A stretch of DNA of 33,917 nt from a virus, in the IMG/VR virus record IMGVR_UViG_3300029267_000869, positions 1-33,917 of that record; one strand, written 5' to 3'. This document shows, piece by piece, positions 1 through 33,917 of the stretch. Within the stretch, counting starts at the first letter, position 1. Each line of letters starts with the position of its first letter. The notes beneath the pieces are model-generated. The model was not told the origin of the DNA and did no database searches. It saw only the letters and a program-made list of their open reading frames with translations. Position numbers and translations under genes: made by a program.

Positions 1-944
1 TTCAAAATTTCCCGCTTGTATTCATCAACGGCGTCAAGGTTGTTCCAATCCACGTTCTTCACGGCCGCTTGCCGGGCAATGTCTTGGTCATGGATGGTGG
101 CGTCCACGCGCCGGATGAAGCAATCACAATTGGGGTGCCACATCCCGGCGTCAAGGCTTTGCTGGTAACTCGGGAAGCGTGGGTCATCCCCGGAGATTGA
201 CAGAATCAACCCCACCCACCGGGAACACACCCGGCATGATTCCCCGGACGGAACAACGCGGACAAGGTCATCCCCGGCCGCAATAAGCGTGTCCGCGTAT
301 GACTCCCGGGAAACCCGGGCCATGGTGGTCCGGGTCAACATCCGCAGATAATTCCGGTTTGTCCACGGCCGCCCGGCGGCGTCCACAAAGCGTTCCGCCA
401 ATAGGTTCCCGGAAAGCTTGTCCCATCGTTCTTGCAATTGCGCGTGGATTTGGTTGGCAGTCCATCCTTCAAGTTGGGCTTGCCGGAAGACATCAAGGGA
501 CGCCGTCCGCAAGTTTTCAATGTCGGACACTGCCATCTTGTCCGTGAAGACCGCTGCAAAGTGTTTCTTGTTGTCCGGGTGGATCAATCGCCAATACCGG
601 TCAACCCGGTTCCGGGAAAACTTGGTCACCCGGGAACCCAACGCCCCCACGCCTTGCCGCTTCATTTCAAACAAGGCGCGCTTGTGCCAATCCACCGCGG
701 CCGTTCCCACAAATTCCTTGGCCCACCCGTCCAATTCCCTGCCAAGCCCTTCATAGTGGGATGATATTTGATTGAAGAAGGCTTCCCGGTATCGCGCCCG
801 GTTGATGTTGTTACCATCCGCCGCGGCCTTGCGGATCATGGGCGCAAGGCGGCGTTGGGCGCGTTTGATGCGGCGTTCCAACTCGGAACGCATTGTGGCC
901 TGTTGCTTCCGCAACTTGGTGATTGACCCGGGAAGGCGGGGCAT
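1..944 (-). CDS. Phage minor capsid (head morphogenesis) protein, 5' portion; gene continues across the window ends
   Basis: This open frame starts with ATG at 944 and runs off base 1 without a stop. Joined to the last 49 bases of the window it gives one uninterrupted protein of about 330 aa. The C-terminal half has the look of SPP1 gp7 / Phage_min_cap2 head proteins: an R-T-T-M-A-R-V-S-R-E-S helix (about residue 203-213), then paired cysteines (SCRVCSRW) and a late HPNCDC motif, which together could bind a metal. The family is placed at the portal vertex or inside the head in other phages. The gene starts 3 bases after the stop of its upstream neighbour (948-1355) with no clear ribosome-binding site, so translation is probably coupled. 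It lies after the head-completion gene rather than next to portal, which is an unusual order. The family call is recognition from motifs only. Confidence 0.85.
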   Translation of the reverse strand, partial: MPRLPGSITKLRKQQATMRSELERRIKRAQRRLAPMIRKAAADGNNINRARYREAFFNQISSHYEGLGRELDGWAKEFVGTAAVDWHKRALFEMKRQGVGALGSRVTKFSRNRVDRYWRLIHPDNKKHFAAVFTDKMAVSDIENLRTASLDVFRQAQLEGWTANQIHAQLQERWDKLSGNLLAERFVDAAGRPWTNRNYLRMLTRTTMARVSRESYADTLIAAGDDLVRVVPSGESCRVCSRWVGLILSISGDDPRFPSYQQSLDAGMWHPNCDCFIRRVDATIHDQDIARQAAVKNVDWNNLDAVDEYKREIL

Positions 945-947
945 GGA

Positions 948-1355
948 CTAGGCCCCCCGGGATGAAATGACCCCACCGGTTGGGCCGGACCGTTCAAAAA
1001 TCCAACCCTTGGCTTCATTGCAAATGCCAATCTTCTCCGGGGACGGGATGCCATCGTCATCCGCGTCACGGTCCCCCAAGGTCCATTTGGGTGTGGTGAA
1101 GTCCCCGTTGGCAATGAACCCGTTGCGGAGTAAGAACAACGCTTGTTCATACGTTGCCACGTCTTCCCGTGGGAAGTCCGTGTCCGTGGTGGTGGTGTCA
1201 TCAAGGTCCCGCGCAAGAAGGCGGATCAATTGCCGCCTTGCGGATGCAATGGCGGCCGTCCGGTGGTCATCTTCCGTGAATTGCAACCACACTTCCGACA
1301 TGAAATGATTGTCCGCGGCAAAATAGGCGTCCGCGCCCGCAAGGTCAATGGCCAT
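948..1355 (-). CDS. Head-tail connector / head-completion protein (DnaT-like phage family)
   Basis: The protein has 135 aa. The N-terminus (AIDLAGADAYFAADNHF) followed by a helical AAIASARRQLIRLLARDLDD block resembles the small head-completion proteins often labelled 'putative DnaT-like ssDNA binding protein' in phage head clusters (known pattern: an ADAYFA segment, then a helix). The second half is not recognised; it holds an Asp-rich stretch (DRDADDDGIP) that could bind calcium. The ATG at 1355 is chosen because AAAGGGG lies 6-7 bases upstream; the longer upstream extension has no ribosome-binding site. It sits between the HeH-domain gene and the minor capsid gene, where a connector protein is expected. 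Confidence 0.6.
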   Translation of the reverse strand: MAIDLAGADAYFAADNHFMSEVWLQFTEDDHRTAAIASARRQLIRLLARDLDDTTTTDTDFPREDVATYEQALFLLRNGFIANGDFTTPKWTLGDRDADDDGIPSPEKIGICNEAKGWIFERSGPTGGVISSRGA

Positions 1356-1430
1356 GGTGGTCCCCTTTATGACGCGGCCTTGACCCGGTGAAGGGCCAAG
1401 GCCACGCAAGGTTGCAATGTCACGTCTTGC

Positions 1431-1691
1431 CTACTCGGAAAGAAGGGCAAGGATGTCCGCCTTGTTGGCCCCGTCCGGGACTTCAATTTCCTTGGATGCC
1501 GCCAGTTCAAGAAGCTTGGCCTTGGACATCTTGGAAAGGTCCGCCGGGGCGTCCGGGTCAACATCGGGCTTGCCGTCCCCGTCATGGTCGGTAAGCTTCC
1601 AACCGTCCTTTTCCCGGGCCTTCAAGTCTGATTTATTGATCCGTATGACCGCGGTGTCCTTCTTTACCAATACCGTTTCCACACTTGCCAT
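1431..1691 (-). CDS. Small head-region protein with C-terminal HeH/SAP-like domain
   Basis: The protein has 86 aa. The N-terminal half (TVLVKKDTAVIRINKSDLKAREKDGW) looks like the short proteins that follow major capsid genes in many phages. It is followed by an Asp-rich segment (DHDGDGKPDVDPD) with an EF-hand-like spacing, which I only note. The last 35 residues (LSKMSKAKLLELAASKEIEV onward to the end) fit a HeH/LEM/SAP-type helix-extended-loop-helix, a small DNA- or protein-binding fold common in phage head proteins. AAAGGGAAGG lies just upstream of the ATG. Its role in the virion is inferred from position alone. Confidence 0.65.
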   Translation of the reverse strand: MASVETVLVKKDTAVIRINKSDLKAREKDGWKLTDHDGDGKPDVDPDAPADLSKMSKAKLLELAASKEIEVPDGANKADILALLSE

Positions 1692-1730
1692 GATGCCTTC
1701 CCTTTCCGTTGTGGACGTTCTGTCCGTCCG

Positions 1731-2165
1731 TTATTCAAGCGGTGTCTGCCGGGTGATGGACGGGCGCGGATAGATAACAACCACGCCATTGGTGTCCGTG
1801 AATTTCCATTGAAGAAGGGCCGTCCCGGTGATGTTGGTTGAAGATGGGATGGTGATGTCAACGGTGTAATGGCCACCGGCTTCATTGGTGGACGTGGGGA
1901 CATAAACCACGTTGGAATTGACGTTCCCAACACGCAACTCCATGGTGATGTCCGCAAGGTCTTGGACGTTGCTTGATACGGCGTCAGAATACACGGTCCC
2001 GGATATGGTCAACGTGGTCCCGTCGAAATAAACCCCGGTGAACGCGGCCGGGTTATCCGTCCGGGCTAGGTCATAGTCCTTGGATACCGGGTCAAGTTCT
2101 GCCCCAATTGCCGCCACGCCCATGGCCACAACGGCCGCCATCACTGCAAACCAAACGCGCTTCAT
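1731..2165 (-). CDS. Secreted Ig-like/BppU-N-like protein next to the capsid gene (short paralogue of a fibre N-terminus)
   Basis: The protein has 144 aa and starts at ATG 2165 behind AAAGGGGAACGAT. The first 22 residues form a clear Sec signal peptide: MKR, a hydrophobic core rich in Ala/Val/Met, then an AIGA-like cleavage site before ELDP. The mature part is a beta-rich domain with repeated Thr-Asn and an ending (LLQWKFTDTNGVVVIYPRPS) like the N-terminal domains of baseplate/receptor-binding proteins of the BppU type. Its signal-peptide core MAAVVAM, and 26 bases of coding DNA, are identical to those of the large fibre gene at 23769-25772, whose N-terminal domain looks similar. A signal peptide in a head-cluster gene is unexpected. 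Possible roles are a head fibre, a decoration protein or an exported envelope protein; none is shown. Confidence 0.7.
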   Translation of the reverse strand: MKRVWFAVMAAVVAMGVAAIGAELDPVSKDYDLARTDNPAAFTGVYFDGTTLTISGTVYSDAVSSNVQDLADITMELRVGNVNSNVVYVPTSTNEAGGHYTVDITIPSSTNITGTALLQWKFTDTNGVVVIYPRPSITRQTPLE

Positions 2166-2224
2166 ATCGTTCCCCTTTGTTGGATGTTCCACGGCCGCCA
2201 CCCGGGGCGTGTGTCCCGGGCAAT

Positions 2225-2243
2225 GGCCGGGGAACCCCCGGCC
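2225..2243 (-). other. Strong GC hairpin between two secreted-protein genes
   Basis: An 8-bp perfect stem (GGCCGGGG/CCCCGGCC) with a 3-base loop lies 7 bases beyond the stop of the upstream gene (2251-2592) on the transcribed strand. No U-tract follows, so it is not a classical intrinsic terminator. It belongs to a group of similar GGGG...TTCCCC hairpins in gaps of this genome. RNA processing, mRNA 3' protection or a pause site are all possible. Confidence 0.6.
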
Positions 2244-2250
2244 GGTGGTA

Positions 2251-2592
2251 CTAATTCAAACGATGCCAAGAAGACGTTGTCACCCCTTCCGACATCCAAA
2301 ACAGGTTGGACACCGTCCCGACAAGCTTGTCACCAATGAAGCGGGGCGTATAAAGGGTTTCATCCGCCACCGTGTTGGTGTCCACCTGGGCCGTCATCAA
2401 TGCCACAAGGCTATTGGACAAGGCCGTCCGGGCCGTGGCATTGGCCGGGCCATCATAGAACGTGGACCCATCCGCAAGGGGGTCATAATCATCAAGGTCC
2501 GCGTGTGCGTTCTGTACTCGGACAACCTGTCCAAGAAGAAGACCGCCCGCCAGAACCGCCAGAACCGCCATGGTTGTGGAAAATTTCCGCAT
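2251..2592 (-). CDS. Short secreted protein homologous to the N-terminus of the LamG fibre protein
   Basis: The protein has 113 aa and starts at ATG 2592 after GGAAGGAAACAC. Residues 1-31 form a signal peptide (MRK, long Ala/Val/Leu/Gly core, AHA cleavage-like site). The mature protein begins DLDDYDPLADGSTFYDG, which aligns by eye with DEYDPNDPGESTYWGG at the mature start of the 523-aa LamG protein at 21853-23424. Both continue with an Ala-Arg-x-x-x-S-N helix. The gene therefore looks like a shortened paralogue of a tail-fibre N-terminal segment, placed directly after the major capsid gene. GC hairpins lie on both sides of it. Function is unknown. Confidence 0.7.
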   Translation of the reverse strand: MRKFSTTMAVLAVLAGGLLLGQVVRVQNAHADLDDYDPLADGSTFYDGPANATARTALSNSLVALMTAQVDTNTVADETLYTPRFIGDKLVGTVSNLFWMSEGVTTSSWHRLN

Positions 2593-2625
2593 GTGTTTCC
2601 TTCCTTCCCGGGTAAGACGGGACGG

Positions 2626-2643
2626 CCCGGGGTTCCCCCCGGG
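2626..2643 (-). other. Hairpin with GGAA tetraloop just after the major capsid gene
   Basis: On the minus strand, CCCGGGG and CCCCGGG pair over 7 bp around a GGAA (GNRA-type) loop, about 35 bases after the stop of the major capsid gene. No U-run follows. It could partly terminate or process the message after the highly expressed capsid cistron. Confidence 0.55.
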
Positions 2644-2679
2644 ACCGCCCCAAGACGGACGGACATGACCGTCAAATCT

Positions 2680-3807
2680 TTAACCCTGCAATATCACGCC
2701 GCCCACGGGTTGAATGACTTGGCACCCACAGAACACGTCAAACACTACTTGGTCTGACAGGGTGACTGTCGATGAACTAAACGTGGCGCGGACCGATATG
2801 CCGCGATATGATTCCACCGCCGAACCGATACGCAACGGGGTGGGGGCCACGATTGCGCCCGCAACCGCACCCTTGTTATAAATCATATTCTCCGTCACTG
2901 CGGACAGGAACGTCACCGCCGCGCCGTCACCGGCCGCCACAAGGTCCGCGGACACAACCGGCGTGATGCTTACCGTTGCCGCGTTGCCCGTGATACTGGC
3001 GTCTGCCGTCAAGGCATATTCCGTGGTGTCACCCGCAACCGTGAAGGCCGCGCCTTCATACAGGTCACCGGTTGCCGCCGTGAACCCGTCAATGGCCAGT
3101 GTGCTTGCGCCAAGAACCGGGATTCCGTTGGTGAGAACCGTACCGGCAACGTCACCGCGTTCCTGCGTCCCGGAATTGGCATCAACAAACCAGTCAACAC
3201 CATAACGCCGGGTCAAGTAGGCTTCCCGGAGTCCGCGCGTTCCATCCTGCCCGTAATCCGCGGATACAAACTCATTGAGAGCCATGAAGGACGCTTCCGC
3301 CGTGGTCGAAATAAGACCAATGCGGTCCATGGACTTGACCTTGTTGTCCTTCAATATCTTGTTGGCCGCAAGGATGTGGGCCTTGCTTGAAGGCTGCGTC
3401 CCGCGCGTTCCCGCGCAATGGGACGTGAAACCGCGGGCAATCTGTGTGATGAAGTAATCATCAATGGCGTCCATGATTGCATCCATGGCCGGAACCGTCA
3501 CAAGGCGCGTGAAGTCCGACAATTCAAGACTTGACTGCTTGGACGTGATTGTCCCCGTTGCTTCATAGTGGTGTTCAAGCTCAAGGTTGACGCTTGTTTC
3601 CGTGATGTCCTGCGGGGTGGTGGTCCCCGTGAATTCATTGGCCACCAGTATGGGCGGGACCGTCACCGGGACGGTGTCACCGACCTTGGACGCCGTGAAC
3701 ATGCGTTCTTTGTCACGGGTAACAAGGTCACCGGTGATTAGCCGGTCATGCAGCGTGATAGCGGCATCCCGGGCCACCATCGTGGGAGTTATGAATGTGT
3801 TCGCCAT
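2680..3807 (-). CDS. Major capsid protein, P22 coat (gp5)-like
   Basis: The protein has 375 aa. The N-terminus MANTFITPTMVARDAAITLH, followed by a helix, DRLITGDLVTRD and a KVGDTVPVTVPP segment, matches the start of P22-type coat proteins, which fold like the HK97 capsid. A beta-rich stretch at about residues 230-305 (DLYEGAAFTVAGDTTEYALT and following) is likely the inserted domain common in this family. The start is ATG 3807, behind AAGGGAAAGC; the longer form lacks a ribosome-binding site. The gene follows the scaffold gene by 36 bases, as expected. Its codons include more CTG, CAG and GAG than most neighbours, which may reflect high expression or a different history. Confidence 0.85.
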   Translation of the reverse strand: MANTFITPTMVARDAAITLHDRLITGDLVTRDKERMFTASKVGDTVPVTVPPILVANEFTGTTTPQDITETSVNLELEHHYEATGTITSKQSSLELSDFTRLVTVPAMDAIMDAIDDYFITQIARGFTSHCAGTRGTQPSSKAHILAANKILKDNKVKSMDRIGLISTTAEASFMALNEFVSADYGQDGTRGLREAYLTRRYGVDWFVDANSGTQERGDVAGTVLTNGIPVLGASTLAIDGFTAATGDLYEGAAFTVAGDTTEYALTADASITGNAATVSITPVVSADLVAAGDGAAVTFLSAVTENMIYNKGAVAGAIVAPTPLRIGSAVESYRGISVRATFSSSTVTLSDQVVFDVFCGCQVIQPVGGVILQG

Positions 3808-3843
3808 GATGCTTTCCCTTCCCTTGGCGGCCAACGCCGGGGC

Positions 3844-4503
3844 TTACAAAAGACCCCGTTTCTTCAAATCGGCCGCCCGTTCTTCCGTTGTCATCTTCTC
3901 CGGGTCCGACTCACCCACCGGGGCGGCCGGTCCCGTTCCGTCATGCGGATTGCCGCCGGACCCAACGCCCGACTTGTCCGCAATCACCGCCTTGTTGGCG
4001 TTGCGGAATCCGTCAATGATGGGCTTGGTGACGGTTTCATCCCCAAGGTCCGCATCATCAAGGTCCGCAAAGGCGGAAGCAAATGCCCCGGACATCACTG
4101 TCCCGTCAACGCCGTCCACAAACGCAATTCCCGCCGCGGACTGGATTTCCCGGATTTTGGTATCCCGGGCCATCTTGGCGTTGGCCGCCCTGGCTTCATC
4201 AAGTTCCTTGTCCCGTTCTGCCAACCGGGCGGCAAGCTTGTCCATGTTGGCTTGCAACTGTTCAACATCGGACTTGCCCGCGGTTTCCGCTTCATCAATC
4301 TTGGCTTGTAGTTCCGCCAAAGTCTCTTGAAGCGTGGCGCGTTCCTTTTCCGCTTCCGCTGCCCGGGCTTCCGCCCGGCGTCTTGCGGCGGCCGCGGCGT
4401 CATTCATGACCTTGTCATGGTCATAATCTGCCAAGAACGCCTTTTCTTCTTCCGTGAGTTCTTCCCCGTCACGGACCTTACCCAATACCAACTTGATGTC
4501 CAT
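3844..4503 (-). CDS. Capsid scaffolding protein
   Basis: The protein has 219 aa, is highly charged, and is predicted by eye to be mostly helix. A long Ala/Glu/Arg/Lys-rich coiled coil spans about residues 38-125. The C-terminus is disordered and Gly/Pro/Asp-rich and ends in a basic helix (TTEERAADLKKRGLL), the sort of capsid-binding tail seen in scaffolding proteins. It lies directly upstream of the major capsid gene and downstream of portal, the standard position. ATG 4503 is preferred over an in-frame GTG two codons earlier because AAAGGTGTGGCA then gives normal spacing. Scaffolds assist procapsid assembly and are then released or cut. Confidence 0.8.
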   Translation of the reverse strand: MDIKLVLGKVRDGEELTEEEKAFLADYDHDKVMNDAAAAARRRAEARAAEAEKERATLQETLAELQAKIDEAETAGKSDVEQLQANMDKLAARLAERDKELDEARAANAKMARDTKIREIQSAAGIAFVDGVDGTVMSGAFASAFADLDDADLGDETVTKPIIDGFRNANKAVIADKSGVGSGGNPHDGTGPAAPVGESDPEKMTTEERAADLKKRGLL

Positions 4504-4509
4504 TGCCAC

Positions 4510-4581
4510 ACCTTTCAGGCTTTTTCCCGGTTGCCAGAACCGGACGCGGTGTTCAACGCCACACCGCGGAAGGCGTCTTCA
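4510..4581 (-). CDS. Possible 23-aa leader ORF between portal and scaffold
   Basis: An ATG in the portal-scaffold gap opens a frame of 23 codons (MNEDAFRGVALNTASGSGNR and three more residues) using the phage's usual codons (TTG, GAA). It ends just before the scaffold ribosome-binding site. No ribosome-binding site precedes it, and a small hairpin (CCGGTT/AACCGG) lies within it. It could be a translational-coupling peptide or chance. Confidence 0.2.
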
Positions 4582-4590
4582 TTCATAAAG

Positions 4591-4604
4591 GGCCATCAAT
4601 TCAA
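4591..4604 (-). repeat. Conserved spacer TTGAATTGATGGCC, copy 1
   Basis: This 14-base sequence begins at the TGA stop of the portal gene. The same sequence lies right at the stops of three other virion genes (6216, 25793, 32866). Confidence 0.6.
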
Positions 4605-6196
4605 TTTTCCCGTTGCTTCAAAAGGGTTTCAAGGACGGTGACAAGGTCCTTGGCCGTGTCCGTGGTGGGTTCGACTTCCACCCCTTCCCCATCCGCGTCA
4701 AAGGCTTCCGCCCGGGACGGGGCCGCGGCGGTGGTCATGGCCACAAGGTCCGCCGCGGTCATGTTGTCAATGTCCGCGTGGATGGCTTCAAGGCGGTCTT
4801 TGGGGATGGTTCGCACCTTGTTCAAGATGTCAACGCCCGTGTGGGCTACTTCACGCAACGCGGATTCCGGCAAGTCAAGGCCATTTAGGCCAAGAACCGT
4901 CTTCATGTCTTCCGCCATGTTGATTAGATCGAAACTTCTGGAATAAGCGGGGGTATATGCTTGGAAGTCGGTGTCCAGTTGGACGGAGATTTCAACCGCC
5001 TTGGTTTCCGCTTCTTCAAGTTCATCCGCCCGGTCCGACAATACCGCGGACGGGTCAAGATGGTCCCACGCCTTGGCGGCCGCGCTTTCAACCTGGGCGG
5101 TGTCCTTCTTGGACAGTCCAAGGCCAACAATCCCATAGAGTTCACCACGCCGCCGCAAGATTTCCGTGGGGATGGCTTCAAGGTCGGAAGCGTTGGGCGT
5201 CAAGTATCGGGTCAATCCGGCGGCGTCCGTGGGTTCAAAGATGGGATATTCCATCCCGCGGCATATTTCAAGGGCTTCATTGAACCCTTGCGCGCCTTCA
5301 CGGCCGGACAACCGCATCACTTCTTCAACCAACCCCGCCGGAAGGACCGATTGCGGGAAAACCATGCCAATCAAGTTTTCATGGTGGGCGGAATCCAAGT
5401 TCAAGATGGACGCTTGGACCCGTTCCACATCGTCAAACCACCATGGCTTGATCGTGGGAACACCAAGCAAGACAAAAGGGACCACCGGGGCGGACAGTTC
5501 AAAGGGTTCTTCACTTTTCACTTCTTCCGGGTTGTCACTGTTCAACACCAACCGGACGCCGCCGCCCGGTTCCCAAATGGTCCGAACCAAGAAACTCACG
5601 GCCGCCGCGTTGACATCGGAATTATCATAGACCACTTCTTGGGTGATGACCCGTTCAAGCTTGCCGTCCTGCCCAAAACGCCAATCAACCACTTCCGTGG
5701 AATCCCACACGGTCCAGAATATGCGGTCCCCGGAAGCTTCCCGGTCCGCAATTGACCGGGTCAAGGTGGTTCCGGTGGCCGGGTCTATTTCCGGGCGTCC
5801 GCGGTCTATGCCAAGCCATGACCATTGCCCCGCCAGTTGGGCCGCGGACAAGGATGCCATGACACGGTTGATGGACATGCCCGTCCGGGATGCGTCAAGG
5901 GCAAAGTCTTCATCTATGCCATCCCGGGTGATGTTTTGACTGAAAACGTATTGGTTGATTTTGGCAATGATCCGGGCGGCGTAGTTAATCAAGAACGCGC
6001 GTTCTTTCCGGGACGTGGTCCCGGACGTTCCCTTCCCCGACCATGACAAGTCCGATTCACACGGGAACCGGGCAAGGCGGGCGTTGATATAGGCCCCGCC
6101 GCCATCCTTCACAAGAAGATTGCGGGCCAACTGGCCATGGCGTTCACTTAAAATGGCGTGTTGCCGGGTTGCTCTTACATCGGATTCTTGTGGCAT
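4601..6196 (-). CDS. Portal protein
   Basis: The protein has 531 aa, typical of portals. It follows terminase large and precedes scaffold and capsid. Features fit DUF4055/gp6-like portals: an N-terminal RKERAFLINYAARIIAKINQ helix, a central beta region (DRIFWTVWDSTEVVDWRFGQ), the PVVPFVLLGVPTIKPWWFDD segment, then long helices including QVESAAAKAWDHLDPSAV, which resembles the 'Q-x-x-S-A' helix of these portals. The portal forms the dodecameric vertex through which DNA enters and leaves. ATG 6196 is preceded by AAAGGGGGGCCAC. I assign it by gene order plus these segments; no database search was possible. Confidence 0.8.
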   Translation of the reverse strand: MPQESDVRATRQHAILSERHGQLARNLLVKDGGGAYINARLARFPCESDLSWSGKGTSGTTSRKERAFLINYAARIIAKINQYVFSQNITRDGIDEDFALDASRTGMSINRVMASLSAAQLAGQWSWLGIDRGRPEIDPATGTTLTRSIADREASGDRIFWTVWDSTEVVDWRFGQDGKLERVITQEVVYDNSDVNAAAVSFLVRTIWEPGGGVRLVLNSDNPEEVKSEEPFELSAPVVPFVLLGVPTIKPWWFDDVERVQASILNLDSAHHENLIGMVFPQSVLPAGLVEEVMRLSGREGAQGFNEALEICRGMEYPIFEPTDAAGLTRYLTPNASDLEAIPTEILRRRGELYGIVGLGLSKKDTAQVESAAAKAWDHLDPSAVLSDRADELEEAETKAVEISVQLDTDFQAYTPAYSRSFDLINMAEDMKTVLGLNGLDLPESALREVAHTGVDILNKVRTIPKDRLEAIHADIDNMTAADLVAMTTAAAPSRAEAFDADGEGVEVEPTTDTAKDLVTVLETLLKQREN

Positions 6197-6215
6197 GTGG
6201 CCCCCCTTTGTCCAA

Positions 6216-6229
6216 GGCCATCAATTCAA
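6216..6229 (-). repeat. Conserved spacer TTGAATTGATGGCC, copy 2
   Basis: It starts at the stop codon of the terminase large gene and runs into the leader of portal, followed by TTGGACAAAGGGG. It matches the copies at 4591, 25793 and 32866. Confidence 0.65.
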
Positions 6230-7713
6230 CCTTGCCGCGGCATCCCAATGGAAGGCTTGGACTTGGTGAAATGTTCAAAGACAATCGCGGCGGCATCTGG
6301 TCCGTCATCATGCGCGCCGTCCGGGAATTCTGCAAATTGCTTAATCAACTCCGCGTTCCAAGGCGCGCGCAACATGTGGACCCGGCCCCGGTTGAAGGGT
6401 TCTTCTAATGGTCCACACTTGGCCGTCTTGTCCCCGGGCAGTTGGGACTTGTGGACCGTTGACACCCCGGCCAACACCTTCTTCAATGTGGTGTAAGCGT
6501 CTTTGTACGCGCCAAAGGCTTCCACCGCTTGGGCCACGCGGCCGCCGTCCGCCGCGGCCGTTGCTTGGATAAGGGCGTCCCGTTCCGGGGCTTCTTCCCG
6601 GCAGAACACCACGTCCGCAATCCACAAATCCCGCAACACAATCTTGATGTTGCTCCGGGTGACATTTTCTTCCGTGACATATCCCAAAAGGCCCACGGTG
6701 AAATCCGGGTCATCCCCGTCCCGTTCCTTCTTGCTTGATGCAAGGTCCCACGCCCGGACATAAAGCCCCTGGGGGAATTCTTCAAGGGAATCATGAAAGA
6801 CCACGTTGTCAACCTTGAACCGGTTGCCGCCTTCCACCACGGGTTCACAACCCAACAACGCCGGGGCCATGGTTCCTTGGGCGGCATATTGTTCAATGTA
6901 CCATTCCGGCGGGAACAATTCGGGAAACAAGAAGGACCCGTCTTCGTTCCGGGCCGGGAATTTCAGTTCCCGGAACCGGGGGAATCCCGGGTCATCCGCT
7001 TGCGCCTTCCGTAGTCGCGCCCGGTTGTCATCCACATGCCATGACGTTGCACACTGAATGACGATTGACACGGGATGGCGGCGGGACAACACGTCTTGAA
7101 ACCCTGCCCATGTGGCCTTGCGATAGGTCAAGGACCGGGCTTCTTTGCGGTTCTTGCAATAATCATCCACCACAATCAAGTGGCCACGTTTCCCCATGAT
7201 TCCGCCGGTAAGGCCCGCGGCGGTGATGCGGCCGGACCGCCCGGCAACCTTCCACGCTTTGACGGAATCATCCCCGCGGGGGATGGTGACGCCCGGGAAC
7301 AATTGTTGATATTCGGTGGACCGGATAATTTCCTTTGCGTCCTTGGAAAAGCCTTCCACAAGGTCCGCCCCGTAACCCGTCAAGATGGCATCCGCGTCAA
7401 GGCCCGCCATGTCACACCGGCCAAGGAAATATGGCACAAGGCCACGGGACACAAGGTCCGACTTCCCATGACCAAAGGGGACATTGATGTCAAGGTTGGC
7501 AGATTCACCCCGGCCGCCGTCAAAGGTGTCAATGGCGTCATCAATGGCGTCACATATTTCCCGGGTGTGGCGGCCAATGGCAAACGGCCACGCCTTCCAC
7601 CACACAAACTTGATAAAATGAAGGTATGACGCCCGGGCCAACCGCCGGGCTTCAAGAATCTTCTTGGCCTTCTTCTTCAAGCTCTTGTGAGCAGATTTCT
7701 TCAAGGGCTTCAT
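6226..7713 (-). CDS. terL: Terminase large subunit (packaging ATPase/nuclease)
   Basis: The protein has 495 aa. The ATPase domain shows Walker A PFGHGKSD (about 79-86) and Walker B LIVVDDY (about 179-185). The nuclease domain starts at the acidic RAWDLASS motif (about 320-327) and has the late HDDGPDA motif near the C-terminus; these Asp residues bind metal in RNase-H-like terminase nucleases. The enzyme drives DNA into the procapsid and cuts concatemers. The start is uncertain: ATG 7713 gives a basic N-terminus and overlaps terminase small by 62 bases, but no good ribosome-binding site precedes it, so translation is probably coupled. Portal follows directly. Confidence 0.92.
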   Translation of the reverse strand: MKPLKKSAHKSLKKKAKKILEARRLARASYLHFIKFVWWKAWPFAIGRHTREICDAIDDAIDTFDGGRGESANLDINVPFGHGKSDLVSRGLVPYFLGRCDMAGLDADAILTGYGADLVEGFSKDAKEIIRSTEYQQLFPGVTIPRGDDSVKAWKVAGRSGRITAAGLTGGIMGKRGHLIVVDDYCKNRKEARSLTYRKATWAGFQDVLSRRHPVSIVIQCATSWHVDDNRARLRKAQADDPGFPRFRELKFPARNEDGSFLFPELFPPEWYIEQYAAQGTMAPALLGCEPVVEGGNRFKVDNVVFHDSLEEFPQGLYVRAWDLASSKKERDGDDPDFTVGLLGYVTEENVTRSNIKIVLRDLWIADVVFCREEAPERDALIQATAAADGGRVAQAVEAFGAYKDAYTTLKKVLAGVSTVHKSQLPGDKTAKCGPLEEPFNRGRVHMLRAPWNAELIKQFAEFPDGAHDDGPDAAAIVFEHFTKSKPSIGMPRQG

Positions 7714-8230
7714 CGGGTAACGTGTCCAATACCTTGCGGATGTCAACGGCAATCTTCTTGGGGGCTTCCCACCCTTCAAGCTTGGCCAAGGCCATGATGG
7801 CTTCCCGGGGTGAATGAAGCTTGATTGACGAAACATGACCCACCGGAAGGCCCTTCTTGTCATACCGGAAAAGACAAGACAATTCCTTCACCGCTTCCGG
7901 GTTGGGGATGTCCTTGTTGAAGTTGAAGAACGCCAAACCTTCTTGGTCATGGTCAATGAAGTCCGCCAGCGTGGCGCGGCCCATTCGGGTCAAGGCTTCA
8001 AGGGCTTCTTGACGGCCCATGACATTGGCCCGGGACACCTTTTCTTCAAGCTCTGCAATCCGGGCCACAATTTCCGGGTGGTCCCGTTCAAGCTTGTGGG
8101 CGTTCCGGTCCGCGTTCTTCTCCGGGTTCTTGCCCCCGTAACCCGCCGCCAGATATGCCGCGGTCTTGGACAACTTCTTGAACCGACCTTGGCAGTACGC
8201 TTCCCAACGTGTGTTCTTCAATACCGGCAT
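7652..8230 (-). CDS. terS: Terminase small subunit
   Basis: The protein has 192 aa and starts at ATG 8230 after AAAGGGGTGTTGGCCA. An N-terminal helix-turn-helix (LSKTAAYLAAGYGGKNPEKN, about 20-40) is the usual DNA-recognition domain of Terminase_2-type small subunits. A central helical oligomerisation region (RIAELEEKVSRANVMGRQEA) follows, then an acidic C-terminus (ELEEEGQEDS) that may contact the large subunit. It recognises the packaging site. Its 5' end overlaps the 3' end of the lipoprotein gene by about 143 bases in another frame. Confidence 0.85.
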   Translation of the reverse strand: MPVLKNTRWEAYCQGRFKKLSKTAAYLAAGYGGKNPEKNADRNAHKLERDHPEIVARIAELEEKVSRANVMGRQEALEALTRMGRATLADFIDHDQEGLAFFNFNKDIPNPEAVKELSCLFRYDKKGLPVGHVSSIKLHSPREAIMALAKLEGWEAPKKIAVDIRKVLDTLPDEALEEICSQELEEEGQEDS

Positions 8231-8576
8231 TGGCCAACACCCCTTTCAACAGGGTTGCCGCCTTCTTGTGTTTAACACCTAGCATGGACACAAGACCAAG
8301 CAACAACATGATTGCAACGCCATACCAATGGCGCAGAACGAAAGAACCAATTGCAAGGGGAAGAAGCTTATGGACCCGGTCATCAATCCGGGTGTCAATG
8401 GCAATCGTGCCTTCAAGGCGGGTGTCAATCAACCCGTTGATGAATTCCCGGGATTCCGCGTTCTTCAAGTCCCTTGCACAAACCCGGGCAATGCGCCGGT
8501 CCCGTTCATGTTTAAGGGTTCCGCAACCCGTCAACATCAACGCAACCACAACCAACATTGTCCCGGCCTTGTTCAT
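8088..8576 (-). CDS. Lipoprotein with an extra membrane helix, upstream of terminase
   Basis: The protein has 162 aa. MNKAGTMLVVVALMLTGC is a lipoprotein signal with lipobox LTGC (Cys18). It is followed by a charged helical region and then a second hydrophobic segment (WYGVAIMLLLGLVSMLGV, about residues 88-105). The C-terminal 45 residues, rich in Gly/Glu/Arg, overlap terminase small in another frame and look like non-selected read-through. The lipidated end would sit in the periplasm or at a membrane. Candidate roles are a spanin-like lysis protein or superinfection exclusion. The start was chosen at the lipoprotein Met rather than the longer MIPWPLVKT form. Confidence 0.65.
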   Translation of the reverse strand: MNKAGTMLVVVALMLTGCGTLKHERDRRIARVCARDLKNAESREFINGLIDTRLEGTIAIDTRIDDRVHKLLPLAIGSFVLRHWYGVAIMLLLGLVSMLGVKHKKAATLLKGVLANAGIEEHTLGSVLPRSVQEVVQDRGISGGGLRGQEPGEERGPERPQA

Positions 8577-9042
8577 GGTCTTCACCAAAGGCCACGGAAT
8601 CAATGTTCCGCCATGACTTCATTGTCACGGCATAGGCCAACGCGGGCCATTCCGCGCGCGCCTTTTTCAGCCTGTAGTGGGCCGCCTGAATGGAGATTCC
8701 AAGACGGTCCGCAACGTGGCGCAATGACCGGGTTGGATAGGCAAGACGGTCCAAGACAATTTCCCGGGACCGCGGGGAAAGGGACATCAATGACTTGGCA
8801 ATGTAGGACATGCCCGCAATGACCGGGTCCCCGCCGGTGTCGTGGGGCTTGGTTGGGTCCCCGCCAAACTGGAAGACCCCGGCCGGGTCTTCCGCGCCGT
8901 CATACATGCGGACGTGGGTTCTTCCATGGTGGTTGATGTGGCGGGTGGGGTGACATTCCGCGCAAGGGGTTTGGCCCCATGGGGTTGACCGATAGTCCCC
9001 CCGTTCAATGGCTTCCGCGTGTGGGCATTTGTGGCAGTCCAA
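8512..9042 (-). CDS. Zinc-finger plus helix-turn-helix protein, candidate late-gene regulator
   Basis: The protein has 176 aa and probably starts at TTG 9042, five bases after the HNH stop, with GCGGGGG upstream. N-terminal cysteines (DCHKC about 2-6; CAEC about 27-30) with nearby His could form a zinc site. Residues about 85-135 (SLSPRSREIVLDRLAYPTRS, then a helix LRHVADRLGISIQAAHYRLK) read as a sigma-region-4 or LuxR-like helix-turn-helix. The C-terminus past about 150 overlaps the lipoprotein gene. Position at the early/late boundary, just before terminase, suggests a transcription or packaging regulator; that role is inference. Confidence 0.65.
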   Translation of the reverse strand: MDCHKCPHAEAIERGDYRSTPWGQTPCAECHPTRHINHHGRTHVRMYDGAEDPAGVFQFGGDPTKPHDTGGDPVIAGMSYIAKSLMSLSPRSREIVLDRLAYPTRSLRHVADRLGISIQAAHYRLKKARAEWPALAYAVTMKSWRNIDSVAFGEDHEQGRDNVGCGCVDVDGLRNP

Positions 9043-9046
9043 AGGG

Positions 9047-9739
9047 TCACCCCCGCAAATGGTCCCATGATGGCTTCTTCAAGAACCGCTTGCCCCGCTT
9101 GGTCATTGAAAAAGTCTTCCCTGATATTTCCCCACGCCGGACCACAAGGCCAAGGTCCAACAACCGTTGGACTCGGGTGTCATGGATTTCCCGGGCAATC
9201 AGCATCCCCCGCAAGTCCCCTTCAAGGTCTTCAAGGGTGAAGTCCCCGTCCGGTTCAACTGCCCCCAAGGGTGGAAGCTTCTTCCGGGTCAACCGGTCAA
9301 GGCGTTTGTTGAAGCCCGTGACGCCGGTGACGGCCGCTTCCCGTTCATCCGGGGTCATTGCCAAGATGGTTTCAAAGGTTTCCCGGGCGGCAATCATCCG
9401 GCCGCCTTGGTCCCGTAAAATGCGGATAATATCCGGGTTCCACTTGGTCCGGTAGTTGCCAAAGTGTCCATATACAAGATGGCAATTGTTCCGGCGGCAA
9501 AGCGTGATGAAGTTGCCCGACACCCCCGCAAGGTCCGGGGCCACATGCCGGGGAAGGATGTGGTGAACATCATTTGACCCACGCTTGGGGGTGTGTCCAC
9601 ACGCCGCGCAATAGGGATGTTCCGCAATCCACGCCTTGCGGGCAGAACGCCACCCCCACGCGATATGGGCGCGCCCCGGGGCAAGCACAATGGCGCGCCA
9701 AATGGCTTTGATGGTCTTGGTGGTCCACTTCTTAATCAT
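9047..9739 (-). CDS. HNH endonuclease
   Basis: The protein has 230 aa. The HNH module is complete: CAAC (about 44-47), DVHHILPRH (about 57-65), then GNFITLCRRNNCH (about 75-87), so both the His catalytic core and a four-Cys zinc site are present. The C-terminal part (LQRLLDLGLVV-like segment through SMTKRGKRFLKK) looks like a winged helix for DNA contact. The start at ATG 9739 overlaps the previous gene by 8 bases; AAAGGGG lies about 11 bases upstream. HNH nucleases close to terminase genes assist cos cleavage in HK97-like phages, so a packaging role is plausible; a homing role cannot be excluded. Confidence 0.85.
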   Translation of the reverse strand: MIKKWTTKTIKAIWRAIVLAPGRAHIAWGWRSARKAWIAEHPYCAACGHTPKRGSNDVHHILPRHVAPDLAGVSGNFITLCRRNNCHLVYGHFGNYRTKWNPDIIRILRDQGGRMIAARETFETILAMTPDEREAAVTGVTGFNKRLDRLTRKKLPPLGAVEPDGDFTLEDLEGDLRGMLIAREIHDTRVQRLLDLGLVVRRGEISGKTFSMTKRGKRFLKKPSWDHLRG

Positions 9740-9872
9740 GGCGCGCGCGTCCCCTTTCCACAAGGTGGTCATTGGCTTCATCCGCGCGGCCTATGGCATA
9801 TCCGACCACATGGGCCGCCAAGATCAGCAACCCCGTTGCCCACAACATCCATTCTTCAACCATCCACATCAT
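9732..9872 (-). CDS. Small single-helix membrane protein
   Basis: The protein has 46 aa and starts at ATG 9872 after AAAGGGGTT. One hydrophobic helix (MLWATGLLILAAHVVGYAIG) is followed by a charged tail (RADEANDHLVERGRARHD), giving a likely N-out/C-in or signal-anchor topology. It overlaps both neighbours. Function is unknown. Confidence 0.6.
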   Translation of the reverse strand: MMWMVEEWMLWATGLLILAAHVVGYAIGRADEANDHLVERGRARHD

Positions 9873-10320
9873 AACCCCTTTCCGCGTTGTCCCACAATTC
9901 CCGGATGGTTGACGTGAGGTGCGCCCAACGCCATTCACCGTCTTCCTTTTCCGCGCCTTCAACCACCACCACCCGGCGTTGGAAGCAATGTTGACACGTC
10001 AACACCGCTTTGATGGTCAGGGTGGGGCTATCCGCCCACGGCCGCCTGGGGGCAATGGTTGGGTGTTTGCAGGTTGCAACCACAACGCCCCTTGCCACGA
10101 CGCGGTTGGCCCCGGACTCCAATGCCGGGACCCATGCGCCGTTGACTTCCGAAACATAGAACCGGCGGACCCCGCCTTCCGGCGGACGGATGAAAACGGT
10201 GGCCCAATCTTGTGTCCGTATCCGTATCCGCGCGCGCCCGGGCGGGAAGTCCCGCAAGGGCTTGGGTTCAACCACACCAAAAACCAACGGTCCGGGTGTC
10301 TTGTGAATTTGCGCCATCAT
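9856..10320 (-). CDS. Hypothetical protein with a CxxC pair
   Basis: The protein has 154 aa with ATG 10320 behind AAAGGGGAAC. The N-terminal two thirds are beta-rich with many Val/Arg. A single Cys pair (LTCQHC, about 112) with an earlier Cys-x-His (TCKHPT, about 84) might form a metal site. It is not recognised. It follows a 120-base gap with two GC hairpins, so it may begin a new transcript segment. Confidence 0.65.
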   Translation of the reverse strand: MMAQIHKTPGPLVFGVVEPKPLRDFPPGRARIRIRTQDWATVFIRPPEGGVRRFYVSEVNGAWVPALESGANRVVARGVVVATCKHPTIAPRRPWADSPTLTIKAVLTCQHCFQRRVVVVEGAEKEDGEWRWAHLTSTIRELWDNAERGYDVDG

Positions 10321-10338
10321 GTTCCCCTTTCAAATGGT

Positions 10339-10355
10339 GCCGGGTTGCGCCCGGC
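10339..10355 (-). other. GC hairpin in the 10.32-10.44 kb gap
   Basis: A 6-bp perfect stem (GCCGGG/CCCGGC) with a 5-base loop lies about 20 bases before the start of the 154-aa gene. It could influence initiation there. Confidence 0.4.
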
Positions 10356-10421
10356 GTCCCCACAACTTCCCGGAGAAGGTGCTCTAATTCCCGCCCGGCC
10401 GCATGTGGCGCGTAGGTTTTT

Positions 10422-10440
10422 CCGCCCCATTGCGGGGCGG
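10422..10440 (-). other. GC hairpin immediately after a stop codon
   Basis: A 7-bp perfect stem (CCGCCCC/GGGGCGG) with loop GCAAT begins directly after the TGA at 10441. On the transcribed strand it is followed by AAAAA rather than U, so it is not a standard terminator for the minus strand. Confidence 0.45.
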
Positions 10441-10821
10441 TCAGGGTCTTCCCTTCTTCAAGGCTTCATGGAGTTTGTTCGCCATGTGTCCCGCCACGTC
10501 CCCGGGCGTTGTGAATTCCGCTTTGGATTCCGTGGGTGGTTCCGCGGGGTCATGCCATGGCATTTCACGGCCGTCCCGGATTTCATGGACCCGGAACCCC
10601 CACCCTTCCCGGTGGTTGGCCTTGTCCACCATTTCCACCACATGGAAGAAGCAACCATCCCCAAGGGCGGCCAAGTAGTCTTCCGCATCTTCCCGGGTGG
10701 TGAAGAAGGGAAGCAACCGTCCGCCATAGGGGGACGCGGATGCCAAGACCGCTTCTTCAACACTGTCCCCGTGGCCACAAACGCGGTCCCGTAATGACAC
10801 CAAGACAAAGACACCCATCAT
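10441..10821 (-). CDS. Hypothetical protein
   Basis: The protein has about 126 aa. It begins with ATGATG overlapping the stop of the upstream gene (10818-11012). The beta-alpha start MGVFVLVSLRDRVCGHGDSV, followed by a PFFTTREDAEDYLAAL helix, suggests a small domain of the kind seen in phage accessory proteins with a 'dated/edited' alpha-beta fold, but I do not recognise a family. The C-terminus is helical and basic. Confidence 0.65.
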   Translation of the reverse strand: MMGVFVLVSLRDRVCGHGDSVEEAVLASASPYGGRLLPFFTTREDAEDYLAALGDGCFFHVVEMVDKANHREGWGFRVHEIRDGREMPWHDPAEPPTESKAEFTTPGDVAGHMANKLHEALKKGRP

Positions 10822-11012
10822 TCACCGCCTTCCGCTTCTTCAATCATTTCATCAAGGTGGTTCACCCGGCGGGTCAATGCGGCCTTGTGGGCCGTCCGCA
10901 ACGCCTTGGTGTCCATGTCATCCGTAGGGGGTAACGTGGACAGTTCAAAGCGTTCCGCCAGAACCTTGGCCCGTTGGGCCTTGAGCCATTCCACCGTTGA
11001 TTCATCTGCCAT
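10818..11012 (-). CDS. Small helical hypothetical protein
   Basis: The protein has 64 aa and starts at ATG 11012 after GGAAAGGGACGGAC. It looks like two amphipathic helices (STVEWLKAQRAKVLAERFEL and KAALTRRVNHLDEMIEEAEG) and could be a helical hairpin. It is coupled to the downstream gene by an ATGA overlap. Function is unknown. Confidence 0.6.
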   Translation of the reverse strand: MADESTVEWLKAQRAKVLAERFELSTLPPTDDMDTKALRTAHKAALTRRVNHLDEMIEEAEGGE

Positions 11013-11027
11013 GTCCGTCCCTTTCCG

Positions 11028-11333
11028 CTACACGCAACGCGGGCAGTGTCCCGCGTCATCACAAAAGTCCGCCGCCGCCACTTCAAGCATGGCCGCCCAC
11101 GATGCCACCACATCCGGGGACATGGTGACCATGGATTGGTGTTCCCGGGCGGTGTTGGCGTACCCGGTCAAGTCCTTGGCCAACCGCAAGATGGTGGTGT
11201 GGCGGCGTTCACCCGGTTCCGGGTGGTTCACGTCTTCCCGGGTAATGGCCGGGGACGGTGTCCCCGGGACCAGGAAGGCTTGGTCAACGCGGGCTTGATA
11301 CCGTTGGTTCAACAATTCGGATTCATTCGTCAT
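11028..11333 (-). CDS. Hypothetical helical protein with C-terminal Cys cluster
   Basis: The protein has 101 aa. ATG 11333 is preferred over ATG 11339 because AAAGGG then lies 6 bases upstream. The body is helical (ILRLAKDLTGYANTAREHQS; ASWAAMLEVAAADFCD) and it ends in CDDAGHCPRCV, a possible metal-binding Cys group. It lies at the junction with a block of different codon usage (11345-11888). Confidence 0.6.
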   Translation of the reverse strand: MTNESELLNQRYQARVDQAFLVPGTPSPAITREDVNHPEPGERRHTTILRLAKDLTGYANTAREHQSMVTMSPDVVASWAAMLEVAAADFCDDAGHCPRCV

Positions 11334-11344
11334 GGTCATCCCTT

Positions 11345-11689
11345 TCAGACACTTCCGTCCCGGGTGATTTCACCACCAACCTTCATGGTGAATCCGTGGG
11401 CATAATATCCGTTCTGTTTCCGAGATGCGCCAGTCCAATATCCCATAGACAACCCGAGGCACACGCAAGAGAGCATCCCTCCGACCACGGTCGCAAACGT
11501 CTTCCACGTTGTCGGAATCGGGTCACCGCACATCATGATAACCATGCCGACAAGGATGCCCCACGCCGTGAGGACGGGAAACAGAACCAGCGGCTCGACG
11601 GTATCCGATGAAGGCCGTCGATGGTCCGCATGGTACTGGTCAAGCAATGCCTTGCTGGTGGGGCCGATGAGTTGTCTGTCTTCATTCAT
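11345..11689 (-). CDS. Two-helix membrane protein with atypical codon usage
   Basis: The protein has 114 aa. Two hydrophobic segments (LFPVLTAWGILVGMVIMMCG, about 45-64, and TFATVVGGMLSCVCLGLSMG, about 70-90) form a likely helical hairpin with both ends in the cytoplasm. The gene uses CTG, CTC, CAG and GAG freely, while most genes here use TTG, CAA and GAA. It was therefore probably acquired recently, together with the neighbour at 11682-11888. A holin, antiholin or exclusion protein is possible; none is shown. Confidence 0.65.
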   Translation of the reverse strand: MNEDRQLIGPTSKALLDQYHADHRRPSSDTVEPLVLFPVLTAWGILVGMVIMMCGDPIPTTWKTFATVVGGMLSCVCLGLSMGYWTGASRKQNGYYAHGFTMKVGGEITRDGSV

Positions 11690-11888
11690 CGGAACCGTCA
11701 GCCTTTCCGTTGGGTTTCCTATAGCCGCATTTGCCGAGCGTCTTCAGACATTTGGCGCATGTAACCTCATCCATGATCGGTGTGCAGTCCTTCGTTATGT
11801 GCGCCGTGTACTGCCCGCATGCTGGCTTCATGCTGTCACCGTGATTGCCGTAAGCCCGACGCACGAATTTGCGATAATGTTTCTTCAT
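11682..11888 (-). CDS. Small Cys-rich (zinc-finger-like) protein in the atypical block
   Basis: The protein has 68 aa and starts at ATG 11888 after GGAAAGGGACG. The N-terminus is basic (MKKHYRKFVRRAYG). Residues about 22-52 contain C, C, CAKC and C (PACGQYTAHITKDC...TCAKCLKTLGKC), suggesting a zinc-binding site. It overlaps the downstream membrane gene by 8 bases. Codon usage is unlike that of most neighbours. Confidence 0.6.
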   Translation of the reverse strand: MKKHYRKFVRRAYGNHGDSMKPACGQYTAHITKDCTPIMDEVTCAKCLKTLGKCGYRKPNGKADGSDE

Positions 11889-11961
11889 CGTCCCTTTCCG
11901 TCTTGGCCAGGCCGGAACCCAACCAAGACATTCACGGTACGGCGTACCGCCGCCCGTGATG

Positions 11962-12285
11962 TCAGTCGTTGTGCATGTTGAATAGGTGAAGATATTGCAC
12001 CGCGTCACCCTTGACCATACGGAAGGCCACCATCCCGCCGCCGTCGAAGCTTTCTTCTTGGACTAACACTTCCGCAAAATAGTCCCGGTCAAAAAGCCAA
12101 CCGTCAAGGTCCGTGGATTGGTTCAACACATCAGGGACCGCCGCGGTGATGTCATTGGCAATGAACCATCCCGCGTGTTCACAACAATCTTGTTCCATAT
12201 CGAACCCCACAAAGACATTGGCTTCATCAACAAAGTTGACCTTTTCACCGTATTCATCCTTGGGTGTTCCTTGAAATACCTTCAT
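11962..12285 (-). CDS. DUF7448-like hypothetical protein
   Basis: The protein has 107 aa and starts at ATG 12285 after AAAGGACGGACGGGCA. The central MEQDCCEHAGWFIANDITAA followed by DVLNQSTDLDG resembles the 'DCCE' signature of a widespread small phage family (DUF7448 as I recall it). The rest is beta-rich. Function is unknown. It starts within an ATGA overlap with the preceding 45-aa membrane gene. Confidence 0.65.
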   Translation of the reverse strand: MKVFQGTPKDEYGEKVNFVDEANVFVGFDMEQDCCEHAGWFIANDITAAVPDVLNQSTDLDGWLFDRDYFAEVLVQEESFDGGGMVAFRMVKGDAVQYLHLFNMHND

Positions 12286-12419
12286 TGCCCGTCCGTCCTT
12301 TCCGTTGTGTGATGACAAGAACACGGGTTCTTGGGGGTGGGACAAATACAGTCCCACACCATCAACCCGATGATGGCCGCCATGATGACGGCAAGGATGA
12401 CATATCCGCGGTCCGGCAT
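12282..12419 (-). CDS. 45-aa membrane protein with Cys-rich tail
   Basis: The start is ATG 12419 in a TAATG overlap with the lipoprotein gene. One hydrophobic helix (GYVILAVIMAAIIGLMVWDC) is followed by a short Cys/His tail (CICPTPKNPCSCHHTTERT). It lies between a lipoprotein gene and a soluble protein gene, so it is part of the operon started by the promoter near 13.0 kb. Confidence 0.55.
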   Translation of the reverse strand: MPDRGYVILAVIMAAIIGLMVWDCICPTPKNPCSCHHTTERTDGQ

Positions 12420-12958
12420 TACCACCACTTTCCTTTGGTGTCCGGGACTTCCAACCGCTTGGCCCCGTCCTTGATTTCCCAATATCGGACCTTGTTGCCC
12501 GGGTCCACAAACAAGGCAAACCAACACCCCTTCCCATATTTCTTGCCGGTCTTCTTGAATCGGTGATGCATCCGGTTCCCGTTGTTCCATTCCGCGGGGA
12601 AATATGACACCTTGGCTTCACGTTGGATGATTTCCCCATCCTTCACCATGACAACCGCGGCCTTGGTGACAGTGTATTCCTTGCAAGCGGATTGGCTTGA
12701 TTTGGTCCGGTATCGGGCCGGGGTGATGCAAACCAACTTCCCGTCATTTTCCGCCTTGGGCTTCCAAAGGAATTGACTAGACCCCGTGTCCGGTTCCGGG
12801 TGTTCACCCGTGTCCGGGTCTTCCGGGACGGGTTGGTCACCGGGTTCCGGTTCCGGCAAGGTGATTGGTCCGTCCCATGGCCATGGGACTTGGGGGAAGG
12901 TGCAACCGGTGATGAAGACCGTGACGGCAAGCAACAAGACAAAGCGGGCTTTGTTCAT
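12419..12958 (-). CDS. Phage lipoprotein with Pro/Asp-rich linker
   Basis: The protein has 179 aa. MNKARFVLLLAVTVFITGC is a lipoprotein signal peptide with lipobox ITGC (Cys19). A flexible Pro/Glu/Asp-rich linker follows (about 30-58), then a beta-rich domain (about 65-179) with two Cys (about 74 and 90) that could form a disulphide. It is the first gene after the promoter at 12993-13022, so it is probably strongly or early expressed. Phage-encoded early lipoproteins often block superinfection (for example T5 Llp); the same role here is inference. Confidence 0.75.
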   Translation of the reverse strand: MNKARFVLLLAVTVFITGCTFPQVPWPWDGPITLPEPEPGDQPVPEDPDTGEHPEPDTGSSQFLWKPKAENDGKLVCITPARYRTKSSQSACKEYTVTKAAVVMVKDGEIIQREAKVSYFPAEWNNGNRMHHRFKKTGKKYGKGCWFALFVDPGNKVRYWEIKDGAKRLEVPDTKGKWW

Positions 12959-12992
12959 CGGCGTCCGTCCTTTCATGTTGGATGGTTGTGCG

Positions 12993-13022
12993 TTGATACC
13001 ACACGCGCGCGCGTGGTGTCAA
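12993..13022 (-). promoter_or_regulatory. Candidate promoter with palindromic spacer, upstream of the lipoprotein gene
   Basis: A perfect -35 TTGACA (13017-13022) is separated by 18 bases from TATCAA (12993-12998). The spacer contains the perfect 14-base palindrome CACGCGCGCGCGTG, an operator-like position. The -35 includes the stop codon of the upstream gene. The predicted leader before ATG 12958 is about 28 bases. Confidence 0.55.
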
Positions 13023-13363
13023 GTCTGCATGGCTTCAATGATGCGTTGGCGCGCCAGTTGCAACAACATGTGGCGCGTGGCCCCGGGCTTGAATGACTTG
13101 GCCATGGCGTCCACAATCAACGTGGCCTTCATCAACCCTGCCCGGAAGGCGGTGTCTTGGGTTTCCCGGACTTGGTCATCAAACGGGATTGGCAAGTCCG
13201 CCACGGCCATGGCGTCTTCCCGGACCATGACTTGGTTGAACCTGTTGTCTCCATCCCCAAAGACCAAGGGACCGTGGGGCCGGAACCCCAACCCCACAAG
13301 CTTTTCCGCTTCTTCCCAGATACGATCCAACCGACTACTTGATATGACTTTATAGTCCATCAT
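13019..13363 (-). CDS. Hypothetical protein
   Basis: The protein has 114 aa and starts at ATG 13363 (or 13360) behind AAAGGGGGCGGA in an ATGA overlap with the upstream gene. A small alpha-beta start (DYKVISSSRLDRIWEEAEKL, GFRPHGPLVF) is followed by a C-terminal helical region (MLLQLARQRIIEAMQT). It is not recognised. Its stop codon is inside the -35 element of the next promoter. Confidence 0.65.
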   Translation of the reverse strand: MMDYKVISSSRLDRIWEEAEKLVGLGFRPHGPLVFGDGDNRFNQVMVREDAMAVADLPIPFDDQVRETQDTAFRAGLMKATLIVDAMAKSFKPGATRHMLLQLARQRIIEAMQT

Positions 13364-13593
13364 TCCGCCCCCTTTCCTAGTCCGTGTTTTGTTATCCGGT
13401 CAATGGTTTCCATGTCGTTCACCAATGACGGAAAGCCAAGGGACATGGCCCCCAACATCAAGCCCGCCAACAAGACGGCGTCCGCTTGTTTCGGGGTCAA
13501 CCCTTCTTCTTCAATCAACATGCGGCGGTGTTCCTTGGCAAAGGCGTCCAAGTCCGCGGCCACTTGCTTGGGTGTGACAAACGTGTTGCCCAT
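13360..13593 (-). CDS. Small helical hypothetical protein
   Basis: The protein has 77 aa. It starts at ATG 13593 in a TGATG overlap with the previous gene and is preceded by AGGGGGATGAAG. Mostly helical, with LTPKQADAVLLAGLMLGAMS as a moderately hydrophobic helix. Function is unknown. Confidence 0.6.
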   Translation of the reverse strand: MGNTFVTPKQVAADLDAFAKEHRRMLIEEEGLTPKQADAVLLAGLMLGAMSLGFPSLVNDMETIDRITKHGLGKGAE

Positions 13594-13943
13594 CACTTCA
13601 TCCCCCTTGGCTTGTATTTCGGACACGTCCCGGGGTGGTTCCGGTTCCCGCAATGGCAACCTTGCGGGACGCCAAAGCGTTCCATGGTGGGCGTGTTCCA
13701 CCACGTCAACCCGTGGGCGGAATCATTACCACAACGCAATTCACCGTGGACGGTTTCTTCCCACACGCAATGGTCATAGGGTTCCGGGACGGGTCCTGCC
13801 CACTGCCCCAACGGGAAGCCCAAGTCCTTCAAGTGGCCTTCGTTGACTATCACCAATCGGGGCGTGGTTGTGGTGTTGACACGGTGCCACCACCAACCCG
13901 GTTGGTCCGGCTTCTTGTCTGACCATTCCCAAGGCGTTATCAA
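13593..13943 (-). CDS. Hypothetical Trp-rich protein with C-terminal Cys/His cluster
   Basis: The protein has about 116 aa. No ATG or GTG fits; a TTG at 13943 overlapping the upstream stop (TTGA) is the best start, with GGAAGG about 13 bases before it. The beginning ITPWEWSDKKPDQPGWWWHR resembles the N-terminus of small phage proteins in which a display-type 'W-x-x-x-x-P-x-x-x-G-x-Y/W' strand occurs. The C-terminus has CHCGNRNHPGTCPKY, a possible zinc site. Confidence 0.6.
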   Translation of the reverse strand: MITPWEWSDKKPDQPGWWWHRVNTTTTPRLVIVNEGHLKDLGFPLGQWAGPVPEPYDHCVWEETVHGELRCGNDSAHGLTWWNTPTMERFGVPQGCHCGNRNHPGTCPKYKPRGMK

Positions 13944-14227
13944 TTTGACACCGCCTTCCCGGGGACGTTGGCCCCAATAGGGTTTGAAGCGGCCTTGGCG
14001 GCCGCGTTGGCTTCCCGGACACCCGACACCACCGCGTTGGCTTCTTGCCAGTGAAGCGATGTCAACCACACCATTGCCCGTTGTTTCAAGGCCGGGTCAT
14101 TACCAAAGACTGCCACTTCACCCGCGGCCACTTGTTCCGGGTCACCCGAACACGCCGCCATCAAGATGATGGCCGCCGTGATGGCCAACCCTTGGCCATT
14201 ACTCATTTTGTGTTCCTTGTCCATCAT
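13940..14227 (-). CDS. Small lipoprotein
   Basis: The protein has up to 95 aa. Two starts are possible: ATG 14227, overlapping the initiator stop with GGAAGG upstream, or the internal ATG seven codons later with its own AAGGA. Either gives a hydrophobic core ending LMAAC, a lipobox. The mature part is Ala/Val-rich and helical (RAMVWLTSLHWQEANAVVSG). It is one of three predicted lipoproteins in this genome. Confidence 0.6.
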   Translation of the reverse strand: MMDKEHKMSNGQGLAITAAIILMAACSGDPEQVAAGEVAVFGNDPALKQRAMVWLTSLHWQEANAVVSGVREANAAAKAASNPIGANVPGKAVSN

Positions 14228-15147
14228 TCACCGCCTTCCGTGTTCACTGTGTCCAACTTGGCTTGGTCAACAAATGCTTGGCCATAACGCTTGGCAAAAT
14301 CCGTTTCCGCCCGCTTGCATTGCTCCGGGGTTGCTTCCCGAAAGAAGGCAACAAGGTCCTTGAACGCCTTGTCCCGGGCCTTGGATTTTTCCTTCTTTTC
14401 CCGTATATCCTTGATGTGGTCTTTTTCCCAATATGACCACACCATGTCAAGGAACGCGCCCGGGGCGCGGTTCCCCATGGCACCCAAGACGGCGCGCCTT
14501 GCCACTTCATGGGCGGCCGCTTCAAAGTCCATGTGTTGGTCCCTTGCCCGCTTGGCAGTCAAGAATTGTTCCAAGGTGATGCCACGCAATTCCGGGGCTT
14601 GTTCATGCAGTATGAATAAGGCCGGGTGTTGTTCGTAGTCTTCACAAGACAATGGAAGGGTGGGGTGTGGCGTTCCTTCCCCCCCTAATGTTGAAGGGGA
14701 AAAAGAAGAAGAAGAAGAAAGGGGCGTCAACTCGGGCGTGACACCACCGTCACCGCGCGCCTTCTTCCGGTGTCTTCTTTGCCGTAACCTTGCGCCTTCA
14801 CGGTCTTTATGACTCCGCCGCAACCGGCGTGACATCAATGTGACATTTCCGTGATGGTCCGTGACAACACACGGTTGATGGTGTGACATGTCACGCAAGA
14901 CCGCGTTGACATCGTCAACACTACATCCCCACAACCGGGCAAAGTCTTCCCGTGTCCCGGTGATGGAATAGGTGTTGTCCCGCCACATCCGCAAGAGACA
15001 ATCAAACCACGCGCCCCGGGTGGCAAGGCTGCACAACTGCAATGCAGTGTCCGCCAAGAAGTCACCGGGATAAACGGGGATTGAAGGCCGTTTGATAATT
15101 CCGGCCGCCTTGTGGGATTGGGCCGGTGTCCGTCCGTCCGCAACCAT
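14224..15147 (-). CDS. Replication initiator / replisome organiser (DUF1376-like)
   Basis: The protein has 307 aa. The N-terminal domain (RPSIPVYPGDFLADTALQLC through RGAWFDCLLRMW) matches the DUF1376/YdaU pattern, where a short 'Y-x-x-D-x-L' start leads into a winged-helix domain; this family sits in phage replication modules. A basic segment (RRLRRSHKDREGARLRQRRH, about 108-128) and a poly-Ser linker (about 143-153) join it to a helical C-terminal domain that probably contacts a host helicase or loader, as in other initiators. ATG 15147 follows GGAAAGGACGGACGGAC. The Ser-linker DNA (14690-14730) is a run of TCT/TTC repeats and a possible origin region by analogy with lambda O. Confidence 0.75.
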   Translation of the reverse strand: MVADGRTPAQSHKAAGIIKRPSIPVYPGDFLADTALQLCSLATRGAWFDCLLRMWRDNTYSITGTREDFARLWGCSVDDVNAVLRDMSHHQPCVVTDHHGNVTLMSRRLRRSHKDREGARLRQRRHRKKARGDGGVTPELTPLSSSSSFSPSTLGGEGTPHPTLPLSCEDYEQHPALFILHEQAPELRGITLEQFLTAKRARDQHMDFEAAAHEVARRAVLGAMGNRAPGAFLDMVWSYWEKDHIKDIREKKEKSKARDKAFKDLVAFFREATPEQCKRAETDFAKRYGQAFVDQAKLDTVNTEGGE

Positions 15148-15166
15148 GTCCGTCCGTCCTTTCCGT

Positions 15167-15475
15167 TCAAGTGTTGGGGTTGACTATCCACACCCTAGCG
15201 GGTGACCCGGACCGTGTCAAACGCTTTTCTCCATTCCACACAATCATCCCCGATTTGACCAACTCCCCACGCCGCGGGGTGTAAGTCTGGTTGCGGATGC
15301 CGGTGGCCACTTCCCCTTCATCATCCGTGGACCCACGTTCCCCTTGGGCCTTGATATGCCGGAAGATGATACCGCGGTCACTGGCCGCGTGTGTCAACGC
15401 CTTCTTGTGTGCTGCCCGGGATGTGTCACACTGCCCGGGGCCTTGTCCGGTGAAGTCGAGTTCCGGTTGGTTCAT
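15167..15475 (-). CDS. Winged-helix DNA-binding protein of the replication module
   Basis: The protein has 102 aa. After a disordered start, residues about 27-95 (ASDRGIIFRHIKAQGERGST, then DDEGEVATGIRNQTYTPRRG, and ELVKSGMIVWNGEKRLTRSG) read as a winged helix, with a recognition helix containing QTYTPRR and a wing around RLTRSGSPARVWIV. Proteins of this pattern are frequent in phage replication and recombination modules. Its upstream neighbour ends in an ATGA overlap with its start. Confidence 0.7.
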   Translation of the reverse strand: MNQPELDFTGQGPGQCDTSRAAHKKALTHAASDRGIIFRHIKAQGERGSTDDEGEVATGIRNQTYTPRRGELVKSGMIVWNGEKRLTRSGSPARVWIVNPNT

Positions 15476-15699
15476 CGTTCCCCCTTGTTCAAGTCCGTTG
15501 CCTTCCGTTTACATGCCACACATTCAAGGATGTCCCAAGCGGGCCACCATCCACACCATTGAAACTTCATCCGCGGCCCCATGCGGCAACCGCAAAGTGG
15601 CCGCCCACCGGCCCGGCGCGGGACAATGTGGGTCTTGGTGGACCGTGATGCCGGACCGCCCGGGATTCCAAACCACCCGACCGCGTAACCGTCACGCAT
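15472..15699 (-). CDS. Small Cys-rich protein
   Basis: The protein has 75 aa and starts at ATG 15699 after GGGAGGAACC. Cysteines at CGC, WCGWW and CVACKRK suggest a metal-binding site. It uses the phage's normal codons again, so it marks the downstream edge of the atypical segment at about 15712-15995. Confidence 0.55.
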   Translation of the reverse strand: MRDGYAVGWFGIPGGPASRSTKTHIVPRRAGGRPLCGCRMGPRMKFQWCGWWPAWDILECVACKRKATDLNKGER

Positions 15700-15711
15700 G
15701 GTTCCTCCCTT

Positions 15712-15921
15712 CTACGCATCACGCCGGATTGCGAACTGCCCGTTCTCTTCTGCGACACTGAACTCCATGCCCTGAGCCATTGCTTTGCGCATCTGGGTGC
15801 GAAGCAGGTACGTGTAGGCAGAGGAGATGCCCTCTCTGACCACGACCTGTCCGACCTCCATCTTGCTGGGTGCGCACTTATTCTTCTGGGCCTTGCTTCC
15901 GTCGAACTTCTGGAACTCCAT
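15712..15921 (-). CDS. 69-aa protein of foreign codon usage (nested, own start)
   Basis: This is the 3' part of the 166-aa frame with an ideal AAGGAGG ribosome-binding site and ATG 15921. It has a basic start, a GQVVVREGISSAYTYLLRTQ segment that reads as a short strand plus a helix, and a C-terminal strand pair (MEFSVAEENGQFAIRRDA). This could be a ribbon-helix or small regulator, but I do not recognise it. Codons are unlike those of the rest of the phage. Confidence 0.6.
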   Translation of the reverse strand: MEFQKFDGSKAQKNKCAPSKMEVGQVVVREGISSAYTYLLRTQMRKAMAQGMEFSVAEENGQFAIRRDA

Positions 15922-16212
15922 GACTATCCCTCCTTGATGTTGCTGATGAAAGCGGCAACCCACAATAGGATGCCGAGTGTGATTTGGACTCGCATGGTCT
16001 TCCCCTTCCCATTGCTTGGCCCGGACACGCGGGGCCGTGGCCACACACCGCCAACAACACCGTTGCGGCCGCCGTCCTTCCACAAACTTCATCCGGGCGC
16101 GCCGGATGTAATCGGACCGTTTCAACCGCCGGGCTTCAATGACGTGTCCACACGCCAAGAAGTCCGTTCCGTTTTCTGTTCTGACAATGTCAACCTTCTT
16201 GCCTTTGGGCAT
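15712..16212 (-). CDS. Zinc-finger-like ORF continuous with a compositionally foreign C-terminal part (possible fusion of two genes)
   Basis: One frame of 166 aa starts at ATG 16212 (AAAGGACAAGCGGAAT upstream). The first 60 residues have ACGH and CCWRC, like the 52-aa protein at 16426-16584 (both contain FLACGH). Residues about 98-166 (MEFQKFDGSKAQKNK and following) have their own strong AAGGAGGGATAGTC and ATG at 15921, so this part is very likely made as a separate 69-aa protein. From about 15995 down to 15712 the codons change to GAG, CAG, CTG, AGA and AGC. The junction looks like an insertion that replaced the end of the zinc-finger gene. Whether the long fusion is ever made is unknown. 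Confidence 0.55.
   Translation of the reverse strand: MPKGKKVDIVRTENGTDFLACGHVIEARRLKRSDYIRRARMKFVEGRRPQRCCWRCVATAPRVRAKQWEGEDHASPNHTRHPIVGCRFHQQHQGGIVMEFQKFDGSKAQKNKCAPSKMEVGQVVVREGISSAYTYLLRTQMRKAMAQGMEFSVAEENGQFAIRRDA
15924..15995 (-). CDS. Possible 23-aa membrane peptide
   Basis: AAGGGGAAGACC precedes an ATG at 15995 that opens MRVQITLGILLWVAAFISNI and three more residues, then a stop two bases before the next gene's start. It is a single hydrophobic helix with a charged end, in a different frame from the long fusion ORF. Good ribosome-binding site and tight spacing favour translation. Confidence 0.45.
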   Translation of the reverse strand: MRVQITLGILLWVAAFISNIKEG

Positions 16213-16429
16213 ATTCCGCTTGTCCTTTCCGTTCATAGTCCTTCAAGGCGTCCACACATTCTTGGCAACGTCCGGCCGTGAATATATGGCCTTCCGTGGA
16301 GACCACAAGATTGCGCCGGAATAGTCTACATGTCCACACCGGGACCCGGGACGGGTCATCATAGTCTAAGAAGTCACAACCCCGGCAACCCGAGTCCGGG
16401 ACCGATACTGTCACAGTCAACCGCATCAT
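16190..16429 (-). CDS. Small Cys-rich protein
   Basis: The protein has 78-79 aa, starting in an ATGATG that overlaps the stop of the upstream gene. Cysteines in SGCRGCDF (about 14-18), TCRLF and RCQECVD (about 54-58) suggest a zinc site. A beta hairpin (VVSTEGHIFTAGRC) and a helix at the end follow. The last 23 bases overlap the next gene's start. Confidence 0.65.
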   Translation of the reverse strand: MMRLTVTVSVPDSGCRGCDFLDYDDPSRVPVWTCRLFRRNLVVSTEGHIFTAGRCQECVDALKDYERKGQAEYAQRQEG

Positions 16430-16584
16430 TTCCCCCCTTCACAATCGCGGCAACGTACCCGGTCACCCTTCTTGACCTTGACCCCAACCGGGAAGGTTGG
16501 GGCGTGTCCACACGCCAAGAACGCCACTTGGCCCATGACCGCCACCACCCGGACCCGCTTTGCCTTCTTCAATGCCGGTTGCAT
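16426..16584 (-). CDS. 52-aa zinc-ribbon-like protein
   Basis: It starts at ATG 16584 after CTAGGGGGACGCT and ends with TGA inside an ATGA overlap with the next gene. The basic N-terminus (MQPALKKAKRVRV) leads to FLACGH and a late CRDC, giving a C-x-H...C-x-x-C site. The same FLACGH sequence occurs in the gene at 16212, so the two are probably related. It begins 9 bases after the ERF stop. Confidence 0.65.
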   Translation of the reverse strand: MQPALKKAKRVRVVAVMGQVAFLACGHAPTFPVGVKVKKGDRVRCRDCEGGK

Positions 16585-16593
16585 AGCGTCCCC

Positions 16594-17436
16594 CTAGAAT
16601 GGCAAGTCATCATCTTCCGTGACGTTCTTGGTGCCACTGGAAGGTGGGGCCGGTTCATCCGCCGGGGGTTCCCCGCCGGTCTTTTCCACGCCCTTGGCTT
16701 CCATGGCTTCAATGACCTTGTCAAACTTCTTCCAATGGATGTTGACGCCACGATCCACCCCGGCAACTTCCCGGATGATGATGGACACTTCTTCCGCGGT
16801 AAGGTCACACTTGGCCGCGGTGTCCACAAGCTTCTGACGCTTTTGCTTGTTGATGCGGCCGTCATTGGGCTTGTCTTCCTTCTTGCCGCCGCCATCGTTC
16901 CCGCCGCCCCTGGGGCCTTGGGATTCCCGGCCGGTGACAATAGGTTGTTTCTTGTCCCCGTCCGGCATATCAGACACCGGAATCAAGAACGCGGCCAACA
17001 ATGCAGACTTGACCGCAAAGGATTGCGCTTGCCCGGCCGCCTTGTCGGAATAGTCAATGGATTGGCCAAGGACCGGTCCTGCAATGGCAAAAGAGCCATC
17101 ATCCGCAATGAACCGATATTTGACCCACACACTTGACCGGATTGCCGCCCGGTCACCGTTCCGGGTCTTGATGAAGATGTCTTCCGTGGTCGAATGGACC
17201 ACATGTGGAAACATCACAAGACCGGCATCCGCAACAATCCCATGAAGGGAATTGAAAACGTCATCAATGCCGCGGAATGAATAGCCTTGGTCCCGGTTCT
17301 TTTGGGCCTTGGCGATTGGTCCGCAAGCCTTCATCACTGCAATCAAAGACTTGTAGACTTGGCCGTCCCCGGGGTTGTCTTCACAATGGAAGGCAACGTC
17401 CGGGAAAGGCGTGGATTGGGTGGATTGTCCGTCCAT
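16594..17436 (-). CDS. erf: ERF-family single-strand annealing protein with SSB-like C-terminal tip
   Basis: The protein has 280 aa and starts at ATG 17436 behind AAGGGGGACGGAC. The ERF core is clear at about residues 28-150: the signature YSFRGIDDVFNSLHGIVADA, followed by VWVKYRFIADDG and the helix AQSFAVKSALLAAFLIP. ERF proteins anneal single strands in phage recombination. After a Gly/Lys linker comes a second helical domain (about 195-245), then a Pro-rich disordered tail that ends EDDDLPF. That ending is the acidic-hydrophobic tip used by bacterial SSB to dock repair and replication proteins. No separate SSB gene is seen, so this protein may do both jobs; this last point is inference. 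Confidence 0.85.
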   Translation of the reverse strand: MDGQSTQSTPFPDVAFHCEDNPGDGQVYKSLIAVMKACGPIAKAQKNRDQGYSFRGIDDVFNSLHGIVADAGLVMFPHVVHSTTEDIFIKTRNGDRAAIRSSVWVKYRFIADDGSFAIAGPVLGQSIDYSDKAAGQAQSFAVKSALLAAFLIPVSDMPDGDKKQPIVTGRESQGPRGGGNDGGGKKEDKPNDGRINKQKRQKLVDTAAKCDLTAEEVSIIIREVAGVDRGVNIHWKKFDKVIEAMEAKGVEKTGGEPPADEPAPPSSGTKNVTEDDDLPF

Positions 17437-17461
17437 GTCCGTCCCCCTTGTGTTGGTTGTT
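17434..17461 (-). repeat. Repeated gene leader, copy 1 (ERF)
   Basis: The pattern is AACAACCAACAC, then AAGG-type ribosome-binding site and GGACATG. Closely similar leaders precede the genes starting at 18548, 18894 and 19647. Confidence 0.6.
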
Positions 17462-17476
17462 CTTTCTACGTTAAAC

Positions 17477-17755
17477 CTACATCACCCCGATGGTCAAGAA
17501 GAAGATGACCACCGCTTCAATTGCCGCCACCGCGGCCGCTACCATGGCCAGTGTCCGCCACTGTTCAAGGGTGGGTGTCCGTCCCGGCCGGGGGCCGTCC
17601 AACATTGGGCCAATGGCATCCGCGCCCAACGCGCGCATGTCTTCCATGTTAAAGGCGGCCCGTGTCTTCCGTTCCGCCACTGCCCACATGTCCGCCACCG
17701 CCTTGGCCGCGCGGGCTTGGGCTTCCGCTTCCCGGACATCTTGCCATGTGAACAT
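17477..17755 (-). CDS. Tail-anchored membrane protein
   Basis: The protein has 92 aa, starting at ATG 17755 in a TGATG overlap with the upstream gene. A charged helical N-terminal part (WQDVREAEAQARAAKAVADM) is followed by one C-terminal membrane helix (MVAAAVAAIEAVVIFFLTIG), so the soluble part should face the cytoplasm. Function is unknown. It could recruit replication or other early proteins to the membrane. Confidence 0.65.
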   Translation of the reverse strand: MFTWQDVREAEAQARAAKAVADMWAVAERKTRAAFNMEDMRALGADAIGPMLDGPRPGRTPTLEQWRTLAMVAAAVAAIEAVVIFFLTIGVM

Positions 17756-17940
17756 CACTTGGCACCCCCTTCCGTGTTGGGGTACAACTCGGACCATAAG
17801 GCGTCAACTGCCCGCCGCAGAACCGCGGACACGGCCTTGACCCCCATTTTCCGGCGCAAGCGTTCAAGCTTGGCCACGGTTCCCCGGTCTTCATCATAGA
17901 AGACCACTTGAACCGTCTTGATGATTTCACGCCTTGCCAT
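17755..17940 (-). CDS. Small ribbon-helix-helix-like protein
   Basis: The protein has 61 aa with ATG 17940 behind AAAGGACGGAAGAC. A strand (KTVQVVFYDED), a helix (GTVAKLERLRRKMG) and a second helix (VSAVLRRAVDALWSEL) fit the CopG/Arc ribbon-helix-helix layout. Such proteins are dimeric DNA-binding repressors. It lies just downstream of the promoter at 18140-18168, so it may control nearby early promoters; that is inference. Confidence 0.6.
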   Translation of the reverse strand: MARREIIKTVQVVFYDEDRGTVAKLERLRRKMGVKAVSAVLRRAVDALWSELYPNTEGGAK

Positions 17941-18124
17941 GTCTTCCGTCCTTTCCGCCCGTCACCCGGGCAACTATGAACCCCACAACGCCGCCAGTGA
18001 AACACCCGGCGGACCAAACGGGGGCGGCCATCCCGGCCAACACGGCCGGGATGATGACGCCCGCCAACGCCAATGTGATGAACCACACCGCCCGCCAAAA
18101 TTCCGTCCAATTAAATGGTTGCAT
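17927..18124 (-). CDS. Two-helix small membrane protein
   Basis: The protein has 65 aa and starts at ATG 18124, with GGGG 9 bases before it. Two hydrophobic helices (AVWFITLALAGVIIPAVLAG and GCFTGGVVGFIVARV) end in a basic tail (GGKDGRHGKA). If the promoter at 18140-18168 is used, the leader is only about 9 bases. It overlaps the next gene by 14 bases. Confidence 0.6.
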   Translation of the reverse strand: MQPFNWTEFWRAVWFITLALAGVIIPAVLAGMAAPVWSAGCFTGGVVGFIVARVTGGKDGRHGKA

Positions 18125-18139
18125 CCCGACAGTCCCCAC

Positions 18140-18168
18140 TAGATATTGTGTTTGTCCAATTCGTTCAA
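18140..18168 (-). promoter_or_regulatory. Candidate early promoter P3
   Basis: TTGAAC (18163-18168), 17 bases, then TATCTA (18140-18145). It shares GGGTTGAAC-N3-TTGG-N10-TATCT with the promoter at 19705-19733, well beyond the two hexamers. Confidence 0.6.
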
Positions 18169-18183
18169 CCCCGTGTTGGGGGT

Positions 18184-18220
18184 GGCCCGGGTGACGTTGT
18201 CCGCGTCCCCGGGCCTAGTT
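18184..18220 (+). terminator. Terminator-like hairpin pointing to the plus strand
   Basis: GGCCCGGG (18184-18191) pairs with CCCGGGCC (18208-18215), with an inner GACG/CGTC stem. On the plus strand it is followed by TAGTTTTTA. On the minus strand no U-run follows. As no plus-strand genes are seen, it may block antisense transcription or act only as a structure. It lies between two transcription units (LL end at 18300, P3). Confidence 0.4.
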
Positions 18221-18247
18221 TTTAGCGGGAAGCCCCACCAAACAGGA

Positions 18248-18261
18248 TGGGCGGCCGCCCA
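18248..18261. repeat. Perfect 14-base palindrome TGGGCGGCCGCCCA
   Basis: This palindrome lies downstream of the Cys-rich gene at 18300-18548 and upstream of P3. It may be a protein-binding site or part of a transcript end. Confidence 0.4.
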
Positions 18262-18299
18262 CCGGCCACAAGGACCTGAACCTTGCGTGTATGCCAATT

Positions 18300-18548
18300 T
18301 CACCACGGGTGCACATCAGTCAGAAGTGCCGGGGAGTGTCGAAGGACGTGGCAACATCCCGCGGATTCACACTGCCCGCCGTTGTCCGTATTGGTGGCAG
18401 TCTTCTCGCATCGGGGACACTTGAACACCAAGTCCGACATCCCCCCGCGTTCAACCGTGACCCAATCCTTGGTCATTAACATCAACCCGCAATGTGGACA
18501 ACTTCCCATATACCGCCCGACTTTCACGCCGTCCGTTCCCTTCTTCAT
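18300..18548 (-). CDS. Zinc-ribbon protein
   Basis: The protein has 82 aa. ATG 18548 gives the conserved leader spacing (AAAGGGGATGGAC). CPHC (about 18-21) and CPRC (about 44-47), separated by a beta-rich stretch, form a standard zinc ribbon. Another Cys group (QCESAGCCHVL) follows. Such small zinc ribbons are common in phages and may bind nucleic acid or a host protein. Confidence 0.65.
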   Translation of the reverse strand: MKKGTDGVKVGRYMGSCPHCGLMLMTKDWVTVERGGMSDLVFKCPRCEKTATNTDNGGQCESAGCCHVLRHSPALLTDVHPW

Positions 18549-18573
18549 GTCCATCCCCTTTGTGTTGGTTGTT
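18546..18573 (-). repeat. Repeated gene leader, copy 2
   Basis: AACAACCAACACAAAGGGGATGGACATG, in the same layout as the ERF leader; it decides the ATG 18548 start over the ATG two codons before it. Confidence 0.6.
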
Positions 18574-18609
18574 CCGCCAGTTCCGACCACGGACCACCCG
18601 GGGCCGGAA

Positions 18610-18628
18610 GCGGGGGAACATCCCCCGC
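18610..18628 (-). other. GC hairpin after the 18634-18894 gene
   Basis: A 7-bp perfect stem (GCGGGGG/CCCCCGC) with loop ATGTT lies six bases after the stop. It resembles the hairpin at 19149-19171 (GGGG-TGTTC-CCCC core). No U-run follows. Confidence 0.55.
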
Positions 18629-18633
18629 GTGTG

Positions 18634-18894
18634 TCAAAGCTTGATGGCCGCAAAGTCTTCAAGGGCGTCACCGGCCGCGTCCCGGTTATACCACCACGCG
18701 CCATTCATGTTCACCGCGGGAATGTTATAGGAAACCACCCACCCGGCGGTGTGGCCAACCACCCGGGCCTTGATCCTGCAAAGCGTGATGAATCCAAGGC
18801 GGTCCGGGTCCTTGTGCAAAGGCTGTTCACGCTCCACAATGACTTCCCGGTCTAATAAGTCAACCGCTTCCGTTGGTATCTGCGTCCCGTTCAT
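18634..18894 (-). CDS. Hypothetical protein
   Basis: The protein has 86 aa. ATG 18894 is in an ATGA overlap with the upstream stop and has GGAAGGAAGGACGGAC before it. It looks like a small alpha-beta protein (DLLDREVIVEREQPLHKDPD; ITLCRIKARVVGHTAGWVVS). The C-terminus DAAGDALEDFAAIKL is helical. Not recognised. Confidence 0.6.
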   Translation of the reverse strand: MNGTQIPTEAVDLLDREVIVEREQPLHKDPDRLGFITLCRIKARVVGHTAGWVVSYNIPAVNMNGAWWYNRDAAGDALEDFAAIKL

Positions 18895-19106
18895 GTCCGT
18901 CCTTCCTTCCGTGTTGTTAGCTGCTTGTGTTCGTCCACCGCTTCTTCCGGTGTCAATTCCCCCCTTGACACCCGGTCCATCAAATCCCACAAGGCCGGGT
19001 CCGACTTGCGCGCGCGTTGGATATTTTCATCCTGTAGGCGTTCCCGGTCCTTTGGGGTCCGGTGGCGGTCTATCATCCCGCGACATTGCTTGTTTGGGTT
19101 TGGCAT
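18891..19106 (-). CDS. Small charged helical protein
   Basis: The protein has 71 aa and starts at ATG 19106 behind TTGGGGAACAACTAA. The Arg/Lys/Glu-rich sequence (IDRHRTPKDRERLQDENIQR) and a helix with SRGELTPEEAVDEHKQL suggest a small nucleic-acid- or protein-binding helical bundle. It is coupled to the next gene by ATGA. Confidence 0.55.
   Translation of the reverse strand: MPNPNKQCRGMIDRHRTPKDRERLQDENIQRARKSDPALWDLMDRVSRGELTPEEAVDEHKQLTTRKEGRT
18892..18918 (-). repeat. Repeated gene leader, copy 3
   Basis: AACAACACGGAAGGAAGGACGGACATG lacks the ACC of copies 1, 2 and 4 but otherwise matches. It lies inside the end of the 71-aa gene. Confidence 0.55.
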
Positions 19107-19148
19107 TTAGTTGTTCCCCAAGCCCCGCCCGGGAACCATTCCCGGCCG

Positions 19149-19171
19149 GGGGCGGGGGAACACCCCGCCCC
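19149..19171 (-). other. Strong GC hairpin after the 154-aa gene
   Basis: A 9-bp perfect stem (GGGGCGGGG/CCCCGCCCC) with loop TGTTC starts about 11 bases after the stop at 19183. A second possible stem (CCGGGAA/TTCCCGG) follows at about 19124-19146. No U-run. Confidence 0.55.
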
Positions 19172-19182
19172 GCCGTGTGGTG

Positions 19183-19647
19183 TTAGCAATGCGGATTGGC
19201 CGCGCATAGGGCCGCTTCCCGGGCGTCTTCTTCCCGGTCAAGGTCCTTGGCCCCGTCCCGGATGTCCCGGGCCGTCTTCAACATGGTGATGGTTTCTTCA
19301 AGGCTTGCAACGCGCCGGGCATGGTAGTCCCACACACGTTCAAGGGAAACGTCCGCCGGGGTGTTGTCACCCTTCTTGATGTTCTCCGTGGCCCATGCCA
19401 CAAGCTTTTCCGCCGCTGCCCGTTCCCATGTGGGCGGGGTCTTGCAACGGACCAACTCTGCAAACCGCTTGCCGGATTCTTCATCCCACCGGGACCCCAC
19501 CGCATAAACGTCATTGATGATGATGACCCACTGATGGGCAACAAGTGTGTTGCGTGGGTATTCCGCAAGGTCCGCGTGGTGGGCCTTCAACGCTTCCATG
19601 TCCGCAATCATCTTGTCCGTGTCCACTGTGTTGGTGTTGTCCGTCAT
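19183..19647 (-). CDS. Hypothetical helical early protein
   Basis: The protein has 154 aa. ATG 19647 fits the repeated leader. It is mainly helical (MIADMEALKAHHADLAEYPR; LERVWDYHARRVASLEETIT; a charged C-terminal helix), with one hydrophobic strand region (LVAHQWVIIINDVYAVGSRW). It is the first gene behind promoter P2 and so probably one of the first made. Not recognised; an anti-host protein is a reasonable guess for a gene in this position, but nothing in the sequence proves it. Confidence 0.65.
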   Translation of the reverse strand: MTDNTNTVDTDKMIADMEALKAHHADLAEYPRNTLVAHQWVIIINDVYAVGSRWDEESGKRFAELVRCKTPPTWERAAAEKLVAWATENIKKGDNTPADVSLERVWDYHARRVASLEETITMLKTARDIRDGAKDLDREEDAREAALCAANPHC

Positions 19648-19678
19648 GTCCGTCCGCCCTTCCGTGTTGGTTGTTTTG
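19645..19678 (-). repeat. Repeated gene leader, copy 4
   Basis: AACAAAACAACCAACACGG followed by AAGGGCGGACATG. Same layout as copies 1-3. Confidence 0.6.
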
Positions 19679-19704
19679 TTAGCTCCGCCCTTTGTCATGG
19701 TCTA

Positions 19705-19733
19705 AAGATACGATATTCCGCCAACCGGTTCAA
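19705..19733 (-). promoter_or_regulatory. Candidate early promoter P2
   Basis: TTGAAC (19728-19733), 17 bases, then TATCTT (19705-19710). AACCGGTT, an 8-base palindrome, overlaps the -35 and spacer. Directly upstream is an A-rich tract with two tandem 10-base ATGAAGAAAA repeats. Confidence 0.65.
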
Positions 19734-19736
19734 CCC

Positions 19737-19756
19737 TTTTCTTCATTTTTCTTCAT
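19737..19756 (-). repeat. Tandem 10-base repeat upstream of P2
   Basis: Two exact, adjacent copies of ATGAAGAAAA (minus strand) lie 3 bases upstream of the -35. They are phased by one DNA turn and continue into an A7 run. This could be an UP element or an activator site. Confidence 0.5.
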
Positions 19757-19841
19757 CTTTTTTTGGGGGTGGTTTTGGGGGTCCGCGGGGGTCAATGAAC
19801 CCGGGCAGAATCCAACGGCCCCACGCGCGGGCGCGCGCGGG

Positions 19842-20108
19842 CTACATCACCGCTTGCCCAAGCTTCCAAGCGTGGACTTCATTGCCACTGGCGTCCGCCC
19901 CGGGCCAATGGACCGCGCCTTCATCATCCACCCGGATGGCGGCGTGTTGCGCGGGCGTCCCGCCGGTGAACACATAAAGGATGGTGTCCACCTTCTTAGT
20001 GACACCACCGGCCTTGTGGCAGTTGGCCACGGCGTCTTCAAGCGTGGGGCCTTTGCCCCAACACGCCCAAGCAACTGCAAGAATGGTCTTGATCCCTTCT
20101 TCAACCAT
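19842..20108 (-). CDS. Small early protein
   Basis: The protein has 88 aa. ATG 20108 has TAGGGGAAGGCATC before it. A helix (GIKTILAVAWACWGKGPTLE) and a strand (VDTILYVFTGG), then an IRVDDEGAVHWPGAD loop, suggest a small alpha-beta fold. Not recognised. It is the second gene of the P1 unit. Confidence 0.6.
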   Translation of the reverse strand: MVEEGIKTILAVAWACWGKGPTLEDAVANCHKAGGVTKKVDTILYVFTGGTPAQHAAIRVDDEGAVHWPGADASGNEVHAWKLGQAVM

Positions 20109-20119
20109 GATGCCTTCCC

Positions 20120-20326
20120 CTATCTGTCCGCGTAGGTGATGCCCGCGGCCCGCATGTCCGTCACCGTCCACTTGTCCCGGCCCACAACACCGGACCGATA
20201 CCGCAACCGGTAAAGCCTTTCCCCGTATTCATTAGGCTTGGCAACTGTCACCACAACCCCCACAACACCGGATGGGGACTTCACCACATCCCCGGACTTC
20301 AACCGTTCTTCCAACCGCTTCCCCAT
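20120..20326 (-). CDS. Small early protein with SH3/KOW-like look
   Basis: The protein has 68 aa and starts at ATG 20326 behind AAAGGACGGGCGGAC. After a short helix, GDVVKSPSGVVGVVVTVAKP and RLYRLRYRSGVVGRDKW form alternating strands like small SH3-type barrels. It is the first gene of the P1 unit. Function is unknown. Confidence 0.6.
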   Translation of the reverse strand: MGKRLEERLKSGDVVKSPSGVVGVVVTVAKPNEYGERLYRLRYRSGVVGRDKWTVTDMRAAGITYADR

Positions 20327-20399
20327 GTCCGCCCGTCCTTTCCGTTCAACCGCGCCGATGGGCCGCAATTGCGTGTCCTAACCCACCGTATTTTCAACT

Positions 20400-20428
20400 A
20401 CTTTAACATAATTGCGAAAACAAGTCAA
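20400..20428 (-). promoter_or_regulatory. Candidate early promoter P1
   Basis: TTGACT (20423-20428), 17 bases, then TAAAGT (20400-20405), in the most AT-rich part of the window. Two ATGAAGAA copies, 20 bases apart, lie just upstream (20434-20441 and 20454-20461). The expected leader to ATG 20326 is about 67 bases. Confidence 0.65.
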
Positions 20429-20433
20429 GAAAA

Positions 20434-20461
20434 TTCTTCATCCGTCTTTTTCCTTCTTCAT
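20434..20461 (-). repeat. Direct repeat ATGAAGAA upstream of P1
   Basis: Two ATGAAGAA copies spaced two DNA turns apart, 5 bases upstream of the -35. The same octamer is repeated in the same place at P2. TTCTTCA is common in coding DNA here, so chance must be considered. Confidence 0.45.
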
Positions 20462-20552
20462 CCCCGGGGTGGCCCGGTGGGACGGAAGGCGGGCAAATTC
20501 ACGGGATTCCCGGCCGCCACACGGCCGTGGTGTGGATTGATGGGGTGGTTGC
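20462..20552. other. Intergenic end of the late region
   Basis: This stretch between the end of the lysis-position gene and P1 is GC-rich and holds a 10-base palindrome CACGGCCGTG within a CCACAC/GTGTGG stem (about 20514-20532). I see no gene in it and no U-run. It must contain or lack the late terminator; which one is not visible. Confidence 0.4.
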
Positions 20553-21260
20553 CTATGCTTGGGCGTATATCAGGGACGGCGCGTTGTGGGCCGTTCTGGA
20601 AGCTTGTTCCGCCAAATAGGCCCGGGCGGCGTCAAAGATGCCGACTTGACCGGCCGGGGCCACGTCATCCAAGACGTTGCGGGTTCCAATCTCAAGGTAT
20701 CGGACAACGGGGGACAACCGCTTCCCGGGGATGCCGGGGTCCGCCAACCACCAAAGGAACGCGGCAAACTCGGAACACGTCATGGCGTCCGGGGTCCGCA
20801 ACCATGGCAGGGACCCGCCGCCCCACACGGACCGCTTGAAATTGTGCCACAACTGCAACTTGGCATAGGGGACATTTCCCACCATGGCCTTGGCGGCCGC
20901 ATACACGCCACGGCAAACACAAGGCGGATAAGGCAAGGTCAAACAATTGTATTCGCGCCGGGCGGGGTTCTTCTTCTTCCAATTGACGATTTCCACAAAG
21001 GGGATTGGGCCTTGGGTTCCGTTCTTCTTGCTTTCCGGGTGGGGCTTGAACCACTGTTCAAAATACACCCGCGCGCCTTGCGGGACATCGGGGTCACAAT
21101 CCACGCCGTCAAAGAACCACGCGGAATGGTTAAAGGGTGCCATGCGGAAGAACCCGCGGCCGGTGACGGCCCGGATTCCCCAAGCGTGGAAATTGTCCAA
21201 TGACACTTCCCGGGACACCGTTGACATCAACCCCATGGACATTGGGGGTTGTGGGGTCAT
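20553..21260 (-). CDS. YiiX-like permuted papain-fold enzyme, candidate endolysin
   Basis: The protein has 235 aa and starts at ATG 21260 in an ATGA overlap with the holin-like gene. FNHSAWFFDG (His45) comes before IPFVEIVNW (Glu90) and TCSEFAAFLW (Cys162). His first and Cys in a T-C-S-E helix is the order of permuted NlpC/P60 (YiiX/YebB-type) enzymes, which act as peptidases or amidases. No other muralytic gene is visible in the genome and this one closes the late region after a membrane protein, so an endolysin role is reasonable. YiiX-like enzymes can also act on lipid or protein amides, so this is not certain. Confidence 0.65.
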   Translation of the reverse strand: MTPQPPMSMGLMSTVSREVSLDNFHAWGIRAVTGRGFFRMAPFNHSAWFFDGVDCDPDVPQGARVYFEQWFKPHPESKKNGTQGPIPFVEIVNWKKKNPARREYNCLTLPYPPCVCRGVYAAAKAMVGNVPYAKLQLWHNFKRSVWGGGSLPWLRTPDAMTCSEFAAFLWWLADPGIPGKRLSPVVRYLEIGTRNVLDDVAPAGQVGIFDAARAYLAEQASRTAHNAPSLIYAQA

Positions 21261-21538
21261 TGGCCAAGCCAAGGGATGTCAACGCCATTCATCTTGGCCA
21301 GTATGAGACAACACAAGACCAGACACACGCCAAGGATGGCGGCCGGGGATGTCTTGGCGATTTGGAGAAGAAGCCCGGGCCATGTGGTGGTCAAGTCAAG
21401 GCGGCGGATTATCCAGATAAGGGCTTCCGAATGGATGACACAAAGGTCATCAAGGTGGTTGCCTTCCACACGGGCTTGCATCTTCTTGATAAGGTCTTCC
21501 GCTTCCCACTGGTCCGGCGTCTTGGTCATGGCCCCCAT
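21257..21538 (-). CDS. Holin-like membrane protein
   Basis: The protein has 93 aa with ATG 21538 after AAGGGGGGATC. A charged helical N-terminal region (QWEAEDLIKKMQARVEGNHL) is followed by one long hydrophobic segment near the C-terminus (PAAILGVCLVLCCLILAKM, about 65-83). Size, single helix and position directly before the enzyme gene fit a holin or a tail-anchored lysis regulator. It could instead be a tail or envelope accessory protein. Confidence 0.55.
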   Translation of the reverse strand: MGAMTKTPDQWEAEDLIKKMQARVEGNHLDDLCVIHSEALIWIIRRLDLTTTWPGLLLQIAKTSPAAILGVCLVLCCLILAKMNGVDIPWLGQ

Positions 21539-21557
21539 GATCCCCCCTTGGTGTCCG

Positions 21558-21842
21558 TCAAAGGTCCTTGAAGTAATCCCGGACCAATACGGACATGATT
21601 GCTTGTTCCTTCTTCAAGTAAACCCGAACATCTGCCATCCCTCGGATGTCATCCACGGTGGCCGGGTCCAAATACCATTCAACATCCGCCTTCATGTCCC
21701 GCATGTCCGCGGTGTTCTGGACACGTTCCGGGTTGTCAATTCGGACGGGCTTGGCATCCGCGTCCGGCATGATGACGCCATGAAGGAATGTTCCAATAAT
21801 GCAACCGGCAAAAAAGATGGCAACGGCCTTTGTGATGTTCAT
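21558..21842 (-). CDS. Membrane-anchored small protein (spanin-like position)
   Basis: The protein has 94 aa and starts at ATG 21842 behind AAAGGGGAAGAC. One N-terminal helix (AVAIFFAGCIIGTFLHGVIM) works as a signal anchor; FAGC could also be a weak lipobox. The rest is a soluble helical domain (TADMRDMKADVEWYLDPATV; VRVYLKKEQAIMSVLVRDYF) on the periplasmic side. It sits in the lysis cluster and could be an inner-membrane spanin subunit. No partner o-spanin is visible next to it. Confidence 0.55.
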   Translation of the reverse strand: MNITKAVAIFFAGCIIGTFLHGVIMPDADAKPVRIDNPERVQNTADMRDMKADVEWYLDPATVDDIRGMADVRVYLKKEQAIMSVLVRDYFKDL

Positions 21843-21852
21843 GTCTTCCCCT

Positions 21853-23424
21853 TTATTTCCAATGAATGGCCCCGGCGTTCAACGCGCCTTGGGTCCCGTT
21901 GGTGGCGTTGACCTTCCAACGCATGTTGGTCCCGGACCCGGCAAGGGTGTTGGTTCCTGCCCACACCGACTTCCCCGGGGTATATGTCCCCACGTCTTCA
22001 AGCGTTACGGCAACCCAATTGGTCCCGTCGTCCTTGGTGGCAAACGCCTTCACATCATCATTGATGACGTTGGGCGTGACGCCGGTGTCTTCCACCACAA
22101 GCAACACCTTGGCCATGGCCGGTTCCGATACGGCCGGGAACGATGTGGACACCAATGACATGGAATAGTCCGTCACAATCTCCGTGTTGGTTTCTGTCCC
22201 GGACCCGGAATTATAGACAAGGTCCTGCAACGCCGGGTCAAGGTATCCGTCCCACAACATGACCATGTCAATTGCGCCGTGGTAGTCTTCACCGGCCCCG
22301 GCGGATTGTGACCACCCAAGCATGTTAGTCACACCGGACACCCGCAACGGGACGGCCGGGGCGGACCCACCCACGGACCCAAAATTCCCATCAACCTTGG
22401 TGAAGATGTTGGTGCCATCAAAACCAAACATGATGTTATGCCATGCGTTGTCTTCCATATCAATGTTGTATTCCGACCATTGCGCGTTGTTGTTGGCGTC
22501 CCACTGCCAAAAGGTGGTCTTGTTGGCGGAATAACTATACTGCAAGATGTTGTCCCGTTGCGCCCCGCCATTGTCCCGGGACTGAATTGCCACCGTCCCG
22601 GAATAAGACGGATCAAGCTTCACCCACAAGGACCCGGTCCACGCGCCGGTGGGTGATACCGCGGCATCCTTCCCCCAAGACATGGAATCATCATCCGTGA
22701 AATACAAGGCCCCATTGACAAGGCCGTTGGTTGCCATGGCGTCCGTGTTCTTGCTTGCCACACCATTGGACGCCGCAATGGCATCAACAACCGCCGGGGA
22801 TGCGCCATCGTCGTTCATCTTGAACCACCGATAAGCATTATTGGCAATTGCCTGGTCCGTGTATGACCACAAAAAAGCGTCATCCCCCGCGGAATAAAGG
22901 CCGCCCGTTGTCAAAACTCCGTCAATGCCGCTTTCATCTTGGAACCCGTCCGCGTACCCGTCCACCATGGTTTGGGCGGACACCGCGTTCAAGGCTTCAA
23001 TCCAAAAGCGGTTGATGGTGATGTTGTTTTCATTGCGGTCCGCCAGAACGGCCGCCCCGGCCGCGGTGGCGGCGTTACTGTCCACCCCGCCTTCAATGGC
23101 TTGGATGGTGTTGGTGTCCACGGAATTCAAAAGGTTGGTGTCACCGTCCGCGGATATGAAAAGGAATTGATTGGATTGCGCGCCGGGCAGGATAGAAGAC
23201 CCGTCCGCAAACCGGACGCCATTGGAAGGGTCAACCACGGGATTGGAGACAAGGCCGTCCACGATGTCAATAATGGCGTTGGATTGCGCGCGCCGGGCTT
23301 CCACATCGGTGGCCCCGCCCCAATAGGTGGATTCACCGGGGTCATTGGGGTCATATTCATCAAGGCCATGGGCCACAAGAACGGACAGAGCAACAAAACA
23401 ACAAGCAACAATTACACGGCGCAT
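21853..23424 (-). CDS. Secreted LamG-domain tail-fibre protein
   Basis: The protein has 523 aa. Residues 1-20 form a signal peptide (MRR, hydrophobic core, VAHG before LDEYDP). The next 40 residues match the short gene at 2251-2592. A LamG/concanavalin-like jellyroll lies at about 245-400: GAWTGSLWVKLDPSYSGTVA, DNAWHNIMFGFDGTNIFTKV, and AIDMVMLWDGYLDPALQDLV. The C-terminus (DVKAFATKDDGTNWVAVTLE through MRWKVNATNGTQG and an ending IHWK) has the form of a widespread phage-fibre C-terminal module. Jellyrolls of this kind bind glycans, so it is probably a receptor-binding protein. The signal peptide is unexplained. Confidence 0.75.
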   Translation of the reverse strand: MRRVIVACCFVALSVLVAHGLDEYDPNDPGESTYWGGATDVEARRAQSNAIIDIVDGLVSNPVVDPSNGVRFADGSSILPGAQSNQFLFISADGDTNLLNSVDTNTIQAIEGGVDSNAATAAGAAVLADRNENNITINRFWIEALNAVSAQTMVDGYADGFQDESGIDGVLTTGGLYSAGDDAFLWSYTDQAIANNAYRWFKMNDDGASPAVVDAIAASNGVASKNTDAMATNGLVNGALYFTDDDSMSWGKDAAVSPTGAWTGSLWVKLDPSYSGTVAIQSRDNGGAQRDNILQYSYSANKTTFWQWDANNNAQWSEYNIDMEDNAWHNIMFGFDGTNIFTKVDGNFGSVGGSAPAVPLRVSGVTNMLGWSQSAGAGEDYHGAIDMVMLWDGYLDPALQDLVYNSGSGTETNTEIVTDYSMSLVSTSFPAVSEPAMAKVLLVVEDTGVTPNVINDDVKAFATKDDGTNWVAVTLEDVGTYTPGKSVWAGTNTLAGSGTNMRWKVNATNGTQGALNAGAIHWK

Positions 23425-23435
23425 GGTCTTCCCTT

Positions 23436-23756
23436 TCAGTCCCTTGGAATCAATCCCAAGAATTTGGCAATAGCGTCAATCTTTTCTTGAAGTTGACCGG
23501 CCGCGGAAAAGTCCGCCTTGTCTTCCGCCATGGCGTCCCGCTTGGCCGCTTGCCGGGCGCGCCGGGTGTCCATGTCAACTTCCGGGCTTGCCGACACTTC
23601 AACAGTTGAAAGGTTGCCGTCATTGTCCACCAAAATCAAATGGCGGTGGCCGTCCGGGGATTGCACGATTGGCCCGCGGTCCGGGCCTTCAAGTTCCAAA
23701 TCCGCATCCGCCATAAGAAGACGCCGGTTCATGGTCAACCCAATATTATTTGACAT
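23436..23756 (-). CDS. Small tail-region protein with C-terminal coiled coil
   Basis: The protein has 106 aa and no signal peptide. The N-terminus is beta-rich (HRHLILVDNDGNLSTVEVSA). The C-terminal helix (AAGQLQEKIDAIAKFLGLIP) has a heptad pattern and could trimerise. It sits between two secreted fibre genes and may be a fibre chaperone or connector. AAAAGGGGAACACC precedes its ATG. Confidence 0.6.
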   Translation of the reverse strand: MSNNIGLTMNRRLLMADADLELEGPDRGPIVQSPDGHRHLILVDNDGNLSTVEVSASPEVDMDTRRARQAAKRDAMAEDKADFSAAGQLQEKIDAIAKFLGLIPRD

Positions 23757-23768
23757 GGTGTTCCCCTT

Positions 23769-25772
23769 TTATGGTTCCACAAAAGTGGCGGTAATACTTG
23801 CCGCGTATAGCGCGCCGGTTTTATCAAGCCCGTCAATGGACCAAAGCCATTCAAAGGTTTCTGGCGTTCCGTTGGTTGCCTGTATTTCCATCATGGGCGG
23901 CGTGTCCCGGAACCACTTGGCCCAGGACAACCCGCCGTCATCAATTTCAATCCCAATGGCCGTTCCGTTGCGGGCCAGATAGTTGGTGTAAAGGATGGGC
24001 GGAAAAGTCCAATATTGGGCATTAAACACCCCGCCCACTTCAATCTGGTAAGTCCCCGTCCGGTTGGGCGTGAAGGTCAACACCGCGTTGGTGGTCCACG
24101 GTTGGGCGTCGTCCAACGCTTGGATGGTTCCGTCATAGTAGGACCAAATGGATTGCAATGTCTCGGACGCCACGGACAGGTTGGGCGTTGACAACCGGGT
24201 GTCCCTGTCTGCCGTCCCGCCTTCAATGGTCAACGTGGCGGACGCCCCGCCGTCGCGGACGCCATAAGCCTTGACGCCAAGGAACCAACCCGCGGCGAAC
24301 GGTGTACCTGTTGACATGTGGACATGTGTGTCCACCGGGGCAATACTGCCATTGACGCCTTGGGCGGAAGACACGCCAAGGACATTGGTGGACACGCCGT
24401 CCGATGCAATCAGTTCAAAGAAGGTTGACACCGCCGGGCCACCGGCCCCGGAAAAGCTTGCCCAATACCACCCATTGAATGTTCCGGCCGGGACAAGGGT
24501 GTCAACTTCGTTGGTATAATACCACGTCCCAAGAAGATTGGTCCCAACTGCCAAGGCCGTTTCATTGGTCCACACTTCCCCGGGCAACGCATCCCAAAGG
24601 GAAGCCCCGTCCAAAGACGGATGGTCATTGGTTGCCCCAAACAAGGTTTGGGCGGACACGCTTTCAATCAATTCCACCGTCCGGCCAAAGGTGACAAATT
24701 CTTCCGCCGCGTAAACGCTTGCGGTTGAAGACCGGGTCACCGTGTTGAAGCTTGGGTCATCCCCTTCTTGGACCGCGGACGCGGCCTTGGCAACAGTGTC
24801 CGTATAAGTGGCATCGGTGTCCGGGACAAAGGCCGCAATCCGGGCCGCCGTGACGTGTTGGGTGCCAAGGTAAAGTGAAGACTCGTCAAGGTAAAGGTTG
24901 GCAAAAGGCAAGTCCGCCCGGCCAAGTGTGACGGTGTTGGATGCGTTGGGGATGACATCCCAATGAACGGTGATTGGGTCACCCCAAGCCAAGGCCACGT
25001 TGCCCGTGGCGTCCCGCAATTCCCGGGCGTTCCATTCCACGGAATCCACGCCCGATTGGTCCCGCATCAACGTCAACAGGTTGTCCAAGACAATGATATT
25101 GGTGTCAAAGTAGTATCGGGAATTGACAAAGTCCACGGACGGCCCGTCATAGAAGGCGTCTTTGTAATACAGAATCCCGTTGGTTTCCCAAACAAGGTTG
25201 GGGGTTATCCACCACGGCCCCACGTTGGTTTGACCCTGCAACCCACCGTCGAACATGCCAAGCATGTCCAACGTGCCATCCCGGCGAACATACGCGTTGG
25301 GGTCAATGACAATGAAGCCCGCGCCCATGGAACCCGGGGACGGTGTCAATTCAAATTGGCCGGGTCCCCACTGCCATACGCGGGGGATGCCATCCACATT
25401 GGCTTTGACCAAGACTTGGCCCCACAAGACGCCATTGGTTGCCGTGTTGGTGGCCGCAAAATCGAAATATAGAACGCCAAGGGTGGTGTCCACGTTGGTG
25501 GTGACAACGGGCGGGGTCACCCAACCGTTGGTGGGGTTTTCTGCCAAGTAAAATTCCCCCGTGTAGCCCGCCACGTTGGTGTAGGACACGCCGTCGTTGA
25601 GAAGGTACGCCGCCACCCGGGGCGTTGTCCCCGCCGCGGCCCGGACATAAAATTCCCGCTGTTGGTCCGTGAAGTCCAACCGGATGGGGATTTCCGGGAT
25701 TCCTTGACCGGATGCCGTGGACGCCAAAATCATGGCCACAACGGCCGCCATCACTGAACGCTTGCAAGTCAT
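23769..25772 (-). CDS. Secreted tail-fibre/baseplate-type protein
   Basis: The protein has 667 aa. The first 22 residues are a signal peptide (core MAAVVAMILAS, cut near ASG). The N-terminal domain (RLDFTDQQREFYVRAAAGTT; YLLNDGVSYTNVAGYTGEFY) resembles BppU-type baseplate N-termini. The middle has the fibre motif VTLGRADLPFANLYLDESSL followed by YLGTQHVTAARIAAFV. The C-terminal half is beta-rich with many Thr-Asn pairs and a predicted sandwich domain. It is probably part of the host-recognition apparatus. Its signal sequence is nearly the same as that of the short gene at 1731-2165. Confidence 0.7.
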   Translation of the reverse strand: MTCKRSVMAAVVAMILASTASGQGIPEIPIRLDFTDQQREFYVRAAAGTTPRVAAYLLNDGVSYTNVAGYTGEFYLAENPTNGWVTPPVVTTNVDTTLGVLYFDFAATNTATNGVLWGQVLVKANVDGIPRVWQWGPGQFELTPSPGSMGAGFIVIDPNAYVRRDGTLDMLGMFDGGLQGQTNVGPWWITPNLVWETNGILYYKDAFYDGPSVDFVNSRYYFDTNIIVLDNLLTLMRDQSGVDSVEWNARELRDATGNVALAWGDPITVHWDVIPNASNTVTLGRADLPFANLYLDESSLYLGTQHVTAARIAAFVPDTDATYTDTVAKAASAVQEGDDPSFNTVTRSSTASVYAAEEFVTFGRTVELIESVSAQTLFGATNDHPSLDGASLWDALPGEVWTNETALAVGTNLLGTWYYTNEVDTLVPAGTFNGWYWASFSGAGGPAVSTFFELIASDGVSTNVLGVSSAQGVNGSIAPVDTHVHMSTGTPFAAGWFLGVKAYGVRDGGASATLTIEGGTADRDTRLSTPNLSVASETLQSIWSYYDGTIQALDDAQPWTTNAVLTFTPNRTGTYQIEVGGVFNAQYWTFPPILYTNYLARNGTAIGIEIDDGGLSWAKWFRDTPPMMEIQATNGTPETFEWLWSIDGLDKTGALYAASITATFVEP

Positions 25773-25792
25773 AGGTGTCCCCTTTCACACAA

Positions 25793-25806
25793 GGCCATCA
25801 ATTCAA
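25793..25806 (-). repeat. Conserved spacer TTGAATTGATGGCC, copy 3
   Basis: It starts immediately after the stop of the 760-aa gene and leads into TTGTGTGAAAGGGG, the ribosome-binding site of the next gene. The 32866 copy shares this extension almost exactly. Confidence 0.65.
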
Positions 25807-28086
25807 TCACCAAACCCACTTGAGCAAACAACGCCCGCCGGGCTGCAATGCCCACCCTTTCCGCCATGACATGGAATAGGGCGGCGGGCTTGAAGACTCG
25901 AAACCGGGCCAATCAATGTCATCAACATCCGTTCCCGTCCCGGGACCGGCGTATTGCTTGAAGCCTTCCACCATCCCCGGTGGCATACCGCCCCCGGCCG
26001 GGTCAAACTCGGACATCAATGTCCCGCCGGGATTGTAAAGCTTTCCCTTGGGCGTGGTGGCGGAGATATACAAATCCGCGGCCACCGCGGGCGCGGTCAA
26101 TCCAACCTTTTCCCGGGCTTGACTGTAAAAGAAGGGCTTGGTTGTCAACCGTCCGCTTCCGCGGCCAATTTCCACCCACGGAACCGCGGCCCCAAAGGAC
26201 GCCGTCCCTGCACTAATACCATGGGACCCGGGGGATATTGACCCGGTCCACTTCCAATCACGTCCGCCTTCAAAGACTGTGCCGGTGGTGGTGATGGACC
26301 AAGCCCCGGACGCCGTTGGATAAGGCGGCCCGGGCGGGTCATCCTTGGGGACTGTCACGGGATAAGACACGGACCCACCAAATTCATCACTTATGACATA
26401 ATTGGCATTGATGGGGTTGACCGGGTCCTTGTTGGTGACACTGTATCCGCCGGACGCCGTGACAGTGAATTGGTATTCCCACGGCATTTCATTGGTCAAG
26501 GTCATGACGGACTTGACCGTCTTGCTTGCATCGGTGGCCAATGGTGTGGTGGACACATAAGGCGTTGCGCCCGCGGTTTCAATCACTTCGTAGGGCCAAT
26601 AAGCGGCGGTGTCGTATCGGTGCCAATCCGCCACCGCGGCGGCATACCCGAACCCTTCCCCTTCCCATGCGCCAATGTTGGCCCCGTTGGTTGGGTCAAG
26701 GCTCACTTGCCAATCCGTCCAATCAAGAAGGTTCAACATATCATACCGGTCCTTGAACATTTCTTGGAACCCCACATGGGACACTTGGGCAATCCCTTTC
26801 CCGGGCTTGCCGTACCACATCAAGTTGGTGTGCATCACACGCACCACGTCCCGGGCATTGGTGGCCGGGGCCGGATAAATGGTCATATTGGTAATGGCCA
26901 CCCAAAGACGGCCAAGGGATTGGGTGGTCCCCGGGGTGATGGTCAAGACTTCCGGCGTGGTCGGTAGGATGGCCCCAGGGATGTCAAATTCAACCACGTC
27001 CCAAGCGGACGTCATCCACCGGCCCTCACGGCCTTCAATCGTCACCGTGTAGGTGGTGGCGGCCAAGGGATTGGTGGCGTTGTTGGTGTTGCCATGCCAA
27101 CACATGATGGCCGGGGTTTGATATTGCGGGGACTGCCACGATGGGAACCGGCCCACGGACCCGGGGTCATACATAAAGAACGGCATTGGTGAATTGGTGA
27201 TCCACGCCACGGATTGGTTGGACACCGCGGCCGCGGGGTTGGTAACGGCCAACGCCATTTCACACATGATGAAGTCTTGTCCGGTTTCAAAGTACGAAAA
27301 CCACCCGGACTTGGCCTTCTCCGGGCCGAATTGCGCCACCGGGTTGACATCCCACGGAATCCCGTAGACATCCCAAAGGTTGGTGGCAAACCCCCGGCCA
27401 AGGTGTTGCACCAAGGACCCTTGACACCACCGGGGCAACCATTCGGGGTAGTTGGTCACATAAGTTGGCCCGGGGTTGGTGTATATCAACGGCCGGGTGA
27501 ACCAATCATTGAAGTCCGCTTCCAATTCCTTGGCCACAAAGATGCGGACCGGCGCGCCTTCCCGGAAGTCATCTTCATCAACATAAAGGACGTTTTGGTC
27601 AATCTCGGACAGTAGTTCCCGGGGAAGGTTCCCCACGATTCCCCAAGCGTTGGACGTTCCGCCGCCGGGCAACGGGAACGAATAGGGAAAGGGGTTTGTC
27701 CATATCAAGGGTTCATTGGTCAACACCCCGGACGGGTACTGTAAAAGATACGCCGTTTGAACGTGGGTGGTGTGAACCGGGACGGTCACATCAAAGTTGG
27801 TCAGAATCAATGAAGCGTTGGTGGGGTTGGTTACTATCACCGTGTAAGACGTGAACCCGGCCAAGACTTCCGCTTGCAAGGACAACACGCCATTGAAGGG
27901 TTGTCCGGCATCCCTGCCCACATTGACCTTGAACCCCGCTTGTTCCCACATTTGGGACGTGACGCCTTGGGATTCAAATGCCGCCCATGGGACCCCGGAC
28001 GTGAAGACAAGGTCACCCCACGGGACGGCGGCCGCCGCCACCGTGGACATCATGGACACCGCCAGAATGGCCAAGGATTTCCGCAT
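25807..28086 (-). CDS. Large secreted Thr-Asn-rich tail protein
   Basis: The protein has about 759 aa. The start is ATG 28086 or GTG 28089, overlapping the upstream stop. Residues 1-20 form a signal peptide (MRKSLAILAVSMMSTVAAAA). The mature part is almost all beta, with frequent T-N pairs (TNPTNASLILTNFDVTVPVH) and aromatic-rich loops. No family is recognised. The C-terminus (SMSWRKGWALQPGGRCLLKW) ends in a Trp-rich strand. It is probably an adhesin or part of the tail tip, judging by size and position after the tape measure and two small tail genes. Confidence 0.65.
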   Translation of the reverse strand: MRKSLAILAVSMMSTVAAAAVPWGDLVFTSGVPWAAFESQGVTSQMWEQAGFKVNVGRDAGQPFNGVLSLQAEVLAGFTSYTVIVTNPTNASLILTNFDVTVPVHTTHVQTAYLLQYPSGVLTNEPLIWTNPFPYSFPLPGGGTSNAWGIVGNLPRELLSEIDQNVLYVDEDDFREGAPVRIFVAKELEADFNDWFTRPLIYTNPGPTYVTNYPEWLPRWCQGSLVQHLGRGFATNLWDVYGIPWDVNPVAQFGPEKAKSGWFSYFETGQDFIMCEMALAVTNPAAAVSNQSVAWITNSPMPFFMYDPGSVGRFPSWQSPQYQTPAIMCWHGNTNNATNPLAATTYTVTIEGREGRWMTSAWDVVEFDIPGAILPTTPEVLTITPGTTQSLGRLWVAITNMTIYPAPATNARDVVRVMHTNLMWYGKPGKGIAQVSHVGFQEMFKDRYDMLNLLDWTDWQVSLDPTNGANIGAWEGEGFGYAAAVADWHRYDTAAYWPYEVIETAGATPYVSTTPLATDASKTVKSVMTLTNEMPWEYQFTVTASGGYSVTNKDPVNPINANYVISDEFGGSVSYPVTVPKDDPPGPPYPTASGAWSITTTGTVFEGGRDWKWTGSISPGSHGISAGTASFGAAVPWVEIGRGSGRLTTKPFFYSQAREKVGLTAPAVAADLYISATTPKGKLYNPGGTLMSEFDPAGGGMPPGMVEGFKQYAGPGTGTDVDDIDWPGFESSSPPPYSMSWRKGWALQPGGRCLLKWVW

Positions 28087-28643
28087 CACATCCCCATGAC
28101 AATTTCAATGTCCCCAAGGTGGTGGACCCAATAAGGCGTGAACACGCCCCCGGTTGGTGTGCCGTCACTGACAAACTGATAACACCGCAAAGGCCGCCGG
28201 TAAATGGTTGCGTCCGCCGTGGGGCAGTCATCCACAAAGTCCGCCCCCGCTTGGACCATGATGCCGCGGTCATCATGGTTGCCCCAATGCATGAAGGCAC
28301 ACACCCACACAAACGGGCCGCCTTCAATCTTGATGGCGTCATCCGCGGTGACTTCCGGGATGTGATAGGGGTTGACCGTTGCCCCGGGGTAATGGATGAA
28401 GCCTTGTTGGACCAACGCATTGTTGCCACTGTCCTTGGTCACCCGGAAGGAATCCGCCCCGCCGGTACTGGCCAAGCCCGAACCATCCACCACAAGGCCG
28501 CGACGATCAACCCGGACGGAGATGCCGCCTTCACCCCGGGCGTTGTTGAGCATGTTGGCAACTTGCCGATTTTCCCGGGCGGACGGTCGGTCACCCTTCC
28601 GCCGGTTGGGCTGCATGAACCGGCCGCGTGTCTTTGTGGTCAT
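28086..28643 (-). CDS. Tail-region hypothetical protein
   Basis: The protein has 185 aa. A basic disordered N-terminus (MTTKTRGRFMQPNRRKGDRP) with a QVANMLNNARGEGGISVRVD segment is followed by a beta-rich domain (GGPFVWVCAFMHWGNHDDRG). The layout (short helix, Gly-rich turn, strands) is seen in small tail-tip proteins of other phages that sit before fibre genes. It has no signal peptide, unlike its downstream neighbour. It ends in an overlap with the 760-aa gene. Confidence 0.6.
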   Translation of the reverse strand: MTTKTRGRFMQPNRRKGDRPSARENRQVANMLNNARGEGGISVRVDRRGLVVDGSGLASTGGADSFRVTKDSGNNALVQQGFIHYPGATVNPYHIPEVTADDAIKIEGGPFVWVCAFMHWGNHDDRGIMVQAGADFVDDCPTADATIYRRPLRCYQFVSDGTPTGGVFTPYWVHHLGDIEIVMGM

Positions 28644-28646
28644 GGC

Positions 28647-28991
28647 CTACCCCCATTCCCAAGAAGCGGGCGCGGGTTCCCATGTGGTGTACATTTCCCA
28701 TTGTTGGGTCCGCTGCAACCAGTCCGTTGGTTCTTCCGCCGGGTGGGTGGAATCTTGGACGCAAATATATTTGGGCGTTACCCCCAACCCAACAAGACCC
28801 TTGATGATACTGATGTCCCCCACGGAATAAGACACCGTGGCGGACGCTTGGCCAACGGCCGTTCCCACGCCCAACGGCCGTTCATGCCGCCAACGCACCA
28901 CTGTCCAATGGTGGCGGATTTCAATGCCTTCATCCGTTTCCCGGATGTCCAAATTGTCTTCTTGGCTTTCTAACACCCAAACATACGCCAC
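28647..28991 (-). CDS. Small tail-region hypothetical protein
   Basis: The protein has 114 aa, beta-rich and Trp-rich (HHWTVVRWRHERPLG; DWLQRTQQWEMYTTWEPAPA). It starts 13 bases after the tape measure stop with GGGGGTGACCCGTGGCGT region upstream. It likely belongs to the distal tail or tail tip. No family recognised. Confidence 0.6.
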   Translation of the reverse strand: MAYVWVLESQEDNLDIRETDEGIEIRHHWTVVRWRHERPLGVGTAVGQASATVSYSVGDISIIKGLVGLGVTPKYICVQDSTHPAEEPTDWLQRTQQWEMYTTWEPAPASWEWG

Positions 28992-29004
28992 GGGTCACCC
29001 CCAA

Positions 29005-31008
29005 TCAATCCGTCATCCCGGTTGGCTTTTGCTCGATCCTGTAAAGGATTTCCGCCGCCCGGGCAGTGTTTTCCTTGATGGCCAATTCATTCTTGTTGGC
29101 CCCGTCCCGGGCTTGGCCCGTCAACTTGGTGAACAGTTCAGACAAGGACAAGGACCGGGCAAATTGCTTCCCGGCCGCCCGTTGCAAGTCCGCCAATTCT
29201 TCGATTGCGCCCACGATTTCCCCGGCCTTTTCCGCCCGCTTCTTGGGGTCCGCTTCCGTGTCCAACTCGGATTCAAGACGCCGGATGTGGTCTTCTTGGG
29301 CCGTCATTTGTTCTTCCGGCTTCATGGCCTTCATCCGCATCTTCCGCAAGCGGTCTTCAAGGCGGCCCCGGATTTTGGCGGCGTCTTCTTCCGCCTTCTT
29401 GCGGTCTTCCCGGGCCTTCTTTTCCATCTTGGGGACAAGCTTGCCAACCTTGTCCACCACCTTTTCAAACTCGGTCAAGGTCAAGTCGCCAATGTCCTTG
29501 CCCATGTCTTCCAAGACTTTTTCCAACGCCTTCTTGCCGGTATCTGTCCCCGTGACGCCTTCAAGCTTTTCTTGGGCTTGCGCCCGCCGCTTGTCTTCCG
29601 CCGCTTGTAGGTCCTTGCGTTCATTGACCCGGGCAAGTAAATCATCCACGGCCTTCTTGGCTTCCGCTTCCGCTTCCCGTTCCTTGCGGGCCGCGGTTTC
29701 TTCCGGGGTTTCCTTGATGTCTTCCCGCTTCACCAAGTCCCGGATTGCTTCCAAGCCGCGTTCAAGTTGGTCCGCCCCGGTTCCGCTGCCGAACCGTTCA
29801 GACAATGCCGCGCCTTCTTGCCGCAAGCGTTCCCCGCGGATGCGTTCTTCTTCTTCATCAATGCGCCGGTCCCGTTCCGCCTTGGACATCGGGTCACCGG
29901 CAAGCTTCCGTTGCCGGGCTTGTTCCTTCACGATGTCCTTGGCCACGGACCGTTCCCCGGTCCGGGTCATAGCGGACTCGGCCGCCCGGCCAATGGCATC
30001 ACCAACGGCCGGGGCAATCTTCAAGAGTAGTTGTCCGGCCTTTTCCGCGCCAATCCGCAACGCGCCAATGACGATGTCCGCCAAGCCTTGAAGGGCTTGC
30101 GCCCGGCCTTCCCCGGACGCAAGGGCGTTGGCAACGGCCGCCGCAACGTCAAGGGCTTCTTTGGCCTTGTTGGCCCATGCTTCAATGGTCCCGTCTTCCC
30201 GTAACCGGCCAAGCCAATTGATTAATTCCCGGATGGCGTTCTTGGCGTCTTCCATGAAGACTTGGCCAAAGTCCCGCAACGCAAGGTTCACGTTGTCTTT
30301 CAGCGTCGAGACAAGACCTTCACCGGTGGATGACAGTTCTTTCATGCCCCCGGCAAACTTATCCAAGGACCCGCGCAACGCGGCCCATATTTGGACGGAT
30401 GACGCGCCTTCCTTCTGTAACTTCTCCAACTGCCCCCGGGCTTCACCGGTCAACAATCCTAGTTCCTGCAAGCGTTGGGCCGCTTCCCCAAACGGCCGCC
30501 CGGCCTTCAATGCGGAGTAGGCCCGGCCCACCCACATTGACACGTCCGAAATACCCGCCCCGGCAACGGCCGCGGCGTCACCAAGAAGACGCAAGGTTGC
30601 TTGGGTGTTCAACACCCCGTCCGTGAAGACTTGAAGAAGGCGGGACGCTTCCGCAATGTCCGCCAGTTGGAAAGGCGTGGCCGCTGAGAAGGCGGCAAGG
30701 TCCGCCATGTGAGCCTTGGCCCGTTCAAGGCTTCCAAAAAGGACCTTGAATTGCGCTTCCATGCGTTCAAAGGCAAACGCCTTGGAAATGGTTGTCCACA
30801 ACGCCACCGCCCCGGCGGACACCACCCCGGCAAGACGCAAGAAGCCCCGCGTGATACCTTGGAAGACTCGGGCAACACCCCGGCCAATGGAGTTCAACCC
30901 CTTCATCACGCCGCCCAAACGCTTCAACGCCTTGGTGGCGGCGTTGACGCCGCGGGCAACCAATGACTTGGCCATGATCGAAAATGAGAGTTTACGCGCG
31001 CCGGGCAT
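29005..31008 (-). CDS. Tape measure protein
   Basis: The protein has about 667 aa. ATG 31008 is preferred to a TTG two codons earlier. The N-terminal 190 residues show the tape-measure domain: hydrophobic and Gly-rich segments, then FERMEAQFKVLFGSLERAKA, the AAFSAATPFQLADIAEASRL motif and a Gly/Ala-rich VWVGRAYSALKAG-like segment. The rest is a long Lys/Glu/Arg-rich coiled coil (about 370-620). The tape measure sets tail length; at roughly 0.15 nm per residue it predicts a tail near 100 nm, so a siphovirus. The strong coiled coil rules out a membrane-transport protein. Confidence 0.88.
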   Translation of the reverse strand: MPGARKLSFSIMAKSLVARGVNAATKALKRLGGVMKGLNSIGRGVARVFQGITRGFLRLAGVVSAGAVALWTTISKAFAFERMEAQFKVLFGSLERAKAHMADLAAFSAATPFQLADIAEASRLLQVFTDGVLNTQATLRLLGDAAAVAGAGISDVSMWVGRAYSALKAGRPFGEAAQRLQELGLLTGEARGQLEKLQKEGASSVQIWAALRGSLDKFAGGMKELSSTGEGLVSTLKDNVNLALRDFGQVFMEDAKNAIRELINWLGRLREDGTIEAWANKAKEALDVAAAVANALASGEGRAQALQGLADIVIGALRIGAEKAGQLLLKIAPAVGDAIGRAAESAMTRTGERSVAKDIVKEQARQRKLAGDPMSKAERDRRIDEEEERIRGERLRQEGAALSERFGSGTGADQLERGLEAIRDLVKREDIKETPEETAARKEREAEAEAKKAVDDLLARVNERKDLQAAEDKRRAQAQEKLEGVTGTDTGKKALEKVLEDMGKDIGDLTLTEFEKVVDKVGKLVPKMEKKAREDRKKAEEDAAKIRGRLEDRLRKMRMKAMKPEEQMTAQEDHIRRLESELDTEADPKKRAEKAGEIVGAIEELADLQRAAGKQFARSLSLSELFTKLTGQARDGANKNELAIKENTARAAEILYRIEQKPTGMTD

Positions 31009-31010
31009 GG

Positions 31011-31796
31011 TCAACCATTCCCTTCTTCTTGCCGGGCTTCACCAACTTCCCGGACGTAATCCAAGAACCGGCCAAGCCATTGGATGTGGGAAGAATCCGG
31101 GTCCGGGGCAACTGCCCGCATCCCGCCGCTTGGCTTCCGTCCTGCCCGGGCTTCCGCTTCTTTCCGTTCCCGCAAGGCCGTGAACAACATTTCCACTTCA
31201 TCAATGCTTGTCTGCCACAACCATTCTTCCGGTGTCCGGCCGTATTCATTGCAAAGGATTTCCAACAAGGCCCCGTAATCATAGGACCGGGCCGGGAACA
31301 ACAACCCTTCATCCGCCTTGGTTCCCTTCCGCTTCTTCAAGATGGCTTCCATGCGTTCTTCTTCCCGGTCTTCAAACAACGCAAGGGCGTCCAATAAGGA
31401 CAGATAATCAACCCCGATGGTCCGCGCCCACTTCTTCACCGCCTTCTTCCAACCGGCCGGGTCTTCATTGAACCGCCAAAGGGCCATGGGCGTCCCGGTG
31501 TGGGCCATGCAATAAGCCAATGAAAGGTTTTGGATGAAGTCATCCCCAGGGAACCATTCGGCAACCCTGTCCCGGAAGAACGATTGCGCGCCAAGGGATA
31601 GATGGCGCAACGTGATGTCCCCGATGGTCACCGCGGGATTGAGAAGGTGACGGGTCCGCCATGCGTTCCCGGCGGTGTCAACCTTTTCGGCCAAGTGGAT
31701 GATGTTGTCAATGACGGCAAGGTCTTCAACGGGGTCCAACCGGACCCCGTATTCATTCCGCAACCGGACAAATCCACTTTTGGCCAAGTCCATCAT
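31011..31796 (-). CDS. Tail assembly chaperone-position protein
   Basis: The protein has 261 aa, located between tail tube and tape measure as tail assembly chaperones are. The first 150 residues are helical with a DIQNL-like region; residues about 178-220 (ALLEILCNEYGRTPEEWLWQ, TSIDEVEMLFTALRERKEAE) match the 'typical W-x-x-x-x-x-E' helices of G/GT-like chaperones. I see no clear slippery site or second overlapping frame, so a frameshifted form is not supported. Coupled to the tape measure by TTGA. Confidence 0.6.
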   Translation of the reverse strand: MMDLAKSGFVRLRNEYGVRLDPVEDLAVIDNIIHLAEKVDTAGNAWRTRHLLNPAVTIGDITLRHLSLGAQSFFRDRVAEWFPGDDFIQNLSLAYCMAHTGTPMALWRFNEDPAGWKKAVKKWARTIGVDYLSLLDALALFEDREEERMEAILKKRKGTKADEGLLFPARSYDYGALLEILCNEYGRTPEEWLWQTSIDEVEMLFTALRERKEAEARAGRKPSGGMRAVAPDPDSSHIQWLGRFLDYVREVGEARQEEGNG

Positions 31797-31801
31797 TCAT
31801 A

Positions 31802-32461
31802 TTAAATGGCGTCAAGATACCGCCACCAACTTGCGGCGTAGGTGGTCCAACTGTCCCGGCCTTCCCGGGTGTCAGAATCCGTCAACCGGGCGTCCCCGGG
31901 CAGGGTAATTGTCGCATAGGCTTCACCGGTGACTTCTTGCTTGAAGCCATAATGGTATATGCCCGCGGTTTCAAAGTCGCCACTGGTTTCATGCATGGCT
32001 TCCGCCGTCAACATGGAGATTGAAACCCCGGTGGAAATGAATGAAGACGCGGAAGTCATCCCGAATTTTTCCACCACACCGAACCCGCCACCAATGCCAA
32101 GGGTGACGCTTGCCGGGTAAGCCTTAATCATGCCCGCGGCGGATGGCTTGATGGCCGTGACGCTTGCGGTGGGGTATCCATCGGAAGACGTGGACGCGGA
32201 AAACGATGTCACCAGATACGCGCTATTCAGCAACGCGCCAAAGGGGACCGTCAGGGTTCCCACGCGCAGTTCATAACTGACGGACCATTCTTCAATGGGC
32301 CGCAAGTTGACCACCGCGTCTTCAATATATTTGGCGTTACCCGCCAAGACTTCCACTTGTTCCCGCCGTGGTCCGCCCACGATGTCGGTGACAACAATGC
32401 CATCATCATCAATGACGCCAAGCCCAAAAGGGTCCGCAGTCTGGGTAGCAAAATCAACCAT
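31802..32461 (-). CDS. Major tail tube protein
   Basis: The protein has 219 aa, almost all beta. It begins VDFATQTADPFGLGVIDDDG and contains an AFGALLNSAYLV-like stretch and a GYPTASVTAIKPSA motif typical of tail tube proteins, where an S/D-x-x-G-Y-P-x-x-x-V strand is frequent. Position (before chaperone and tape measure) fits exactly. The tube protein forms stacked hexamers around the tape measure. AAAGGTGTGAATC lies before ATG 32461. Confidence 0.7.
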   Translation of the reverse strand: MVDFATQTADPFGLGVIDDDGIVVTDIVGGPRREQVEVLAGNAKYIEDAVVNLRPIEEWSVSYELRVGTLTVPFGALLNSAYLVTSFSASTSSDGYPTASVTAIKPSAAGMIKAYPASVTLGIGGGFGVVEKFGMTSASSFISTGVSISMLTAEAMHETSGDFETAGIYHYGFKQEVTGEAYATITLPGDARLTDSDTREGRDSWTTYAASWWRYLDAI

Positions 32462-32473
32462 GATTCACACCTT

Positions 32474-32845
32474 TCAACTTATCGTTTCCGCAATACACCA
32501 ATACAACAATTCGCCTTCCGCCCCATCCCCTTGGGCGTATGGAATCCGGGTTCCCTGCCACATGGCAAATTTCCCGGGTTGGATCGTCATGTCATACGCT
32601 TGGCCAAATCCTATTTTAGCCGCCACCGTGGCATGGACGTTGACAAGAAGCCAAATAAAAGGCCCGGACTCGGAAGTCCCGGCATGTGAAAGGGTGTGGT
32701 TTTCATCCGCGGGGATGGCAATGCGGCGGCGTAATGATTCAGATGGCGTGTGGATCAATTGCGCCGGTCCCCAAGATTCCGGGCTTGTATTCGGGACATC
32801 TTCATCCAACACAATTTGAAGGTCAATTTGTAGTTCTAGGGCCAC
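32474..32845 (-). CDS. Tail-completion region hypothetical protein
   Basis: The protein has 123 aa with a GTG start (32845) behind AAAGGGGAACGCC. Beta-rich, with a central FIWLLVNVHATVAAKIGFGQ and a QPGKFAMWQGTRIPYAQ loop; it resembles ligand-binding beta sandwiches of small virion proteins. Position between the gp10-like/terminator pair and the tail tube suggests a structural role. No family recognised. Confidence 0.55.
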   Translation of the reverse strand: MALELQIDLQIVLDEDVPNTSPESWGPAQLIHTPSESLRRRIAIPADENHTLSHAGTSESGPFIWLLVNVHATVAAKIGFGQAYDMTIQPGKFAMWQGTRIPYAQGDGAEGELLYWCIAETIS

Positions 32846-32865
32846 GGCGTTCCCCTTTCACACAA

Positions 32866-32879
32866 GGCCACCAATTCAA
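32866..32879 (-). repeat. Conserved spacer, copy 4 (one mismatch: TTGAATTGGTGGCC)
   Basis: It begins at the TGA stop of the 150-aa gene and continues TTGTGTGAAAGGGGAACGCC, almost identical to the copy at 25793. Confidence 0.65.
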
Positions 32880-33328
32880 TGCGTGGTGGTGTCAAATATC
32901 AATTCACATCCCATCCGAACCGCCCAATAGACCCGTTCCTTGGTGTCCTTGGCGATGCGGTGGACTTCCGGTTCAACGCGGCCTTGGCCGCCGCCCCGTA
33001 GTCGATACCATGTCACATTCCCCACAAGGCGGATTGGCATGACCCCGATGGCCAACACCATGAATTGGTCCGCGCGTTCTTGGGTCCTAAAAACCCCGTA
33101 GATGTCGGAATCCATCCGCAATTCCCGGGCTTCATGGTTCCAAGTGTTTTGCACGTCACCGCCGCCACCAAAGGCAATTGACACCACGTCCGTGGCGTTG
33201 GGCATGTAGCCCTTGAACAGATTTTTACCGATGGCCGCGCCGGTGGGGAAGGCGGCCGTTGTCCCTGCCACCATTTGGGCCATCACGGTATCTTTGGCGG
33301 ATGTGAAAGATTCTTTGTCAAGTGCCAT
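32876..33328 (-). CDS. Tail-terminator-position protein
   Basis: The protein has 150 aa. An N-terminal helix (KDTVMAQMVAGTTAAFPTGA) is followed by strands (YGVFRTQERADQFMVLAIGV; VTWYRLRGGGQGRVEPEVH) and a last strand ELIFDTTTH. This alpha-then-beta layout and the place just after a gp10-like protein fit tail terminator/completion proteins (HK97 gp11-like or lambda gpU-like region). The family call is inference from position and fold impression. Confidence 0.5.
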   Translation of the reverse strand: MALDKESFTSAKDTVMAQMVAGTTAAFPTGAAIGKNLFKGYMPNATDVVSIAFGGGGDVQNTWNHEARELRMDSDIYGVFRTQERADQFMVLAIGVMPIRLVGNVTWYRLRGGGQGRVEPEVHRIAKDTKERVYWAVRMGCELIFDTTTH

Positions 33329-33330
33329 GT

Positions 33331-33837
33331 CTAAGCCCCTTGAATTGCCTTGGCTTGTTCATCCAAGATGATTTCAATGATGTTGTCTTCTTCATCAACA
33401 ATGGCCCGGGTGATGAATTTGTCATCCGCCTTGGACCCCTTTGACACTGTCCCAATGCCCCGGCGTTGCCACTTGGTTCCCTTTTCTTCATGGATAATGA
33501 AGCCATAGGGTCCCGCTTCCGAATTGTCCGCAATGAAGACTTCCACGTCATCCGTCCCAACTTCAAACTCCAAAGACCTTTCAAGGCCCCCCGGCTTGGT
33601 GACGTGTGTGGCCCGGGACTTCTTCTTCCGCTTCCGCCGCTTCTTCCCGGCCGCCTTGGCGGCCGCCTTCTTGTCCGTGTCAGTTGGTGACCGCGGGGCG
33701 TATTCTCGGGCAGTGTCCCGGACAAGGGTGCCAACACGGAACAACGCCCGCTTGGTTCCCCGGCCCGCAAGGGCGGCATAGTTGGCAAGTGTGGCAAAGG
33801 CTTCATTGATTCCTTCAAGCTTGATTTCGATGTCCAC
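33331..33837 (-). CDS. HK97 gp10-like head-tail connector protein
   Basis: The protein has 168 aa. The start is GTG 33837 after AAAGGGGCGGGAACC. The beginning (DIEIKLEGINEAFATLANYA), then GTLVRDTAREYAPRSPTDT, a very basic stretch (KKRRKRKKKSRATH), GLERSLEFEVG and a late YGFIIHEEKGTKW motif match the HK97 gp10 family ('a-p...tG.L..s...... y...vEfGt' pattern). These proteins form part of the neck between head and tail. It follows the minor capsid gene across the window end, consistent with circular order. Confidence 0.8.
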   Translation of the reverse strand: MDIEIKLEGINEAFATLANYAALAGRGTKRALFRVGTLVRDTAREYAPRSPTDTDKKAAAKAAGKKRRKRKKKSRATHVTKPGGLERSLEFEVGTDDVEVFIADNSEAGPYGFIIHEEKGTKWQRRGIGTVSKGSKADDKFITRAIVDEEDNIIEIILDEQAKAIQGA

Positions 33838-33868
33838 GGTTCCCGCCCCTTTACATAGGGCCGCTTTT

Positions 33869-33917
33869 TCAACCCCCGTATTGCCGCAAGAAGTCCTTGA
33901 CTTGGTTTCGGATGGCC
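33869..33917 (-). CDS. 3' end of the minor capsid protein gene (continues from base 1)
   Basis: Reading the minus strand from 33917 in the frame that leaves base 1 gives one shared Lys codon (AA from bases 2-1, G from base 33917). It then encodes AIRNQVKDFLRQYGG and a TGA stop at 33869-33871. The codons (TTG, CAA, AAG) match the rest of the gene. This is direct evidence that the two window ends are adjacent in a circular or circularly permuted molecule. Confidence 0.85.
   Translation of the reverse strand, partial: AIRNQVKDFLRQYGG

Follow-up and report, generated by a model that had tools for sequence, protein, structure and literature searches.

In the window (33,917 bases, an entire IMG/VR virus record), three late genes in the position of tail fibres encode proteins that begin with a predicted Sec signal peptide (SP). 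Ten or more phage loci, mostly in Kiritimatiellia-type assemblies, have SP-bearing genes in the fibre region, so the trait is not a quirk of a single contig. We tentatively favour the reading, at a probability of roughly 0.4, that distal adhesins of these phages are exported through Sec and dock onto the virions at lysis. Judged from the sequences, export of the SP proteins through Sec is likely. Given export, the odds that they join the virion are about even, a view that draws on a docking-type fold in one of them and on the absence of other receptor-binding candidates.

All features of the structural modules and of the presumed lysis region given below lie on the minus strand. In the head module, genes for small and large terminase (phrog_38) are followed by portal (phrog_145), a scaffold-like gene and the major capsid gene (2680..3807; phrog_283, E 4e-50), then by two small genes and a minor head gene (phrog_4611) that is truncated by the contig end. 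At the opposite contig end, connector (phrog_5) and tail genes precede the tape measure gene (29005..31008; phrog_973) and two small tail-tip genes, encoding tail-region proteins of 114 aa (28647..28991) and 185 aa (28086..28643). Next come the genes of P0001, P0002 and P0003, with that of a 106 aa protein (23436..23756) between the last two, and finally the presumed lysis region (20553..21842). The latter encodes a 221 aa protein and two small membrane proteins; it was assigned by position and hydrophobic segments only, and a family search with its proteins gave zero matches. Comparison with the related genome G004 suggests that the genome is near-complete, circularly permuted and broken within the minor head gene. 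A second contig of the same phage (IMGVR_UViG_3300017987_000655, 11.8 kb, with a 100% identical TerL) overlaps the left part of the window. Outside the structural modules there are three small lipoprotein-like genes, at 12419-12958, at 13940-14227 and in the 8512-9042 region (3258-3743 in the second contig), each with a hydrophobic N-terminus, a lipobox-like cysteine and zero family matches. Searches of viral contigs with P0002 and with gene 31802-32461 were unproductive, as was one with A3.

Signal peptides were called with a simple n/h/c rule that combines a basic n-region, a hydrophobic core and small residues at -3 and -1. It recognised 23 of 25 E. coli signal peptides and let through 1.3% of shuffled N-termini and two of 192 spurious ORFs. 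The preliminary description had assigned Sec-type N-termini to three ORFs, at 25807-28086, 23769-25772 and 21853-23424. Their coordinates and strand proved exact, and their products, P0001, P0002 and P0003, all pass the rule, far above shuffles (shuffling the N-terminus of each SP protein gave pass rates of 1.4-3.7%). Its list was incomplete, however, as the products of 1731-2165 and 2251-2592 are also positive, which brings the SP-positive proteins of the structural modules to five. TerL, portal, major capsid protein and tape measure protein are negative by the same rule, and the 185, 114 and 106 aa proteins carry no signal. The region that separates the tape measure gene from the presumed lysis genes encodes three proteins of at least 200 aa. 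All three are SP-positive, so that no SP-free candidate receptor-binding protein of this size is left there.

Since the rule is simple, one might suspect misplaced starts or N-termini that are hydrophobic by chance, but such an artefact is very improbable and largely refuted. Ribosome sites of the GAAAGGGG/GAAAGGG type stand just upstream of P0002 and P0003, as at other genes of this phage, and the start of P0001 lies at the stop of the preceding gene. The starts can be extended upstream in frame by one codon at most. The low shuffle rates and the recurrence in relatives likewise argue against chance.

The three proteins differ in what can be said of their mature parts; their cleavage sites were placed by eye. 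P0001 (759 aa, 25807..28086), encoded directly after the tape measure and two small tail genes, has a predicted signal peptide at about residues 1-20 (28027..28086), with the cut between MRKSLAILAVSMMSTVAAAA and VPW. No domain or family matches its mature part. A search of viral contigs gave no homologue and the class genomes yielded one weak match, while the AlphaFold model, with a mean pLDDT of 30, was unusable.

P0002 (667 aa, 23769..25772) combines a predicted signal peptide with a BppU-like docking domain. The signal peptide, called by the n/h/c rule and in keeping with the pair comparison, spans about residues 1-22 (25707..25772), and the N-terminus reads MTCKRSVMAAVVAMILASTASG before the cut and QG after it. 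Residues 25-144 (25341..25700) correspond to a BppU-like beta-sandwich, placed at residues 27-144 in the predicted structure, a model with a pLDDT of 70-85 based on an alignment of four sequences only. Its best solved matches are BppU of Lactococcus phage TP901-1, followed by other phage baseplate and neck proteins; the top PDB matches, 4v96 and 3uh8, have Foldseek E values of 3e-4 to 8.5e-4, and the VIA Z scores are 6.6-7.2, against 7.6-8.0 for other baseplate and neck proteins. The fold comparison thus agrees with the BppU-like N-terminus proposed earlier, BppU being the top solved structure, but the Pfam BppU profile does not match, and hence we call P0002 BppU-like rather than a BppU member. 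Through BppU, receptor-binding proteins are attached to the Dit core (PMC3893620). TP901-1 BppU (ORF48) and BppU-domain fibres have the same fold as the first mature domain of P0002, but in TP901-1 BppU the domain starts at residue 1 without a signal peptide, whereas in P0002 about 22 signal residues stand ahead of it. Residue 25 of the P0002 model aligns with residue 1 of BppU, which indicates that a signal peptide has been added ahead of a docking-type domain. The preliminary description had offered three options, namely display on the infected cell, joining of the virion outside, and retention of the hydrophobic N-terminus for assembly. Among these, the docking-type fold directly behind the signal favours joining the virion outside.

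P0003 (523 aa, 21853..23424) has a predicted signal peptide at about residues 1-20 by the n/h/c rule (23365..23424; cut between MRRVIVACCFVALSVLVAHG and LDE). The LamG domain claimed for it is clearly present at residues 245-397 (22234..22692), with a Pfam E value of 8.6e-12 and a Laminin_G_3 / LamG score of 45.9 bits against a gathering score of 27.6. Its C-terminus is of phage type: residues 422-507 (21904..22161) are common to Rhizobium phage lectin proteins (E 2e-5), and the matched Rhizobium phage protein is encoded shortly before lysozyme and holin. None of the three window proteins has a PHROG match. The earlier view of all three as phage fibres is supported for P0002 and P0003, whereas for P0001, which lacks a domain or family match, it follows from gene position alone.

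The two additional SP-positive proteins belong to the head module. One has 144 aa (1731..2165) and is encoded between the capsid and minor head genes; the other has 113 aa (2251..2592), and its mature start resembles that of P0003. The segments behind the two signals, that of 2251-2592 and that of P0003, are 38% identical over 52 residues (E 4e-5 in a small set compared). SP genes likewise lie directly after the capsid position in G004, L003 and L107. The products of 1731-2165 and 2251-2592 could be exported capsid decorations.

Terminase relatives were found in assemblies of Verrucomicrobia, Lentisphaerae and Kiritimatiellae, which suggests that the host of the phage belongs to a lineage of this type. 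Three of the genomes with related phages (G009, G004 and G010) share a class, as class-level searches around each drew overlapping genome samples, and their phage regions have SP genes at late positions, in numbers from one to several. Two proteins, P0004 and L070, are homologues of the first domain of P0002, each with an SP directly ahead of the domain. The SP-bearing proteins P0008, P0006, L070 and P0005 match PHROG tail-fibre families, with E values down to 4e-30. P0008 also matches annotated Synechococcus phage fibres; the WGDHAxAGY-type repeats of the Synechococcus myovirus tail fibres are shaft motifs common to both, but those fibres have no signal peptide. Among fibre or neighbouring proteins of Synechococcus, Limnohabitans and Rhizobium phages, none of 12 had an SP. 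A control with phrog_8147 in Alphaproteobacteria returned, besides G005 itself, a single match that lay outside the shaft motif, and hence provides no frequency control; G005 is labelled Alphaproteobacteria, and its phage contig may be mis-binned. L047 was excluded as possibly a host locus. Five further candidates (L105, L108, L113, L115 and L117) were excluded because they are probably surface proteins of the host, with a tail-like motif as the sole similarity.

Several side observations were made in these relatives. In L070 (7899-10256, minus strand), an SP and a BppU-like fibre homologue are followed at the C-terminal end by BspA-type leucine-rich repeats (Pfam LRR_5, E 3e-10). Near its P0004-like fibre, the phage region L069 encodes a lipoprotein (4281-5024, minus strand) with a CxxC thioredoxin-like motif, for which Pfam Thioredoxin_7 stayed below the cut-off; this lipoprotein gives a weak hint of periplasmic folding. 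A podovirus-like prophage group (G008:C1 and G009:C129; L023-L026) has very long ORFs behind its tail genes, of 4,280 and 3,845 aa.

Export need not lead to the virion. The SP proteins might instead act on the infected cell or on its debris, where they would cover receptors, block superinfection or keep debris from capturing progeny. The lack of C-terminal anchors in proteins with signal peptides is in line with such a role (a C-terminal membrane segment was looked for in the SP fibres of the window and none was seen), as are the domains of adhesin type, LamG in P0003 and the leucine-rich repeats in L070. A tail adhesin of a Streptococcus pneumoniae prophage, PblB, for which a signal peptide is predicted, reportedly takes part in bacterial adhesion (PMC4508584). 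Yet a role at the cell surface would need neither the virion-docking fold of P0002 nor the fibre-shaft motifs of the relatives, and it would leave the phage without a visible receptor-binding protein. We consider it unlikely, at roughly one chance in five.

A second objection to docking after export comes from SP-like segments that lie inside proteins. In some relatives (L032/L033, with L032 at 6725-8854, and L041 at 562-1908), an adaptor-like N-terminal domain and a fibre are fused in one ORF with an SP-like segment at the junction, while L014/L015 encodes the same parts as two overlapping genes. Internal SP-like segments also stand behind an N-terminal domain in L045, L046 and L051. L045 has no SP at its N-terminus but an SP-like segment at residue 99, and shares a 426-residue fibre tip (65% identity) with L049, a protein of 1042 aa that does have an SP. 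The segments in L045, L046, L051 and L041, and the borderline one in L032, are each preceded by a positively charged stretch. A scan detected internal segments in four of eight fibres without N-terminal SP versus 11 of 263 other proteins. Internal translation starts were considered unlikely, because the internal ATGs of L032 and L041 have no clear ribosome site and the nearest in-frame ATG in L045/L046 lies about 25 codons before the segment. Across the relatives, then, the SP-like segment, whether N-terminal or internal, tends to precede the distal fibre. An export signal for the part that follows would be placed in this way, and a role in assembly is also possible. Three fibres (L109, L112 and L114) have no such segment, N-terminal or internal, so export is not required for every fibre in these hosts.

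The internal segments in L032/L033, L041, L045, L046 and L051 are unexplained by plain export, and they keep viable the idea that the hydrophobic segment serves assembly. The segment would then not, or not mainly, be an export signal, and would be retained for fibre assembly or trimerisation, or hold the protein at the inner membrane during tail building. The enrichment of internal segments and the existence of both fused and split forms of one architecture speak for this idea, but tens of proteins have the basic n-region and the small-residue cleavage pattern, and conventional fibres with the same shaft motifs do without the segment. Moreover, one would expect conservation of a structural peg. 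Of eight homologous pairs, however, six show an SP that has kept its pattern but diverged more than the 60 residues behind it; one pair was near equal and one reversed. Retention seems to us about as probable as a role at the cell surface.

The genes could also be lysogenic-conversion cargo in the late region that gives the host new surface adhesins. Lom of lambdoid phages is encoded by such an SP cargo gene inside the tail-fibre region and is an outer-membrane protein of lysogens. Although the location is similar, Lom is not a fibre and has no docking or shaft domain; the BppU-like and LamG domains found here are of a different type. Three consecutive genes in the receptor-binding position, a docking fold and fibre motifs that recur in many loci are also hard to reconcile with cargo, and the window proteins tested, a subset of the genes, gave no integrase family match. 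We regard this explanation as improbable.

Signal peptides on virion proteins have precedents outside the tailed phages. The coat proteins pIII and pVIII of filamentous phages have cleaved signal peptides, and these virions are extruded through the envelope without lysis; the phage of the window differs in being a tailed dsDNA phage. The nearest published case that we found is the predicted signal peptide of PblB (PMC4508584), likened here by description; PblB is a single protein of a Gram-positive prophage, whereas here the trait recurs in many fibre genes and a head gene. The parts are known, but in the literature searched, which left most subscription papers outside its scope and hence gives weak evidence of absence, we saw neither a phage group in which they recur together nor an account of signal peptides as a repeated feature of tailed-phage fibres.

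In textbook tailed phages the virion is complete before lysis. In the export-and-docking scheme that we favour, capsid, tail tube and tail-tip core would be assembled in the cytoplasm from proteins without signals, while the host Sec pathway would export the distal receptor-binding proteins along with two head-associated ones and signal peptidase would cut off the signals. At lysis, once the membranes are open, the mature adhesins waiting outside would dock on the released virions, P0002 through its BppU-like domain, which would be its new N-terminus after cleavage. Extended to the tailed phages of Kiritimatiellia and their kin, such two-compartment assembly, with Sec-translocated fibres and a capsid-associated protein and a virion completed at lysis, is a slightly more tentative proposal still. 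If the fibres are export-tagged, either the last assembly step takes place outside the cytoplasm or fibres have a second role at the cell surface. Annotators normally set SP genes aside as host proteins; if the proposal is true, the search for receptor-binding proteins in metagenomes would change.
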